Shown: one piece after another, positions 1-50,784 of the stretch
How positions within the stretch are numbered: position 1 is the stretch's first letter
How the letters are laid out: every line of letters begins with the position of its first letter
Source of the DNA: Bacillota bacterium
GTDB taxonomy: Bacteria > Bacillota > Desulfitobacteriia > Desulfitobacteriales > JAJXUE01
DNA: 50,784 nt
NCBI GenBank assembly: GCA_021783135.1
Contig: JAJXUE010000016.1
Location: 1-50,784 of the forward strand
Reading direction: 5' to 3'
The notes under the pieces: model-generated
What the model saw: the letters and a program-made list of their open reading frames with translations, nothing else
The model's database searches: none
What the model was told of the DNA's origin: nothing
Translations under genes and position numbers: made by a program

Positions 1-1
1 A

Positions 2-1207
2 TCTGGCCAAACGCAGCAGGGTATACCCACCGGTTCCGGTACCTCCGGCGGAGCTCAGGCAATGAAACGCATGTTTCCTTACTTTTGGAGTTCCCCGGTC
101 GCCGTGCTGCAACTTGCAGACCAGCAGGTTGCCAACTATCTTCACCTGTTGTTTGCGCTGCGGGACAAAAACCTGGGTTATATTGGTGCGCCGTTTCCGT
201 CGAGCATTGTCCAGCTCTTTAGCTTGTTAGAAGTAAAGTGGCCGAAGCTGGTTGACTACATTGCCCACGGTAAAGTGACACATGATTTGGAGCTCGAACC
301 AAACATCAGGCAGGAATTAGAAGGCAAATTGCAACCTAGCCCTAAGCGGGCGGCAGAACTCAAGCGGGAACTGAAGCGTGGGATGCAAGGCATTGCGCTG
401 CGAGTCTGGCCCAAAATGATTTATGTATCCTGTGTAATTGGGGGTAGTTTTAACATTTATCTGGAAAAATTGCGCTACTATACCGCAGATTTGCCCATTT
501 ATTCAGCTGTTTATGGTGCAACGGAGGCGCTGGTAGGGCTTGGGGACCAACTTGATGCCGTGAGTTATGCCGTAACACCGCGTCCCGCCTACTATGAATT
601 TATCCCGTTACAGGTTTCCGATGCTGTAAACCCTGCTACCTGCGATTTGGACCAAGTCCAGGTAGGGGAAAGTTATGAAGTGGTCATTACCAACTTCGCC
701 GGCTTCTACCGTTATCGTTTAGGTGATGTGGTTAAGGTTGTCGGTCAGTTTAATCAGACCCCGGTGATCGAATTTATGTACCGCAAAGGGCAGCTGTTAA
801 ACTTGGCCGGGGAGAAAACGCCGGAACCAGCTGTACAATATGCCGTGCAAACCGCACTGCAAGCCAGTCAGGTTATGGCGGTAGACTATACAGTAAAACT
901 GAATCTAGACGCGGTTATTGGAAGTTACTGCTTTTATCTAGAAGCAGGCCCTGTGGGGCAACTTAATCCTTCAGTTATACAACGAAATCTGGAACAATAC
1001 CTGGGCGAGGCCAATCCGCGCTACTTGGCCGGACTAAAGGCAAAGCGAATTGCGCCGCTTGAACTCAAATTGGTGCAACCCGGTACGTTTCAAAAAATCC
1101 GCCAGGAGCTCATTCGGCGCGGCGCATCGCAGAATCAGGTCAAGGTACCGCGCTTGGTTGCAGCTCAAGAGTTAATTGCTATTTTGGAAGAAAATATTTT
1201 AAGTTAG
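2..1207 (+). CDS. GH3-family acyl-adenylating protein (5' partial)
   Basis: C-terminal ~400 residues of a GH3 (auxin-responsive promoter) family enzyme, which adenylates a carboxylic acid and usually transfers the acyl group to an amine. The reading frame is open to the left edge, and the in-frame residues before the first ATG at 62 (TGSGTSGG, like the family's TSGTT nucleotide loop) show that the gene starts outside the window. Other family marks are YGATEA (the YGASE-like motif), YYEFIPL, and TNFAGFYRYRLGDVV, the typical GH3 motif before the hinge. No signal peptide or membrane segment is seen in this part. It ends 11 bases before an MFS gene, so the two are probably co-transcribed. Bacterial GH3 proteins are mostly uncharacterised; the acid and the acceptor cannot be told from sequence. 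The family call is firm, the function is not. Confidence 0.85.
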   Translation, partial: SGQTQQGIPTGSGTSGGAQAMKRMFPYFWSSPVAVLQLADQQVANYLHLLFALRDKNLGYIGAPFPSSIVQLFSLLEVKWPKLVDYIAHGKVTHDLELEPNIRQELEGKLQPSPKRAAELKRELKRGMQGIALRVWPKMIYVSCVIGGSFNIYLEKLRYYTADLPIYSAVYGATEALVGLGDQLDAVSYAVTPRPAYYEFIPLQVSDAVNPATCDLDQVQVGESYEVVITNFAGFYRYRLGDVVKVVGQFNQTPVIEFMYRKGQLLNLAGEKTPEPAVQYAVQTALQASQVMAVDYTVKLNLDAVIGSYCFYLEAGPVGQLNPSVIQRNLEQYLGEANPRYLAGLKAKRIAPLELKLVQPGTFQKIRQELIRRGASQNQVKVPRLVAAQELIAILEENILS

Positions 1208-1218
1208 AAGGGGTCCGC

Positions 1219-2406
1219 ATGGACAAAAAAATATTAAAGCCCATGATTATTCTGTTTGTGATTCAATTTTTGGTAATGGTAGGCTTTGGGATTGTTATTC
1301 CGATTCTGCCCTTTTTAGTGGAGCGCATGGGAGGTAGTGCGGTTGCTTTGGGCGTGTTCATGGCAGCTTATTCGATCATGCAGTTTTTCTTTGCCCCACT
1401 GTGGGGTAGGATTTCCGACCGTATCGGGCGGCGCCCGGTTCTTATGATCGGGCTTGGCGGGTACGGTTTAACTTTTTTCTTATTTGGTTTTGCCGGTAAT
1501 TTGGGAATATTGATTGCAGTCAGAGCCCTGTCGGGTATGATTTCTTCTGCTGCCTTACCTACGTCAATGGCCTACTTGGCGGACATCACCGAAGGGGACG
1601 AACGCTCGAAGGCTATGGGGATGATTGGTGCTGCGACAGGGTTAGGTATGGTATTTGGCCCGGCTATCGGCGGTTGGTTGGGGCATTATAGTTTCACTAC
1701 ACCCTTTTTTGCGGCGGGTGCGCTTGCCCTTTTAGTTTTGCCGTTTGCCTGGTTTTTACTGCCGGAAACATTACATGCACCCGTAGTTAACCCTACCCGG
1801 AAGAGGCCGAAGATCACCTTGGCCGTGCTGCAAGACCCTATGTTTATGCTGTTTGCCTTTAACTTTATCCTCAGCTTTAGTGTCGCCATGTTCGAAACGA
1901 CCTTCGCCTGGCTGGCAGCCGCCAAAGTGGGGTTTGGGCCACGCGATTTGGGTCTCACTTTCACGGTTGCCGGAATATTTGGCGTCATTGTGCAGGGCGG
2001 CTTGATCGGCAAACTGGTGAAAAGGTTCAGCGATGCGCCGCTTGTCCTCGCCGGCACTGTTGTCAGCGCTTTAGGGCTGCTCCTTATTATTTTGTCACAT
2101 AGTGTGGTAACGATAATTTTAGCTACTATTGTATTTATGATTGGGCAATCTTTGCTTGGGCCAACAAGTTCCAGCTTAGTTAGCAAAAACGCCACAGAAG
2201 GTCAAGGGGTGTCGCTGGGGTTGTTTCAATCCTTTGGCAGTCTGGGTCGCATTTTAGGGCCTATCGTCGGGGGGGTACTCTACGGCATTATGATTGGACT
2301 GCCTTATGTGACCGGGGCACTGCTTCTTATGTTTATGTTCGTGATCGGTGGGAGGCGGATTTTAAGCTTTGGCAGGCGTCCCTTGGCGCAAGAAGCCCGA
2401 GCTTAA
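1219..2406 (+). CDS. MFS drug/metabolite exporter (DHA1 type)
   Basis: Twelve-segment major facilitator of 395 residues, the usual size of the TetA/DHA1 drug:proton antiporter group. The TM2-TM3 loop carries motif A (GRISDRIGRRP, about residues 63-73), and TM5 carries GAATGLGMVFGPAIGG, the motif C of antiporters, which supports export rather than uptake. The start ATG has an AAGGGG ribosome site 6 bases upstream. It follows the GH3 gene by 11 bases, so it may export the GH3 product or an inhibitor; this is inference from position only. Substrate unknown. Confidence 0.88.
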   Translation: MDKKILKPMIILFVIQFLVMVGFGIVIPILPFLVERMGGSAVALGVFMAAYSIMQFFFAPLWGRISDRIGRRPVLMIGLGGYGLTFFLFGFAGNLGILIAVRALSGMISSAALPTSMAYLADITEGDERSKAMGMIGAATGLGMVFGPAIGGWLGHYSFTTPFFAAGALALLVLPFAWFLLPETLHAPVVNPTRKRPKITLAVLQDPMFMLFAFNFILSFSVAMFETTFAWLAAAKVGFGPRDLGLTFTVAGIFGVIVQGGLIGKLVKRFSDAPLVLAGTVVSALGLLLIILSHSVVTIILATIVFMIGQSLLGPTSSSLVSKNATEGQGVSLGLFQSFGSLGRILGPIVGGVLYGIMIGLPYVTGALLLMFMFVIGGRRILSFGRRPLAQEARA

Positions 2407-2413
2407 TTGCTAG

Positions 2414-2428
2414 GCAATTGTTAATTGC
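2414..2428 (+). terminator. weak hairpin after the GH3-MFS pair
   Basis: GCAATT, 3-base loop, AATTGC just after the MFS stop, followed by AT-rich sequence without a clean T-run. It may end the two-gene transcript. The rest of 2407-2606 is AT-rich leader for the chemoreceptor and shows nothing else I can name. Confidence 0.3.
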
Positions 2429-2606
2429 TTGTAAAATATATGTAAAAGATTAATAATATTTTTAAATATTTGCAATTAACATCATAGTATTTACAATTAG
2501 TTAACGTATAAATAACATTGGCTTAAAAAACAGCGCAGGAACTCCATCGCTTAATGTTTAATTCTTACTAATACAGTTAGGCATTAATACAAAGGAGTTT
2601 CACTGC

Positions 2607-4337
2607 ATGAAGTTTAATCTTAATTGGCTGCACAATTGGCGTATGTCAAGGAAAATCAGTGCCTTGGTACTAATCAGTGCCGCATTTATGTGTGTTGTAG
2701 GCTATTTGGGTTACTATTACTACGAGCAACAAAATGCCGCGATGAATGTAATCTACAGCAAGACCGTCCAGTCTGTAAAAATTCTTGACAATGTTAATGC
2801 CAATTCAAAGGCGGTTGATGCCCTTAGTTTAGAGGAATTGCTTGCCCCGGACGACAATTTCCGCAAACAATTGGTATTAACTGAAATCCAGACGCGTGAA
2901 AACCAGATTGCCAAGGATCTCATAATTTATGCAAGCATGGCTAAAGACCCTTTTGAAACGAACAAATTGCCCCCCCTGCGGCAAGCGGTTGCCACGTATA
3001 ACACAGAGCAGCATCGGGCCTTCCAGTTGGCTGTAGGTGGAGATAAGCTGAACGCATATCGCTATTATTCCAATAATGCGCTGCCCAGTGTTGATATCAT
3101 GCACATAATCGTGCCACAACTTGTTGATTTTAATAACACTCGTGCCCAACAAGTTATTAACGCAGGCAATCGCACCTTTGCTACGGTTGAGCGGGTGCTC
3201 CTTATTTTGCCTATGTGCGCAACCTTGCTCGTGATTTTACTGGGCATTGGTATGTCAAGGTTAATCGTTAAACCGCTCAAGCAAATGCTGCGCAACGTTA
3301 AACAAGTGGCCAACGGCAATTTAGTCCTCGAGGATATTTCTGTTGCCTCAAAAGACGAAGTTGGTCAATTGGGCAGTTCCTTCACCGTAATGGCCAATAA
3401 CCTACGTGGCTTAGTCACTCAGGTGTTTCAATCGAGCGAAAGTCTGGCTGTATCTTCCGACCTAATGATAACCACCATGGGTCAATTTTCCGAAGCTTCA
3501 AACCAAATGGTAGTAGCAATTGCGGAAGTAGCACAAGATAGTGAGCAGCAAGTTGGGGCGGTAAATGAGACTGCTAAAGCTATCGAACAAATCGTGATGA
3601 GTGTCCAACAAATTGCTGACAACAGTGACAGGGTTTCCGGCCTGATGGAGAGCACCTCTGGAGCAACAGAAGCGGGAAAAAGAGCAGTGGATAAAGTTGT
3701 GCAGCAAATGGATGCCATCGGGATTGGCACAGACGTTGTGCAAAGGGCTATGGCCAATTTGACGGTGAGTTCACAGCAAATCAATGAAATTGTCAATGTA
3801 ATTGCTGAAATTACAGGCCAAACCAACCTGTTAGCCCTTAATGCAGCAATTGAAGCGGCTCGAGCCGGCGATCAGGGACGAGGCTTTGCAGTGGTGGCGC
3901 AGGAAATTCGTCTATTGGCCAACCAGTCGCAAGCTGCCAACCAGCAAATTAAGGAGCTCATTAATACCAATCAGGCCAAAATAAATGAAGCCTTAAGTGC
4001 GGTAAATACGGAGATTGAGGACATTCAAAGCGGTGTCTCTCTTGTTGACATTGCCAGTGGAGCGTTCGCGCAAATTGATGGCTTGGTGCATCAGGTTTCA
4101 TCCGAAGTCAAGGAGATTTCCGTGGCGATTCAAAACGCAGCTGCCGGAGGCGAGCAAATTAAGAGCGCTATCCAAGATATTGAGCGCACCGGTAAAAGCA
4201 CAGCGGGTACGTTGCTTACAGTGTCGGCCGGAATGCAGGAACAGGGTGCGGGGATTAATCAGATTGCCGTAACCAGCCAGGGCTTAGATAAAATGGCCCG
4301 AGAACTGCATGCGGCAATCAGCCAATTCAGTGTCTAA
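2607..4337 (+). CDS. methyl-accepting chemotaxis protein, membrane-bound
   Basis: Chemoreceptor of 576 residues. A first membrane helix (about 19-41) and a second (about 194-220) flank an extracytoplasmic helical sensor of ~150 residues that looks like the 4HB_MCP type. A HAMP domain follows (about 220-272, with KPLKQML and DEVGQL), then the methylation helices and the hairpin tip that binds CheA/CheW ([16 protein letters not shown], about 410-425). The ATG has a good AAAGGAG ribosome site. It is a single gene, with no che genes in the window, so it must feed a signalling array encoded elsewhere. The ligand is unknown. The N-terminal region [10 protein letters not shown] is typical of this receptor class in Clostridia and Bacilli. 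Confidence 0.93.
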
Positions 4338-4363
4338 ATAAAAAGGGCCAAACCAAAAAAGTC

Positions 4364-4410
4364 CCCAAGTATAAGAGCCATGGCAAATCGCCATGGCTCT
4401 TATACTTGGG
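4364..4410 (-). terminator. strong terminator between convergent chemoreceptor and EAL genes
   Basis: Perfect 21-bp inverted repeat (arms 4364-4384 and 4390-4410) with a 5-base loop. A six-A run at 4355-4360 becomes a U-run for leftward transcripts, so it best fits the end of the minus-strand EAL operon; it probably also stops rightward transcription from the chemoreceptor gene. Confidence 0.8.
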
Positions 4411-4457
4411 CAAGTCCGTAAGCTATATTCAGCAGCAAAGTTTTGGTATTGGTGTGG

Positions 4458-5732
4458 TTAGCGAGCGCCGATGCCAACTAACGGAGGCTTAATGAGGTTG
4501 AAGACTTGGGTATTGACCATAGGCCGCGCAAAACTTGGCTTGGCGATGAAATAGCCTTGGACAAAGTCAACCCCTAAGTTAACTACCGTCTGCAGCTCGA
4601 GCTCTGTTTCTACGCCTTCGGCGAGAGTTTGGCAGCCGATGCGTTGGGAGAAATTAACAAAGGTCTCTAGCAAGGCCAGCTTGATGGGGTCAGTGTTAAT
4701 TCCGCCGATCAAGGAACGGTCAATCTTGAGTACATCCGGGTGCAGTTCGGCAATGGATTGTAAGGAGGAATAACCTGCTCCGACATCATCTAAAGCTATA
4801 CGATAGCCTTGACGCCGGTAGTGATTTAGGGCATGACGAAAAACTCCGAAGTCCTTGATGGCGCTGCGTTCGGTTATTTCCAATACCACGTCTGACGGCT
4901 TCAGGCCATGTTCTAAGAGCAATTTGCGGGTTTGACCGGAGGAAAAGTCAGGGTCAATTAATACCTGGGGGTCAATGTTTAGAAAGAGAGCCTCATCCTG
5001 CTTCAGGACTGCCTCGGCAGAGGTAATGGCCGTGCGGCGACACAAAGTCTCAATTGGATAAAGGAGACCAATTTTTTCGGCAAAGGGAAATATCTCCCCA
5101 ACGTAAGGAAAACACGTCGTCTCAGTAAGTCTAGCCAAAGCTTCATAGCCAAAGATAGAGGCGTCTTTAAGTCTTAGGATAGGCTGAAACGCACTGCGAA
5201 GGTATTGCTCCGGGTGTAGAATCAGGCGGTTGATTTCCTCGCGGCGGGAAAAATATTGCGGATCTGGCTCTGCCTTGCTAATCAGAAAGGCCTCTTTGAC
5301 AGCAGCGTAGAGCAAGTATTGTGAGCTTCTGCCTGGTTCACTCATACATTGAACAAGACCGGAGTTTAAGCGGATGGCTTCCTCTAACCAAGTGTTTAGC
5401 CGGGTATTAATGCGTTTTTCTAAACCTTTTACCCAGTCTGAGGCGAGTGTTTGTAAGCTCCAGATGGTTTTAGCATTTGGCACGAGATAAACGACAAAAT
5501 CATCCCCGCCGCGAAATTCGCAGCAAGAAAGAAGAAAGGATTCGGAGTTTTGACGTAGCGCATGATTTATTTCGAGTTCTATTTCCAGTAAAACTTGCTT
5601 ACAAGCCTTTAGGCCATAGCGAAATTCGAGCTCGTGAAATTTGTAAATGTCCAGATAAATAAGCCAGACAGGATGGCCCTCGTTAAGGTGCCGTAATAGC
5701 TCTGCCTGGTCAGGGTCAATAACCTTTAACAT
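4458..5732 (-). CDS. EAL-domain cyclic-di-GMP phosphodiesterase with degenerate GGDEF-like N-terminus
   Basis: 424 residues. The first ~150 resemble a GGDEF domain (IYLDIYKFHELEFRYG and, at the active-site loop, FRGGDDFV in place of GGDEF), so it is probably not a cyclase but may bind nucleotide. The C-terminal half is an EAL domain with the catalytic set visible: YEALARL, LFLNID, EITE, LDDVGAGYSS, VLKIDRSL, LAEGVE and VQGYF. Hydrolysis of c-di-GMP to pGpG is therefore likely. No membrane segment or receiver domain, so it is cytoplasmic. It lies 9 bases after the phospholipase C-like gene on the same strand, which suggests one transcript ended by the 4364-4410 hairpin. Confidence 0.9.
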   Translation of the reverse strand: MLKVIDPDQAELLRHLNEGHPVWLIYLDIYKFHELEFRYGLKACKQVLLEIELEINHALRQNSESFLLSCCEFRGGDDFVVYLVPNAKTIWSLQTLASDWVKGLEKRINTRLNTWLEEAIRLNSGLVQCMSEPGRSSQYLLYAAVKEAFLISKAEPDPQYFSRREEINRLILHPEQYLRSAFQPILRLKDASIFGYEALARLTETTCFPYVGEIFPFAEKIGLLYPIETLCRRTAITSAEAVLKQDEALFLNIDPQVLIDPDFSSGQTRKLLLEHGLKPSDVVLEITERSAIKDFGVFRHALNHYRRQGYRIALDDVGAGYSSLQSIAELHPDVLKIDRSLIGGINTDPIKLALLETFVNFSQRIGCQTLAEGVETELELQTVVNLGVDFVQGYFIAKPSFARPMVNTQVFNLIKPPLVGIGAR

Positions 5733-5741
5733 ATGTAACCT

Positions 5742-6440
5742 CTAATCTTTGTCTAATTCTGCATAAGCTAAAAAACCAGCTGTGGCGCGAATGGTGAGAG
5801 GAATAAGAGCTTGAGTGGCCAGTGCATAACCCGCGGTATCACCGTCGGAAACTAAGCCGTAGTAAGTCGCGGCGATACCGGCATTATGATCAAGCCACTG
5901 GCTGGGGTGGTTGAGTTGCAGGTACATGCCGGCACCAGTTACGGGATAGCTAGTATAGTTTTGCCTGGCCCATTTTTCAAATTCCTGATGGCCGTTAAAG
6001 ATTGAGCCTACTGCATGATGTGGCACGCACATATCTTGGATGAGATGCAAAGCGGCTCCCAAATAGAACATGCCTTTAGCGCGGTCGCGAGCAGCTTCGC
6101 GTTTTGCCGCAACTAAGTATTTCTGATAATAAAATTGGAATTCTGCCAGCGCGCCGGGCCAAAGGGCATGCGTTTGCTCGGTCGGGTTTCGATAATAGTG
6201 GGAAGCATTTTTCCAGCTGCGATCCGCCCAGAGCAGGCCGTGGCAAATTTCAGCATGATACTGACGATACCGGTCGGCCAAATCTTTTTGCCCATCATTA
6301 CGCAATGTGGTCAAGGCATCATCAAGACAGTAGATATGAGTTAGGCCGGGTTTGTCCAGAAAATATTGTAAGGGCCCTAAAGTAGTTAAGATGATCCGGG
6401 TAACATTGCGAATGGTGCGTCCTACTACAGCTTGAACCAT
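5742..6440 (-). CDS. zinc-dependent phospholipase C-like protein
   Basis: About 232 residues with the all-helical zinc phospholipase C/S1-P1 nuclease look: LGAALHLIQDMCVPHHAV (metal-binding HxxxD plus a second His pair) followed by FEKWARQNY, as in bacterial PLC-type proteins. I start it at the ATG at 6440, which has a GGGAGG ribosome site 5-6 bases upstream; a longer GTG start at 6473 has none. No clear signal peptide is present with this start, unusual for a family of mostly secreted enzymes, so an intracellular or membrane-lipid role is possible. It is followed after 9 bases by the EAL gene. The exact substrate is not predictable. Confidence 0.75.
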   Translation of the reverse strand: MVQAVVGRTIRNVTRIILTTLGPLQYFLDKPGLTHIYCLDDALTTLRNDGQKDLADRYRQYHAEICHGLLWADRSWKNASHYYRNPTEQTHALWPGALAEFQFYYQKYLVAAKREAARDRAKGMFYLGAALHLIQDMCVPHHAVGSIFNGHQEFEKWARQNYTSYPVTGAGMYLQLNHPSQWLDHNAGIAATYYGLVSDGDTAGYALATQALIPLTIRATAGFLAYAELDKD

Positions 6441-6550
6441 AGGTTCCTCCCTTACCAAAACTCTTGCTGTCACCTATTATAAAAGAGGTTTTTTAGCTCT
6501 AGATTAAGCTAGTTTAAAGAATTGGTTAATTTTACTTAATGCTTGGCCAC

Positions 6551-6585
6551 AAAAAAACCTCACACGCTAATTAAAGGTGTGAGGT
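6551..6585 (-). terminator. terminator of uppP
   Basis: 9-bp stem (6557-6565 with 6577-6585), 11-base loop, followed in the leftward direction by seven U (A-run at 6551-6557). Classic intrinsic terminator for the minus-strand gene ending at 6626. Confidence 0.85.
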
Positions 6586-6625
6586 CATGTGTCGGCTATG
6601 GGGGAAACGGAACTCCTACTAAAGG

Positions 6626-7447
6626 TTATAACAGGTGAGTGAGCAGTACTAGGCCACCTACAAGCCAGCAATAGTACGCGAAGGGACGCATGGCGTTAAT
6701 TTCTTTACGCTTAAACCAACGCATTAAAATGGTCACTGCGATGAACGCGAAAATACCGGCAAAAATGCCGCCTTCCAGCGAAGTGAGAAACAGACCGTGT
6801 CCCCCGTGCTTCAATAGGTGAGGAATTTCTAAAATGCTGGCGCCGGCAATAATTGGCGTTGCCAAAAGCATGGAAAAGCGTGCCGATTCTTCGTGCTTAA
6901 GCCCCATCCAGAATCCGGCAGTCATGCTGGCACCGGAACGAGAAAAACCGGGTACGAGCGCAAAGGCCTGGAATAAGCCAACAACTGCCGCTTGACGAAA
7001 GCTTAAGTCATTAATCTGCTTTTTACCGCGCAGTTTAACTTTCTCGCCGAAAAAGAGTAATAAACCGTTCACAATCAGAAAGATAGCCGCGCTGGTTACG
7101 TTGCTGAACAATTTAGTTAAGGGTTTTTCTAAGACAAAGCCGATTGCGGCAGCGGGGATTGTGCCGACAATGATTAGCAACAGTAAGCGCATCGAATCCT
7201 GCTTACGCGCTTTAAAGAGGGAACGGATAATATCCAGCCACTCTTTACGAAAAAATACTAATAAGGCCACCGCGGTACCTAAATGGAGCATTACCACATA
7301 AGGTAAGAAGTTGGTTTTGAGAAAGTTAGCATCTAAGTTCCAGTGGAAGAAGTACGGGGTAAGTACGCTGTGCGCAACACTGCTTACCGGAAATAACTCT
7401 GTTACACCTTGGACAATTGCAATAATTAGCGTTTGTAAAAAGGTCAT
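6626..7447 (-). CDS. uppP: undecaprenyl-diphosphatase (BacA/UppP)
   Basis: Integral membrane phosphatase of 273 residues that converts undecaprenyl diphosphate to the monophosphate carrier used in cell-wall synthesis; overproduction in other bacteria gives bacitracin resistance. Both family motifs are present: QGVTELFPVSSVAH near residue 14 (the E..E..SS.GH region, here with SSVAH instead of the common SSSGH) and PGFSRSGASMTAGF near 165. About eight hydrophobic segments. The ATG has GGGAGG 11 bases upstream, slightly long spacing. It is monocistronic, with its own terminator. The SSVAH variant suggests a divergent subgroup but leaves the catalytic Glu and Arg/Ser residues in place. Confidence 0.93.
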   Translation of the reverse strand: MTFLQTLIIAIVQGVTELFPVSSVAHSVLTPYFFHWNLDANFLKTNFLPYVVMLHLGTAVALLVFFRKEWLDIIRSLFKARKQDSMRLLLLIIVGTIPAAAIGFVLEKPLTKLFSNVTSAAIFLIVNGLLLFFGEKVKLRGKKQINDLSFRQAAVVGLFQAFALVPGFSRSGASMTAGFWMGLKHEESARFSMLLATPIIAGASILEIPHLLKHGGHGLFLTSLEGGIFAGIFAFIAVTILMRWFKRKEINAMRPFAYYCWLVGGLVLLTHLL

Positions 7448-7559
7448 TGCCTAAGTTTGCCTCCCAATCGTCGAAATATAGGTTTTAGCAACCTAGGATT
7501 ATTATAATAGCTAATTAATACAAAAGCATGTATAACTTTGTTAACTTTAGATTAACTTT

Positions 7560-7940
7560 TTAGGATATTAAGGCAATTGCTTCGATTTCAATCACAGCAT
7601 CCTTGGGTAAGCGAGCTACTTGTACAGCTGAGCGAGCCGGTGGATCTGTCGGGAAATATTGGGCATATACTTCGTTCATGGCTGTAAAGTCATTCATATT
7701 GCGCAAGAAAACCGTAACTTTCAATATATCCGACATTTTAGCACCTGCAGCCGTCAAAATGGCCTTGACGTTTTCCAGGGATTGTTTGGTCGCAGCTTTG
7801 ATTTCGTCAATCAATTCGCCGCTTTGGGGGTTAAGTGGGAGCTGGCCAGAGGTGAAAATGAGATTTGACGCATGTGTACCTTGCGCATAAGGCCCAATAG
7901 CCTGTGGGGCGTTATCAGTTGTTATAATCCTTTTTGCCAT
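7560..7940 (-). CDS. ridA: RidA family reactive imine/enamine deaminase
   Basis: 126 residues, full length for the YjgF/YER057c/UK114 family. RidA forms a trimer and hydrolyses 2-aminoacrylate and related imines released by PLP enzymes, giving 2-ketoacids and ammonia. The N-terminal AIGPYAQG, the central FTSGQLPLNP, and PARSAVQV with the substrate-carboxylate-binding Arg (about residue 103) are all seen, as is the final IEIEAIA. A GGAGG ribosome site precedes the ATG. It stands alone; upstream lies a heptanucleotide tandem repeat. Confidence 0.95.
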   Translation of the reverse strand: MAKRIITTDNAPQAIGPYAQGTHASNLIFTSGQLPLNPQSGELIDEIKAATKQSLENVKAILTAAGAKMSDILKVTVFLRNMNDFTAMNEVYAQYFPTDPPARSAVQVARLPKDAVIEIEAIALIS

Positions 7941-7964
7941 GTGTAATTCCTCCGTTTACCTTTA

Positions 7965-8006
7965 ATTGACTATTGACTATTGACTATTGACTATTGACTA
8001 TTGACT
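7965..8006. repeat. six tandem copies of a 7-bp unit (ATTGACT)
   Basis: Six perfect head-to-tail ATTGACT units directly upstream of the ridA ribosome site, followed by a degenerate TGTTGACT. The period is 7, so copy number changes would shift spacing between any promoter and ridA. Each unit carries TTGACT, close to a -35 hexamer on the plus strand. Confidence 0.95.
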
Positions 8007-8105
8007 TGTTGACTCTATTTTACCGCGTTAGCTATATGCTTAGCAAACTTGTTTAGTTTGCACCGTGTAGCAAGGGAGCAACATAGTTTGGCTAATAATA
8101 AAATA

Positions 8106-8138
8106 ACCACGACCAAGAGAATTTGCTTTGGTCGTGGT
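8106..8138 (-). terminator. terminator of the SHOCT gene
   Basis: 11-bp perfect stem (8106-8116 with 8128-8138) and 11-base loop. Both sides are T-rich on their respective downstream strands, so it may work in both directions; the gene ending at 8168 is the likely user. Confidence 0.7.
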
Positions 8139-8167
8139 CGTTTTATGTAGTACTAAAGCTGCGAAAA

Positions 8168-8485
8168 CTAAGCGAGGTCTTTTTTCATGCGTTGGTAATC
8201 TTCTGTGCTAACCTCGCCCCGTGCATAACGCTCATTGAGAATCTGTAAAGCGCTATTTTGCAGTTGGTGGTGCCGATCACGGCTTGCCAGCCAATGGCGA
8301 ACAAAATAAAACACCAGGAAAAATATACCTACATAGACCAAAAAGTGCAATATCATCCCGACGATACCCAGCCAGCTCAAACCGCCGGCAAAATTTCCCG
8401 GGCCGCCGTAGCCCCCGTAGCCGCCCATCATACCGCCCCCGTAGCCGTAGCCTCGCATTAGCCCACCTCCGGATGAACCGAACAT
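8168..8485 (-). CDS. small membrane protein with Gly/Met-rich N-terminus and SHOCT domain
   Basis: 105 residues from the ATG at 8485, which has a strong AAGGAGG site; a longer reading to 8569 has no ribosome site. Residues ~1-40 are very rich in glycine, tyrosine and methionine (MRGYGYGGGMMGGYGGYGG), then one membrane helix (about 44-66), then a C-terminal SHOCT domain (ILNERYARGEVSTEDYQRM), a short helical hairpin common in bacterial envelope and electron-transport-linked proteins. The function is not known. The Met/Gly-rich segment could bind metal or self-associate; that is speculation. Confidence 0.8.
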   Translation of the reverse strand: MFGSSGGGLMRGYGYGGGMMGGYGGYGGPGNFAGGLSWLGIVGMILHFLVYVGIFFLVFYFVRHWLASRDRHHQLQNSALQILNERYARGEVSTEDYQRMKKDLA

Positions 8486-8603
8486 ATAAAATTCCTCCTT
8501 GCACATAGTGCAGTATATTTTGTAGCTTATGCTTAGTATAATGCAAAAGTTTGCGTTAAGTATTATCAAATGGTGAACAATTAGTGAATAATTAAGATGA
8601 AAC

Positions 8604-8669
8604 TATAATATATACGGTATGGTTTTGCCGATTCTTTCTTATAATAAGGAAAACCTGAATAAGAATCGG
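8604..8669 (+). promoter_or_regulatory. corA leader: TATAAT box and inverted repeat over the start codon
   Basis: A consensus TATAAT lies at 8604-8609. Downstream a perfect 9-bp inverted repeat (8628-8636 with 8661-8669) encloses the AAGGA ribosome site in its 24-base loop, and its right arm includes the first base of the GTG start. The RNA could therefore fold so that initiation is modulated. Candidate only. Confidence 0.45.
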
Positions 8670-9655
8670 TGGGGGATGGTCTTATCCAATATTACCGAAT
8701 CGGCCCCTATACCTTTAGCGAAATTGAGCAAAACCCGCAACTTAAGCAAGACGAGTTTGTGCTCATAAGCATTGCTCCGGAGGAAGCAGACAAGCTGCCG
8801 GAGCTATTGGGGACTAGTCAAGCTCAGCTTGACTCAGAACGTTTGGAGCAACTAAAATCAATACTGAGCTTGGACGAGGATACCGGTAATCCTTATTTTA
8901 CTATACTGCCGAAAGTAATGCATTTGGGGCGGCATGTTCACTTTGTACGCTACCGGGATGTTGACCGGGATGCCAACGAAAAGGCAGTCACTTTTTGTCT
9001 TGCCCATGGGAAATTTGTGCTAATGGCGAGCGGTTATATCGAATTGGAGCAAATCAGGCGGTGGGCACAGCGGGGAATATTGCTTACACCACTCGACCTA
9101 GCCGATATCATGTCCTTAGAGGTATTTTACCACTATCAAACCAGCTTGGACAAAATGGAAAGTCACGCGTTTCAAGTGGAAAAGGATATTTTAGTCGGCC
9201 CTAAAGTTGTGCATCAAATTGCCATCATGCAGGCCCATCGGGAAGTCATGGCGATAAAAAAGTCAATCAATTTACACCAAACCGTACTTGCCAGGCTATC
9301 TGACATTGCAAGTCGGAGAAGTATCCCGGATGAACTGGAGCAAACCGTGGAGCGGCTTTTGGGAAACGCGCAAACTGTGCATGACATGGTCGAAAATTTA
9401 CGCGATGCTTACCAAACTGCAGTGCAAAATCGAACCAATGACATCATGAAAGTTTTAACCATATTGGCGACTATCCTCCTCCCAATCAATCTGCTGACGA
9501 GCTTTTTTGGCATGAACTTTGTTAATTTGCCGTTGATTAAGTCTAGATATGGTTTGGTTCTCTTTTACTTGGCTTCAGTAGTGATCGGTATCGCAGCCTT
9601 GGCCTATTTTAAAAAGAGGGACTGGTTGTTTATTTGGCACCGTAACAAAGTCTAA
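8669..9655 (+). CDS. corA: CorA-family divalent metal cation transporter
   Basis: 328 residues: a cytoplasmic alpha/beta N-terminal domain, a long helical stalk (about 130-265), and two C-terminal membrane helices (about 265-290 and 298-318) with the signature GMN motif at the end of the first (SFFGMNFVNLP). CorA pentamers import Mg2+, sometimes Co2+ or Ni2+; some branches export Zn2+. The loop after GMN lacks the MPEL sequence of classical CorA, so the metal preference is open. The GTG at 8669 is the first possible start after an in-frame stop; the ribosome site is distant (about 14 bases) and may be regulated by the hairpin noted above. Confidence 0.9.
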   Translation: MGDGLIQYYRIGPYTFSEIEQNPQLKQDEFVLISIAPEEADKLPELLGTSQAQLDSERLEQLKSILSLDEDTGNPYFTILPKVMHLGRHVHFVRYRDVDRDANEKAVTFCLAHGKFVLMASGYIELEQIRRWAQRGILLTPLDLADIMSLEVFYHYQTSLDKMESHAFQVEKDILVGPKVVHQIAIMQAHREVMAIKKSINLHQTVLARLSDIASRRSIPDELEQTVERLLGNAQTVHDMVENLRDAYQTAVQNRTNDIMKVLTILATILLPINLLTSFFGMNFVNLPLIKSRYGLVLFYLASVVIGIAALAYFKKRDWLFIWHRNKV

Positions 9656-9772
9656 AGCAAAGAGCCCCACCAGCAGCCACCGAGGGAGCGCAGGGCAATT
9701 TGTCAGTCCTACGTTTTCGTAGTTAATGGTAGGCATGTTTGTACTAAAAACTACCTCAGGAGATTAGAATAC

Positions 9773-9780
9773 GGTATACC
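9773..9780. promoter_or_regulatory. candidate GntR operator (GGTATACC)
   Basis: Eight-base palindrome 60 bases upstream of the GntR gene. FCD-type GntR proteins often bind short palindromes with a GTATAC core next to their own gene, so this may be an autoregulatory site. The rest of 9656-9839 shows nothing else. Confidence 0.4.
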
Positions 9781-9839
9781 ATATTTTATTGAATTATGCT
9801 CGGCTCACTTATATACTTTAAAGGAATGAGTAAAGGGGG

Positions 9840-10520
9840 ATGAAAGTGGTGGGCAATGAGTTTACCCCAATAAAGTTTGACGACATGGGTCATATTAGAG
9901 ACTCTGTGTTTGCTACATTACGCACTGCGATTTTAGATGGCCGGTTTAAGCCGGGCGAGAGGATGGTAGAGCGGGAAATTGCTGAAAAACTTGGCATCAG
10001 CCGTACGCCGGTGCGAGAGGCTATTCGCAAATTGGAGTTGGAGCGACTGGTTACGCATATTCCGCGTAAAGGGGTGATTGTCGCTGGGTTTTCCACCGCT
10101 GATGTCTTGGAGATTCTTGCAATCCGCACCGCGCTGGAAGGACTAATTTGCAGTATGGCAGCAACTAAAATTAGAGTTAAGGACTTGGAACGTTTGGATG
10201 TGATAATTGCTCAAATTAGGGAAGAAAACAGCAGGGGCAATGCTAAGAAGGTTAATCAACTCCACGACAAATTCCATGAAATTATCTATCGGGCAGCGGA
10301 AAGCCCACGTTTATATGAACTTTTAAATAATTTGCGTGAGTATATTAATAAATTTGCCCATGCAGCATATACCAAGCCGGGCCGAACGGAAGAGGCTTTG
10401 CTCGAGCATGCTCAGATTGTAGCTGCCCTGCGCAAGCGGGAAAGCCATAGCGCAGAAGCGGCGGCCAAAGAACATGTGGTGAAGTCCAGCCAAGCCTATA
10501 TGGAGATAGCCGGACTTTAG
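9840..10520 (+). CDS. GntR-family transcriptional regulator (FadR/FCD subgroup)
   Basis: 226 residues: an N-terminal winged helix (about 18-85; LGISRTPVREAIRKLE is the recognition helix region) and an all-helical FCD ligand-binding domain (about 90-220) whose Asp/His residues usually bind a metal and an organic acid. The AAAGGGGG ribosome site is almost touching the ATG at 9840, so translation may really start at the GTG codons at 9846 or 9849, removing two or three residues. It is monocistronic, followed by a strong hairpin at 10611. No adjacent metabolic operon indicates its effector. Confidence 0.88.
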   Translation: MKVVGNEFTPIKFDDMGHIRDSVFATLRTAILDGRFKPGERMVEREIAEKLGISRTPVREAIRKLELERLVTHIPRKGVIVAGFSTADVLEILAIRTALEGLICSMAATKIRVKDLERLDVIIAQIREENSRGNAKKVNQLHDKFHEIIYRAAESPRLYELLNNLREYINKFAHAAYTKPGRTEEALLEHAQIVAALRKRESHSAEAAAKEHVVKSSQAYMEIAGL

Positions 10521-10610
10521 CTGCAGGTAGTAACGAAAACTGGCAAAAACATTACCTTACAATAAACTGGATAGCGTGTTATATCCCTATTGTAACAATT
10601 GTGGCAGAGG

Positions 10611-10675
10611 AAATGCTCCCCTTGGGGTAAACAGTTTTGCACTATTACTGTCTACCTTAAGGGGAGCATTTTATA
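10611..10675 (+). terminator. terminator between GntR and GIY-YIG genes
   Basis: Long hairpin: a perfect 13-bp outer stem (10611-10623 with 10659-10671), partly paired interior, then TTTT on the plus strand. It fits the end of the rightward GntR transcript and may also serve the convergent gene. Confidence 0.75.
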
Positions 10676-10705
10676 ACGCAATGTCAGGACAAATTTATCG
10701 TTTTT

Positions 10706-11062
10706 TTAGTTCTTACGCAAATTATAGCCTTTAGCAGCATAAGGTTGTAACTTCTCCAGCCATTGCTGTTCCAGTGCGGTTACCGCATCGTGCCAATCGC
10801 CTTCTGCCAGCTTGGCCGTATCGATCGTTGCTAATACTTCAAAGTTAAACGCCTCCGGGCCGTCGTGATCCCAAGCTCGCTGCAAGTCTTGGCTAGGATG
10901 CGTTTTGGCCTGCAACTGAAACCGGTGCCGATTGAAGCTGCCGGGCAGATTGAGGCTGCTGCCAATAAAAATTTTGCCGGTGACGTTATTTTTCAGCTGA
11001 TATACACCCGCAGGAGGCGGGTTTTGTTTATACGCCAGTTTTAACTCTTTACGTCGATCCAT
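10706..11062 (-). CDS. GIY-YIG nuclease-family protein
   Basis: 118 residues. GVYQLKNNVTGKIFIGSS matches the GIY-(X10-11)-YIG core, with GVY and FIG as the variant triplets, followed by an Arg-rich helix (FNRHRF) and a Glu/Asn region. Small stand-alone members of this family are common in Bacillota and may be DNA-repair or structure-specific nucleases; the role of this type is not established. GGAGG precedes the ATG. It begins 15 bases after the DUF2087 regulator on the same strand, so they form an operon. Confidence 0.85.
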   Translation of the reverse strand: MDRRKELKLAYKQNPPPAGVYQLKNNVTGKIFIGSSLNLPGSFNRHRFQLQAKTHPSQDLQRAWDHDGPEAFNFEVLATIDTAKLAEGDWHDAVTALEQQWLEKLQPYAAKGYNLRKN

Positions 11063-11077
11063 GTTTGTTTACCTCCA

Positions 11078-11845
11078 TTAAAGTTTGACCCAATACGAAC
11101 TGCCGTCGGCTGTCCGGTCCATGAAGCCGTACTCAATCAAATAACGCCGCAACAGGACGTAGTCAGCGTAAAAACGTTTGAGAACGGTATTGACTTCCTT
11201 TTCGCTATAGGTTTGATTAACAGCAAACGAATGCATAATGTGGCGTAAGATGACAATTTTCTTTTTTTCCTTGGGAGGAAAAGAAGTAAGCGGACCATCC
11301 AACCCTTCCTTAAAGTAGGCCGCCAGGACCTTTGCACTTTCCTCCTGTGTGATGGCAAATCGATTATCAACAGCCTTCGAGCTACGCGGTATGCTGATGA
11401 AGGAGTTGCGCTTGGGAACTTGTTCTTCTAACAATTCCATGATTGCCAGGAATAGCTTCGCCTGTTTTTGTCGTTCACGCAGGGAGAAACGGTGGTTGCG
11501 AATAGTTGAAGTACTGCCTGTGGTCAGGGCGTTAGCCACCTCATTATCGCTGTTTCCGGCATAGAACAGCTCCAACAGAGTTTTCTGGTGCTCAGTCAGA
11601 CCGGTCAATTTCTTATCCAGGTTCAGCAAAAAGTGAAAGGGTGACACATGCTGACTGGCAATATGCGCCTGGATAAATTTGGGCGCGGCGAACAGCTGGT
11701 CCTCATAGGGATATATCACACCATTTACGAAGCTTTGACCGCAAATCAAGCAGATAAAGGCATCACTTGGGTGGTCGTACAGATACCCTCGTTTAATGTC
11801 GGACAGGGAAGCTTGCCAAAACAGGTCAGAGAGATCAGTCATCAT
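11078..11845 (-). CDS. regulator with zinc-finger-like N-terminus, LuxR-like HTH and DUF2087 domain
   Basis: 255 residues in three parts. Residues ~30-68 hold FICLICGQ followed by AHIASQH, a CxxC...HxxxxH set that looks like a C2H2 zinc site. Residues ~93-135 (LTEHQKTLLELFYAG through STIRNHRFSLRER) resemble a LuxR-type helix-turn-helix. The C-terminal ~85 residues (AAYFKEGLDGPLTSFP to DGSSYWVKL) match DUF2087, a domain found in transcription regulators of Bacillota. AAGGAGG precedes two ATG codons (11845 and 11842). It heads an operon with the GIY-YIG gene. The AT-rich 11846-12089 stretch holds its promoter and that of the kinase, but no clear box could be singled out. Confidence 0.8.
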   Translation of the reverse strand: MMTDLSDLFWQASLSDIKRGYLYDHPSDAFICLICGQSFVNGVIYPYEDQLFAAPKFIQAHIASQHVSPFHFLLNLDKKLTGLTEHQKTLLELFYAGNSDNEVANALTTGSTSTIRNHRFSLRERQKQAKLFLAIMELLEEQVPKRNSFISIPRSSKAVDNRFAITQEESAKVLAAYFKEGLDGPLTSFPPKEKKKIVILRHIMHSFAVNQTYSEKEVNTVLKRFYADYVLLRRYLIEYGFMDRTADGSSYWVKL

Positions 11846-12089
11846 CCTAGTCCTCCTTAAAAAATATCTACCAATATAATAGACATTATATTATATTATC
11901 TATAAGATTGCAACAGTGCGCAGACGATGACGGCCTAATCTTTGAGTGCATAATGCGTAGTAAAAACGTAAAACGGCAAATGAAAAATTAAGAGGAATTT
12001 ACCTTATATTGTTGAATTTTACAGACATGGTTACTTTTTCGCTTCCACACTAAGATAGATTAGAAAAAAGATTGTGGAGGATATGTAAA

Positions 12090-13967
12090 ATGAGACGGAA
12101 AAAAATGGAGAAACCAGGTGAGCTAGAGAAAACGGGACTTAAGGCTGAGTGGGTAAAAATTATCAACTCTATACCGGGCGGGGTATCAATAGCGCCGGAC
12201 CCAACTTGTAAAACAATTATTCACAATCCAAGCGTGGCCAAGTTTTTGCGCATCGAAGACTGGGCTAGTTTCTCCTTGTCGGATGGCAAACCTACCAAAC
12301 TTAAAATTTATCGCGACGGTAAACTTCTAAAGGCCGAGGATATGCCGATCCAGCGAGCCGCCTGGTACGGGGAGGAAATAGCGCATGACCAGCTGGAGTA
12401 TGTATGGGAGGATGGAGTTATCCGCATTGGCATATGGAATACGCGCCCGCTGCGGGATGATTCCGGCCAAATAGTGGGTGCTATTGCAACCTTTGAAGAC
12501 ATGACCGAACGGGAGCGGCTGTTGCAACAGGAAATTCAACAACGTTTGTCCCGTGAAGAAAATTTGTCTAAACTCAACCAGCGTGTCAACAGTATTTTGG
12601 GCACTATAACTGACGGGTTTTTTACCCTGGATAAGGAATTCAAAATTACTTATATCAACAAGGCTGCCAGCAAGATGTTGAGTAGAGTGAATAAAAACCT
12701 GCTGGGAAAATCGATTCTTAAGCTTTTTCCCATCCGAAATCTGCAGTTTGAAGAAGCCTATAAGACTGCGATGTACCAGAAAGTACCGGTAAACTTTGAG
12801 GCATTCTCCTTTAGTACGGATATGGTTATGGACATGAGTGTTTACCCCCTAGAAGATGGGCTGTCAATCTTTTTCAAAGACATTTCCCATCGTCTCAAGA
12901 ACGAGGAAAATCTGCGACATTCCGAAGCGCGATTTTATCAGGTGTTTCGTTTTTGCCCGCTTCCGATGTTGATTATCAAGTTTGATAACAATCAGATTGT
13001 TGAGACCAATTATGCGTTTGAAACGTTTACCGGATTTACGCGTGAAGATGCAGTCGGTAAGTCAACGCTCGATTTAAGTCTAGTCCGTGATCTGCAGAAA
13101 AGAACTCAGTTTTATGCCGAGATGGAAGCGACGGGAACGGTTAAAAACTTTGAAATAGAATTTTATACTAAGCAAGGTGAAAGTCACGATGGGCTGTTTG
13201 CAGCTGAATTAATTTACTTTAACGGCGCAAAACACATACTGTTGGCTTTTAGTGACGTTACGGAGTTCAAACGCATCGAAAAGGAAATTGCTCGCTTAGA
13301 CAAACTGAGCATCATTGGCGAGATGGCAGCAGGCTTGGGCCACGAGGTGCGTAACCCCATGACTACTGTGCGTGGTTTTTTGCAGTTGCTAGCCACCAAG
13401 GAAAAGTATCAGTCCGAGAGGGAATTTTTTGATATTATGATTTCGGAAATGGATCGGGCCAACCAGATAATATCGGAGTTTTTGTCCATAGCGCAAGTCA
13501 GTACTGCGGAAACTCGAATTGTGGATCTAAATGGGGTGTTGAATAATCTAGAGCCGTTGTTGTCTGCCCAAGCTTTAGAAATCGAACACGAAGTTAAAAT
13601 TGAACGAGGATTAATTTCTAACATTATGGTAAACCCCAAGGAAATTAATCAGTTGGTGTTAAATTTGGTCAAAAACGGTTTTGAGGCCATGCCGCATAGT
13701 GGGTGTGTAACAGTTAGCACTTATATGGAAGATAATGCAGTTGTTATGAAGGTAAAAGACGAAGGGGAAGGAATACGTGACGATATAGTTCAGAGGCTGG
13801 GGACCCCATTTCTAACGACCAAGGATTTAGGCACCGGGCTTGGCCTGGCAGTGTGCTTTGCGATAGCGCGGAGGCATCAGGCGACAATTGATTTTACCAC
13901 CGGAGCGACCGGAACAAGCTTTTTTGTGCGGTTTAAACAAGTCCAAAAGGAACAAACTAAGGCATAA
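12090..13967 (+). CDS. PAS-domain sensor histidine kinase (sporulation-kinase-like, orphan)
   Basis: 625 residues from the ATG at 12090, preceded by GGAGG at 12076-12080; a TTG 18 bases further up would run through that site. Three PAS-type sensor modules are visible (about 15-140, 155-275, 285-395), then a HisKA helix pair with the phospho-acceptor His (GHEVRNPMTTVRGFLQLL), and an ATPase domain with N box (LNLVKNGFEAM), G1 (DEGEGI) and G2 (GTGLGLAV). No membrane segments, so it is cytoplasmic. The H-box resembles the KinA/KinE group that feeds the Spo0A phosphorelay in spore formers. There is no response regulator next to it, which supports an orphan kinase. Confidence 0.9.
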   Translation: MRRKKMEKPGELEKTGLKAEWVKIINSIPGGVSIAPDPTCKTIIHNPSVAKFLRIEDWASFSLSDGKPTKLKIYRDGKLLKAEDMPIQRAAWYGEEIAHDQLEYVWEDGVIRIGIWNTRPLRDDSGQIVGAIATFEDMTERERLLQQEIQQRLSREENLSKLNQRVNSILGTITDGFFTLDKEFKITYINKAASKMLSRVNKNLLGKSILKLFPIRNLQFEEAYKTAMYQKVPVNFEAFSFSTDMVMDMSVYPLEDGLSIFFKDISHRLKNEENLRHSEARFYQVFRFCPLPMLIIKFDNNQIVETNYAFETFTGFTREDAVGKSTLDLSLVRDLQKRTQFYAEMEATGTVKNFEIEFYTKQGESHDGLFAAELIYFNGAKHILLAFSDVTEFKRIEKEIARLDKLSIIGEMAAGLGHEVRNPMTTVRGFLQLLATKEKYQSEREFFDIMISEMDRANQIISEFLSIAQVSTAETRIVDLNGVLNNLEPLLSAQALEIEHEVKIERGLISNIMVNPKEINQLVLNLVKNGFEAMPHSGCVTVSTYMEDNAVVMKVKDEGEGIRDDIVQRLGTPFLTTKDLGTGLGLAVCFAIARRHQATIDFTTGATGTSFFVRFKQVQKEQTKA

Positions 13968-13986
13968 TTCGCAGCTGAAGGAGGGG

Positions 13987-14115
13987 ATGCATGTGCGTTT
14001 AATGGTCCTGTATTACCAACCAGCAGTCTACGTGCCTGACTACTATGGGGTATTAAAGTTTACTATTCCACTTAACCAATTAAGTGATATTATTAAGGCA
14101 AATCTGTTGGATTAA
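13987..14115 (+). CDS. small protein (40-42 residues) preceding the selenoglutaredoxin
   Basis: Short open frame with an unusually strong AAGGAGGGG ribosome site. The ATG at 13987 is very close to that site, so the GTG at 13993 (8 bases from AGGAGG) is the more likely start, giving about 40 residues beginning RLMVLYYQPAVYVPD. No known family recognised. It sits 19 bases after the kinase stop and 15 bases before the glutaredoxin start, so it is probably in the same transcript. The sequence is mixed hydrophobic/polar without a clear membrane helix. It may be a real small protein or a translated leader. Confidence 0.5.
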   Translation: MHVRLMVLYYQPAVYVPDYYGVLKFTIPLNQLSDIIKANLLD

Positions 14116-14130
14116 AAAGGGGGCATCGAC

Positions 14131-14469
14131 ATGAAACAAGTTGTTATGTTTACGAACAACACCTGACCATACTGTACTATGGCCAAGAAGTTTCTTGTGC
14201 AGAATAACATCCATTTTGAGGAGCGTAATGTCAGCGTAGATTATGCTGCTGCCCAGGAATTGCAAAAACGTAATATTCGCGGAGTGCCGGCGTTTTTTGT
14301 CGGGGATGATGTAATCGTGGGGTTTGACCAAGCCAAACTTTTACAGCTGATTGACCATCGCTTGCAGCAGTGCCCTCAGTGCAGCACTAAGTTGCGAGTG
14401 CCGGTAAATAAAGGCAAACTGGAAGTTAAATGCCCCAAATGCGCGACAAAGTTTGAGGTAACTACATAA
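14131..14469 (+). CDS. selenocysteine glutaredoxin fused to a C-terminal zinc ribbon (UGA at residue 12)
   Basis: Full length is 112 residues when the in-frame TGA at 14164-14166 is read as selenocysteine; a simple ORF call gives only the part from 14179. The ATG at 14131 has AAAGGGGG upstream. The translation KQVVMFTNNTUPYC places the TGA exactly at the first, nucleophilic cysteine of the glutaredoxin CPYC motif (U12, C15). The remaining glutaredoxin marks are present: GVPAFFV with the cis-proline (P53) and VGFD at 63-66. Residues 81-110 carry CPQC and CPKC, a zinc-ribbon-like pair not part of ordinary glutaredoxin. A fitting SECIS-like hairpin lies 23 bases after the UGA. Selenoprotein glutaredoxins are known from some Clostridia; the ribbon fusion is the unusual part. 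The thioesterase gene follows after 2 bases. Confidence 0.88.
14184..14197 (+). promoter_or_regulatory. candidate bacterial SECIS element inside the glutaredoxin gene
   Basis: CAAGAA, GU, TTCTTG forms a 6-bp stem; opening the last A-U pair gives a 4-base AGUU loop. The apical G/U lies 23 bases after the UGA, within the 16-37 base window described for bacterial SECIS elements, which need a G among the first loop bases. Needs folding and comparison with homologues. Confidence 0.6.
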
Positions 14470-14471
14470 AC

Positions 14472-14873
14472 ATGACAATTGACAAAGCAGAAATATTGCG
14501 CGTATTTGCGCACGACTATTTAGCCCAATTGCTAGGTATTGAGATTGTGGATGTCGATTATGGCATCGCAAGGGTAAGGGGTATAGTTACTAAGCAAATG
14601 TTAAATGCTTTAGGCAAAACACATGGCGCAGCACTCTTTGCCATAGCCGATTTCGCGTTGGCGGTGGCCAGCAATTCCTATGGGGAACCCGCTGTATCAA
14701 CTAATGTCTCGATCAATTACCTGAAATCATCCACTCTGGGCACCGTGATTGAAGCAACTGCTACCGAAGAAAACAGAAGTCGCAAAATGGGACTGTACCG
14801 GATTGAAATCTGCGATGACAAAGCGCACAAGCTCGCCCTAGCGCACGGCGAGGTATACTTACTTGGTAAATAG
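14472..14873 (+). CDS. PaaI-type hotdog thioesterase
   Basis: 133 residues, the usual size for a single hotdog domain. The motif NALGKTHGAALFAIADFALA matches the PaaI group, where Asn, the HG pair and Asp of the long helix form the acyl-CoA site; STNVSINYLKSS is the following strand. These enzymes hydrolyse (hydroxy)phenylacetyl-CoA or other acyl-CoA esters as tetramers. It begins 2 bases after the glutaredoxin stop with no strong ribosome site of its own, so translation is probably coupled. The functional link to the selenoprotein is unclear. Confidence 0.85.
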   Translation: MTIDKAEILRVFAHDYLAQLLGIEIVDVDYGIARVRGIVTKQMLNALGKTHGAALFAIADFALAVASNSYGEPAVSTNVSINYLKSSTLGTVIEATATEENRSRKMGLYRIEICDDKAHKLALAHGEVYLLGK

Positions 14874-14937
14874 TAGGTAGTTGCATGTCATAGTTGACGC
14901 TAAACTGGATTAAATTAAATTGACGAAAGGCACGGCG

Positions 14938-16152
14938 ATGCTTGTATCTGCTCTCATCTTAATAGGTATCTTGGTCGTATTTACGCTTGGTAAAAGTCCC
15001 GTGTTTCGCGTGGATCGGGCCGGCGCGGCGATTATCGGCGCCACCTTGACCATCGCAACTGGGGTACTAAGCTTCGATCAAGCCGCCAGCACGGTCGACT
15101 ATCGGACGATCGTGCTTTTGTTTGCCATGATGATTATTACTTCATACTTAAATGTTACCGGCCTGTTTCAGCTTTTGGGAGATTATACGCTGAAAAAAGT
15201 AAAAACCCGCAAGCAATTGTTACTGGTCGTCATTCTAATGGCGGGCGTGCTGTCAGCTTTATTCATTAACGATATTGTCTGTCTGCTTTTTACCCCGATA
15301 GTGATTACAGTGTGTAAAAGAGCAAAAATTAGCCCTGTACCCTACTTGTTGGGCGTGGCTTTAGCCGCCAACTTCGGCAGTGTGGCGACCTTGATTGGCA
15401 ACCCGCAAAACATTTTAATAGGGAGTATTTCCCACATATCTTTTACTTGGTATCTAAGTGTGGCGCTGCCGCTGGCAGCACTTGGGCTCGGCTTGACTTA
15501 TCTGGTTTTGAGCAAAGCTTATCCGGCCGAGTTAAATGGTCCGTTGGACTTGATCCCAGCATCAAGTCGGCCAGTGCACCGAGTGCTCATCCGGAAGGGT
15601 CTGGTGGTACTCACTTGTGTAGTTGCTGGCTTTGTATTGGGGTTTGAACCGGCTGTTGTGGCCAGCTTGGGTGCCGCAGCACTCTTACTTACCCGCCGTA
15701 TCAAGCCCAACAAAATATATGTTGGTATCGACTTCAACCTCTTGGTAATTTTCGTCGGGTTGTTTGTGATTGTGGATGGCGTTGCGCAAAGCGGAGTACT
15801 TAAAACAGTGCTTGCTTGGGTTTTACCGGCTAATGGACTACATCTGCCGCAATTTGCGGTACTAACCGTTGTTCTTGCCAATATTGTTAGTAATGTTCCG
15901 GCTGTGATGTTGCTTAAATTTCTGATTCCCGCGACACACAGTGCCATATGGTGGGCAAATTTGGCCATATTCAGTACACTAGCCGGTAATTTAACTGTCA
16001 CTGGTTCGATTGCTAACTTGATTGTAGTGGAATTGGCCCAAAAACAAGGGGTTAAAATCAGCTTTGCTGCCTATCTGAAGCTTGGCTTGCCTTTAACTAT
16101 CGCAGTAGTGCTGCTCGGTTTGGGTTATTTTCGTTTGCGATTTGGCATGTAA
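14938..16152 (+). CDS. ArsB/NhaD-superfamily anion or Na+ transporter
   Basis: 404 residues from the ATG at 14938, which has GAAAGG upstream; a TTG at 14920 is possible but poorly placed. Ten to eleven membrane segments, with the superfamily helical hairpins marked by LSALFINDIVCLLFTPIV and ANFGSVATLIGNPQNILIG in the first half and LANIVSNVPAVMLL and AGNLTVTGSIANLIVVE in the second (inverted repeats with SN/N-P type sites). Family members include arsenite pumps, NhaD antiporters and SLC13-like anion permeases, and the substrate cannot be assigned. It may be cotranscribed with the thioesterase 64 bases upstream. Confidence 0.88.
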   Translation: MLVSALILIGILVVFTLGKSPVFRVDRAGAAIIGATLTIATGVLSFDQAASTVDYRTIVLLFAMMIITSYLNVTGLFQLLGDYTLKKVKTRKQLLLVVILMAGVLSALFINDIVCLLFTPIVITVCKRAKISPVPYLLGVALAANFGSVATLIGNPQNILIGSISHISFTWYLSVALPLAALGLGLTYLVLSKAYPAELNGPLDLIPASSRPVHRVLIRKGLVVLTCVVAGFVLGFEPAVVASLGAAALLLTRRIKPNKIYVGIDFNLLVIFVGLFVIVDGVAQSGVLKTVLAWVLPANGLHLPQFAVLTVVLANIVSNVPAVMLLKFLIPATHSAIWWANLAIFSTLAGNLTVTGSIANLIVVELAQKQGVKISFAAYLKLGLPLTIAVVLLGLGYFRLRFGM

Positions 16153-16174
16153 AAAGGCCGCTGCAATAGACAAA

Positions 16175-16222
16175 AATAAGGCGTACGCTAAGCAAGGAGG
16201 ATAGCTTAGCGTACGCCTTATT
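16175..16222 (+). terminator. 19-bp perfect hairpin with a Shine-Dalgarno-like loop
   Basis: Arms 16175-16193 and 16204-16222 pair perfectly; the 10-base loop contains AAGGAGG. It lies between convergent genes and can serve both, although there is no real U-run. The remainder of 16153-16354 shows nothing else recognisable. Confidence 0.65.
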
Positions 16223-16354
16223 GAATCTAAGCCAACCCAAAGGGTGGCGAAGAATGTTTAAGCCTGCGATCTGAAGCTGGACAAGCTAATCAAGTGATTA
16301 AATTGGATAGGGTGGATAGGAGAGATGGGAGAAAAAGGGCGGACTAAAAGAGGC

Positions 16355-17326
16355 TTACGCTGCAAAATAGGGCGGTTTGACAAAAGTTAGGGCAAGGGTT
16401 GTCCCGACATCGGCGCTAGCCAGGCCCGGCAGGTTGACCTCGATACACTCGGCGTTGTATTGCGGCAATCTGAGGCTGATGCGGCGACGCCCGGCGTGCT
16501 CATATTGCGCTAAGACCTCACCCTGTACTACTATGCCGAGTTCAGGTTGTGCGCCGGGTACCGCGCAATCGGGATGTACGCCAAACAGCAGCTGTGGATT
16601 TGCCGGCAGGAAATGGGTATACCCTAACATTTGGGCCGCACGCTGCGAGTTAGGGCAGGCGAATAGCTCCCCGGGGCTGCCTTCTTGAATTATGCGACCG
16701 GCGTCAATTAGTCCGATGCGATCGGCTAACCGTTGGGCTTCTGTCAATTGATGTGTCACCAAGATCACGGTAAAGCCAAGTTTTCGTTGCCACTCCTTAA
16801 TTGCCTGCTGTAAAGTGAGGCGTGCGTGCCAGTCCAATGCTGAAAAAGGTTCGTCCAGCAACAGCAAGCGCGGATGAATTGCCAACGCACGCGCCAACGC
16901 TACCCGTTGTTTTTGGCCGCCGGACAGCTTTCCGGGTTTGGCCGCCAAGAACGGTGTTACGTCCAGACGCTCAATCAGAGTATTCAGCCACTCCTTGGAA
17001 TTCGCGTCGGTTACGCCATAGGCGATGTTATCACGTACGGACAGGTGCGGAAACAAGTGGGCAGACTGCTCCATATACCCGAAACCACGCTGCCAAGTTG
17101 GTACAGCTTCCGCCGGGTGAGACGCGGTGTCAATATAGGTGGTAGCTCCAAGCGCCATATGGGCAGAACGATAGGAACGATCAAAACCGGCAATCACGGA
17201 CAGAATGCTCGATTTACCTGTGCCGGAAGGTCCATACAGGCAATAGGTTGTGCCTGCTGCAACGTTAAGTTTAACCTTAATGTCAAACTCCCGTCGTGGC
17301 AAGTCAAGTTTCAAGTCCAGCATCAT
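16355..17326 (-). CDS. tungstate/molybdate ABC transporter ATPase (ModC/WtpC type)
   Basis: 323 residues from the ATG at 17326 (an adjacent ATG at 17323 is equally possible), which has GGAGG upstream; the longer frame to 17350 has none. All ABC ATPase motifs are present: Walker A GPSGTGKSS, Q-loop EQSAHLFPH, signature LSGGQKQRVALARAL, Walker B LLLLDEPFSALD, and H-loop VTHQ. The last ~80 residues are a beta-rich TOBE-like domain (VVQGEVLAQYEHAGRRRISL), as in molybdate importers, where it can bind oxyanion and feed back on transport. The start overlaps the permease gene by 23 bases, which points to coupled translation. Confidence 0.88.
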   Translation of the reverse strand: MMLDLKLDLPRREFDIKVKLNVAAGTTYCLYGPSGTGKSSILSVIAGFDRSYRSAHMALGATTYIDTASHPAEAVPTWQRGFGYMEQSAHLFPHLSVRDNIAYGVTDANSKEWLNTLIERLDVTPFLAAKPGKLSGGQKQRVALARALAIHPRLLLLDEPFSALDWHARLTLQQAIKEWQRKLGFTVILVTHQLTEAQRLADRIGLIDAGRIIQEGSPGELFACPNSQRAAQMLGYTHFLPANPQLLFGVHPDCAVPGAQPELGIVVQGEVLAQYEHAGRRRISLRLPQYNAECIEVNLPGLASADVGTTLALTFVKPPYFAA

Positions 17327-18086
17327 GGATACGCCTCCACAAGGTTGCAATCAGCGGTAGAGGCAGGGCAACAGCTAATAACAGCAACGCCAATGGGAGC
17401 GCCGTTTGCAAGCCCTGTTCCTGCAATGCAACCCAAATACTAACCGGCAAGGTTTGGGGGTTATACGCAATTACGATAACTGCGCCGAAGGCACCTATGG
17501 CGCGGCTAAAGGCAATCGCCAAGCCTACACTCAGGCCCGGCCAGGCCAGCGGCAAGGTAATCCGGCGAAAGGTGCGGAAGGGACTTGCCCCCAGCGCAGC
17601 GGATACGCGTTCCATGCCGGGGTCTACCTGCATAAACGCTCCTTCAGCCGCAAAAACGTAATAAGGTAAGGCCTCATAGGTTTGTGCAATAATCACGGCC
17701 AGCGCACTGTTAGTCGCAGATATGTGGATTGACTCGAGAAACTTGCCAATTAAGCTATAGGGTCCGTAGGAATAAATCAGCAACAGGCCGATAACCAAGG
17801 GTGGTAGCAGCATTGGTATCAAGAGCAAGTACTCGCAAGCTTGCCAAAACAGGCCGCGGCGCCGCGCCAACAACCAGGCAAACGGCGTTCCGACCAGAGT
17901 TACTACGAGCATGCTCAGGCACGTGGTCCAGATTGAGGTCCAAAGCGGCGAACCGTCAGCTCCTTGCCAAGCACTCCAGACGTTGTCCCAAGAGATGTGC
18001 AACACGAGTGCTAACGGAGGCAACAGCAAGAAGAGAGTGCCAAACAGGGCAAGTAAAGTTAGCAGGCTGGGGGCTAGTTTCCTCAT
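17304..18086 (-). CDS. tungstate/molybdate ABC transporter permease (ModB/WtpB type)
   Basis: 260 residues with about six membrane helices. The cytoplasmic EAA loop that docks on the ATPase is seen as ALGASPFRTFRRITLPLAWPG (about 167-187). The usual ModB/WtpB length and order. It starts 7 bases after the binding-protein stop without a clear ribosome site of its own and overlaps the ATPase gene, so all three are translated as a unit. Confidence 0.88.
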   Translation of the reverse strand: MRKLAPSLLTLLALFGTLFLLLPPLALVLHISWDNVWSAWQGADGSPLWTSIWTTCLSMLVVTLVGTPFAWLLARRRGLFWQACEYLLLIPMLLPPLVIGLLLIYSYGPYSLIGKFLESIHISATNSALAVIIAQTYEALPYYVFAAEGAFMQVDPGMERVSAALGASPFRTFRRITLPLAWPGLSVGLAIAFSRAIGAFGAVIVIAYNPQTLPVSIWVALQEQGLQTALPLALLLLAVALPLPLIATLWRRIHDAGLET

Positions 18087-18093
18087 ATAAGCA

Positions 18094-19128
18094 TTAGCTG
18101 CCTTGAACTAACTGTAAGATAGCGCTAGGCACCGCAGCGCGGTTGCCCCAAATTTTAGCCGGAGTTAACTGATAACCCTGCGCTTTATAAATTGCTTGAC
18201 CGGCCGGAGAGAGGAGGTAACTGACAAATTTTTCGCCTGCTTGTTGGTCTTTACTGCCTTTGATGGTGGTGAGGTAAATTTCCGCAGTTGAACCGGTAGC
18301 AGTCTTGCCGCCCTTTAAAGTAAGATGCTGGGTAGCATAGGTTGCACTGTCGGCAGGATTGCCAAAGTTCATGCTATCCGGCAAAACGATATAATCAAGT
18401 TTGCGTTGAATTGCTTCCGGCAGGTAAGCACTGGAGGCATCCAACTGGCCCGCCTGCAATTGGGACAAAATGGATTCCTCGGCAAAAATCTGTTTAGGGT
18501 TGTTCTGCCCGCCTAAAATGGCATCAGCAGTACCAGACGGTAAGTTAAGCTGCTGTTGGGCCAGATGCAGCATCATCACGAACACTTGACCTTGAGGATC
18601 GGTGTTGGGGTTGGTGCGGCCGAGATGGAAATCGGGTTTTTGCATTAGGGTAAACAGCTCTTTGAGCGGAGTTTGGCCCTTAGCTATAGCGTTCAACTGA
18701 CTGGCATAGGGACTTTTAGGAGAGTAAGCAATAACTAAAGGTGAGCTGGCAAAGCCAACTGCCCAATCTGTAAATTGCGGCGACAGTTCTTTGATAGGGG
18801 CGGAGCCGATGCTTTCAAAAACGTTAGGCTGAATTTCTTTAGTTGCAATCAGGTGCGCGACACCAAAGGAGCCGCCACCACGACCTTGGAAAGCAAGACC
18901 GGTAGCTTGTTTGAAGGCAGGGCTTAAGTATTGATCGTTAACTAGTTGTAAGGAGCCGGCATAAGCCACATTGGCGGTGCCCGTCACAGCGGGAGGAGTG
19001 GCTGCCGAAGTAGCCGAAGCATTGGCAGAGGTGGTCGCAGTGGGTGTTGTACCGCAGCCGGCTAACAATACTCCGGTTGCCAAGGCCATGGTTAAGGCTA
19101 AAGTTTTTGTCGGTTTAAACATCATCAT
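18094..19128 (-). CDS. tungstate/molybdate-binding lipoprotein (WtpA/ModA-like)
   Basis: 344 residues. A lipoprotein signal (MALATGVLLAGC, lipobox LAGC) anchors it outside the membrane, followed by a Thr/Ala/Ser-rich linker. NVAYAGSLQ at the start of the mature domain and LGRTNPNTDPQG in the middle are hallmarks of the WtpA branch of oxyanion-binding proteins, which coordinate tungstate or molybdate. Three ATG codons in a row (19128, 19125, 19122) follow AAGGAGA; the last has the best spacing. Whether tungstate or molybdate is preferred cannot be read from sequence; anaerobes with tungsten formate or aldehyde oxidoreductases often use this branch. Confidence 0.85.
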   Translation of the reverse strand: MMMFKPTKTLALTMALATGVLLAGCGTTPTATTSANASATSAATPPAVTGTANVAYAGSLQLVNDQYLSPAFKQATGLAFQGRGGGSFGVAHLIATKEIQPNVFESIGSAPIKELSPQFTDWAVGFASSPLVIAYSPKSPYASQLNAIAKGQTPLKELFTLMQKPDFHLGRTNPNTDPQGQVFVMMLHLAQQQLNLPSGTADAILGGQNNPKQIFAEESILSQLQAGQLDASSAYLPEAIQRKLDYIVLPDSMNFGNPADSATYATQHLTLKGGKTATGSTAEIYLTTIKGSKDQQAGEKFVSYLLSPAGQAIYKAQGYQLTPAKIWGNRAAVPSAILQLVQGS

Positions 19129-19152
19129 CTCTCCTTTAAAATTTTAGGGCCA

Positions 19153-20265
19153 TCAATTCACTAGTTGGCCTGTATTATGCACATCGTAAGGGCCAAAGCT
19201 GCGCAAGTCCTGTCGAAATACATCAGATGCAAGGGTATTTAAAATTTGCTGTACGCCTTCGAGCGCGAAGTGCGCGGGAGGAATCCAGAGGTCGCAGATT
19301 TCGGTTTGAATCGGGATAAAGGCAAGCCGGGCAGCGGCAGCGGCACTGGCAATGCCAATGCCGACATCAGCCATTCCCGCAGCTATGGCTTGAGCAACTT
19401 GTAAGTGACCAGCTACGGTAAAGGAATATTGGTTTACCGTAGTTGGGTCAACTTGTGCTTGTGCCAGAAGGCTGTCGAGTAATTTTCGCGCACCGGCACC
19501 GGCCGGGCGGTTGACCAGACGCAAGTGTTTGTTGGCGAAATCAGCTGCAGTGTGAAAGCCAAGCGGGTTACCCCACTTCACCAACCAGCCCAGTTCTAAG
19601 CAGGCAAAGCGCACTTTACGCACTTCGAGCGGGCAGGCAGGGAGCGGTGTAATTTCACTTTGTTCACTCAACGCAGTGTGGATGGCGGCAATGTGCACAT
19701 CTCCGGCCTGGAGCTGGCGCAACGCCTTAGCATTATCGCTGCTTAACCATAATGGGCGAGATCCGTGGGATAATTCATGCGAATCAGAATGGCCGGCTAA
19801 GAGAGCTAAGCCCAAATCACATCCGGCTACAAGCGTCCAATCAGGCACCAGTTGCCCTGCGGGTTGGCGTACCCGGACCTGTGACTCGGGTAAATTCTCT
19901 ACGACAGTAAGCGCTTCTGCCGCTTGTTGCAACATTTGCGGTTGGTGCAAGATATCAATGCGGTGGGCTACTTTGCGTTGACCTACCAGAGCTGGCAAAA
20001 CGCGGTCCCCAGGGCGGATGTCGGCATCGAGTGCTACATGCCAAACGTCCGGCGCACCGTACGAGGGTTGCTCGGCAAATAAATCTTCCACCCACAACCC
20101 AAAGCTGTGGGCCATTCGTATCGCTACCAAAGCGCTAGGAATGCTCTGCCCGGCTTCAATCAAGCTGACGGCCTGGCGCGTGATGCCAACGCGCTCGGCT
20201 AACTGGGTTTGGGACAGCCCGGCCAGTTGCCGATAATGCTTAATTTGATTATGTAGCGCTTCCAT
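19153..20265 (-). CDS. XRE-type regulator with periplasmic-binding-protein-like sensor domain
   Basis: 370 residues from the ATG at 20265 with GGGAGG 6 bases upstream; the longer GTG start at 20280 overlaps that site. Residues ~5-65 are a Cro/CI-type helix-turn-helix (LSQTQLAERVGITRQAVSLIE). The rest is a type-2 periplasmic-binding-protein-like domain (PBP_like group), with AGCDLGLALLAGH, NRPAGAGARKLLDSLL and AAGMADVGIGIASAA, and no signal peptide. Such cytoplasmic proteins are thought to sense molybdate, tungstate or a cofactor. It is the first gene of the operon with the transporter (24 bases to the next gene), which supports oxyanion-dependent autoregulation. Confidence 0.87.
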   Translation of the reverse strand: MEALHNQIKHYRQLAGLSQTQLAERVGITRQAVSLIEAGQSIPSALVAIRMAHSFGLWVEDLFAEQPSYGAPDVWHVALDADIRPGDRVLPALVGQRKVAHRIDILHQPQMLQQAAEALTVVENLPESQVRVRQPAGQLVPDWTLVAGCDLGLALLAGHSDSHELSHGSRPLWLSSDNAKALRQLQAGDVHIAAIHTALSEQSEITPLPACPLEVRKVRFACLELGWLVKWGNPLGFHTAADFANKHLRLVNRPAGAGARKLLDSLLAQAQVDPTTVNQYSFTVAGHLQVAQAIAAGMADVGIGIASAAAAARLAFIPIQTEICDLWIPPAHFALEGVQQILNTLASDVFRQDLRSFGPYDVHNTGQLVN

Positions 20266-20306
20266 CCTGTTGCCTCCCACGAGGTAGAAATAAATTACCT
20301 TTATAT

Positions 20307-20343
20307 TAGCAATTATATTTGTCTAATGCAAGTATAATTGCTA
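20307..20343. promoter_or_regulatory. 11-bp inverted repeat between regulator and yibE-like genes
   Basis: TAGCAATTATA, 15-base spacer, TATAATTGCTA, 42 bases upstream of the regulator start in a divergent promoter region. A good candidate operator for the XRE-PBP regulator of the tungstate/molybdate operon; it also contains TATAAT-like sequence on both strands. A separate TATAAT at 20420-20425 may serve the plus-strand genes. Confidence 0.5.
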
Positions 20344-20477
20344 TCAAGGAAAACTTTGCATTGCAGTTTTCGGGACCAACCCCTCTGCTGAGATTGATTT
20401 CTCCGTGTTGCATTTGTGTTATAATCGAAGGTAACATTACGCAAACAACGTCTAACAAAGGAAAATCGTGAAGAATT

Positions 20478-21611
20478 GTGATGAAACAATTAAGGCTCTA
20501 CTTACTAAATTTAATTGGAACGAAACGTAATTACCTAGCACTGGGCGTAGCGTTAGTAATATTAGCCGCGTTAGCTTACAATTTTGTCGCCACCAATGAG
20601 GGATATTATCATAAAACCATTGCCAAAATAATCGCGCTTACCGGACAAACTGCACCGGATTCTGAAGGAAATTTTACACAGCAAGTCGATGCGGTCATTA
20701 TGAATGGAGCGCATCGAGGGGAGCAAATCAAGCTGCACAATTATACTTCCCTCGCCCAGGCGAACGATGAGCAGCTTAAAGTCAACGATGAAGTATTTGT
20801 GAATTTGCGGTTCACGACCGCGAACCAAATCAAATCGGCCACTATCACCAATTTTAAGCGCGATAAATATATTGTTTACATTGCGCTTGTGTTTAGCTTG
20901 TTAATTTTGTTCATTGGGGGACTAAAAGGCTTACGGTCCATGGTCAGTGTAGTAATTAACGGCGTAATTATCCTACTCGTAATCGACTTGTACCTACACG
21001 GGCTTAACCTGATCTTAGTTGCTTCAGGTGCGAGTGTGTTATTTATTGTCCTATCCATCTTAATCGTCAGCGGCCGTAACAAAAAAACACTGGCAGCGAT
21101 TGTCGGGACTATGGCCGGCACGTTGCTGGCGATGTCGATTACGGCGGGGGTGATATTTATGACCAAGGGTAAGGGGATTCACTACGAGGAAATGGAATTT
21201 CTGACGACTTCCCCGACAGCAATATTTATGGCCGAAATCTTGATCGGTACTTTAGGGGCGATTATGGACATAGCCATTTCAATTTCTGCGGCCGTGCAGG
21301 AAATGTATGATAATAATCCGGACATACCGACCTTGGCACTGTTAAATTCCGGACGGGAAATTGGCCAAGATATTATGGGTACGATGGCGAATACCCTGGT
21401 ATTTGCTTACTTAAGTGGAAGTATACCGATGATCTTGTTGTGGCTCAAAAACGGGTTTTCAATTTTTTATATTATCGGTGTCAATATCAATTTAGAAATA
21501 ATCCGAGCCCTTGTCGGCAGTATCGGAATTGTGATCAGCATCCCTGTTACCCTGCTGATTGCAGTATTATTGCTGAAACAAAATAAGCTTGAGGAGGCCG
21601 AGGACTTATGA
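20478..21611 (+). CDS. YibE/F-family membrane protein (large partner)
   Basis: 377 residues. One N-terminal membrane helix (about 19-37), an extracytoplasmic beta-rich region of ~90 residues, then seven or so helices with the family marks LKGLRSMVSVVINGVII and GALGAIMDIAIS-type sequence (here IGTLGAIMDIAISISAAVQE) and GREIGQDIMGTMANTLVFAYL. YibE/F proteins occur as pairs in Bacillota; transport has been suggested but no substrate is established. GTG at 20478 and ATG at 20481 are both possible; AAAGGA is 15 bases away. It overlaps the next gene by 4 bases (ATGA), so the two are translationally coupled. Confidence 0.85.
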   Translation: MMKQLRLYLLNLIGTKRNYLALGVALVILAALAYNFVATNEGYYHKTIAKIIALTGQTAPDSEGNFTQQVDAVIMNGAHRGEQIKLHNYTSLAQANDEQLKVNDEVFVNLRFTTANQIKSATITNFKRDKYIVYIALVFSLLILFIGGLKGLRSMVSVVINGVIILLVIDLYLHGLNLILVASGASVLFIVLSILIVSGRNKKTLAAIVGTMAGTLLAMSITAGVIFMTKGKGIHYEEMEFLTTSPTAIFMAEILIGTLGAIMDIAISISAAVQEMYDNNPDIPTLALLNSGREIGQDIMGTMANTLVFAYLSGSIPMILLWLKNGFSIFYIIGVNINLEIIRALVGSIGIVISIPVTLLIAVLLLKQNKLEEAEDL

Positions 21612-22366
21612 ATGTAGCATGGCTATTATTAGTAATCTTGTTTGGCCTTATGCTTGTAATCGGCGGAGTGCGCGGTTTGAAATCGTTTTTAACCCTATTT
21701 ACGAACTTTATCACCTTGTTTGTAATGCTGATCCTAATCTCTTTTAAGCTTGACCCGATCAAAGTGACGGTTTTTGGCTCAATTATCATTAGTTCAGTCA
21801 CTTTGTTTTTCATCAACGGCTTTAATAAGAAGACCATTGCAGCGTTGTTGTCGGTTACGCTGGTGGTGGGTTTGACCCTGCTATTAGCAGTAAGTACCGC
21901 CAGCAATGCCCATATCCAGGGCTTTGGCCAGGAGCAAGCGGAAAGTATAGCCTACCTCATACCACAAGCACAGCTGGATTTTAATAAAATTGTTATTTGC
22001 GAAATCTTGCTGGGCTTGTTGGGAGCGATTATCGATGTCGCCATTTCCATTGCATCCGCAATGCAGGAAATACATCGGAATAATCTGCAACTGAGCAAAA
22101 ACAGTCTCATGCATTCCGGCATTAATATCGGCAAAGATATTTTAGGCACGATGACCAATACCCTGCTGTTTGCTTTTATCGGGGGGTTTATGACTTTGTT
22201 AATCTGGTTTAGTAAACTGCATTACACCTTAGCAGATATCGTTAATGCCAAGGTGTTTGGTGCGGAAGTAGTGCAAATTTTGTGCAGCGGTATAGGGATA
22301 ATTCTGATCATACCTGTTACAGCATACCTAGCGTCCCGGATCTTGTGGCAAAAAGAGTTAGAGTGA
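21608..22366 (+). CDS. YibE/F-family membrane protein (short partner)
   Basis: 252 residues with no extracytoplasmic domain, otherwise parallel to its upstream partner: GGVRGLKSFLTLFTNFITLF, LLGLLGAIIDVAISIASAMQE, and NIGKDILGTMTNTLLFAFIGG. The repeated architecture of the two genes shows an old duplication and suggests that they form a heteromeric membrane complex (inference). Start at the ATGA overlap, with GAGGAGG just upstream in the end of the first gene. Confidence 0.85.
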   Translation: MNVAWLLLVILFGLMLVIGGVRGLKSFLTLFTNFITLFVMLILISFKLDPIKVTVFGSIIISSVTLFFINGFNKKTIAALLSVTLVVGLTLLLAVSTASNAHIQGFGQEQAESIAYLIPQAQLDFNKIVICEILLGLLGAIIDVAISIASAMQEIHRNNLQLSKNSLMHSGINIGKDILGTMTNTLLFAFIGGFMTLLIWFSKLHYTLADIVNAKVFGAEVVQILCSGIGIILIIPVTAYLASRILWQKELE

Positions 22367-22370
22367 AAAA

Positions 22371-22394
22371 GCCCAGGGTTGCGACACCCTGAGC
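22371..22394 (+). terminator. possible terminator of the YibE/F pair
   Basis: CAGGGT (22374-22379) pairs with ACCCTG (22386-22391), flanked by three more pairs after one mismatch. There is no T-run, so termination may be weak or Rho-dependent. Confidence 0.35.
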
Positions 22395-22569
22395 TTGATA
22401 GAATAGCAAATTTTACAGCATAAATCATGGGCTAAAATGGGTTAAAATTATATCTGACGGTATATCCTTAAATACGACACTATTACTAATTGCACGGAGA
22501 ACACAGGTTCTGTATAGTAATAATCAAATGGGTCACAAAATGTACGGAAGTAATGGAGGTGTGCAGTGC

Positions 22570-23076
22570 ATGGTGGAAATGGACAAGTTTCAGCGGGTGG
22601 TTCTGGAAACGTTAGAAGCAGTGCAGCGAATTGAAACTGAACTCGGCGGGCTCAAAACTGAAGTCGGCAGCTTAAAGAGTGAAGTAGGCAATTTGAACGT
22701 TGAGGTCGGCAGCTTAAAGAGTGAAGTAGGCAATTTGAACGTTGAGGTCGGCAGTTTAAAGAGTGAAGTAGGCAATTTGAACGTTGAGGTCGGCAGCTTA
22801 AAGAGTGAAGTAGGCAATTTGAACATTGAGGTCGGCAGCTTAAAGAGTGAAGTAGGAAGCCTGAAAGAGTTAGTGAGTGGTGTTGACGCCAGAGTGGGCA
22901 GGCTTGAGGTGGCAGTAGGCCATATCCAGGCTGAGACAGCCGGATTGCTCGAGTTTCGGTCTGAAACGAAAGAGGCCTTAAATAAGTTGGCCGAGACCCA
23001 GGCGATAATTGCAGGGATTGTGGGTGAACATGAAGTTAAGATCAGATCACTTAACAAGCGGTTGGCAGAAGCGTAA
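22570..23076 (+). CDS. coiled-coil repeat protein
   Basis: 168 residues from the ATG at 22570, which has GGAGGT 9 bases upstream. Residues ~30-100 consist of perfect alternating heptads EVGSLKS and EVGNLNV, with leucine or valine at a/d positions, predicting a long parallel coiled coil. The C-terminal part (about 105-168) continues helical with Ala/Glu/Leu (HIQAETAGLLEFRSETKEAL). No signal peptide or membrane helix. No function is known; such proteins often act as oligomerisation or scaffolding rods. The heptads are encoded by a 42-bp tandem DNA repeat, so copy number probably varies between strains. Confidence 0.8.
   Translation: MVEMDKFQRVVLETLEAVQRIETELGGLKTEVGSLKSEVGNLNVEVGSLKSEVGNLNVEVGSLKSEVGNLNVEVGSLKSEVGNLNIEVGSLKSEVGSLKELVSGVDARVGRLEVAVGHIQAETAGLLEFRSETKEALNKLAETQAIIAGIVGEHEVKIRSLNKRLAEA
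22660..22869 (+). repeat. 42-bp coding tandem repeat, four full copies plus a partial
   Basis: Units at 22660, 22702, 22744 and 22786 are nearly identical (single-base changes such as GTT/ATT), and a fifth at 22828 diverges in its second half. Period 42 = two heptads, so gain or loss keeps the frame and the coiled-coil register. Confidence 0.95.
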
Positions 23077-23085
23077 ATTTAGTGC

Positions 23086-24015
23086 TTACTTTTTTTGACT
23101 GTCAAGATCATAAGGTGTTTCTTGGTAAACAAAGTAATTCAACCAGTTGGCGTAAAGCAAATTAGCATGGGAGCGCCATCTGACAAGTGGAGTTTGCGTC
23201 GGATTGTTCTGGGGAAAATAGTTTTTGGGTACAGAGATTTCAAGACCCTTGGCTACATCACGTTCATATTCTTGTTGGAGTGTATCAGGGTCATATTCTG
23301 AATGACCGGTTACGAACACCTGGCGTCCGTCCTGTGAAACAACTAAATAAATCCCGGCCTCATCCGATTCGGAAACAATCTCTAATGTGCTTACTTTTTG
23401 GATATCTTTTCGGCATATTTCTGTGTGGCGTGAGTGAGGGGCGAAAAATTCATCATCAAAGCCACGTAGTAGTTTATAGCTGACTACACTGTCTTTCTGC
23501 GCCGTGTGAGTAAAGACACCGAACATTTTATGGGCGAGAGGATACTTGGGAATACCGTAATGATGGTACAAACCTGCCTGCGCAGCCCAACAAATGTGAA
23601 AGGTGGAAGTGACATTGGTAAGAGTCCAGTCCATAATCGTCTGAAGCTCCTGCCAATAGGACACATCCTCGAAGGCAAGATTTTCGACTGGAGCGCCGGT
23701 AATGATCATACCGTCAAACATCTGCTGCTTGATCTCATCAAAGCTACGGTAAAACTCATCAAGGTGATATTGCGAGGTATTTTTCGAAGTATGAGTTTGA
23801 GGGTGCAAGAGAGTAATATCTACTTGGAGTGGGGAGTTAGCCAGCAACCGCATGATTTGCGTTTCGGTAGTTTCTTTTACGGGCATTAAGTTTAAGATGA
23901 CGATTTTTAAAGGGCGGATATCTTGGTGATAAGCCCTAGTATTAGGCATAACAAAAATATTCTCTTCAGTTAAGATATCTATTGCTGGTAAGTTATCAGG
24001 TATTTTGATTGGCAT
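23086..24015 (-). CDS. metA: homoserine O-acetyltransferase (MetA family, acetyl type)
   Basis: 309 residues, full length. MetA activates homoserine for methionine synthesis. The class-I glutamine-amidotransferase-like fold is clear: Cys142 in [10 protein letters not shown] is the acyl carrier, and His238/Glu240 lie in VTGHSEYD. Residue 111, in GAPVEN, is Glu; in characterised MetA proteins Glu here gives acetyl-CoA preference and Gly succinyl-CoA, so the product should be O-acetylhomoserine despite the usual 'succinyltransferase' label. AGGAGG precedes the ATG. No SAM-I riboswitch or T-box features were found in the ~120 bases upstream. It is not next to other methionine genes. Confidence 0.95.
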
Positions 24016-24139
24016 GTAAGCTGCCTCCTTGCTGGAAAAACATCATAAATAATATTATACCTTAGGAAACGCATATGGCGCAAAAAAGTTTCGAACCGAG
24101 CAACACTGAAGGAATAATGCAGAATAATGTTGTAAAGAC

Positions 24140-24172
24140 AATAAAGTCCTCAGTCTGATTGAGGACTTTATT
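24140..24172 (-). terminator. terminator of ywbE
   Basis: Perfect 13-bp stem (24140-24152 with 24160-24172) and 7-base loop, directly after the ywbE stop. The A/T-rich outer pairs take the place of a long U-run. Confidence 0.7.
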
Positions 24173-24180
24173 GCTAGTTA

Positions 24181-24390
24181 TTATCGGTTGGCGGCTGTGC
24201 CAATAATGTTTTGTACCCTGCCTATTTTACCGTCTTGCAGTCTTACTTTTATTCCGCGCGGGTGGTGGGAAGAATTAGTTAGCAGATCCTTGACAATGCC
24301 TCGGGTAAGTCTGCCGGTGCGTTGATCTTCCTTTAAAACAATATCAACTTCCAGGCCCGGAAAAACATCGGAGCGATTTTGTCCGTTCAT
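24181..24390 (-). CDS. ywbE: YwbE family protein (DUF2196)
   Basis: 69 residues, complete for this small family found across bacteria. GLEVDIVLKEDQRTGRLTRG and RGIKVRLQDGKIGRVQ are the typical conserved blocks, forming a small beta-barrel-like fold. The biochemical role is unknown. AAAGGAA lies upstream of the ATG. It is placed 53 bases after the pseudouridine synthase gene on the same strand and may be its second cistron. Confidence 0.88.
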   Translation of the reverse strand: MNGQNRSDVFPGLEVDIVLKEDQRTGRLTRGIVKDLLTNSSHHPRGIKVRLQDGKIGRVQNIIGTAANR

Positions 24391-24443
24391 CTTCTTGTTC
24401 CTTTCTCGTTAGTTCCAATTAGTGGGAGGGGATAAAGCGGGGT

Positions 24444-25316
24444 TTACTTTACTGCTGTAAACAGGCGTAAGAATTCCGCCGGAATCTCGCTCTCAAACCG
24501 CATTTCTTCGCCTGTAACCGGGTGGCGAAAAGCCAAGATTCTGGCATGGAGCCCCAACCGATGGATGGGGTTCGTGGTGGCGCCGTACTTTCGATCACCT
24601 ATTACACTGTGTCCCATATCCTGAAGATGGACGCGAATCTGGTTTTTACGCCCGGTTTCCAGCTTTACCTCGAGTAACGAGAAGTTGTGATTCTGCTTAA
24701 GCACCCTAAAGTGCGTTACGGCCTTATCCCCGTCGTTAGGGGTTCGACTTGAGTACATTTTTAGAGATTTAGCTTCCTTCAGCCAGGAGGTGAGAGTGCC
24801 ATTGGCTTGCCTTACCCTGCCTTCTGTAACTGCAATGTAAATGCGCTCAAGAACAACATCTTTCCAGTTGTCCTGCAGAGCCTGTTTAACTTTTTCGTTC
24901 TTGGCAAACATCATTACGCCAGAGGTTTCGCGGTCAAGGCGATGGACCACAAATACCCTGTGCTTGGGATTTATACTTTTTACATGCTCGCTTAGGATGC
25001 TATAAGCTGTAAGCTCCTTTTCGTTGGCAGTAGCAATCGATAAAAGGCCTGCTTGTTTATCAATGATGATAATATCTTGGTCCTCAAATAATATTTTAAT
25101 TCCTTGTGGTTGTGCTTGCGGTCTCTGCCAAGCAACTACAACCTGCTGACCTATGTGCAGGGGATGGTCGAAGCGCGTAATTACTATATCATTTACTGAA
25201 ACCTGGCCGTGGGTGAGCAAAGCCTTGATGTTGTTACGGCTCTTCCCGGACAGCTGTGTGAACAAAAACTGCAGCAACTGACTTTGCTCGGTAACAGGAA
25301 GTATGGTTCGCTTCAT
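24444..25316 (-). CDS. RluA-family pseudouridine synthase
   Basis: 290 residues. An S4-like RNA-binding segment (about 17-60, LSGKSRNNIKALLTHGQVSV) precedes the catalytic domain. HRLDRETSGVMMFAKN contains the invariant aspartate (about residue 127) that attacks the uridine; KNQIRVHLQDMGHSVIGDRKYG is the family's second conserved block. It resembles RluD/YhcT types that modify 23S rRNA; the target uridine cannot be assigned. Ribosome site AAGGGG, 6-7 bases before the ATG. Confidence 0.92.
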   Translation of the reverse strand: MKRTILPVTEQSQLLQFLFTQLSGKSRNNIKALLTHGQVSVNDIVITRFDHPLHIGQQVVVAWQRPQAQPQGIKILFEDQDIIIIDKQAGLLSIATANEKELTAYSILSEHVKSINPKHRVFVVHRLDRETSGVMMFAKNEKVKQALQDNWKDVVLERIYIAVTEGRVRQANGTLTSWLKEAKSLKMYSSRTPNDGDKAVTHFRVLKQNHNFSLLEVKLETGRKNQIRVHLQDMGHSVIGDRKYGATTNPIHRLGLHARILAFRHPVTGEEMRFESEIPAEFLRLFTAVK

Positions 25317-25359
25317 TTGATTACCCCTTATTTAAATGGCAAAAAACTTAAATGCCTAT

Positions 25360-25395
25360 TTACATTGACGCGACGTAAAGGTGTATTGTTAATTC
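25360..25395 (+). promoter_or_regulatory. candidate MerR-type promoter/operator
   Basis: TTGACG at 25365-25370, followed 19 bases later by TAATTC; the over-long spacer contains CGACGTAAAGGT, resembling operators bound by MerR-family activators between -35 and -10. It ends 17 bases before the MerR start and fits autoregulation. Confidence 0.5.
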
Positions 25396-25412
25396 AACAG
25401 GAGGGTTAGAGC

Positions 25413-26177
25413 ATGGAATACACAATACAAAAACTAGCAAGTTTAGGTGGCGTCAGCACTAGGACCTTGCGATATTATGATGAATTGGGAATTCTTAAGC
25501 CGGCAAGAATTAATTCGTCCGGGTACCGCATTTACGGTCAAGCCGAGGTTGATCGATTACAACAGATTCTTTTTTACCGAGAACTCGGTGTGAGTTTAGA
25601 TAACATTAAGGAAATTGTAATTTCACCTTCGTTTGACGGTACCAAGGCCCTGCAACAACATCGAGCGGAGCTCCTGGCCAAAAGAGAACAATTAGACTTG
25701 TTAATTGCCAATGTAGACAAAACAATCGCATCAAGAGAAGGGAGAAGTAGCATGAGTGATACTGAAAAGTTCGCTGGTTTTAAGCAACAGCTAGTTGCCG
25801 CAAATGAAGCGAAATACGGTCCAGAAGTACGTGGAAAATACGGGGATGAAATTGTTAACCGGGCAAATGCCAAGGTAGAGGGCATGAGTGAAGCACAATA
25901 TGCGGCACTGAACAAGCTGAGAGATGAATTAAATACAGCTTTGCGTGCTGCATTCCAAACGGGTGATCCAGCCGGTAAGGTAGCCCAAAAGGCAGTAGAT
26001 TTGCACCGTCAGTGGTTAAGCTTTTATTGGGATAACTATTCCAAAGAAGCACACGCGGGAGTTGCCCAGATGTATGTAGATGACCCTCGATTTTTGGCAT
26101 ATTATGATGCGATACAGCCAGGCCTAGCCGTGTTTTTACGTGACGCAGTCCGCGTGTATACCGGGGGAAACAAGTAA
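25413..26177 (+). CDS. MerR-family regulator with TipAS antibiotic-binding domain
   Basis: 254 residues. An N-terminal MerR winged helix (YTIQKLASLGGVSTRTLRYYDELGIL in two parts, about 3-70), a dimerisation helix (about 75-112), and a C-terminal TipAS-like domain (about 120-250; KYGPEVRGKYGDEIVNRA-type helices and HRQWLSFYW). TipA proteins trap thiopeptides and other ligands and activate multidrug genes. There is a very good AGGAGG site. A drug transporter gene is not adjacent, so the regulon is unknown. Confidence 0.92.
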   Translation: MEYTIQKLASLGGVSTRTLRYYDELGILKPARINSSGYRIYGQAEVDRLQQILFYRELGVSLDNIKEIVISPSFDGTKALQQHRAELLAKREQLDLLIANVDKTIASREGRSSMSDTEKFAGFKQQLVAANEAKYGPEVRGKYGDEIVNRANAKVEGMSEAQYAALNKLRDELNTALRAAFQTGDPAGKVAQKAVDLHRQWLSFYWDNYSKEAHAGVAQMYVDDPRFLAYYDAIQPGLAVFLRDAVRVYTGGNK

Positions 26178-26198
26178 GAACTGAGCTTAACGGCCCAT

Positions 26199-26236
26199 CT
26201 GCGTTAGCACCTCAGTAAATTTCAGTGCTAAAGCAG
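26199..26236. terminator. hairpin between convergent merR and flavodoxin genes
   Basis: 12-base arms (26199-26210 and 26225-26236) with one mismatch and a 14-base loop; no obvious T-run on either strand. Probably a shared terminator. Confidence 0.45.
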
Positions 26237-26244
26237 AGGCGAAA

Positions 26245-26730
26245 TTAGGCAAACAGTTCTACAGCCTTGTTTGCAATCCGCTCGCCGAAAATCCTAGCTC
26301 TAGCTTGCTGCAACTCATCCCCGCTTTGAATACAGACCGCACCATAGTGGGTAAAGGGATGTCCCTCGCCAGCACCGGCCGAATATATTAACATGCCTTT
26401 GACTAGCAGCTCACTAATCATTGCTAACTCCGCAATTTCTGCACCGCCGCCAACATAATTAGCCGTGGCAAATACTGCGCCGAGTTTACCTGCTAACTTG
26501 ATGTGTCTGGCTGTGTCTAACCACTGTTTTATTTGCCAGGCAAATGTACCGGTGATTGTTGGTGTTCCCAAGATAACTGCACTAGCTTCCTGAATAAAAT
26601 CATCATCGATAGCGTCTACAGACATGCATTTTACATCCAATTTATCATTTTTTTTTGCACCTTCGGCAATTAGTTCCGCAACCTTTTGGGTATTTCCACT
26701 CTTGCTATAGTATACGATAGCAATTTTCAT
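26245..26730 (-). CDS. flavodoxin-family protein (WrbA/NAD(P)H-quinone reductase-like)
   Basis: 161 residues with a flavodoxin-like fold. YYSKSGNTQKVAE near the N-terminus is the FMN phosphate loop, LGTPTITGTFAWQIKQWLD the second loop around the isoalloxazine, and ATANYVGGGAE the third. The length and loops resemble WrbA-type quinone reductases or small flavodoxins; cytoplasmic electron carrier or quinone detoxification are both possible. GAGGAGG precedes the ATG. It lies 78 bases downstream of a decayed FAD oxidoreductase on the same strand. Confidence 0.85.
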   Translation of the reverse strand: MKIAIVYYSKSGNTQKVAELIAEGAKKNDKLDVKCMSVDAIDDDFIQEASAVILGTPTITGTFAWQIKQWLDTARHIKLAGKLGAVFATANYVGGGAEIAELAMISELLVKGMLIYSAGAGEGHPFTHYGAVCIQSGDELQQARARIFGERIANKAVELFA

Positions 26731-26808
26731 TCGACTTCCTCCTCGTATTGCGTCATTTGACTTGGATTTTAAGGCGCCTTTAGTGTCGTTGTGGTTCTTA
26801 GATACTTT

Positions 26809-27240
26809 TTACAGCAGGTGCTCAGCGAAAAGCTCGGTTAGTTTTAGAGCATAAATCATATGTCCCATCTTCATAATGCTCGTTTTACCGCCATACCAAA
26901 CATCCGAGTGAATGTAAAAGGCTTTGTCTCTTCCCATATCGCCCATACAAATCACGGCGGGACGGAAGGTTTCGTTCGCTTGTTCGGCGGAAACCTTGCC
27001 AAGATCCTCAGCGATTTGTAACGCTACAATTCTAGCCTGCTCCACCCGAGAAGTTTCCACGTCAATGGCCCTAACCTCAGCCTGAATATACTCTATCCCA
27101 TCATCGTATAAAATATGTTCAATGGGCATATGCAGGTTTTTTTGCGGATTGTGGTTGGAAAACACTTCGATTGGAATATTAGGAACAAACAATTCCTCCT
27201 TGATCCTTTGTTCACGCACTTTACGCTTGGAAAAATCCGT
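26809..27240 (-). pseudogene. remnant of a sulfide:quinone-reductase-like FAD oxidoreductase
   Basis: The open frame runs from 27375, but its first ~45 codons cross the hairpin at 27320-27365 and look non-coding. From about 27240 the translation resembles the C-terminal half of SQR/NDH-type flavoproteins: RKVREQRIKEELFVPN (the 'KRGxRdkVEI' strand), then EHILYDDGIEYIQAEVRAID, then, after an apparent internal loss, VEQARIVALQIAEDLGK and PAVICMGDMGRDKAF, ending in KMGHMIYALKLTELFAEHLL. The FAD- and NAD-binding GxGxxG regions are absent. I therefore call it a deleted, probably inactive copy. The boundaries are approximate. Confidence 0.6.
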
Positions 27241-27319
27241 ATATGATAATGGTTTCGACAAAATATAAATTTTGTCCTTGTAATTCGCAGAAATTCGCAG
27301 AAATTTTGTTGTACAACAT

Positions 27320-27365
27320 AAACCCACTACATCCCCCAGAAGTCTCCAGGCGATGTAGTGGGTTT
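27320..27365 (-). terminator. terminator after the secreted repeat-protein gene
   Basis: Perfect 14-bp stem (27320-27333 with 27352-27365) and 18-base loop, 58 bases after the stop of the gene at 27423. Confidence 0.6.
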
Positions 27366-27422
27366 TAGGCTTCAATTTATAGAATTATGAATGGCACCTT
27401 TTAGGGCATGAAGAAGGTTGCA

Positions 27423-28115
27423 TTATTCGCTTTGGGGGATAGCGCCACCGCGTCCCCATCTATGTCCGAGATGAGCAGGTTTGGCTTGTTTGATAGCACT
27501 CATAATCGCAGTTTCCTGGGTTGAATTAATGATCCCAGCAGATACGAGGGAGTTTAGAGCGCTTGTTAATCTGTTTGGCAGCTTGGGAGGAGCAGCCGGT
27601 TTAAGAGCATTTTGCACGGCAGTTGCCTGAACTGAAGTAATGGTTCCGGCAGTTATTAAGTTATCAAGCACAGTCTTAAGACCGTCACGCTGACCAGGAG
27701 CTGGTTTGCGGCCGTTCCACTGGCCAGGCGCAGGCTTGGCTTGTTGAAGGGCACTGGTAATCGCAGTTTCCTGGGCTGAATTAATGGTCCCAGCAGATAC
27801 GAGGGAGTCTAGAGCGCTTGTTAATCTGTTTGGCAGCTTGGGAGGAGCAGCCGGTTTAAGCGCATCTTGCACGGCAGTCTCCTGAACTGAAGTAATGGTT
27901 CCGGCAGAGACTAGGTTGTCTAGTACTCTCGTAATGCCACCAAAGTTGCCTCTACCAAAACCATGGCGTGCATGAGAAGCTGGTGAATTAGTTGTGTTAC
28001 CGTTAGTTACGTTACCGTTAGTTGTATTTGCGGTAGTTGCAAATGCGGCCGATGCGGTTAGAAGTGTAACTAGCGATAAAGTACCTGCAATCATAATTGG
28101 CTTGGTTAGTTTCAT
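27423..28115 (-). CDS. secreted protein with internal helical repeats
   Basis: 230 residues. A signal peptide (MKLTKPIMIAG to ASAAFA, cleavage about residue 26) is followed by a Thr/Asn-rich stretch and two long repeats of 85 residues. Each holds two copies of a ~22-residue helix-turn-helix unit of the kind LDNLVSAGTITSVQETAVQ (four in all), separated by Pro/Lys/Ala-rich linkers. The units recall SHOCT-like or 'L..LV..GTITxxQ' motifs seen in secreted proteins of Bacillota. Function unknown; the positively charged linkers and surface location suggest binding to wall or polymer, but this is a guess. The ribosome site AAAGGGG precedes the ATG. Confidence 0.8.
   Translation of the reverse strand: MKLTKPIMIAGTLSLVTLLTASAAFATTANTTNGNVTNGNTTNSPASHARHGFGRGNFGGITRVLDNLVSAGTITSVQETAVQDALKPAAPPKLPNRLTSALDSLVSAGTINSAQETAITSALQQAKPAPGQWNGRKPAPGQRDGLKTVLDNLITAGTITSVQATAVQNALKPAAPPKLPNRLTSALNSLVSAGIINSTQETAIMSAIKQAKPAHLGHRWGRGGAIPQSE
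27481..27945. repeat. 255-bp in-frame tandem duplication
   Basis: Sequence at 27481 to about 27690 recurs at 27736 to about 27945 (offset 255 bases, 85 codons) with roughly one difference per 15 bases. It lies within the secreted repeat-protein gene. The gap 28116-28344 upstream holds its promoter region and a small inverted repeat (CTAAC/GTTAG near 28257-28275), nothing more. Confidence 0.85.
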
Positions 28116-28344
28116 CTGAATTACCCCTTTTAATTTTGTGCCTAATTCAATTGTTTGCGTACTAAGTAGTCTGTATAAAGTTTTATATTGGCGGAAATAT
28201 ATCTTTTACATAATACTCACTTCCTTGTCAAATATATGTAGTTTGTAACCACAACCTAACTCTAAATTAGTTAGCTGAAATATTGCTGAGAGATAACTTA
28301 GGATTAGCTGAATTTGCGACGAAAGATTTGTGAACTTTCACCAG

Positions 28345-29106
28345 CTAAAACATTGAACCTAGCGATTTTGCGAGAAGTACAGTCCCTAAGACTGTAATGA
28401 GGCAAAACACGTAGCGTTGAAATTTAGCCGTGGGAATACGGCGATGGAGTATTGTTCCTATAATGATGGCCAAACCCATAGCCGGTAAAGATAGAAGATA
28501 CAGCTTAACCACATTGGCAGTCCATAATCCACCGATACCCTGTCCGATGACGATCAGCGCGCCAGAGATGAGAAAATAAGCTTGCATCATACTACGAAAT
28601 TTTTCGGGATGCCACTTGCACAAGGATCCGTAAACAGCAACGGGAACTCCATTAAAGTTGTAGGCGCTACCGAATATACCAGAGGCAAAGCCAAATAATA
28701 GTCCCCAGCGTGGGTGGATTAGCTGCGTTCGAGTGTTGGGCAGGGTATTTAAACTCAGACGTAAAGAGTAAATTCCGTACGCGATAAGCACAGCACCGAG
28801 TAAAACTGTAATTGCTGCGGTTGGGATGTATGTAAGCATCAGCAGTCCAACAGGAATGCCGCCAAGGGCGGCAATAACTAGAGGGAGCAGTGCCGCGACT
28901 TCCACATGCCGCCAGCCTGTCACTACCGCAAGTAAGGCGACAGTAAGACCGACAAAACCCATCAAGGCAACCGCGGTGTGCAGACTAATTGGCAGTAATG
29001 TGAGTAAAGGCATACTTACTACTGCTTCGCCAAAACCAAACGTTGTTCTGGTCAAAGCGCCGAGAAAGACCACAGTAATTACCGCAAAAAGGATTATACT
29101 AGGCAT
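28345..29106 (-). CDS. TauE/SafE-family sulfite/anion exporter-like permease
   Basis: 253 residues with about eight membrane helices, the size of the COG0730 family. The first repeat has TTFGFGEAVVSMPLLTLL, and the second has FGFASGIFGSAYNFNGVPVAVYG, the paired G-G-x-G-x-P loops of the family. Members export or import sulfite, sulfoacetate, taurine-derived or other organic anions; the substrate is not predictable. GGAGAC precedes the ATG. It is divergent from the DUF155 gene, with a long palindrome between them. Confidence 0.87.
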   Translation of the reverse strand: MPSIILFAVITVVFLGALTRTTFGFGEAVVSMPLLTLLPISLHTAVALMGFVGLTVALLAVVTGWRHVEVAALLPLVIAALGGIPVGLLMLTYIPTAAITVLLGAVLIAYGIYSLRLSLNTLPNTRTQLIHPRWGLLFGFASGIFGSAYNFNGVPVAVYGSLCKWHPEKFRSMMQAYFLISGALIVIGQGIGGLWTANVVKLYLLSLPAMGLAIIIGTILHRRIPTAKFQRYVFCLITVLGTVLLAKSLGSMF

Positions 29107-29134
29107 GTAAGTCTCCTTCGCAACATATTATCGC

Positions 29135-29180
29135 TTTATTGTACTTGATTTACATAAGGGAGTAAATCAAGTACAATAAA
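29135..29180. promoter_or_regulatory. perfect 19-bp palindrome in a divergent promoter region
   Basis: Arms 29135-29153 and 29162-29180, 8-base spacer. It lies 29 bases upstream of the TauE/SafE start and 94 bases upstream of the DUF155 start, in a region where no transcript should end. An operator or RNA hairpin in a leader are the options; no matching regulator is adjacent. Confidence 0.55.
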
Positions 29181-29273
29181 CGCTAAGTTGATGCCAAAGA
29201 TCCAGTGATTTATGGTTGAGCTTAGTTTGATAGCTAAGATTAGATCGCAACTTAGCATGGGGACGAGGATGAT

Positions 29274-30095
29274 ATGGCAACAATTAATTTTACAGCAGTA
29301 GCGTTACTTAATGAAATCCATGTAAATAAGCTTGCCGGCCATTTTGGTATCGAGCATAAATTCAAATGGGAAGAATCGCTGCGACTTAACGAGGCTGCAC
29401 TCTCGGGTATCATCCCTGTAGTAGCAGACAAGTCAATCTATGTATTCCCTTTTGGCAGTATTGTGTTTATGAACTGTGAGCACCATGAAATCATGGATGT
29501 CATCCACTATTTAGGACGCATTGAAAAAAGTCTCGCTCAAGTCACGACTTTAGATTTTTCGGACGATTACAAGATAGAAATATTACCTGATGCAGAACTG
29601 ACAATTAATAATGATAACATGATAACTTCAAGTGAGCTAAGCTATCAACGGGAAATTGTAGCTACAGTACTCGCTAAGTCAGTTGCGCTGGAACGCATCG
29701 AAATTGATATTGATAAATTGTTAGATGAGATTGAGGATTTAGTCAATTATTTGCAACGCGGCTATTTAGCTATATCCGATAAAAAGCTGGCCAAAATGTC
29801 GGCCCGGATTTTGGGCTTTAGGTTAAGCACTATTTCTTACATCATGCTGCTCGACAAGCCGGAAATTACGTGGCTGAACGAAGAGGCCGAATTCCTTTTC
29901 GACAAACTTAGTCCTCTGTTCGACTTGACTGACAGATGCGAAAACATTCGGCTCAAGTCAGAAATGCTCATGGACATCACCAAGGTTTTTTCGGAGCTTG
30001 CGCACTCCACGCGAGGCAATAGACTGGAATGGGGAATTATCGTCCTGATCATGATTGAAATCGTGCTGTCCCTTGTCCCAATGATTTTTAAATGA
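29274..30095 (+). CDS. RMD1/DUF155 family protein with C-terminal membrane anchor
   Basis: 273 residues. SIYVFPFGSIVFMNCEHHEIM is the conserved DUF155 core strand region; the middle is helical (ALERIEIDIDKLLDEIEDL), and one membrane helix closes the protein (about 250-270, WGIIVLIMIEIVLSLVPMIF), with the bulk in the cytoplasm. The eukaryotic relatives (Rmd1, Sif2, RMND1) work in meiosis or mitochondrial translation; bacterial members are uncharacterised. GACGAGG lies 6 bases before the ATG. Monocistronic, with its own terminator. Confidence 0.85.
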   Translation: MATINFTAVALLNEIHVNKLAGHFGIEHKFKWEESLRLNEAALSGIIPVVADKSIYVFPFGSIVFMNCEHHEIMDVIHYLGRIEKSLAQVTTLDFSDDYKIEILPDAELTINNDNMITSSELSYQREIVATVLAKSVALERIEIDIDKLLDEIEDLVNYLQRGYLAISDKKLAKMSARILGFRLSTISYIMLLDKPEITWLNEEAEFLFDKLSPLFDLTDRCENIRLKSEMLMDITKVFSELAHSTRGNRLEWGIIVLIMIEIVLSLVPMIFK

Positions 30096-30137
30096 ACCAG
30101 CTGTAGCTCGAGAGTTAACTTTATCGGGATATTTTGC

Positions 30138-30169
30138 AAGGCGTCGGTTGGTAAATCGATGCCTTTTTT
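30138..30169 (+). terminator. intrinsic terminator of the DUF155 gene
   Basis: 9-bp stem (30138-30146 with 30157-30165, one G-U pair), 10-base loop, and a T6 run. A textbook plus-strand terminator. Confidence 0.9.
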
Positions 30170-30231
30170 GGGGGGTCACTCCTTTTGCATATTGTTTTGC
30201 GTAAAATATTTATTGATAAACGATAAATAGA

Positions 30232-30603
30232 TTGATATACTTAGTTAATCGGTATGTGGAGTTTGTCGGAATTCAGGTCCCCAATCTGGTGTGGCTTAAT
30301 ATTTTTCTCTACCTGACCGCCATTCCGTTCACGGTTTTATTGATAATGGCGAAAAAATTGTGCCAAAACATCCTGCGTGGCGAACCTTTTGGTCCAAGCA
30401 GTGTAACAGCATTAAACATCATCAGCATTTCCGCTTTTACTGACTTCCTGCTGTATGCCATTGGTACACTTGTTATCTTAAGAAATATCTTGTCGCTTAC
30501 CTTAATGATTGCTGCTTTTATGGTGGGTATAGTCAGTTTGATTTTGGCACAGCTGGTTGAAGTTGCGATACAAATCAAGCAGGAAAATGATCTGACGATA
30601 TGA
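30232..30603 (+). pseudogene. DUF2975 membrane protein (YoaS-like), probably N-terminally truncated
   Basis: The open frame has only a TTG at 30232 or GTG at 30256 as start, both without a ribosome site, and begins at NRYVEFVGIQVPNLVW. Compared with ~160-residue family members it lacks roughly the first 35 residues, including the first membrane helix. The rest is well kept: LYLTAIPFTVLLIMAKKL, GEPFGPSSVTALN, and the typical ending IQIKQENDLTI. It is directly followed by the XRE gene it is normally paired with, so the pair is recognisable. It might still be translated as a short form; a truncated gene is my preferred reading. Confidence 0.6.
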
Positions 30604-30613
30604 GGTGGAGTCC

Positions 30614-30823
30614 TTGCCGATAGTGGTAAACATTGATGTAATGCTGGCAAAAAGGAAAATGAGCGCTACGGAGTTGGCAGAGAAGGTTGGCATTACGCTC
30701 ACCAATCTCTCGATTCTTAAAACTAATAAAGCAAAGGCAATCAGGTTTTCTACCTTAGAAGCCTTGTGTGAGGCTTTGGACTGTCAGCCAGCGGATATTT
30801 TGGCATACCAAATCGAGGAATAA
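30614..30823 (+). CDS. small XRE-family regulator (YozG-like), partner of DUF2975
   Basis: 69 residues from the TTG at 30614, with GAGGTGG just upstream; the family N-terminus (PIVVNIDVMLAKRKMS) fits this start. It is almost entirely one Cro/CI helix-turn-helix (ATELAEKVGITLTNLSILKT), followed by the characteristic ALDCQPADILAYQ. These small regulators are commonly encoded next to DUF2975 proteins and are believed to control that operon. Confidence 0.9.
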   Translation: MPIVVNIDVMLAKRKMSATELAEKVGITLTNLSILKTNKAKAIRFSTLEALCEALDCQPADILAYQIEE

Positions 30824-30848
30824 AAACTAAGAAAGTGTGGTTTTAGGC

Positions 30849-31421
30849 ATGAAAACAGGGCACAAGTTTTTAGTGCTTTGGCTAATAATTATGTTTCTCG
30901 TGACCTTTTCCAGCTCCCTCATTTACCTCATTACCCAGCAGACGTTGCGTTTGGGGGCTAATGAACAGCCGGTACAGTTAGCAACGGACACAGCACTAAA
31001 GCTCGAAAATGGGCAAAATGCTCAGCAGGCTATACCCGCTGATAAGGTGAACATAGCGCAAAGCCTTGCTCCCTTTGTAATGGTTTTTAATAAAAACAAT
31101 AATCTTGTCGCAACATCAGGTATGATGGGAAACAGAAGTCCTGTTTATCCGATCGGAGTTTTTGCTGCAGTTAACAAAAACGGCGAGGACAGAGTTACCT
31201 GGCAAACACAAACAGGACTGCGTTATGCCACAGTGGCTATTAAGTACAGCGAGGGCTATATTGTGGCAGGAAAATCCTTAAGTGAAACTGAAAAACTTAT
31301 TGATAAAGTGGGAAGACTGGTTGGGCTAGCGTGGCTTGCGTGTGCACTGTTCTCAGCACTTGCCCTTGTGGTACTCTTCAGTTTTATAGAAAAGGTATTT
31401 AAACTGGAATTGATGAAATGA
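30849..31421 (+). CDS. membrane protein with extracytoplasmic sensor-like domain
   Basis: About 190 residues from the ATG at 30849 (a GTG at 30837 is also possible; neither has a strong ribosome site). Two membrane helices (about 9-30 and 153-177) enclose a ~120-residue outside domain (KLENGQNAQQAIP, FVMVFNKNNNLVATSGMMG, RVTWQTQTGLRYATVAI), whose strand pattern resembles a PAS/Cache-type fold, but there is no cytoplasmic output domain. Family not recognised. It follows the XRE gene by 25 bases and may belong to the same transcript as DUF2975 and XRE. Confidence 0.7.
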   Translation: MKTGHKFLVLWLIIMFLVTFSSSLIYLITQQTLRLGANEQPVQLATDTALKLENGQNAQQAIPADKVNIAQSLAPFVMVFNKNNNLVATSGMMGNRSPVYPIGVFAAVNKNGEDRVTWQTQTGLRYATVAIKYSEGYIVAGKSLSETEKLIDKVGRLVGLAWLACALFSALALVVLFSFIEKVFKLELMK

Positions 31422-31434
31422 TGGTTCCCGGAAT

Positions 31435-32584
31435 TTGATTGGAGACGATTTAGTGGTGGATTGGAAGCGCGGCATAGCCGTCTATAGGGGGTTGCCGCCA
31501 AGTATCTACGTCATTTTTATTTCGCGGATAGTCAATAGTTTGGGCAATTTTGTATTCCCGTTTCTTACTTTGTTTTTGACCCAAAAACTAGGTATGGGCG
31601 AGGCCCAGACCGGATTTTTCGTAATGCTTGCTGCCACGGTTGCGTTACCTGGACTAATGTTGGGTGGCAAATTAGCCGATCATCTAGGGCGGAAAAAGAT
31701 ATTGTGGGGCCATGGTCAGTGACCTTACAGTGAGCAGTAATCGCAAGACTGCCTATTCCTTACTTTATCTGGGCATGAATATTGGGTTTGCACTAGGACC
31801 AATGTTGGCAGGATTTTTGTTTTATCATTATTTGATTTGGCTTTTTTGGGGCGATGCCATTACAACTATTCTAGCCAGTCTACTGGTTGCCTATTTTGTG
31901 CCGGAAACCAGAGGCCATGCTATATCAGACTGCGAGGCGGCAGAGGATTTACCGGTTAATGAACAGGCAGTAACGGGCGGCCTTATTCGCGCTTTGTTAA
32001 AGCGACCGCTCTTGCTCTTATCTTCTTTCCTATTAATGATTTATTCTTTTGTCTATGCGCAACAAGTCTTTGCCCTGCCATTGCAGTTAAATAGTTTATT
32101 TGGCACTAATGGGCCCACTATCTTTGGCATCTTGATGAGTATTAATGCGGTTACGGTAGTTGTCTTAACCCCGGGAATTTTAACCCTGACTGTCAGGCTG
32201 AAATCAACCATTAGCATGGGCATGGGTGGTATGTTTTATGCTTTGGGTTTTGGCATGATTTATTTTTGCCATAGTACCTTGTTATTTGTGGTGTCAACTA
32301 TTGCCTGGACTGTAGGCGAAATCCTGGTAACCACTAACTCCGGTGTGTTAATTGCCGATAATTCGCCGATTTCTCACCGGGCTAGATTTAATGCTACACT
32401 CAACATGATTTCCCGCGCCGGTGCCTCCCTTAGCCCTTGGCTAAGCGGGATTATAGTGGAACATACCGCTTTAAATTGGATGTGGATTTTGTCCTTTGGC
32501 CTGGCCTTGGGCGCTTCGCTCGTAATGTTTAATTTGCAAAATGAAAGCACAATTAAGCGTAAAGCTGTTAAGCTGGGGATGTAA
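31435..32584 (+). pseudogene. MFS transporter gene disrupted by an internal deletion
   Basis: Two frames of one transporter. The first frame (stop at 31722; likely start GTG about 31453 with GGAGA upstream) gives TM1-TM2 and motif A (GGKLADHLGRKKI); the second frame, from about 31712, resumes at VSDLTVSSNRKTAYSLLYLG, the region before TM5. TM3 and TM4, roughly 60 residues, are missing, and the join changes frame at about 31705-31720. The rest (TM5-TM12) is intact to 32584. The split proteins are unlikely to be functional. An assembly error would have to remove ~180 bases, so a real deletion is more likely. Confidence 0.8.
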
Positions 32585-32618
32585 CCTGGCTTGGCAATGT
32601 CATAATCATACTAAGTTG

Positions 32619-33551
32619 CTAGCCTTTAGTTGCGGTAATGATTTGCCGCCCAGCCACAGTGTGTAGGGTCACATTGGTAAAGCCGGCAGCGGTGAGCCAT
32701 TCGGTATATTGCGCCAAGCTCCAGGTGCCGCCGTTGGTGGTATTGACCAGCATATTAACACCAAAAACAGCCGCAAAGGGATTCGTGCCGCGGACCATAT
32801 CAACTATGGCGATGCGTCCGCCGGCAACCAGTTCCCGGCTCACCTTGTGGAACAGCTCCCGGTTTTCCGTCTCACTAAATATATGACAAATATTTCCTAG
32901 AAAGGCTAGTTCAAAGGGTCCGGGGGGTAACCCTACGTTAAAGTCACCCGGGAACAAGACTATCCCAGCTTGGTCTGCCTTAACCTGCATTAGTTGCACT
33001 ACAGGAGGCAGATCGAGAACTGTCACTTTGGCTCCCAGGTTGGTAAAAGCACTACCGTAAATCAGAGGTCCACCACCAATGTCCAACACGCGCACTCCAT
33101 TGCTAGGGCCGCTTAAGAGAAACTTCGCAATGTCCGGAGCACTATTTAACGCTCCTTGGCGCATGGCAGCCATGAAATAACGGGTATTCTCCGGGTCGTG
33201 ATCCCCAGGGGCGGGTTGGCCATTGCGCAGAACTTCCGGCAATTTAGCCCAGGAGCGGAGCATGTTATACCGGTGCATAAAGGCAAAGCCTATATAATTA
33301 GGTGCAGCAGGGTTAAAGAGCATATCACGCGTTGTGTCGGATAGCGTAAAGGTGTCCCCTTGCCTGACTAAATAGCCAAGCTCAGCTAAAGCTTCGACGA
33401 CTATCCAGACCGCTCTGGGGTCTAGGGCTAATTTTTGCGCCAGTGCGTTGCCGGTAATGCTTTCGCGCAAGGATTCGACCATTCCGGTCTTCACTGCGGC
33501 CCCTAGGATTAGGAGATCCTGGGGTAAAGTCATAAGTTTTTCATTCGGCAT
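32619..33551 (-). CDS. SAM-dependent O-methyltransferase (hydroxyneurosporene/AcnB-like class)
   Basis: 310 residues. An N-terminal winged-helix dimerisation domain (about 8-90, SLRESITGNALAQKLALDP) is followed by a Rossmann methyltransferase: motif I VLDIGGGPLIYG, VTVLDLPPVV (acid loop binding ribose), and IAIVDMVRG after motif IV. This layout is typical of small-molecule O-methyltransferases of quinone, carotenoid or secondary-metabolite pathways. The usual catalytic histidine region is replaced by LGNICHIFSE, which does contain a His. GGAGC precedes the ATG. Substrate unknown; no biosynthetic partner nearby. Confidence 0.85.
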   Translation of the reverse strand: MPNEKLMTLPQDLLILGAAVKTGMVESLRESITGNALAQKLALDPRAVWIVVEALAELGYLVRQGDTFTLSDTTRDMLFNPAAPNYIGFAFMHRYNMLRSWAKLPEVLRNGQPAPGDHDPENTRYFMAAMRQGALNSAPDIAKFLLSGPSNGVRVLDIGGGPLIYGSAFTNLGAKVTVLDLPPVVQLMQVKADQAGIVLFPGDFNVGLPPGPFELAFLGNICHIFSETENRELFHKVSRELVAGGRIAIVDMVRGTNPFAAVFGVNMLVNTTNGGTWSLAQYTEWLTAAGFTNVTLHTVAGRQIITATKG

Positions 33552-33672
33552 AATTACAGCTCCATTTGGGAATAGCCTACCAATTTGTTCAACACTTGTC
33601 TATAATGTAAAGGGAAATAAGGGAAAATATAGAACGAATAGCTAATATTGATAACAACGAGGGCGGAAAGTC

Positions 33673-34053
33673 ATGAAGGAAGTAACCGCGGCAATTATCC
33701 TGAAGGGAAACCAGGTGCTGATTGCCCAAAGGGCGCAGGACGACAAACTAGCGGGCAAATGGGAATTTCCCGGTGGTAAAGTTGAACCCGGCGAGACACC
33801 GCAGGAGTGTTTGAAACGGGAAATTTACGAGGAACTCACTCTTGAGATTGAAGTCCGGGACTTTTTTGCGCAAAGTATTTATTCCTATGCAAATGGCGCT
33901 ATTAAGCTGATGGCGTTTTACTGCCAGTGGATAGCGGGCGAGGTTACCTTGCAGGTGCATAGCCGTGTCGCTTGGGCTACGTGGCAGGAGTTGGACCAAT
34001 ACGACTTTGCTCCGGCGGATATTCCTCTGGTGGACAAGCTCAAGTTGCTATAA
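33673..34053 (+). CDS. MutT-like Nudix hydrolase (8-oxo-dGTP diphosphatase type)
   Basis: 126 residues. The Nudix box is complete: GGKVEPGETPQECLKREIYEEL (read with its E/E/E-E metal ligands). The MutT features KWEFPGGK and a final PADIPLVDKLK fit the NTP pyrophosphohydrolase that removes 8-oxo-dGTP, though CTP or other nucleotide specificity is possible. GGCGGAAAG ribosome site before the ATG. Single gene with a hairpin after it. Confidence 0.92.
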   Translation: MKEVTAAIILKGNQVLIAQRAQDDKLAGKWEFPGGKVEPGETPQECLKREIYEELTLEIEVRDFFAQSIYSYANGAIKLMAFYCQWIAGEVTLQVHSRVAWATWQELDQYDFAPADIPLVDKLKLL

Positions 34054-34062
34054 CGCAAATGA

Positions 34063-34096
34063 AACAGCTGTTGACGAATAGAAGTCAACAGCTGTT
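34063..34096 (+). terminator. hairpin after the mutT-like gene
   Basis: Perfect 13-bp stem (34063-34075 with 34084-34096) and 8-base loop, 10 bases after the stop; no U-run. It sits between convergent genes and is likely their shared terminator. Confidence 0.6.
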
Positions 34097-34145
34097 GATG
34101 CTACTGGAATTAATTTGTCGGGTTGCCTGGCCTGAAATTGCGATT

Positions 34146-34964
34146 TTACTGGATTAAGAGAGCAGTCTGTTGTTGAATATCACTCGCTAAGTTATGCAAC
34201 TTTTCAATTATACTGACAATATTTTCGGTGGAATGGGCCTGATTCTCAGCCCCAGCCGATATTTCTGTGACGGCAGTGGACATCGATTTCACCGATGCTT
34301 GGATTAAACGGAGATTTTCCGTTACATCCTTTACTGCCACCTTAACACTATCCGCCATTTTTTGGATTTCTTCGGCTACTACGGAGAATCCCCGTCCGGC
34401 TTCTCCAGCCCTGGCTGCTTCAATCCGGGCATTAAGACCGAGCAACTGGGTAGTTGACGAAATACTATGAATTAATTCTATGACTTTATCGGTACTCTGT
34501 ACGTTTTTATTAATCTCCGTTATTTGCGAACTTACATCCATAGTAGTCGCAGCAAATTGCTCAGCACTTGCCGATAATTCTTCCGTAGCTGTTCCAATTT
34601 CCACTGCACTTGCTTCGATGGACTTTGACGATGCTTGAATGGCCTCGACTCTGCTCGGAACAACATAACCGAACGAGCCGATTATGTCACCTGAATCCGA
34701 CTGTAAGGGGATAAATACTGCCGTATAAGGCATCCCATAGACCTCCGGTCCAATTGCCGCAATTATCCTGCTTTTACTGCTCAGGGCACGATGTGAGCCG
34801 CTGCCTGGTTTTATAGCATCACCAGCATTCAAAGCGATTTTAACTGCTCCAGTGTCACAACAAAGATACTTTTCGTTGTCAGCGATATATATACCGTACT
34901 CATTACCCCACAGGGCCTTTAAGTATGGCTCTATATCCAATAAGCTTTGAATAATTTCATGCAT
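34146..34964 (-). CDS. soluble methyl-accepting chemotaxis-like protein
   Basis: 272 residues with no membrane segment. Residues ~1-110 form a PAS/Cache-like sensor with a Cys pair (LCCDTG), which could hold a ligand, metal or redox switch, followed by a short signalling hairpin ([20 protein letters not shown]) with about two thirds of the normal length. It resembles the small cytoplasmic chemoreceptors of Bacillota such as YfmS. It may join arrays formed by full-length receptors. Ribosome site GGGAG before the ATG. The Cys-Cys pair suggests sensing of redox state or heme (inference). Confidence 0.87.
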
Positions 34965-35180
34965 AATTTTTAACTCCCAAAATTAAATTCTTCTAACGGC
35001 AAACGGCAAGCAACACTCTTTCGACATATTTTCGTAATATTCAACAAATTATTAGAAATTCCTTCTTGGGTACTATATATTTATTCCTTTTTAGAGGCCA
35101 TTATTATTTAGCGCTGATTTTTACCTAATTGAGCTTAATCTAAGATATCGATACAGCAACTCGAGAAATTATATGCGGCG

Positions 35181-35211
35181 AACCTGTGGAGTGTGGCGCT
35201 GCAGGTTTTTT
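35181..35211 (+). promoter_or_regulatory. candidate transcription attenuator in the ABC-F leader
   Basis: AACCTG/CAGGTT stem (35181-35186 with 35202-35207, extendable by G-U pairs) followed by T6, lying 60 bases before the ABC-F start. The divergent neighbour means it cannot terminate an upstream gene, so it acts within the leader of the ABC-F gene, as in several ribosome-protection genes. A TATAAT follows at 35218-35223, and TTGAGC/TACAGC near 35134-35163 could be an upstream promoter. The rest of the 34965-35269 gap is AT-rich with no gene. Confidence 0.55.
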
Positions 35212-35269
35212 GCGGTATATAATAGAAGGTATGTGAGCAAGGAGCGGTGGTTAGGAGCGGACACTGAAC

Positions 35270-37195
35270 ATGATCGAGTGTAGCATTAATAATTTAAGCA
35301 AATTCTATGGCGCTAATAAAATCTTTCAGAACATATCCTTTGACCTCAAAACAGGCGAACGGGTAGGGTTGATTGGTCAAAATGGGTGTGGCAAAACTAC
35401 TCTCTTGCAAATGATGATGGGACTAGAGGATTGCCAAGCCGGCAGCATCGCCATGCGCAAAGACGCCAAAGTAGGCTATTTGAATCAAATGCCGGTTTTT
35501 GACGCGCATGCAACCACAATGGATGTGATTGAACTTGCCTTTGCTGATGTTTTTAAACTCAGGCACGCGATGGAGCTATTAGCAGAAAGTTTCAACAGAC
35601 TGCAGGGCGAAGCATTATCCCAAGCAATGCAGAGCTATGGGCAGTTGACGGAGCAATTTGAAACCCTGGGTGGGTATGATATCGAAACGCAAATCAGTAA
35701 AATCACGGAAGGACTGCAAATTACAGACGTCTTACAAAGCATGCTGTTCGAACAACTGAGTGGCGGTGAAAAGACGAGGGTTATTTTAGCTAAAATCCTA
35801 TTGGAACAACCGGATATTTTATTGTTGGATGAACCCTCGAATCATTTAGATTTAGCGGCCATTGCCTGGTTAGAAGCTTTTTTGCGGGATTACAAGGGAG
35901 CGGTACTTGTGGTATCGCATGATAGGTATTTCTTAGATAGCGTGGTCAATAGGATTGTGGAGCTGGAATTTAGCCGTGCAGTCCCTTACCCGGGTAATTA
36001 CAGCTATTACGTGGTAGAAAAGGAACGCCGCTTTTTGGTTGAGTATAAGATCTACCAAAATCAGCAAAAAAAGATCGATAACATGGAGCGCCAAATTGCG
36101 CGCTATCGAATTTGGGGTGTCATGCGCGATAGTGAAAAGATGTTCCGGCGGGCCAAGGAATTAGAAAAACGTCTCGAAAAAATAGAAGTTCTGGCACGAC
36201 CCGTATTTGAAAAAAGAAAGGTTCGCTTGGATGCGCAAGCGAGCAGCCGCACGGGGAAAATTGTGCTGGAAACGGAGGGCCTGGCGAAGCGGTTTGGGGA
36301 GCAAATTTTGCTGCAGGACGTTACGCTGAGTATCTATTACCAAGATAGTGTCTGTATTGTAGGGAGTAATGGCAGCGGTAAAACCACATTGGTGAAAATG
36401 ATCCTGGGGGAATTAGAACCTGATGCAGGTTCAATTAAAATTGGTTCACGCGTGAAAATTGGCTATTTGCCTCAGAACGTGGTTTATGCCGATGAAGAAT
36501 TGACTGTTTTAACATATTTTAGCCAAACACATGATTTGACCTTGGGTGAAGCGCGCTCACAACTAGCTAAAGCCTTATTCCTGCAAGATGATGTTAATAA
36601 GAAGATCAAATCTTTGTCCGGTGGCGAAAAAAGTAGGCTGAAGCTTTGCTCATTAACCTTGGATCAAGTGAATTGCTTGATTTTGGATGAGCCTACAAAT
36701 CATTTGGACATTGATTCACGTGAGGTATTAGAAGAAACCTTGCTTAAGTTTGAGGGGACACTGCTTTTTGTTTCGCATGATCGCTATTTTATCGATAAAG
36801 TGGCAGATAAGGTGATGGCGATTGAGGCTAACGGCGTTAAAGTCTATGCCGGTAATTATAGCGATTACCGCGAGGCAGAGCAAAAACTAAAGGCAAAGCT
36901 GAGCGATGCAGCACCAAGCATAGCGCCAAAAGAGCAATTAGCGCAATCACCGCGGCGACCGCAAACGCCACAACCGAAGCGGAGCAATCTAGCGAAAAAA
37001 CTTGAGCGCCTAGAAGCAGAGATTGAAGCATATGAACGGGAAATAAAAAATATCGACGCAGAAATGGTGAAATATGCCCGGGATGCCACTCGTTTACAGG
37101 AGTTGTTTCTAGCCAAGGAGGCTTGGGAGATAAAGCTTGTCACAGGCTTAGAACAATGGGAAAAATGCCAAGCAGAAGGGACCAGAGTGAACTGA
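35270..37195 (+). CDS. ABC-F family ATPase (YdiF/Uup-like)
   Basis: 641 residues, soluble. Two nucleotide-binding domains: NBD1 with GQNGCGKTT (about 36), LSGGEKTRV, LLLDEPSNHLD; NBD2 with GSNGSGKTT (about 367), LSGGEKSRL, LILDEPTNHLD. Between them is the charged helical P-site-tRNA-interaction linker (about 245-310, QQKKIDNMERQIARY). A Pro/Gln-rich segment and a C-terminal coiled coil (about 575-635, LAKKLERLEAEIEAYERE) follow, as in YdiF/Uup. ABC-F proteins act on the ribosome, either in housekeeping (stall relief) or antibiotic protection; this domain layout is more like YdiF/Uup than known resistance factors. The leader attenuator leaves the resistance option open. Confidence 0.92.
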   Translation: MIECSINNLSKFYGANKIFQNISFDLKTGERVGLIGQNGCGKTTLLQMMMGLEDCQAGSIAMRKDAKVGYLNQMPVFDAHATTMDVIELAFADVFKLRHAMELLAESFNRLQGEALSQAMQSYGQLTEQFETLGGYDIETQISKITEGLQITDVLQSMLFEQLSGGEKTRVILAKILLEQPDILLLDEPSNHLDLAAIAWLEAFLRDYKGAVLVVSHDRYFLDSVVNRIVELEFSRAVPYPGNYSYYVVEKERRFLVEYKIYQNQQKKIDNMERQIARYRIWGVMRDSEKMFRRAKELEKRLEKIEVLARPVFEKRKVRLDAQASSRTGKIVLETEGLAKRFGEQILLQDVTLSIYYQDSVCIVGSNGSGKTTLVKMILGELEPDAGSIKIGSRVKIGYLPQNVVYADEELTVLTYFSQTHDLTLGEARSQLAKALFLQDDVNKKIKSLSGGEKSRLKLCSLTLDQVNCLILDEPTNHLDIDSREVLEETLLKFEGTLLFVSHDRYFIDKVADKVMAIEANGVKVYAGNYSDYREAEQKLKAKLSDAAPSIAPKEQLAQSPRRPQTPQPKRSNLAKKLERLEAEIEAYEREIKNIDAEMVKYARDATRLQELFLAKEAWEIKLVTGLEQWEKCQAEGTRVN

Positions 37196-37340
37196 AAAGT
37201 CATATAGATCGAGCGGGAATAGTCTTTTTCACCAGGGAGTAAGAGCGTCGTGACCAATACAATAACACCAGCAGATAAGGGCAGTATCAAAATGATGTCT
37301 AACGACATTCCCCGGTTCGCTTTTTCTTTCAAACAGAAAT

Positions 37341-37384
37341 AAGCATATAAATAAACAGGAATATTGCTGTTGATTTATATGCTT
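37341..37384 (+). terminator. terminator between ABC-F and corrinoid protein genes
   Basis: 18-bp stem with one mismatch (37341-37358 with 37367-37384), 8-base loop, then T-rich sequence on the plus strand. It ends the ABC-F transcript and may also stop the convergent corrinoid gene. Confidence 0.75.
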
Positions 37385-37440
37385 TACTTATTTTTCTAAT
37401 TCCAGAAATTATACTGATGGCTTGTGAGGATAAAAAATGC

Positions 37441-38124
37441 CTATTCACGCGGTTCTTGATGTAACCACCGAATCAATTTAATAGCCTCTTTAACCGCATG
37501 AGATGCATCCTTGCCAAAACTGTCCGCTCCCCAGCGTGCGGCTAATGCCTGATTAATTGGAGCGCCTCCGATTAAAATTTTAACATTGGGAAAGCGTTCT
37601 TTCAGTTTACGGATTATATGTTTAATCTCGGGTGCCGTCGTGGACATCATGGATGAAAGACAAATTATGTCAGCATTGTGATTTTCTTGTGCTTCGATGA
37701 AATGTTCTAACGGAACATCTCGGCCCAAGTCCCAAACTGTAAAGCCAGCGATGTCAAACATCATACAGACAATATTTTTGCCAATGTCGTGAATGTCGCC
37801 CTCGACTACGCCAATAATAACTTGTCCCTTATCCTTACACAGAACTTCCTGTTCGTGTACATTTAGATGAGGACGCAACAATTCCAACCCACTGTACAAA
37901 GCATCGGCACACAAAAGCATTTCCGGTACGAAGTATTCGCCTATCTCATAGAGACGGCCTACTTCTTCCATCCCTGCCACTAGCCCTTCAAAAATACAAC
38001 GATAGACGTCGAACTGTCCTTCAAGTACAATTTGGCAGATTTTCTCGACTTCCTGAACATTAAAGCTAATTACTGCTTGCTGCAGCCAGGCAAGGATTTC
38101 TATCTCTTTTGGTGTTTTAACCAA
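37441..38124 (-). CDS. corrinoid-binding methyltransferase carrier protein (copy 1)
   Basis: 227 residues from the TTG at 38124, which has GGAGGG 6-8 bases upstream; the longer frame to 38175 starts inside a hairpin. An N-terminal helical cap domain (about 5-80, with the typical GLVAGMEEVGRLYEIGEYFVPEM in two blocks) and a C-terminal Rossmann cobalamin-binding domain with the lower-ligand motif DIHDIGKNIV (DxHxxG), SSMMSTT and GGAPI. Such proteins shuttle a methyl group on cobalt between two methyltransferases. It is strongly similar to the copy at 46733. It lies downstream of the triple-XRE regulator on the same strand. Confidence 0.93.
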   Translation of the reverse strand: MVKTPKEIEILAWLQQAVISFNVQEVEKICQIVLEGQFDVYRCIFEGLVAGMEEVGRLYEIGEYFVPEMLLCADALYSGLELLRPHLNVHEQEVLCKDKGQVIIGVVEGDIHDIGKNIVCMMFDIAGFTVWDLGRDVPLEHFIEAQENHNADIICLSSMMSTTAPEIKHIIRKLKERFPNVKILIGGAPINQALAARWGADSFGKDASHAVKEAIKLIRWLHQEPRE

Positions 38125-38150
38125 TGAAGGCTCCCTCCTATATGTCAAAG

Positions 38151-38197
38151 CTGAGGCTTTAATTTTATAGACCATGGACTATAAAATTAAGCCTCAG
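38151..38197 (-). promoter_or_regulatory. long hairpin between XRE regulator and corrinoid gene
   Basis: 19-bp stem with a single-base bulge (38151-38170 with 38179-38197) and 8-base loop. It is immediately after the regulator stop and ends 15 bases before the corrinoid ribosome site, so it is either the regulator's terminator or an element that adjusts expression of the corrinoid gene. No clear U-run. Confidence 0.55.
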
Positions 38198-38205
38198 ACA
38201 AAGTT

Positions 38206-38982
38206 TTAACGTAATAGGTTGCGGTGTCGCTTGAAAAACTCTATATAGTTAAAGAGATGTTTTACCTCGCCACTGTCAAAATCGCTGATTATACGTAGCA
38301 CTGATTGAACGGTAGAATCGCTGAGCAATTCCAGAACACCGGGACTCAAAGATGAAAGAAGATCCTCGAGATCCTCCTTTTCTATCCAGATATAAGAAAG
38401 GGATATGCCTATAGCTCCTGCTATCATTTCCAAAGTCTCAAAGGAAGGTGTCGTCAGTCCGTTTTCAATTTGACTTATCAAGCCTGGGGAAACTCCGGCT
38501 TTATCTGCTAAGGCAGTAACGGTCAAACCCTGAGCTTCGCGGATGGAACGAAGCCGTTCGCTAAGCTTATACTTCTTTTTCCCTTTACTAAGTAAATAAC
38601 TAATATTGACATTAAGGGCGTCACAGAGTTTTTCGATGTCTGATAAGCCCAACCTCCTGTTACCTTCCTCGTATTCGGTTATGGACTTAATTGGCAAATC
38701 GCTTATTTCCGCCAGTTCTTCGATTGTTAGACCGCGGGCGGTGCGTATCTGGTGAATCCGGTTGCCCTCGTCCTGAGACCTAGGCAAATTTTCTTCTACC
38801 AAGTAGGAAACTGGTACGTTGACAGCCACACTTAACCTATTCAGAACGTTAATAGACGCCTTCTTGACGCCACGTTCGATACTGCTTAAAAATGAAGGAG
38901 AAATACTGGCCTTTTCTGCAAGTTCAATTAGAGTTAAACCTCGTTCCTTACGGAACTCCCTGATTTTACTACCATAGCTCAT
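38206..38982 (-). CDS. regulator with three XRE helix-turn-helix domains
   Basis: About 258 residues from the ATG at 38982 (AAAGGTG upstream; a TTG at 38988 is also possible). Three consecutive Cro/CI domains: about 5-62 (LIELAEKASISPSFLSSIE), 77-133 (IEELAEISDLPIKSITEYE) and 145-200 (VTALADKAGVSPGLISQIE). The last ~50 residues are helical without a known domain. Tandem XRE arrays are uncommon; three domains could contact spaced half-sites. Its position at the left edge of the corrinoid cluster, 82 bases from copy 1, suggests cluster control (inference). Confidence 0.9.
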   Translation of the reverse strand: MSYGSKIREFRKERGLTLIELAEKASISPSFLSSIERGVKKASINVLNRLSVAVNVPVSYLVEENLPRSQDEGNRIHQIRTARGLTIEELAEISDLPIKSITEYEEGNRRLGLSDIEKLCDALNVNISYLLSKGKKKYKLSERLRSIREAQGLTVTALADKAGVSPGLISQIENGLTTPSFETLEMIAGAIGISLSYIWIEKEDLEDLLSSLSPGVLELLSDSTVQSVLRIISDFDSGEVKHLFNYIEFFKRHRNLLR

Positions 38983-39007
38983 GCCCAAACACCTTTCTAT
39001 GTACTAC

Positions 39008-39331
39008 TTAAGTGTTGAACTTTTGGATTTGAATTTTAACGTCTTTGGGAACTTCGGCACCAATCTCCACCTGAATAGCCTTGATGATAGCACATGGGAC
39101 AGGACAATCGGTATGTTTAATATGCTCACCTGCCAAGCGGTAAATTACAGATTCTGGAATCTTATTAAATATACCCTTTTTCCAGTCAAGCTCATCGATT
39201 GCTTTATCCATACTTCTTAACATGGTACAGGCAGAAATGATCCTGACTTTAACGGTAGTTTGTCCCACGGACTGCACTTGGATTACACTTGTAAAACCAC
39301 AGGCCCCAGCGAAGACCTTAACCTTTGTCAA
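39008..39331 (-). CDS. conserved cysteine-motif protein of the corrinoid cluster (copy A)
   Basis: 107 residues from a TTG start at 39331 with GGAGGA upstream. No named function recognised. Four cysteines are kept in both copies: GACGF, SACTM, and HTDCPVPCAI, in a mixed alpha/beta sequence (TKVKVFAGACGFTSVIQVQ). The DCPxPC motif suggests metal or Fe-S binding or a redox role. It is paralogous to the protein at 45396. It is cytoplasmic, with no signal or membrane helix. Placement next to corrinoid proteins in both cases supports a common process. Confidence 0.75.
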   Translation of the reverse strand: MTKVKVFAGACGFTSVIQVQSVGQTTVKVRIISACTMLRSMDKAIDELDWKKGIFNKIPESVIYRLAGEHIKHTDCPVPCAIIKAIQVEIGAEVPKDVKIQIQKFNT

Positions 39332-39544
39332 CTGGTGTTTCCTCCTCCATAACCTAGGGAAAATGTTAAACTATATTATACCATCAGAACCTCTGCTTTG
39401 CATACGTGAATTAGGTTGGAATCTGTTTTTGAGGTAAAGACGAGACCTGAAAGGGTAATAAAAAGAATTTTCGAAAAATTTTGACTTATTTCATCTATAA
39501 GATATATAATTAAGCAAAAACCATACGAAAGAGGTGTATTATTC

Positions 39545-40066
39545 ATGGCAATCCTGAATGGCATCGACTTAGAAGTGGGGAAAAAGATAATCGAGACCGT
39601 AAAGAATAGTCCGGAAGCCGGTAAAACTTTGTGGCGGTCAACAACGTTATGGCAAGGCGGTACGAAAGCTGAAACCACAATCAGGGGTTTTAAGGTTAAT
39701 ACGGACGAACCTACCAATTTAGGTGGTACTGATACAGCTCCTAACCCAGTGGAAATGGTGCTGGCTGCTTTAGGAGGGTGCTTAATTGTAGGGTACTCTT
39801 TAAATGCTGCTATGCTCGGGGTAGAACTCCAGAAGATTGAGATCTCACTGGAGGGAGATATCGATCTTCCGGGATTTTTCGGGTTGCCTTCCGACATACT
39901 CCCTGGTTATAGTTCCGTACGGGCTAGAGTTTTTATTAAAAGCGATGCTAGCCTGGATCAACTGGACGAGGTGCACAATAGGGTGTTAGCCACATCTCCG
40001 GTAGGCCTGACCTTAAGTAAGAATGTAAATTTGGAGATTGAACTGGTCAGGCGCAGAACTGCGTGA
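39545..40066 (+). CDS. OsmC/Ohr family protein
   Basis: 173 residues. The OsmC fold is shown by NPVEMVLAALGGCLIVGYSLNA in blocks (the first active-site cysteine in GGC, about 79) and the C-terminal LATSPVGLTLSKNVNLE, where the second family cysteine (usually CPV) is replaced by SPV. Without the second cysteine it cannot be a normal peroxidase; such variants are often annotated 'OsmC family' and may bind thiols or sulfur. AGAGGTG ribosome site. Single gene between two operons of the cluster. Confidence 0.85.
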   Translation: MAILNGIDLEVGKKIIETVKNSPEAGKTLWRSTTLWQGGTKAETTIRGFKVNTDEPTNLGGTDTAPNPVEMVLAALGGCLIVGYSLNAAMLGVELQKIEISLEGDIDLPGFFGLPSDILPGYSSVRARVFIKSDASLDQLDEVHNRVLATSPVGLTLSKNVNLEIELVRRRTA

Positions 40067-40155
40067 CAACGCTGAAGTTTTGGCTCATGCATAGCTCTTA
40101 ACTGGGTTGGTAGCAAAGTAGATAATTGAAAGCAAAGATAATGTAGATGTAGTAA

Positions 40156-40205
40156 TTTACACTTTTGTTTAGCGTGAGAACATTTAATTATTTCTCGCGC
40201 TAAAC
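40156..40205 (+). promoter_or_regulatory. shared 17-base element plus 14-bp hairpin upstream of the ABC importer
   Basis: TTTACACTTTTGTTTAG at 40156-40172 recurs exactly at 47602-47618 before the HdrE-like gene. Here it runs into a 14-bp hairpin (40167-40180 with 40192-40205, one G-U pair), which may end the osmC transcript or sit in the importer leader. Confidence 0.45.
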
Positions 40206-40264
40206 AACACAATTTTATGAAGTACTAATTTGTTACAGTAAAATAACTAGATATGAGGTGTAAG

Positions 40265-41278
40265 ATGATAAAAATGAAGCATATTTTTAAAGTTGTAGTA
40301 CCAGCACTGCTAACATTAACCTTATTTGGTCTAACAGGGTGTGGGAGCGGTCCCACTCCTTCCGGTAGCAATGGTGGAGCAGGAAACAAGCCAACTCTTA
40401 CAAAGTTAACGGTTGGATATCCTAGTGGAACCATGAGCAAGTCGCTATTTTTGCAAACAGGAATCGATACGGGGATTTTTACTAAATATGGTTTAGAGGT
40501 CCAGCCGAAGGCTTATACTGTAGGCGGACAGGTTGTTGAGGATTTGGCGGGAAACAATCTGGACTTTGGGATGGCAGGCCCTTCAGCCTCGCTAGATGGG
40601 GCTGCTAAGGGGGCTGATCTTAAGATTATTGCCTCTGCGATGCAGAATGATTGCCCCTTGGTGGCAAGGCAGGAAATTACCTCAGTAAAGGAGCTAAATG
40701 GCAAAAAAGTAGGTACTCCCGGGGTAAGTAGTATCCAAGAGACTATGCTCGATTATCTTGAAAGCCAACAGGGCATTAAAACCATACACGTTTATGCCAA
40801 CGCCGCCAATCTAGTTCAACTACTGCAAAAAGGAGAAATCGATGCAATTGTAGCTTGGGAACCTTTAGGCGCTCAGGCTGTGGCAAAAGTAGGCGCCCAC
40901 TATTTACTGAATACAATTATCCCTGGCGCTGAGGCTGAAGATTTCACCGTAACGGGTAAACTTTTCCGGGAAAACCCCAACACAGTTGTTCAGTTTCTGA
41001 AAGCAGCTGAAGCTATTAAACAGTATCTTAATACTCATTTAACAGAAAGAGAGCAGGTTGCAGCAGGTTCAACCGGATTACCAGAAAGTGTTATTGCTCA
41101 AGCCGTTCAGAGCTCCCACAATTTTATCACCCCAATGCAACTTAACGTGAACAGTATAAAGTTAAGCGCCATGCAAGATATTGCTTCCGGCAAGCTCACA
41201 GGAGTAAAGCAAAGCGGTCTGGATGCTTTCTTGGCAAAAAATATAGATACTACCCTGCTACAGAAGGCACTTCAATAA
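40265..41278 (+). CDS. ABC importer substrate-binding lipoprotein (NitT/TauT/SsuA type)
   Basis: 337 residues from the ATG at 40265 (GAGGTG upstream; ATG 40253 and 40274 are alternatives). Lipoprotein signal ending LTLFGLTGC. The mature domain is of the SsuA/NMT1 kind: LTVGYPSGTMSKSLFLQTGI, GLEVQPKAYTVGGQVVEDLA, and IDAIVAWEPLGAQAV. Family ligands include alkanesulfonates, taurine, nitrate, thiamine precursors and aromatic acids. It is the first gene of an importer operon (24 bases to permease) inside the corrinoid cluster, so it may deliver the methylated substrate; this is inference. Confidence 0.88.
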   Translation: MIKMKHIFKVVVPALLTLTLFGLTGCGSGPTPSGSNGGAGNKPTLTKLTVGYPSGTMSKSLFLQTGIDTGIFTKYGLEVQPKAYTVGGQVVEDLAGNNLDFGMAGPSASLDGAAKGADLKIIASAMQNDCPLVARQEITSVKELNGKKVGTPGVSSIQETMLDYLESQQGIKTIHVYANAANLVQLLQKGEIDAIVAWEPLGAQAVAKVGAHYLLNTIIPGAEAEDFTVTGKLFRENPNTVVQFLKAAEAIKQYLNTHLTEREQVAAGSTGLPESVIAQAVQSSHNFITPMQLNVNSIKLSAMQDIASGKLTGVKQSGLDAFLAKNIDTTLLQKALQ

Positions 41279-41302
41279 CTATCAGGAAAGGTACTATGTA
41301 TT

Positions 41303-42151
41303 ATGGCCAGAGTTGCACAGCTCCAAGGCAGGCAAGAACGAAATTTCACCGGGTTAAATACGAAACCAAAGGGTATATTGACATTTGTTTCTGCAGTAAT
41401 TGTGTTTTTAGCAAAAATTTTAGGGGTAATCTTGCTTTGGCAGGGATTTACTCTTATAGTACATTCGATTTTTATTCCCACTCCAATTCAGGTCTGGACT
41501 ACTTTCTGGCGACTCACTCTAAAGGGAGATGTTCAAGGTTACACTTTGCCATTTGAGGCTTGGACTAGTTTAATGCGCGTGTTGCGAGGTTTCGCTCTAG
41601 CTATCATCGTCGGGATTCCGGTGGGGATACTTTTTGGGTTATCGAATAGGACCTATCAATGGACCAAGTTCCTAGTTGAACCTATACGTTTTATTCCACC
41701 CCTGGCATGGGTACCACTGGTAATCATATTTTTGCATGGGGAAAGCCGTTATACCTTCATTATTTGGATCGGGGCGGTGTTTCCTATCATCTATACGACT
41801 ATGTCAGGTGTAAAGGTGCTCGACAATAATTTATGGGAAGTTGGTAGGGTGTTAGGAGCCAGCAAATGGCAATTGGTAACGAAGATTGCTATACCGGCAG
41901 CTTTACCCCATATGTTTTCCGGCGCAAGGCTTGGACTTGGTATCGGCTGGGCCTGCATCGTCGCGGCGGAAATGGTGGGTGGAGGCAACGGTGGTCTGGG
42001 AAGCCTAATTCTCAATTACGGCCAGCTCCTGCAAATTGACGCCGTAGTAGCCAGCATGATTGTCATTGGGATGTTAGGCTACGCTTTAAATGAGATTTTC
42101 GTCATAGCTGAAAAGAAACTGTTTCCTTGGCAAAAGGATGTTAAGTTTTAA
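41303..42151 (+). CDS. ABC importer permease (SsuC/TauC type)
   Basis: 282 residues with about six membrane helices. The EAA loop EVGRVLGASKWQLVTKIAIPAALP (in two blocks around residue 175-198) docks on the ATPase; GIGWACIVAAEMVGG and LGSLILN are family landmarks. GGAAAGG ribosome site before the ATG at 41303. Second gene of the importer operon. Confidence 0.9.
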   Translation: MARVAQLQGRQERNFTGLNTKPKGILTFVSAVIVFLAKILGVILLWQGFTLIVHSIFIPTPIQVWTTFWRLTLKGDVQGYTLPFEAWTSLMRVLRGFALAIIVGIPVGILFGLSNRTYQWTKFLVEPIRFIPPLAWVPLVIIFLHGESRYTFIIWIGAVFPIIYTTMSGVKVLDNNLWEVGRVLGASKWQLVTKIAIPAALPHMFSGARLGLGIGWACIVAAEMVGGGNGGLGSLILNYGQLLQIDAVVASMIVIGMLGYALNEIFVIAEKKLFPWQKDVKF

Positions 42152-42167
42152 GCAAAGAGGGTATAGT

Positions 42168-42929
42168 ATGGCTGAAATACTCATCCACAATTTATCTAAA
42201 ACCTACAGGGCATCTAATGGGGGACTGGTAAACGCGTTGGAAGGAATTGACTTGGAAGTAAAAGATGGCGAGTTTGTCTGCTTGGTGGGAAAATCAGGTT
42301 GTGGCAAAACAACGTTATTGCGTATTATAGCCGGCTTGGAGCAACCGAGTGCAGGTGAAGTTCTGATTGATAAAAAATTAGTAGGAAGTCCAGATCCACT
42401 TGTAGGTGTGGTTTTTCAAGAGGACAGACTTTTTCCGTGGCGCACTGTGCGACGAAATGTAGAACTTGGCCTGGAACTTCGTAAAATAGCGAGGAATTCA
42501 CGAAAAAAGGCAACGGAAACTTACCTTAGACTTGTAGGCCTAGAGGGTTTTGCAGATGCTTTACCACATGAACTTTCGGGAGGCATGAAACAACGAGCTG
42601 CTATTGCCCGTGTACTAGCTAATGAACCGGGAGTTATTCTCATGGACGAGCCTTTTGGTGCCTTAGACGCCCAGACTCGTAACCAAATGCAGGAGGAACT
42701 GCTTGAAATCTGGTCAAAACACTTTCGTACGGTGCTGTTTGTTACGCATAGTGTTGACGAGGCGGTAATGTTAGCTGACCGTATCTTAGTTATTACACCG
42801 CACCCAGGACATATCCAGTGTGAATATCGACTAACTATGCCTCGGCCAAGAGAGAGGCTGTCGCCCGAGTTGATAGAGTTTAGACAAAATATTCTGGCGG
42901 ACCTAAATACGGACGTGCACAGCACGTGA
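42168..42929 (+). CDS. ABC importer ATPase (SsuB/TauB type)
   Basis: 253 residues from the ATG at 42168, preceded by AGAGGG; the longer frame overlaps the permease end and has no ribosome site. Walker A GKSGCGKTT, Q-loop FQEDRLFPW, signature LSGGMKQRAAIARVL, Walker B VILMDEPFGALD, H-loop VTHSVDEA. The DRLFPW and HSVDEA sequences are typical of the nitrate/sulfonate/taurine group. Last gene of the three-gene importer operon; it converges with the MtaA-like gene 31 bases further on. Confidence 0.92.
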   Translation: MAEILIHNLSKTYRASNGGLVNALEGIDLEVKDGEFVCLVGKSGCGKTTLLRIIAGLEQPSAGEVLIDKKLVGSPDPLVGVVFQEDRLFPWRTVRRNVELGLELRKIARNSRKKATETYLRLVGLEGFADALPHELSGGMKQRAAIARVLANEPGVILMDEPFGALDAQTRNQMQEELLEIWSKHFRTVLFVTHSVDEAVMLADRILVITPHPGHIQCEYRLTMPRPRERLSPELIEFRQNILADLNTDVHST

Positions 42930-42959
42930 TATTGCGGAATCCACTCAGCTAGTTTATAT

Positions 42960-44060
42960 TTATGCCTGTTTTTGTCCGTATTTTTTTCCGGCTTGGACCA
43001 TGACAATCAGGTTTCTGCTGGGGGTTCTAGGGGCAATACCACAGGCAGTAGTGAGAATATCTGTTCCGGCTTTAATCCGCTCCACTACACATTGTTCGAT
43101 TTCTGTCTTGCTACCAAAGAGTAAAGTACTATTGACATCAATGTTTCCTACTGCAGCAGCTTTGTTTCCTAGGACCTGTTTGAGATGTTGCATATCGACC
43201 TGCGAATCAACACTAACCCCGTTACTCACTTCGGCCATCTGGCTTAGAATCATTTGGCTGTTGCCACAAATATGGAGAATGGTCGGGACATTAAGCTGTT
43301 CTGTAATCCGCCTGGTGTAAAGTTTGGCAAACTCTCCATAGTATTTTGGGCTAACCAAGTCAGGTGATGCGGTGGGATCGATCAAAACAAGGGTGTCGGC
43401 ACCGGCAGCTACCAAGGCCTTAGCGTAAATTAAGCAGGTTTGATAACATTTTTCGAGCAGTTCATGTGCAAACGCCGGATCTTTAATTAGATCACGCATA
43501 AATTTGTCCACGCCGCGAATCTGGCCGGCAAGCGTAAAGGGAGCAACGGTTGCCGCAAAAATCGGGATTTCGTTTCCTACTTTTTTGATGGCGTCACCTA
43601 ACATTTGTACAGCCTGAATTACTGCAGGCATTCTTCCAGTTTTACTAGGATCGGGAATGCTAAGCCTAGCTAGATGCTCTTTAGCGTTAACAGGGGTTAG
43701 GCGCACTGAAGGCTGAACGTCAATACCGTTGCCGGGACCCGTGACATAGTCTAAAGTGCACCCTAACGCTTCGCTTTCAACGTTGAGGTCGAAAGGGACC
43801 CGAACACTTTCGAAGCCGATTATCGAATGAGCTGCGTAAGCCAACCGGGCCATAGAATCAGCTTCGCGATGTGCTTTAGGCCAAAATGATCCGCATGCTT
43901 GCATTAACTCCACAGTACCAGTTTGCAAGGGCTGCGCAAGTGGAATTCGGTCAATTTTTTGCAGGTAGAGGGCTGCTCTGAGTCGTTCTTTTGGAGTCAT
44001 TTCGTCTCTACAGTAATTTTTTAAAGTTTCCGGATGCAAAATATCTGATAGAGTTGTCAT
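42960..44060 (-). CDS. MtaA/UroD-family corrinoid:thiol (or tetrahydrofolate) methyltransferase
   Basis: 366 residues of the uroporphyrinogen-decarboxylase fold, MtaA/CmuA branch, which takes the methyl group from a corrinoid protein onto an acceptor. The N-terminal MTPKERLRAALYLQKIDRIPL is standard. Zinc ligands are seen as LHICGNS (His and Cys) and the C-terminal TTACGIAPRTP (Cys). VDSQVDMQHLKQVLG and AAVGNIDVNSTLLFG are the other conserved blocks. In methanogens the acceptor is coenzyme M; Clostridia generally lack it, so another acceptor is likely. AAAGGAG site, 10 bases before the ATG. It is divergent from the CMD gene. Confidence 0.9.
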   Translation of the reverse strand: MTTLSDILHPETLKNYCRDEMTPKERLRAALYLQKIDRIPLAQPLQTGTVELMQACGSFWPKAHREADSMARLAYAAHSIIGFESVRVPFDLNVESEALGCTLDYVTGPGNGIDVQPSVRLTPVNAKEHLARLSIPDPSKTGRMPAVIQAVQMLGDAIKKVGNEIPIFAATVAPFTLAGQIRGVDKFMRDLIKDPAFAHELLEKCYQTCLIYAKALVAAGADTLVLIDPTASPDLVSPKYYGEFAKLYTRRITEQLNVPTILHICGNSQMILSQMAEVSNGVSVDSQVDMQHLKQVLGNKAAAVGNIDVNSTLLFGSKTEIEQCVVERIKAGTDILTTACGIAPRTPSRNLIVMVQAGKKYGQKQA

Positions 44061-44256
44061 CGAAATTTATGCTCCTTTCTTACGGCTATGAGTTGCTATA
44101 GATTGGCTAAAAGCTATTTTGGGAAATCTAAATCATAGAGCTACTTTATATAAGCTAGTATATATCTACATCTATATCTGTGTATATATGAAAGTATACT
44201 TCCAAGAGTGTTTCCTTAAATTGAGCTGGAATGTAGACCCGGTTTTTATTACCACG

Positions 44257-44292
44257 AGAGAACTGGGGCTCCGCTGGTAATTGAAATAAGTT
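44257..44292 (+). promoter_or_regulatory. conserved leader element of CMD copy A
   Basis: AGAGAACTGGGGCTCC, then CTG and AATTGAAATAA, nearly identical to 49825-49860 upstream of CMD copy B. It lies 24 bases before the start. A promoter part, operator or RNA element retained after duplication. The other part of 44061-44256 is AT-rich with no gene seen. Confidence 0.55.
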
Positions 44293-44315
44293 AATTTTAC
44301 AAGGAGGATACTTAG

Positions 44316-44759
44316 ATGAGTGAAGACAAAATGACTCCTCAAGAAACTAACACCTATATGATGGAAAAAATGCTTTTTGTTCCTAGAATGTTTAAAGTTA
44401 TTAATGAACTCAATCCAGAGGCTGGAAAAACATTTGCTGACTTTTACAATTCTCTTTGGAAAGATGGTGCCCTTTCCCGCAAGGTCAAAGAGTTGATATT
44501 TATGGCTGGTGGGGTAGCTTATAAATCTCCACGTTGCATAATTCATGTTCTTCCGGCAGTTAATGCAGGAGCAACCGTTGCAGAAGTATTTGAGGCAGCT
44601 TCTATCGGTATGATTCTGGGCGGTTTTGTTCCAGGTGGACCTGGAATTCCCTATGCATTTGAATATGCTGCTAAGTGCGTAGAATTGGCAACGAAAATAA
44701 TCGCTGGAGAGGAATGGGAATACTTACCGAAACCTCAGTGGGACTACGGAATCGGTTAA
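44316..44759 (+). CDS. carboxymuconolactone decarboxylase/AhpD-fold protein (copy A)
   Basis: 147 residues. The helical CMD core is clear: DGALSRKVKELIFMAGGVAY, SPRCIIHVLPAVNAGAT, and EVFEAASIGMILGG. The usual AhpD CxxC is reduced to a lone Cys followed by His (RCIIH), so a peroxidase role is unlikely; lactone decarboxylation or an as yet unknown reaction is possible. The C-terminus EYLPKPQWDYGIG is distinctive. Strong AAGGAGG site. It is ~95% identical to copy B at 49903 (8 differences by eye). Followed by a terminator also shared with copy B. Confidence 0.85.
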   Translation: MSEDKMTPQETNTYMMEKMLFVPRMFKVINELNPEAGKTFADFYNSLWKDGALSRKVKELIFMAGGVAYKSPRCIIHVLPAVNAGATVAEVFEAASIGMILGGFVPGGPGIPYAFEYAAKCVELATKIIAGEEWEYLPKPQWDYGIG

Positions 44760-44778
44760 TATGGTGGAGAAAAAGAAT

Positions 44779-44801
44779 GGGGTATCCCCAGTACCCCTTT
44801 T
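44779..44801 (+). terminator. terminator of CMD copy A
   Basis: GGGGTA (44779-44784) pairs with TACCCC (44792-44797), 7-base loop, then TTTT. The same GGGGTATCCCCAGTACCCC sequence is at 50367-50385 after copy B. Confidence 0.8.
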
Positions 44802-44874
44802 CTTCTTACGTGAGCAAATTCGCTAAGGATTAAAATTACAAAAAATAAAATAGATAGGCATGTGAGGTAAGGTT

Positions 44875-45252
44875 ATGAATTATGAACCGGGTATGCTACT
44901 GAGTTTTAAATGGGAAGATGATTCATTTGGAATTTGTAAAGTCATTAAACTAACAGAAACAAAGAAAGATCCTATAATCAGCATTTGTACTTACTCAAAT
45001 TATCTTAACCCTATTCCGGAAAGTATAGACCAAGTTGAGTTGAAACCAATGATAGTGCATATGCCGATGCTTGAATCTAGGCTATCAGATTGTGTTGCGG
45101 TGGGCAAAGCTGATATTAGACCCCGCGAGACTGAGGCTTACGAAACATGGTATGAGGCATGGAAAATTGGACGAGCAGGAATTCTTACTAAATCTATTAG
45201 TGAATCAGTCAGCCAAATTTTAGAGGCCATGGCCGAAGTAGATAAGCCTTGA
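44875..45252 (+). CDS. hypothetical protein of the corrinoid cluster
   Basis: 125 residues, not recognised. The start (YEPGMLLSFKWEDDSFGICKV) looks like a beta-rich small domain; the middle has RPRETEAYETWYEAWK and the end is helical (SISESVSQILEAMAEV). Cytoplasmic, acidic. GAGGTAAGG lies before the ATG. It lies between CMD copy A and the cysteine-motif copy B, in the same direction, and could be co-transcribed with the following genes. Confidence 0.7.
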   Translation: MNYEPGMLLSFKWEDDSFGICKVIKLTETKKDPIISICTYSNYLNPIPESIDQVELKPMIVHMPMLESRLSDCVAVGKADIRPRETEAYETWYEAWKIGRAGILTKSISESVSQILEAMAEVDKP

Positions 45253-45395
45253 GTTAGTTATGCATTTGGTTGCAATGTGGCACAAAATGGCATAAATAAT
45301 TAGGTTGGCTGACAGAAAATCGGATATAGAATTGATAAGTTATTAAACAAGAGGTTAATATGGAAAAGCTTCCAGAAATGGAGGAGGAGACACCT

Positions 45396-45737
45396 TTGAC
45401 GAAGGTTAAGGTCTGTGCCGGGGCCTGTGGTTTTAGTAGCGTAATAAAGGTGCAGTCATGCGGGCCGAATACCGTTAAGGTCGAAATCCTTTCCGCTTGT
45501 ACAATGCTTAGAAGCATGAACAAAGATATGGGAGTGATGGACTGGACTAAAGGTATTTTCAATAAAATCAATGAGTCCATGATTTACCAATCGGCAGGCA
45601 AACACCTTAAGCACACTGATTGCCCTATACCTTGTGCCATCACCAAAGCTATTCAAGTAGAGATTGGCGCAGCTGTTTCAAAAGACGTAAAAATTCGCAT
45701 CGTAAAATTAGATAGTGAACTTGAACTTGTAGACTGA
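45396..45737 (+). CDS. conserved cysteine-motif protein of the corrinoid cluster (copy B)
   Basis: 113 residues from the TTG at 45396, which has GGAGGAGG upstream, exactly as in copy A; the ATG at 45360 has no ribosome site. The same four cysteines as copy A (GACGF, SACTM, DCPIPCAI), plus two more (VCAG and SCGPN). About two thirds of the residues match copy A. Function unknown. It is followed after 47 bases by the CobW-like GTPase, so it may depend on a metal delivered by that protein (inference). Confidence 0.75.
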   Translation: MTKVKVCAGACGFSSVIKVQSCGPNTVKVEILSACTMLRSMNKDMGVMDWTKGIFNKINESMIYQSAGKHLKHTDCPIPCAITKAIQVEIGAAVSKDVKIRIVKLDSELELVD

Positions 45738-45784
45738 TTAGCGTAGCTTGACCCGGCTTGCGTTTAGAAGGGAGAATTCCAATC

Positions 45785-46678
45785 TTGAAAGTTACAATCA
45801 TTTGCGGTTTCCTTGGCGCTGGTAAGACAACCTTTCTAAAACACCTTTTGCAAGAAAGCTCCGCAAGAACAGCCGTGTTAGTCAACGAATTTGGTGAGGT
45901 AGGTATCGATGGTACTTTGATTGCGGCGTCTTCATCTAACGTCGATATGATCGAGTTGCCCAATGGCTGCATTTGCTGTTCGCTTAAAAGCAGCCTCGTT
46001 GAAGCGATCCTTGAAATTAATCAAAGCCTGCATCCAGACCGATTAATTATTGAACCTTCGGGCCTGTCCGCCCCCTCCTCTATCGTCATTACCTTAAAAG
46101 ATCAGGCAATAGCAGACTTTGTTGAATTGACGGCTGTTATTGGTATCATCGACGGTCCGTCCTTTTTAGAGGACTGGGATTCGGAAAACTTCGGTAGTTT
46201 CTTTCGAGATCAAGTTACCAACTCTGATTTGCTCTTAATCAATAAAACTGATCTAATGACCGATGAATTACTGCAGAGGACCATTGTCCAAGTAGCAATC
46301 CTTAATCCTGTTGCGCCAATTATTCCCACTCAATTCTGCAACGCAGAGCTTCCCGAGGTTACTGGACATCATTTTGGCGAACATCATCACTTCCGAGCTG
46401 ATCTGGATTCCTTATCCCTGTCTATTTCTGAAGAGGTTTTTTATGCCGTATTATCTGACTTACCAAGGCGGCTGGAAGAGGGTTATTTGGGAAGAATAGT
46501 GAGAGCCAAAGGCATTTTACTTACCGAACAGGGTTGGATAAATTTCGATTATGTGAATGGAAGATGGAGTATGGCTCCTTATTCAGGTTTAATAGAAACA
46601 GGTAAAGCCGTATTTATTGGTAAGGCTTTGCAAAAGTCTTTATTAGCAGAGTTATTTAGTGCTGTGGACATAGGTTAA
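45785..46678 (+). CDS. CobW/COG0523-type metal-chaperone GTPase
   Basis: About 297 residues from the TTG at 45785 with AAGGGAG upstream. G3E GTPase motifs: Walker A GFLGAGKTT, the metal site GCICC (CxCC), Walker B-like IEPSGLS, base recognition NKTD. A His-rich loop (TGHHFGEHHHF, about residue 200) is typical of zinc, cobalt or nickel chaperones. The C-terminal CobW_C-like domain is short. In a corrinoid cluster it may load metal into the zinc methyltransferase or help corrinoid handling; relatives in the same family serve nitrile hydratase and cobalamin synthesis. It is followed by corrinoid copy 2 after 54 bases. Confidence 0.87.
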   Translation: MKVTIICGFLGAGKTTFLKHLLQESSARTAVLVNEFGEVGIDGTLIAASSSNVDMIELPNGCICCSLKSSLVEAILEINQSLHPDRLIIEPSGLSAPSSIVITLKDQAIADFVELTAVIGIIDGPSFLEDWDSENFGSFFRDQVTNSDLLLINKTDLMTDELLQRTIVQVAILNPVAPIIPTQFCNAELPEVTGHHFGEHHHFRADLDSLSLSISEEVFYAVLSDLPRRLEEGYLGRIVRAKGILLTEQGWINFDYVNGRWSMAPYSGLIETGKAVFIGKALQKSLLAELFSAVDIG

Positions 46679-46732
46679 ATGGTTATTGCCCTTGGAAATA
46701 GCGGCGATAGTGCAATCGCTTGAGAAAGGGGG

Positions 46733-47422
46733 ATGCTAGTCGCTTTGGTGCAGGAACTGGAGGAAAATGAAATCTTGTCTCGTTTACGTCAAGCTGTAAT
46801 TTGTTATGACACTATTGGGGTTAAGGAAATTTGCCAAGATGTTATTGACGGTCAACACGATATTTACCGCTGTATTTTTGATGGGCTAGTGGCCGGGATG
46901 GAGGAAGTCGGGAGGCTTTACGAGGTAGGGGAATATTATGTGCCGGAAATGTTATTATGTGCCGACAGTTTGTATGCCGGGCTGGAATTGTTGCGACCTC
47001 AGCTGCAGTTGCAAAAACAAAAAATCCTGTTTGAAGAAAAGGGTCAAGTTATTATTGGCGTAGTTTCTGGCGATATTCACGATATTGGCAAAAATATTGT
47101 ACGGATGATGTTCGATATTGCGGGTTTCAAAGTCTGGGATTTGGGACGGGATGTTCCATTGGAACGGTTCATCAGGGAACAAGAAAAGCATCATGCCGAT
47201 ATTATCTGCCTTTCATCCATGATGTCCACAACAGCTGTGGAAATAAAACATGTAATCCGTAAATTGAAAGAACGTTTTCCTGATGTTAAGTTCATGGTAG
47301 GAGGTGCACCTCTGAATGGATCAATAGCGCATCGATGGGGTGCGGATGGTTTTGCATGTGATGCTGCGCACGCAGTTAATGAAGCAATAAAAATAATCGG
47401 ATATATTAAGGAAATAATTTAA
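46733..47422 (+). CDS. corrinoid-binding methyltransferase carrier protein (copy 2)
   Basis: 229 residues, with the same two-domain layout as copy 1: the helical cap (FDGLVAGMEEVGRLYEVGEYY) and the cobalamin domain with SGDIHDIGKNIV, SSMMSTT and GGAPL. Roughly 70% identical to copy 1 by eye. The AAAGGGGG ribosome site is almost touching the ATG at 46733, so a downstream TTG at 46745 or GTG at 46748 may be used. Last gene of the stretch that begins with the cysteine-motif protein and CobW. Confidence 0.93.
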   Translation: MLVALVQELEENEILSRLRQAVICYDTIGVKEICQDVIDGQHDIYRCIFDGLVAGMEEVGRLYEVGEYYVPEMLLCADSLYAGLELLRPQLQLQKQKILFEEKGQVIIGVVSGDIHDIGKNIVRMMFDIAGFKVWDLGRDVPLERFIREQEKHHADIICLSSMMSTTAVEIKHVIRKLKERFPDVKFMVGGAPLNGSIAHRWGADGFACDAAHAVNEAIKIIGYIKEII

Positions 47423-47720
47423 GGTGGAAAACGTTATATTTGTCGGGTGGCAGACCATAACGAAAGGGAAGAGTCCGAAAAAACATATATATATACCATT
47501 AAACTCGATTTTCCTACTGTTAAACCGCAAACTATATACTTAAACAGTAGTATCTGTTAGAATAAAATAAATATTCTGACAAATAGTACAGGCATTTATT
47601 TTTTACACTTTTGTTTAGTTCAGGAGAATTAAAATTACTCCATCCCTGTTCTGAGGATAATTTTATGGACTATTTTACACGAATTTTGTAAAAGAGCGGG
47701 GGAAAGCGGGGGAAAGTTTC
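47423..47720. other. intergenic region with shared 17-base element
   Basis: 298 bases without a gene. It holds TTTACACTTTTGTTTAG at 47602-47618 (identical to 40156-40172), AT-rich sequence with an ATATATATAT run near 47488, and a doubled GCGGGGGAAA just before the HdrE-like start, of which GGGGGAA may be the ribosome site. Confidence 0.6.
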
Positions 47721-48509
47721 ATGTTATTTAATCACGGACTCGCCTATTTTAAGCCTTGGAATTTTTTTTGGACAGTGCAAACGATTGCGCTTGCTATTTG
47801 TATCATAGGTATATTATTCCACTTCATTTTCATTTTTAAAGGCCGCCAACGTTCGCTTAATCAAACAATCAATCCTTTGGCGATGCTTAAGAGGTTCTTC
47901 TTGGAAGTGCTTTTTCAAAGTCATTTACTACAAAGTGATAAAAAACGTTGGCTAATGCATTTTTCCATCTTTGTCGGATTTATTGGTTTGTCGTTTTTAT
48001 CTTTCTTACAAATCAGCAATATCGTTTTGTTGGATCAACATTTTAACTTTGAATTATATGCCTGGAAAGGTTTTGTGGGAGATCTTTTTGGTCTATTAAT
48101 GCTTGTAGGATTACTTATCGCATTTCATCGCCGTTTTGTCCAGAGGTTACCTCATCTGCGCCGCCTGGCTAATGACAAGACAGCTATCCTATTGCTTCTA
48201 AGTATAGTTATTACCGGTTTTATGCTTCGCTCTCTACCAATGGCACTAGCGCCATTAGATCAGAGCCAAAAGAGTTCTTTTTTCTCCCTAATCCTGGCAA
48301 GTTTATTTAAAGTGTTAATACCGTACATAAGTGTTTCTTTATCTTTTTGGCAAAACGTTTTGGCTGTATTATGGATTTTTCATAGTCTTTTGACTGCCGT
48401 ATTTCTCATATATTTTCCTTTTAGCAAGTTTATTCATATTATCTTTACACCAATTGAACTTTTATTAAATGCGTCTGAAGAGGATCAGCGGAGGGATATA
48501 TATGCATAA
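47721..48509 (+). CDS. HdrE/NarI-like membrane b-type cytochrome subunit
   Basis: 262 residues with five to six membrane helices. Histidines within helices (LMHFSIFVGF, AFHRRF, WIFHSLLTAVF, and HIIFTPIELL) match heme-ligand positions of NarI/DsrM/HdrE-type quinol-linked cytochromes. It overlaps the HdrD-like gene by 8 bases, so the two proteins form a complex, probably with the Fe-S protein on the inside face. HdrE normally carries electrons between the quinone or methanophenazine pool and HdrD. Confidence 0.85.
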   Translation: MLFNHGLAYFKPWNFFWTVQTIALAICIIGILFHFIFIFKGRQRSLNQTINPLAMLKRFFLEVLFQSHLLQSDKKRWLMHFSIFVGFIGLSFLSFLQISNIVLLDQHFNFELYAWKGFVGDLFGLLMLVGLLIAFHRRFVQRLPHLRRLANDKTAILLLLSIVITGFMLRSLPMALAPLDQSQKSSFFSLILASLFKVLIPYISVSLSFWQNVLAVLWIFHSLLTAVFLIYFPFSKFIHIIFTPIELLLNASEEDQRRDIYA

Positions 48510-49743
48510 GAAATTACAACCTATTTTATCCGCTTTAAGTGGACGTCAAATTTTAGAGGCTGAAGCTTGTACCGGTTGTGGTGAATGTGTAAAGTTATGT
48601 CCTGTTTACGCAATTGAACCGGAAGAACGGTTAACTGCCAGAGGAAAAATTGACTTATTCAAAAATTTACTGCGTAACGAAAAACCTCCCTTGAGCTTCT
48701 TACTTGGCAACCGCAGTAACCCTAACTTTGGCATCTTTCAGGATGCACTCTGGAAATGTACAGTATGTGGGCAATGCCATTTTGTCTGCCCGGCTAGGAT
48801 AGATACTCCAAACCTATGGGAAGCGCTGCGGGGAATGATGGGTGTTGGCGGATACGGCCCACCGCAGGAACAACAAGAATATCTGCAAATTATTAAAACC
48901 CACGATAATTCTTTTAATCAACCTCAAGCAATACGCCGCACTTGGCTAGAGCAAGCGTATGCTGAAGGACAAATTATGGAACCGGTGCGAAATATTCTAG
49001 AACATCCTGCGCCCGTTTTATATTTTATGGGTTGTACTGCTACCTATGACGTTACTATCCGCCAAGTAGCCTTGGATACAATAAATGTTTTACAAAAGGC
49101 TGGCATCGATTTTGCGGTTTTAGGTGAGAATGAGCTCTGTTGTAGCGGTAAGATGAAGCGAATGGGAGAGGTGCAATTTAATGAGCGTGCGAGAGCTAAC
49201 ATTGAGCAATTTAATGCGTTAGGTATAAAAACCTTGGTAGCCTCCTGCGCAGGTTGCTATAAAACGATCAATGAAGATTACCCAAAAATTGCTCCGCTTA
49301 ATTTTGAAGTATTGCATGTCTCTGAAATGGTTCATCGACTGCTTCAACAAAAATTAATTGCTTTTCAACGTTCTTTAGAGGTAACTACCACCTATCATGA
49401 TCCTTGCCATCTGGGTCGCAACTGTGGTGTTTATGAAGCTCCGCGTGAAGTGTTAAAAGCTATACCCGGTTTACAATTAGTTGAGATGGAACGTAACCGC
49501 CAAAAGGCTAAATGCTGTGGCGGCGGCGGAGGTCTGAAGCTGGTTGATCACGACCTACAGATAAAGGCATCCGCTGCGCGATTGGAAGATGCCGAAGCAA
49601 TAGGAGCAGCCATGCTGACAACGCCTTGTCCAACCTGTTACCTTTCGCTCAAAAAGGGTCAGGAATTTAGTAATTCTCCTGTTGAGTTGCAGCATTTTAT
49701 GAGTATTGTTCGTAAAGCACTTGATTTAATAGGCCCTGCGTAA
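48502..49743 (+). CDS. HdrD-like (Fe-S)-binding heterodisulfide reductase-type subunit
   Basis: 413 residues from the ATG at 48502 with GGAGGG upstream. Two 4Fe-4S ferredoxin sites at the N-terminus (ACTGCGECVKLCPVY and CTVCGQCHFVCP) are followed by two CCG domains: the first with MGCTATYDV and CCSGKMKRMG, the second with YHDPCHLGRNCG and CCGGGGGLK, ending TPCPTCYLSL. The CCG cysteines bind the noncubane clusters of HdrB/HdrD. Without CoM/CoB the substrate is probably another disulfide or the corrinoid protein (inference). Glycolate-oxidase-type Fe-S subunits are the nearest alternative call. Confidence 0.88.
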   Translation: MHKKLQPILSALSGRQILEAEACTGCGECVKLCPVYAIEPEERLTARGKIDLFKNLLRNEKPPLSFLLGNRSNPNFGIFQDALWKCTVCGQCHFVCPARIDTPNLWEALRGMMGVGGYGPPQEQQEYLQIIKTHDNSFNQPQAIRRTWLEQAYAEGQIMEPVRNILEHPAPVLYFMGCTATYDVTIRQVALDTINVLQKAGIDFAVLGENELCCSGKMKRMGEVQFNERARANIEQFNALGIKTLVASCAGCYKTINEDYPKIAPLNFEVLHVSEMVHRLLQQKLIAFQRSLEVTTTYHDPCHLGRNCGVYEAPREVLKAIPGLQLVEMERNRQKAKCCGGGGGLKLVDHDLQIKASAARLEDAEAIGAAMLTTPCPTCYLSLKKGQEFSNSPVELQHFMSIVRKALDLIGPA

Positions 49744-49824
49744 TGCTAATTTCAAATAAATATGGCCATACGCTGAATATAAATGCTAGCCTAAACCGTT
49801 TAAAACATGGTTTCCATGAACAGA

Positions 49825-49860
49825 AGAGAACTGGGGCTCCTCTGTAAATTGAAATAAATT
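49825..49860 (+). promoter_or_regulatory. conserved leader element of CMD copy B
   Basis: Counterpart of 44257-44292: AGAGAACTGGGGCTCC, CTG, AATTGAAATAA. The distance to the start is 42 bases instead of 24. The gap 49744-49902 holds nothing else. Confidence 0.55.
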
Positions 49861-49902
49861 CGATTTTTCCAAAAACTGTTGATTTTAGAGGAGGATATTG
49901 AA

Positions 49903-50346
49903 ATGAGTGAAACCAAAATGACTCCCGAAGAAACTAACACTTACATGATGGAGAAAATGTTATTTGTACCTAGGATGTTTAAAGTTATTAATGAACTCAA
50001 TCCGGAAGCAGGTCAAACCTTTGCTGACTTTTACAATACTCTTTGGAAAGACGGTGCTCTTTCCCGCAAGGTCAAAGAATTGATATTCATGGCCGGTGGT
50101 GTAGCTTATAAATCTCCACGCTGCATAATTCATGTTCTTCCGGCTTGTAGGGCAGGAGCAACGGTAGAAGAAGTGTTTGAGGCCGCTTCTATCGGCATGA
50201 TTCTGGGTGGATTTGTTCCCGGCGGGCCTGGTATTCCATATGCATTTGAATATGCTGCTAAATGTGTAGAGTTGGCAACGAAAATAATAGCCGGAGAGGA
50301 ATGGGAGTATTTGCCAAGGCCTCAGTGGGACTACGGAATCGGTTAA
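49903..50346 (+). CDS. carboxymuconolactone decarboxylase/AhpD-fold protein (copy B)
   Basis: 147 residues from the ATG at 49903 with GAGGAGG upstream; the upstream TTG at 49879 precedes that site and is not the start. Nearly identical to copy A. The differences include ACR in place of AVN after HVLP, which adds a cysteine seven residues after RCIIH, and RPQ for KPQ near the end. That extra cysteine is the only change likely to alter chemistry. It is followed by the shared terminator type and then by corrinoid copy 3. Confidence 0.87.
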   Translation: MSETKMTPEETNTYMMEKMLFVPRMFKVINELNPEAGQTFADFYNTLWKDGALSRKVKELIFMAGGVAYKSPRCIIHVLPACRAGATVEEVFEAASIGMILGGFVPGGPGIPYAFEYAAKCVELATKIIAGEEWEYLPRPQWDYGIG

Positions 50347-50366
50347 TATGGTAAAAAGAGTAGATT

Positions 50367-50395
50367 GGGGTATCCCCAGTACCCCTCTTTATTTC
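50367..50395 (+). terminator. terminator of CMD copy B
   Basis: GGGGTA (50367-50372) with TACCCC (50380-50385) and a T-rich tail; the stem-loop sequence is identical to that after copy A. Confidence 0.8.
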
Positions 50396-50597
50396 TTATA
50401 TTATTGAAGTTAGAGTACTTTGGAAAATAGCTAAAAAACAAGGCTGGAGCAAATCCAGTTGCTTGAGTATAAGTAGTCCCTATTTTGCGTATTCAGTTGC
50501 TTATGTTCTAATATTTAGGGATAGAACATTTGAATTCTTCCTTGGCTCTACGGAGCAATTCGCTTCTCAAATATTATAAATGAAGGGGTTGTTAATA
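50396..50597. other. leader of corrinoid copy 3
   Basis: About 200 bases without a gene. A 7-bp stem (50504-50510 with 50522-50528) lies 70 bases before the start. No cobalamin riboswitch B12-box was recognised. Confidence 0.5.
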
Positions 50598-50784
50598 ATG
50601 TCCCAAGAAATTCTTGATAAATTAAAACAAGGTGTAATCGATTACGATGAGGATGCAGTTATTGCTGCGGCCAATGAAGCCTTAGCCCAAAACGTGGATG
50701 CTCATGCAGCAATATTTGATGGACTGGTGCCTGGCATGGTGGAAGTAGGCCGTTTGTACGAAGAACAAGAGTACTTTGTGCCGG
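50598..50784 (+). CDS. corrinoid-binding carrier protein (copy 3, 3' partial)
   Basis: The first ~62 residues of a third corrinoid protein, cut by the window end. ATG at 50598 with GAAGGGG upstream. The cap-domain sequence FDGLVPGMVEVGRLYEEQEYFVP is unmistakable for the MtaC/MtbC family. It is clearly less similar to copies 1 and 2 than they are to each other (ILDKLKQGVIDYDED at the start), so it probably partners a different methyltransferase that lies to the right of the window. Confidence 0.88.
   Translation, partial: MSQEILDKLKQGVIDYDEDAVIAAANEALAQNVDAHAAIFDGLVPGMVEVGRLYEEQEYFVP

Follow-up and report, generated by a model that had tools for sequence, protein, structure and literature searches.

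The gene at 14131–14469 of the window (the whole stretch of 50,784 nucleotides analyzed here) very probably encodes a selenoprotein in which a glutaredoxin (Grx) domain is fused to a C-terminal four-cysteine ribbon. Comparative evidence supports this assignment at the level of the recoding signal, the exchange of selenocysteine (Sec) and cysteine at the active site, the Sec machinery, the domain architecture, and the conservation of the CxxC pairs. The features of the locus are listed below.

14116–14123, + strand: Shine–Dalgarno-like sequence AAAGGGGG, 7 nt 5′ of the ATG
14131–14469, + strand: predicted Sec-glutaredoxin/zinc-ribbon coding frame, 112 amino acids with UGA read as Sec, TAA stop at 14467–14469; homologues align over the full length
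14131–14355, + strand: glutaredoxin domain, residues 1–75 (PF00462; AlphaFold2 pLDDT 85; Foldseek top match cGrx1, 7c10)
14164–14166, + strand: in-frame TGA, predicted Sec12, at the catalytic position of U-P-Y-C; TGA or TGC/TGT in 52 of 52 ribbon homologues
14173–14175, + strand: Cys15, the resolving cysteine of UPYC, invariant
14182–14200, + strand: predicted bacterial SECIS hairpin, 7 pairs and one bulge, loop AGUU at 14189–14192
14371–14463, + strand: four-cysteine ribbon CPQC-x16-CPKC, residues 81–111 (sub-threshold zinc-ribbon/MJ0042 matches, four invariant cysteines, modeled strands)
14472–14873, + strand: 4HBT-family thioesterase gene (PF03061, E = 6e-11), starting 2 nt past the Grx stop

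The full protein, with U for the TGA at 14164, reads MKQVVMFTNNTUPYCTMAKKFLVQNNIHFEERNVSVDYAAAQELQKRNIRGVPAFFVGDDVIVGFDQAKLLQLIDHRLQQCPQCSTKLRVPVNKGKLEVKCPKCATKFEVTT, with CPQCSTKLRVPVNKGKLEVKCPKCATKFEVTT as its C-terminal part, and contains a single internal stop. The translation thus agrees with the sequence-only reading of this DNA, according to which a glutaredoxin frame from the ATG at 14131 is interrupted only by the TGA at 14164, at the position of the first cysteine of a CPYC motif. The same reading had held that ordinary gene calls would begin at 14179, past the active site, and the list of open reading frames indeed starts the gene there. Genes of this kind would consequently resemble inactive fragments in ordinary annotation.

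Homologues were gathered by searching related genomes and GTDB contigs. The resulting ribbon set comprises 52 distinct sequences, 34 with Sec (the window included) and 18 with Cys. Full-length Grx-ribbon homologues are found in Desulfosporosinus, Paradesulfitobacterium, Acididesulfobacillus, Syntrophomonas, a Pelotomaculum metagenome-assembled genome (MAG), Acetobacterium, Fusibacter, and other MAGs, and the TGA forms are spread over several Bacillota families. Position 12 had been singled out as the place where relatives should carry either Cys or UGA; codon 12 is TGA in the 33 further distinct Grx-ribbon sequences and TGC or TGT in 18, and no other residue occurs there. No variation occurs in the 52 sequences at Cys15, the VP motif (V52–P53), or any of the four cysteines of the ribbon. 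Natural Cys counterparts are present in Acetobacterium, Fusibacter, and Acetoanaerobium, and some Desulfosporosinus genomes hold a UGA copy together with a Cys copy (D. metallidurans, loci L061 and L072). No relatives were found on viral contigs, and the plasmid search returned one match, a Cys form in a record of Acetoanaerobium noterae. The Cys gene lies in this record (NZ_CP154629.1), a 2.63-Mb circular sequence with 4 annotated features that is filed as a plasmid and has the appearance of a chromosome.

The codon 12 pattern bears directly on whether the TGA is a nonsense mutation of a TGC or TGT codon in a pseudogene, or a sequencing error. Both Cys codons are one change away from TGA, and an error is conceivable in any single sequence. 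However, independent assemblies and different genera supply 33 other distinct ribbon sequences with the same TGA, the frame is intact on both sides, both ribbon CxxC pairs are invariant, and the genome contains Sec genes. Because TGA and Cys codons are the only states at codon 12 over 52 sequences, neither mutation nor error can explain the pattern; the conservation of TGA across homologues rules out this source, which we regard as highly improbable.

An equally slim chance attaches to a protein that starts at ATG 14179 (Met17), giving a truncated Grx-ribbon protein without the active site, with the upstream part acting as a decoy or regulatory leader. This start does give the longest ordinary open reading frame, but it has no preceding Shine–Dalgarno sequence. 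Just 15 of the 48 rows counted (mostly TGA forms, duplicates included) have Met at residue 17, the others having T, V, P, A, Q, S, I, or K, whereas residues 1–16 are conserved at the protein level in homologues, including the UPxC motif. A G-rich Shine–Dalgarno sequence precedes most of the homologous starts, as it does at 14131. Directly upstream of the Grx gene lies a 42-codon open reading frame (13987–14112, also given as 13987–14115), which has a strong Shine–Dalgarno sequence, GAAGGAGGGG. It has no family match, and the fetched loci gave a single weak match to it but no clear homologue.

The sequence-only reading had made its proposal depend on selA, selB, selC, and selD in the genome. 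The window's own genome encodes selA (591 bits), selB (382 bits), two copies of selD, and a tRNA-Sec with a UCA anticodon 96 nt downstream of selB. Of the genomes of the order, 31 of the 33 that have a UGA Grx contain selA, compared with 20 of the 41 that have none (P = 3e-5). The two UGA-Grx genomes that lack a selA match are incomplete assemblies, and both possess selB and tRNA-Sec. Genome-wide reassignment of UGA to Trp, Gly, or Cys would open the frame as well, but its probability is negligible, since TGA also serves as an ordinary stop in window genes (7 of 36 long ones), ends the ribbon gene itself in several relatives, and coexists with the UCA-anticodon tRNA-Sec, selA, selB, and selD, which argues for local recoding. 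The two selD genes each contain one in-frame TGA, one of them in the context GUGCK, and SelD of this genome is probably itself a selenoprotein.

A SECIS-like hairpin had been placed 23 bases past the UGA. The hairpin itself holds up, being conserved and in agreement with the published model, whereas the distance does not, as the loop begins after 22 nt. The bacterial SECIS model specifies a loop of 3–9 nt, a stem of 4–16 bp, a G among the first two nucleotides of the loop, a distance of 16–37 nt from the UGA, and a minimum free energy (MFE) of ≤ −7.5 (PMC13188914). The window hairpin has a 4-nt loop with G at the second position followed by U, a spacing of 22 nt, and an MFE of −7.5 over 47 nt, which lies right on the threshold. 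Taken alone the hairpin is unremarkable (z = −0.53 for the 47 nt; −6.7 kcal/mol for 28 nt), and it was therefore dropped as proof of a SECIS; compared with synonymous recodings, P is about 0.03. Because single-sequence folding is not significant, the case for a SECIS rests on comparison.

All 35 of 35 TGA forms (ribbon and short) fold at −6.2 to −10.8 kcal/mol, with a mean of −7.8, over the 28 nt around the hairpin, and 8 further TGA forms fold at −5.2 kcal/mol or better. The Cys-ribbon forms average −1.6 kcal/mol in this region, and none of the 18 has the SECIS hairpin; two distant GC-rich Cys homologues fold a hairpin at the same place. The commonest stem-loop across the forms is GCGAAAG-AGUUU-CUUUCGC. 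Its variants change in concert on both sides of the stem (GGGAAAG/CUUUCCC, CAAGAG/CUCUUG, and GCGAG/CUCGC), with compensatory changes of C–G to G–C, A–U to C–G, and A–U to G–C, and the loop reads A-G-U in nearly all forms (A-U-U in the Pelotomaculum MAG). In a pair-count control, sliding by −2 columns likewise gives paired cells and co-changes (the stem is A/U-rich), so the covariation is modest and supports, but does not prove, the structure.

Codon usage points in the same direction. At one column, 26 of 31 Ser codons are TCG, the rarest Ser codon in the window genes counted (∼9%), and at another column 30 of 32 Ala codons are GCG, which supports selection on the RNA. A tree-aware sign test of Sec against hairpin gave p = 0.25, with only three to four independent Sec/Cys switches resolved and significance thus out of reach, and a scan of the locus against Rfam gave no match. 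One short Cys glutaredoxin (L155, TGC) retains GUGAAAGAGUUUCUUUCCAAG behind its codon, nearly the SECIS of its Sec-containing tree neighbor (L156). This hairpin looks like a fossil SECIS left by a change from Sec to Cys.

The N-terminal domain of the protein is readily recognized as a glutaredoxin. Residues 4–62 match PF00462 with E = 1.3e-15 (57.8 bits; gathering score, 22.9), and the protein has the Grx fold, the [CU]PxC motif, and the VP (cis-Pro) motif. In the AlphaFold2 model (pLDDT 85, pTM 0.64), the Grx fold is followed by a four-strand tail. The best fold match in the PDB found by Foldseek is the dithiol glutaredoxin cGrx1 (7c10), with an rmsd of 0.8 Å over 73 columns.

The C terminus is organized in a separate module. 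Zinc-ribbon models (Zn_ribbon_4/5 and MJ0042) match residues 80–109 below their curated cut-offs (21.1 versus 30.3 bits and 17.9 versus 20.9 bits). The module contains two CxxC pairs, invariant in the 52 sequences, with strands predicted around the cysteines in the AlphaFold2 model, and its spacing and invariance would fit a structural Zn(Cys)4 site. That the ribbon sets the protein apart as a distinct architecture, as first proposed, is borne out by the conservation of the fusion and of all four ribbon cysteines. The ribbon resembles MJ0042-type, Zn_ribbon_4/5, and LysW ribbons in its CxxC–RVP–G–CxxC–F spacing; in contrast to these, it matches below cut-off and is fused to a glutaredoxin.

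The closest structurally characterized relative, cGrx1 of Clostridium (Alkaliphilus) oremlandii, is a natural selenoprotein whose motif is U(or C)PXC and which was studied with Cys in place of Sec (PMC7642778). The window protein shares with it the Grx fold, Sec as the first residue of UPxC, and 44% identity over 73 residues, but adds a C-terminal CxxC-x16-CxxC module that is absent from cGrx1 (PDB chain of 84 amino acids, no ribbon). cGrx1 has been proposed to reduce an MsrA that is itself a selenoprotein (PMC7642778; Kim et al. 2011, as cited in PMC13188914). Unlike in that system, the sole MsrA match in the window genome has no internal TGA, and a Sec-containing MsrA was accordingly rejected as a partner here.

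Among family models, none in NCBIfam reaches its cut-off on the protein. The best match is GlrX_YruB (TIGR02196), a short glutaredoxin-like family, with 69.9 bits against a cut-off of 88.55, and this model spans 74 positions without a ribbon. Sub-threshold matches were also obtained, from the protein and its homologues, to other glutaredoxin-like selenoproteins, the UXX-star families (NF041212, NF041211, and NF041114) and the HUGP/GUXX-star fusion NF045501, all of them under the curated cut-offs (50.5 versus 66, 30 versus 100, 23 versus 72, and 34 versus 325). The motifs listed for these are UxxT and GxGU (PMC13188914), whereas the window protein combines UPxC with a ribbon. Selenocysteine glutaredoxins as such are already known, with a UxxC motif (PMC13188914), and have been counted (PMC1794560). 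The sequence-only reading, too, had placed selenoprotein glutaredoxins in some Clostridia. A search of reviews, family libraries, and papers, covering few subscription journals, gave no Grx/zinc-ribbon selenoprotein. Because this coverage is incomplete, we only provisionally regard the Grx-ribbon fusion as a known kind of selenoprotein in a new domain architecture.

On a tree of 75 rows, built from few columns and with many weak forks, the presence of the ribbon changes twice and the Sec/Cys state six times. This suggests that the ribbon was gained once and lost once, in Desulfosporosinus, with Sec retained, and that Sec and Cys were switched several times. The ribbon-less clade consists of 75-residue Sec glutaredoxins of Desulfosporosinus that are nested among ribbon forms. 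Ribbon-less Sec glutaredoxins of 75–76 residues with the same SECIS (L023–L030 and L156) occur mostly in Desulfosporosinus-type genomes, and several genomes hold the short and the ribbon form together. For anaerobic Bacillota (Desulfosporosinus and relatives, Syntrophomonas, and others), the fusion is one more selenoprotein architecture, conserved and easy to overlook. Its natural Cys counterparts, sometimes present beside the Sec form in one genome, provide a ready set for examining what an enzyme gains from Sec.

Most likely the protein functions as a selenol-dependent thiol–disulfide reductase, with a zinc ribbon as a folded docking or specificity module. The UGA at 14164 would be decoded as Sec by SelB and tRNA-Sec, aided by the hairpin just behind it. 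The product would be an oxidoreductase of the Grx fold that has Sec-Pro-Tyr-Cys at its active site and carries a Zn(Cys)4 ribbon. The selenol of Sec12 would then attack a disulfide (or a sulfenate or persulfide), either in a partner protein or in a small thiol, and Cys15 would resolve the mixed selenide–sulfide. These roles are assigned by homology to the [CU]PxC family, in which the first Cys or Sec attacks and the second resolves (PMC7642778). The Se–S bond would be re-reduced by a thiol or by a flavin disulfide reductase. A search of the genome for the bifunctional GshAB gave no match over the cut-off and only a partial C-terminal match. The ribbon would form a folded module of its own, most likely with a structural zinc inside, through which the redox domain docks to its partner. 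Zinc binding, the reaction, the partner, and the role of the ribbon we infer; the simplest role for the ribbon would be docking or the selection of a partner, and to docking, taken by itself, we give about an even chance.

The gene neighborhood offers a weak hint at thiol or sulfane-sulfur redox chemistry, which recurs among the neighbors. The Grx-ribbon and 4HBT thioesterase genes of the window are probably co-transcribed. A 4HBT thioesterase was not found beside the homologous Grx-ribbon loci examined, nor was any partner gene or neighborhood conserved across lineages in them. Neighbors in relatives include an FMN reductase (L003, L008, and L015), a thioredoxin (L055), a DUF1638 protein (L007, L069, and L072), and a MutY-like protein. 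In Acetobacterium, a fusion of a pyridine nucleotide-disulfide oxidoreductase and a rhodanese is encoded directly downstream of the Grx-ribbon gene, and a rhodanese is found downstream in L070. A CsoR/CstR-type repressor gene immediately precedes the Grx-ribbon gene in L074 and lies nearby in L069 and L079. The repressor's cysteines are 29 residues apart, and Tyr occupies the position of the His ligand of copper-sensing CsoR, a combination that we take to be CstR-like.

These sulfur-transfer neighbors are what favors an alternative in which the same selenoprotein mainly reduces sulfane sulfur or persulfides and the ribbon docks a sulfur carrier. We consider it unlikely, as the neighbors vary by lineage, from the thioesterase in the window to the FMN reductase, thioredoxin, DUF1638, and MutY-like genes elsewhere. 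More speculative, and distinctly unlikely, is a new selenoprotein family in which the Sec center and the Zn(Cys)4 ribbon would form one functional unit with repeated natural Sec/Cys swaps, the ribbon acting as a redox-sensitive metal switch or as an acceptor site that passes electrons or sulfur from the selenol to a dedicated partner.

A ribbon acting simply as a redox or metal switch, in which oxidation by or through the selenol would free the zinc and alter partner or activity, seems to us quite improbable. Four invariant ribbon cysteines do share a chain with a nucleophilic selenol, and the sequence-only reading had suggested, speculatively, that a low-pKa selenol might be coupled to a zinc or metal site. 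However, the ribbon is equally conserved in the Cys forms, a redox switch and a plain structural zinc look the same in sequence, and coupling requires contact, which a model of moderate confidence (pTM 0.64) cannot show.

Two further observations concern the surroundings of these genes. In L007, L069, and L072, the DUF1638 gene ends 19–35 nt before the Grx-ribbon gene. DUF1638 has been tied genetically to vitamin B12 reactivation (PMC5764234), and the adjacency is a possible hint at a corrinoid-related reductive role. In L058 (7365–7772) and in Acetobacterium relatives, a 136-amino acid protein adjoining a J-domain-like gene carries a ribbon that resembles the one of the Grx protein at 41–44% over 32 residues.

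Follow-up and report, generated by a model that had tools for sequence, protein, structure and literature searches.

The window is an entire contig of 50784 bp (C46), and its right edge is where the contig stops, not a biological end. We assigned the genes between 37441 and 50784 by Pfam and NCBIfam profile scans, the Pfam scan covering the 16 products of 37441–50346. The minus strand carries a corrinoid protein (MtC; 37441–38175) with a cap and a B12-binding domain (PF02310, 86 bits; PF02607, 62 bits; TIGR02370, 178 bits, below the cut-off of 215), a regulator with three Cro/C1-type HTH domains (38206–38988; PF01381 in three stretches), and a cysteine-motif protein of the DUF6951 family (39008–39331; PF22263, 112.7 bits). 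The plus strand follows with an OsmC-like protein (39545–40066; PF02566, 67.6 bits) and an importer, comprising an SsuA-like substrate-binding protein (SBP; 40253–41278; PF09084; TIGR01728, 122.9 bits, below the cut-off of 163.5), a permease (41303–42151; PF00528, 82.9 bits), and an ATPase (42138–42929; PF00005, 116.6 bits). An MtaA-like methyltransferase, UroD_A, lies on the minus strand (42960–44060; NF004889, 340 bits, cut-off 244; TIGR01463, 320 bits, cut-off 235).

All remaining genes are on the plus strand: a CMD-family protein (44316–44759; PF02627, 34 bits), an orphan open reading frame of 125 aa (44875–45252), a second DUF6951 protein (45360–45737; PF22263, 107.8 bits), a CobW/COG0523-type GTPase (45758–46678; PF02492, 158 bits; PF07683, 26 bits), a second corrinoid protein (46733–47422; PF02310, 79 bits; PF02607, 61 bits), an HdrE-like NarI-type membrane cytochrome subunit (47721–48509), an HdrD-like Fe-S protein with two CCG domains (48469–49743), a second CMD-family protein (49879–50346; PF02627, 34 bits), and a third corrinoid gene of which only the 5′ part lies on this contig (50599–50784). 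The NarI-like and CCG reading frames overlap, and the CCG protein may start at an internal Met near 48502 instead of at 48469. The orphan frame matched no Pfam or NCBIfam family and had no relative in the loci searched. The DxHxxG motif was present in all 65 MtC corrinoid proteins examined. Weak NCBIfam matches to SaoP and SaoX, hinting at a selenoprotein Sao transporter, scored far below cut-off, and this link was dropped. The profile scans confirmed the inventory of an earlier note made from the letters of this DNA: three corrinoid proteins, an MtaA-like enzyme, the NarI/CCG pair, a CobW GTPase, two CMD and two cysteine-motif proteins, OsmC, an importer, and a triple-HTH regulator.

No MttB, MtaB, or MtmB family match was found by Pfam among the 16 products of 37441–50346, as that note had also observed. 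We do not take this absence of a substrate methyltransferase (MT1) as a true trait, since the contig ends within the third corrinoid gene and UroD methyltransferases occur on C15, a different contig from this genome. Over 181 nt, the terminal fragment is 99.4% identical to a corrinoid gene on C15, and the first 127 nt of C15 match the 3′ end of the same C15 gene at 96.9% identity. Judging from this near-identity, the 3′ part of the third corrinoid gene is probably the start of C15. This contig carries the corrinoid activase RACE, the UroD-family methyltransferases UroD_B, UroD_C, and UroD_A, and an MtrH-like folate methyltransferase. Because C15 opens with a corrinoid 3′ end followed by the activase, the UroD genes, and the MtrH-like gene, the "missing" methyltransferases are probably UroD enzymes past the assembly break. 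The note would have given up its proposal on finding a classical MT1 of known substrate just past the edge; none appeared, and the methyltransferases there are of the UroD type. In the best explanation, which we consider modestly probable as a whole, the region represents roughly one half of a corrinoid methyltransferase operon that the assembly has split.

Comparison of gene neighborhoods in related genomes, which the note had proposed, revealed a conserved operon in the order UroD_B, CMD, MtrH, UroD_A, corrinoid protein, QueG-like Fe-S protein, activase, DUF6951, NarI, and CCG. Distant anaerobes among the Bacillota and Nitrospirota share it, and parts of it occur in a few archaea and in Desulfobacterales. 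CMD, DUF6951, CobW, and the HdrED-like pair are conserved partners, the relatives' operons hold UroD_B, RACE, and MtrH together, and homologues of the triple-HTH regulator adjoin the operon. Since the conserved order recurs in distant genomes, the gene set is not a chance grouping; we regard the operon and its component families as nearly certain. Nitrospinota possess a divergent CMD and CoM-pathway genes, with no recognised corrinoid genes beside CMD, a point that speaks against the best explanation. We found no description of the operon in the mostly non-subscription literature searched, nor in passages from three papers that deal with Nitrospirota, Nitrospinota, and Hydrothermarchaeota. The evidence supports an undescribed corrinoid methyl-transfer system, as suggested earlier, in which the CMD, cysteine-motif, and HdrDE-like genes do accompany the corrinoid genes, and its connection to the membrane electron pool is plausible; it does not support a genuine lack of an MT1, or the replacement of one by CMD or cysteine-motif proteins.

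UroD_A exceeded the cut-off of 244 bits for methylcobalamin:CoM methyltransferases (NF004889) in all five proteins scanned (340, 261, 283, 281, and 267 bits), while remaining below the MtaA equivalog cut-off (NF040654, 400 bits) with 305, 246, 265, 245, and 243 bits; the window protein gave 340 and 305 bits, respectively. Its best solved relative is MtaA (4ay7). UroD_B reached 166–173 bits, below the NF004889 cut-off. The zinc motif is conserved in both families, with HxC in 51/51 and the later Cys in 50/51 UroD_A proteins, and both elements in 47/47 UroD_B proteins. This His-Cys-Cys motif marks S/Se methyltransferases, and O-methyltransferases have their Cys ligands replaced (PMC10418091). 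By these profile and motif matches, the window UroD_A is a probable methylcobamide:thiol (CoM) methyltransferase, and we regard thiol-type methyl transfer by the system as likely.

The zinc motif also bears on the alternative of a mec/cdm/MtoB-like system for haloalkane use or O-demethylation. Such systems belong to the same MtaA/CmuA superfamily and follow a similar three-part logic (PMC9768040, PMC13222342); the mec cassette for dichloromethane likewise combines an MtaA/CmuA-family methyltransferase, a corrinoid protein, a folate methyltransferase, and reactivation genes in Bacillota (PMC9768040). However, His-Cys-Cys is intact in UroD_A and UroD_B, whereas CdmB works without zinc (PMC9768040, PMC13222342) and O-methyltransferases replace the Cys ligands (PMC10418091). 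The mec cassette includes a PocR-domain two-component regulator and also a cation transporter (PMC9768040), neither of which appeared by Pfam among the 16 scanned products, and the annotated operon genes lack mec-type two-component genes. Here the regulator is of the triple-HTH kind, the importer is sulfonate-type, and CMD, DUF6951, and the HdrED-like pair are present. We consider this alternative very improbable. The operon's MtrH-family protein is related to MtgA of the glycine betaine system MtgBCA (149–150 bits, short of the cut-off of 550), and the corrinoid proteins are related as well, but the region's products include UroD enzymes in place of an MttB-family methyltransferase.

The NarI-type membrane subunit (PF02665, 34.7 bits, cut-off 22.9) and the two-CCG Fe-S subunit (PF02754, 103.7 bits) together have the make-up of HdrED. 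Two CCG motifs were present in 33 of 36 homologues of the CCG protein, and HdrB chains were among its solved-structure matches. The pair reached no NCBIfam cut-off, the best being TfrB with 184 of 385 bits.

The two CMD proteins of the window are 95% identical to each other, and the first shares 60–84% identity with 25 homologues; the motif S.RC..H was found in 58/62 homologues. In two Desulfobacterales loci and the majority of Nitrospirota operons, CMD is the neighbor of UroD_B. This could favor a reading, built on the earlier note's suggestion of new substrate-handling parts, in which the CMD or cysteine-motif proteins are themselves new substrate methyltransferases replacing an MT1. Such a reading is highly unlikely, as UroD-type methyltransferases are present on C15, together with RACE and the MtrH-like protein, and in the relatives' operons. 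Moreover, the AlphaFold model of CMD (pLDDT 76) best matched CMD-family chains, showing only a CMD/AhpD-like fold, and DUF6951 possibly adopts an IscU-like one. VIA-align also paired the CMD model with a corrinoid helical cap (7xcn MttC; Z 10.3, rmsd 2.7, 78 aligned); we did not build on this match, since helical bundles reach such Z values by chance.

Both cysteine-motif proteins belong to DUF6951 (PF22263), in which three Cys are conserved in 77/77 and a His in 74/77 homologues. For its model (pLDDT 93.9), most of the top 15 Foldseek matches were IscU, SufU, or SufE/CsdE-type chains (E 0.02 to about 1), and VIA-align gave a Z of about 6 (6.3), tied with unrelated ligase domains. An IscU/SufE-like sulfur carrier is therefore a possible, model-based assignment. 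DUF6951 occurred in 52/398 genomes of the window's phylum and 60/294 of the phylum of JdFR-42, where the short neighborhoods of 30 matches strongly matched other operon genes in only a few cases. We rejected it as a specific operon marker because its distribution is too broad.

A link to coenzyme M (CoM), absent from the earlier note, emerged from the relatives. CoM is 2-mercaptoethanesulfonate, a cofactor best known from methane-making microbes. PMC12068725 presents it as the methanogen methyl carrier and, in bacteria, as a cofactor of alkene metabolism. The Nitrospirota operon ends with the CoM-biosynthesis genes for cysteate synthase (over cut-off) and sulfopyruvate decarboxylase (ComDE), which are also present in Hydrothermarchaeum. 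Among 295 Nitrospirota genomes, CMD was found in 43, cysteate synthase in 42, and both in 41, although these genomes are not independent, all lying within one phylum. In 28 of the 41, the two genes share a contig, 8.0–11.5 kb apart. Cysteate synthase was absent from 8 of 35 genomes reached via named loci, including Desulfobacterales, JdFR-42, and Chloroflexi, and from all 18 Bacillota genomes tested; ComDE was absent from all 11 Bacillota genomes tested. Both Bacillota sets included the window's genome. The eight genomes without cysteate synthase weigh against the best explanation.

Bacillota have an Ssu-like sulfonate importer in place of the CoM-biosynthesis genes. Its SBP was found in 11/11 Bacillota genomes with UroD_B or CMD, the window's own having been added by hand, and the SBPs score below the sulfonate-family cut-off (TIGR01728), which again tells against the best explanation. 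ComA, weighed as an alternative start of the CoM pathway in Bacillota, was found in 8 of 11 genomes, though not in the window's genome or G002, and in the control genome of B. subtilis, in which its product is spore sulfolactate; its presence was counted against the best explanation. In one Bacillota genome (G118), ComA is followed by an open reading frame judged ComB-like by eye.

The COG1900-type CoM synthase (PF01837) was sought as the missing step and not found in any tested genome with cysteate synthase and ComDE. With the last CoM step thus unassigned, the product may be another sulfonate; the missing synthase is the main weakness of the CoM reading. Cysteate synthase and ComDE lead to sulfoacetaldehyde, and the Nitrospirota route could make this or a derivative, with the corrinoid system (de)methylating the product or a derived thiol and the Bacillota importer bringing in the same compound. 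We consider this improbable, given that UroD_A groups with the CoM methyltransferases and that thiol/disulfide chemistry would fit an HdrED-like pair. That CoM is the actual thiol seems fairly probable to us.

Type 1 mlp gene clusters (Kountz and Balskus 2023, PMC10418091) share the His-Cys-Cys motif and occur in anaerobes, many of them Bacillota. The relatives' operons and C15 combine a corrinoid protein and RACE with two or more MtaA-like UroD proteins, as these clusters do, and ClMlp2 acts on selenide (PMC10418091). If the system were of this type, the sulfonate genes would serve an unrelated neighboring function. This is unlikely: the type 1 definition excludes a tetrahydrofolate methylase gene within 20 kb, whereas an MtrH-family protein lies in the operon here, and the close association with cysteate synthase and ComDE would be left unexplained. 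Further differences are CMD, the QueG-like protein, DUF6951, the HdrED-like pair, and the presence of either genes for CoM biosynthesis or an importer of the sulfonate type.

The methyl-CoM branch of methylotrophic methanogenesis (MtaA/MtbA, Mtr, HdrED) resembles the system in its UroD_A subfamily, MtrH-family protein, HdrED-like pair, and, in Nitrospirota, CoM-biosynthesis genes. It differs in that the genomes here are mostly bacterial, the MtrH-like protein is soluble and not part of an Mtr complex, and the alpha subunit of methyl-CoM reductase (MCR) is absent from 37 of the 38 genomes tested. MCR was rejected as a missing partner, being found in JdFR-42 only.

We propose, with slightly more confidence than doubt, an MCR-free, CoM-linked corrinoid methyl-transfer pathway joining a methyl-thiol, CoM, and tetrahydrofolate, in which the HdrED-like module links thiol redox to the membrane. 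The corrinoid protein would exchange methyl groups with CoM by way of UroD_A and with tetrahydrofolate by way of MtrH, the two steps together forming a proposed soluble counterpart of methanogen Mtr. UroD_B, paired with CMD, would handle a second S-methyl (or Se-methyl) compound, and the HdrED-like pair would couple reduction or oxidation of the CoM disulfide to the quinone pool of the membrane. Bacillota, without cysteate synthase and ComDE, would import CoM or methyl-CoM via the Ssu-like transporter. Demethylation of a methylated thiol, feeding methyl-tetrahydrofolate, appears to be the most likely direction, at about an even chance.

A more speculative possibility, which we consider improbable, is a bacterial CoM-based C1 pathway without MCR. 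Here, a soluble bridge resembling Mtr and made up of MtrH, MtC, and UroD_A would connect methyl-tetrahydrofolate with methyl-CoM, HdrED would couple the CoM disulfide with respiration, and undescribed chemistry on CoM or methyl-CoM would fall to CMD, the QueG-like protein, or DUF6951, either as a new CoM synthase or in a new methyl-CoM-forming or -cleaving step. The operon as such brings together CoM-type methyltransferases, a folate methyltransferase, and an HdrED-like pair with CoM-biosynthesis genes in Nitrospirota or a sulfonate-type importer in Bacillota; it would extend CoM-based C1 metabolism to bacteria without MCR and would place the CMD, DUF6951, and QueG-like proteins, hitherto of unassigned role, in a context.

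Family scans of the window's products bore out the gene inventory of the earlier note. The window, which is the whole of contig C46 in a 2.71 Mb genome of 67 contigs, encodes two full corrinoid proteins and a third truncated at the contig end, together with an MtaA-like UroD protein, a CobW GTPase, a NarI-like/CCG pair resembling HdrED, OsmC, an importer, a triple-HTH regulator, two CMD proteins, and two DUF6951 proteins, which are the cysteine-motif proteins of the note. The claim that MtaB, MttB, and MtmB are absent also held, as none was matched among the 16 window-region products scanned. A 125-aa ORF between CMD and DUF6951 (44875-45252) had no family and no relative in the loci searched.

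The METHYLTRANSFERASES probably lie past the window edge, on contig C15 of the same genome. Over its final 181 bases, the window matches the 5' part of a corrinoid gene internal to C15 at 99.4% identity; the first 127 bases of C15 match the 3' end of this gene at 96.9%. On a simple reading of these identities, the third corrinoid gene would be interrupted where the assembly broke at a near-identical copy, with about 350 bases missing, and C46 would join C15. After the corrinoid 3' end, C15 encodes a corrinoid activase (RACE; RACo domains at 309 and 186 bits), the UroD-family methyltransferases UroD_B and UroD_A, and an MtrH-like folate methyltransferase. Next come a QueG-like Fe-S protein and a pair assigned by eye as MoxR/VWA; beyond these lie a DUF2284 protein, UroD_C (a third UroD lineage), the corrinoid gene internal to C15, and then genes for a further QueG-like protein and for DUF6951. 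The MoxR-like/VWA-like pair adjoins UroD_C here (L046:3608-9201, C15) and in two other genomes, G277 and G308 (L098, L114). A separate corrinoid system lies elsewhere in the window's genome (L050, G000:C57:88000-107999, at about 8145-15480), where genes for two corrinoid proteins accompany those for a RACE protein, a pterin-binding methyltransferase, and a UroD-like protein of 454 aa.

DUF6951 is present in 52 of the 398 genomes of the window's phylum. Neighbourhoods were viewed around the DUF6951 matches and the corrinoid genes of the window's genome (60 + 20 stretches). Some Bacillota stretches keep the order corrinoid protein (MtC), RACE, UroD_B, MtrH, UroD_A, substrate-binding protein (SBP), permease, ATPase, CMD, QueG-like, DUF6951, CobW, NarI, and CCG, and genes for HTH, MtC, and DUF6951 proteins often lie close by. 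One Bacillota genome, G099, carries the whole operon twice in tandem (C17; L118, L119). Scanning five CMD proteins against the named genome collection gave 51 loci, mostly in Nitrospirota, with others in Thermincola and further Bacillota, Desulfobacterales, Chloroflexi, Nitrospinota, and the archaea Archaeoglobi JdFR-42, Hydrothermarchaeum, and another euryarchaeon. The Nitrospirota order is UroD_B, CMD, MtrH, UroD_A, MtC, QueG-like, RACE, DUF6951, sometimes FolD, NarI, and CCG; only parts of the operon are present in the stretches from archaea, Chloroflexi, and Desulfobacterales. Against 25 aligned homologues the window CMD shows 60-84% identity; the alignment took in 26 of the 31 non-redundant CMD proteins. 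In the phylum of JdFR-42, 60 of 294 genomes have DUF6951, with at most six matches each (L241-L270), and its neighbours at L246 and L248 include a small protein judged CMD-like by eye.

UroD_A (n = 51) and UroD_B (n = 47) form separate clades, with support values of 0.997 and 0.998. All five UroD_A proteins scanned (window, C15, Thermincola L067, and Nitrospirota L128 and L157) scored above the methylcobalamin:CoM methyltransferase subfamily cut-off and below the MtaA equivalog cut-off; UroD_B fell below both. The zinc motif comprises HxC in 51/51 UroD_A and 47/47 UroD_B proteins, and a later Cys in 50/51 and 47/47, respectively. Kountz and Balskus make the case that methyltransferases with this motif act on sulfur or selenium (PMC10418091). 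The MtrH protein exceeds its family cut-off. Two CCG motifs occur in 33 of 36 homologues of the CCG protein, whose matches in solved structures include an Fe-S reductase and HdrB chains. For the QueG-like protein, matches to epoxyqueuosine reductase and reductive dehalogenases are confined to its Fe-S part. The DUF6951 model (pLDDT 94) gave mostly IscU/SufU/SufE-type chains as top Foldseek matches (E 0.02 to about 1). Since VIA-align reached a Z of only about 6, with ties to ligase domains, a role as a sulfur carrier is a lead.

In the mechanism that we propose, RACE would reduce the corrinoid of MtC, and UroD_B, partnered with CMD, would take a methyl group from an S-methyl or Se-methyl compound. 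UroD_A would exchange the methyl with coenzyme M (CoM), MtrH would hand it to tetrahydrofolate, and the HdrED-like pair would link the quinone pool with the thiol and disulfide forms of CoM. Those steps that can be read from family membership have good support as predictions from sequence, and CoM is probably the thiol of the UroD_A and HdrED-like steps. The outer substrate and the direction of methyl transfer are guesses.

Downstream of CCG, the Nitrospirota stretches encode cysteate synthase (TIGR03844, 468 bits; cut-off 325) and sulfopyruvate decarboxylase (ComDE; TIGR03845, 185; cut-off 148). Of the 24 stretches that combine a UroD gene with CCG, 17 also encode cysteate synthase. Among the seven that do not, four are from Bacillota, while Desulfobacterales, an archaeon, and a Nitrospirota fragment account for one each. 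Among 295 Nitrospirota genomes drawn evenly from the phylum, 43 have CMD, 42 cysteate synthase, and 41 both, on the same contig and 8.0-11.5 kb apart in 28 of the 41. The Fisher value of 1e-46 overstates independence because these genomes are related, and the operon that they share carries more weight as evidence for a CoM tie. Cysteate synthase and ComDE also adjoin the NarI/CCG pair in Hydrothermarchaeum. Two results weigh against the link to CoM: cysteate synthase was not found in 8 of the 35 genomes reached via named loci, and the known CoM synthase, COG1900, was found in none of the tested genomes with cysteate synthase and ComDE. Methyl-CoM reductase (MCR) alpha was present in 1 of 38 genomes, JdFR-42 (L151/G417), in two copies; this genome has a CMD homologue, and neither cysteate synthase nor ComDE was found in it.

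In the Nitrospinota stretches (L168-L174), CMD homologues of 55-57% identity have no corrinoid genes next to them, and the Nitrospinota-type genomes G428-G432 all match cysteate synthase, four of the five above the cut-off. Because CMD there accompanies CoM-pathway genes without recognised corrinoid neighbours, its place may be with CoM rather than with methyl transfer.

Cysteate synthase was found in none of 18 Bacillota genomes tested and ComDE in none of 11; in the window's genome, cysteate synthase, ComDE, ComA, and COG1900 proteins were not found at the thresholds used. ComA, present in 8 of 11 Bacillota genomes, was counted against the link to CoM. The importer SBP occurs in 11 of 11 tabulated Bacillota genomes with UroD_B or CMD, and in nine of these the importer is complete with its three genes; the window's SBP, SsuA-like yet scoring just 53 bits with the relatives' model, was entered by hand among the 11. 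A further named Bacillota locus (L126) has the SBP too, and no non-Bacillota stretch has one over the threshold. The best family for these SBPs is aliphatic-sulfonate, at a score below its cut-off. As CoM is a sulfonate, import of CoM or methyl-CoM would make up for the absent synthesis in Bacillota.

Our literature searches returned no account of this operon. The nearest description is that of type 1 mlp clusters, whose definition bars a folate methylase (PMC10418091). The operon appears to be a form of corrinoid methyltransferase system not described before. If confirmed, the tie to CoM would be new for MCR-free bacteria.
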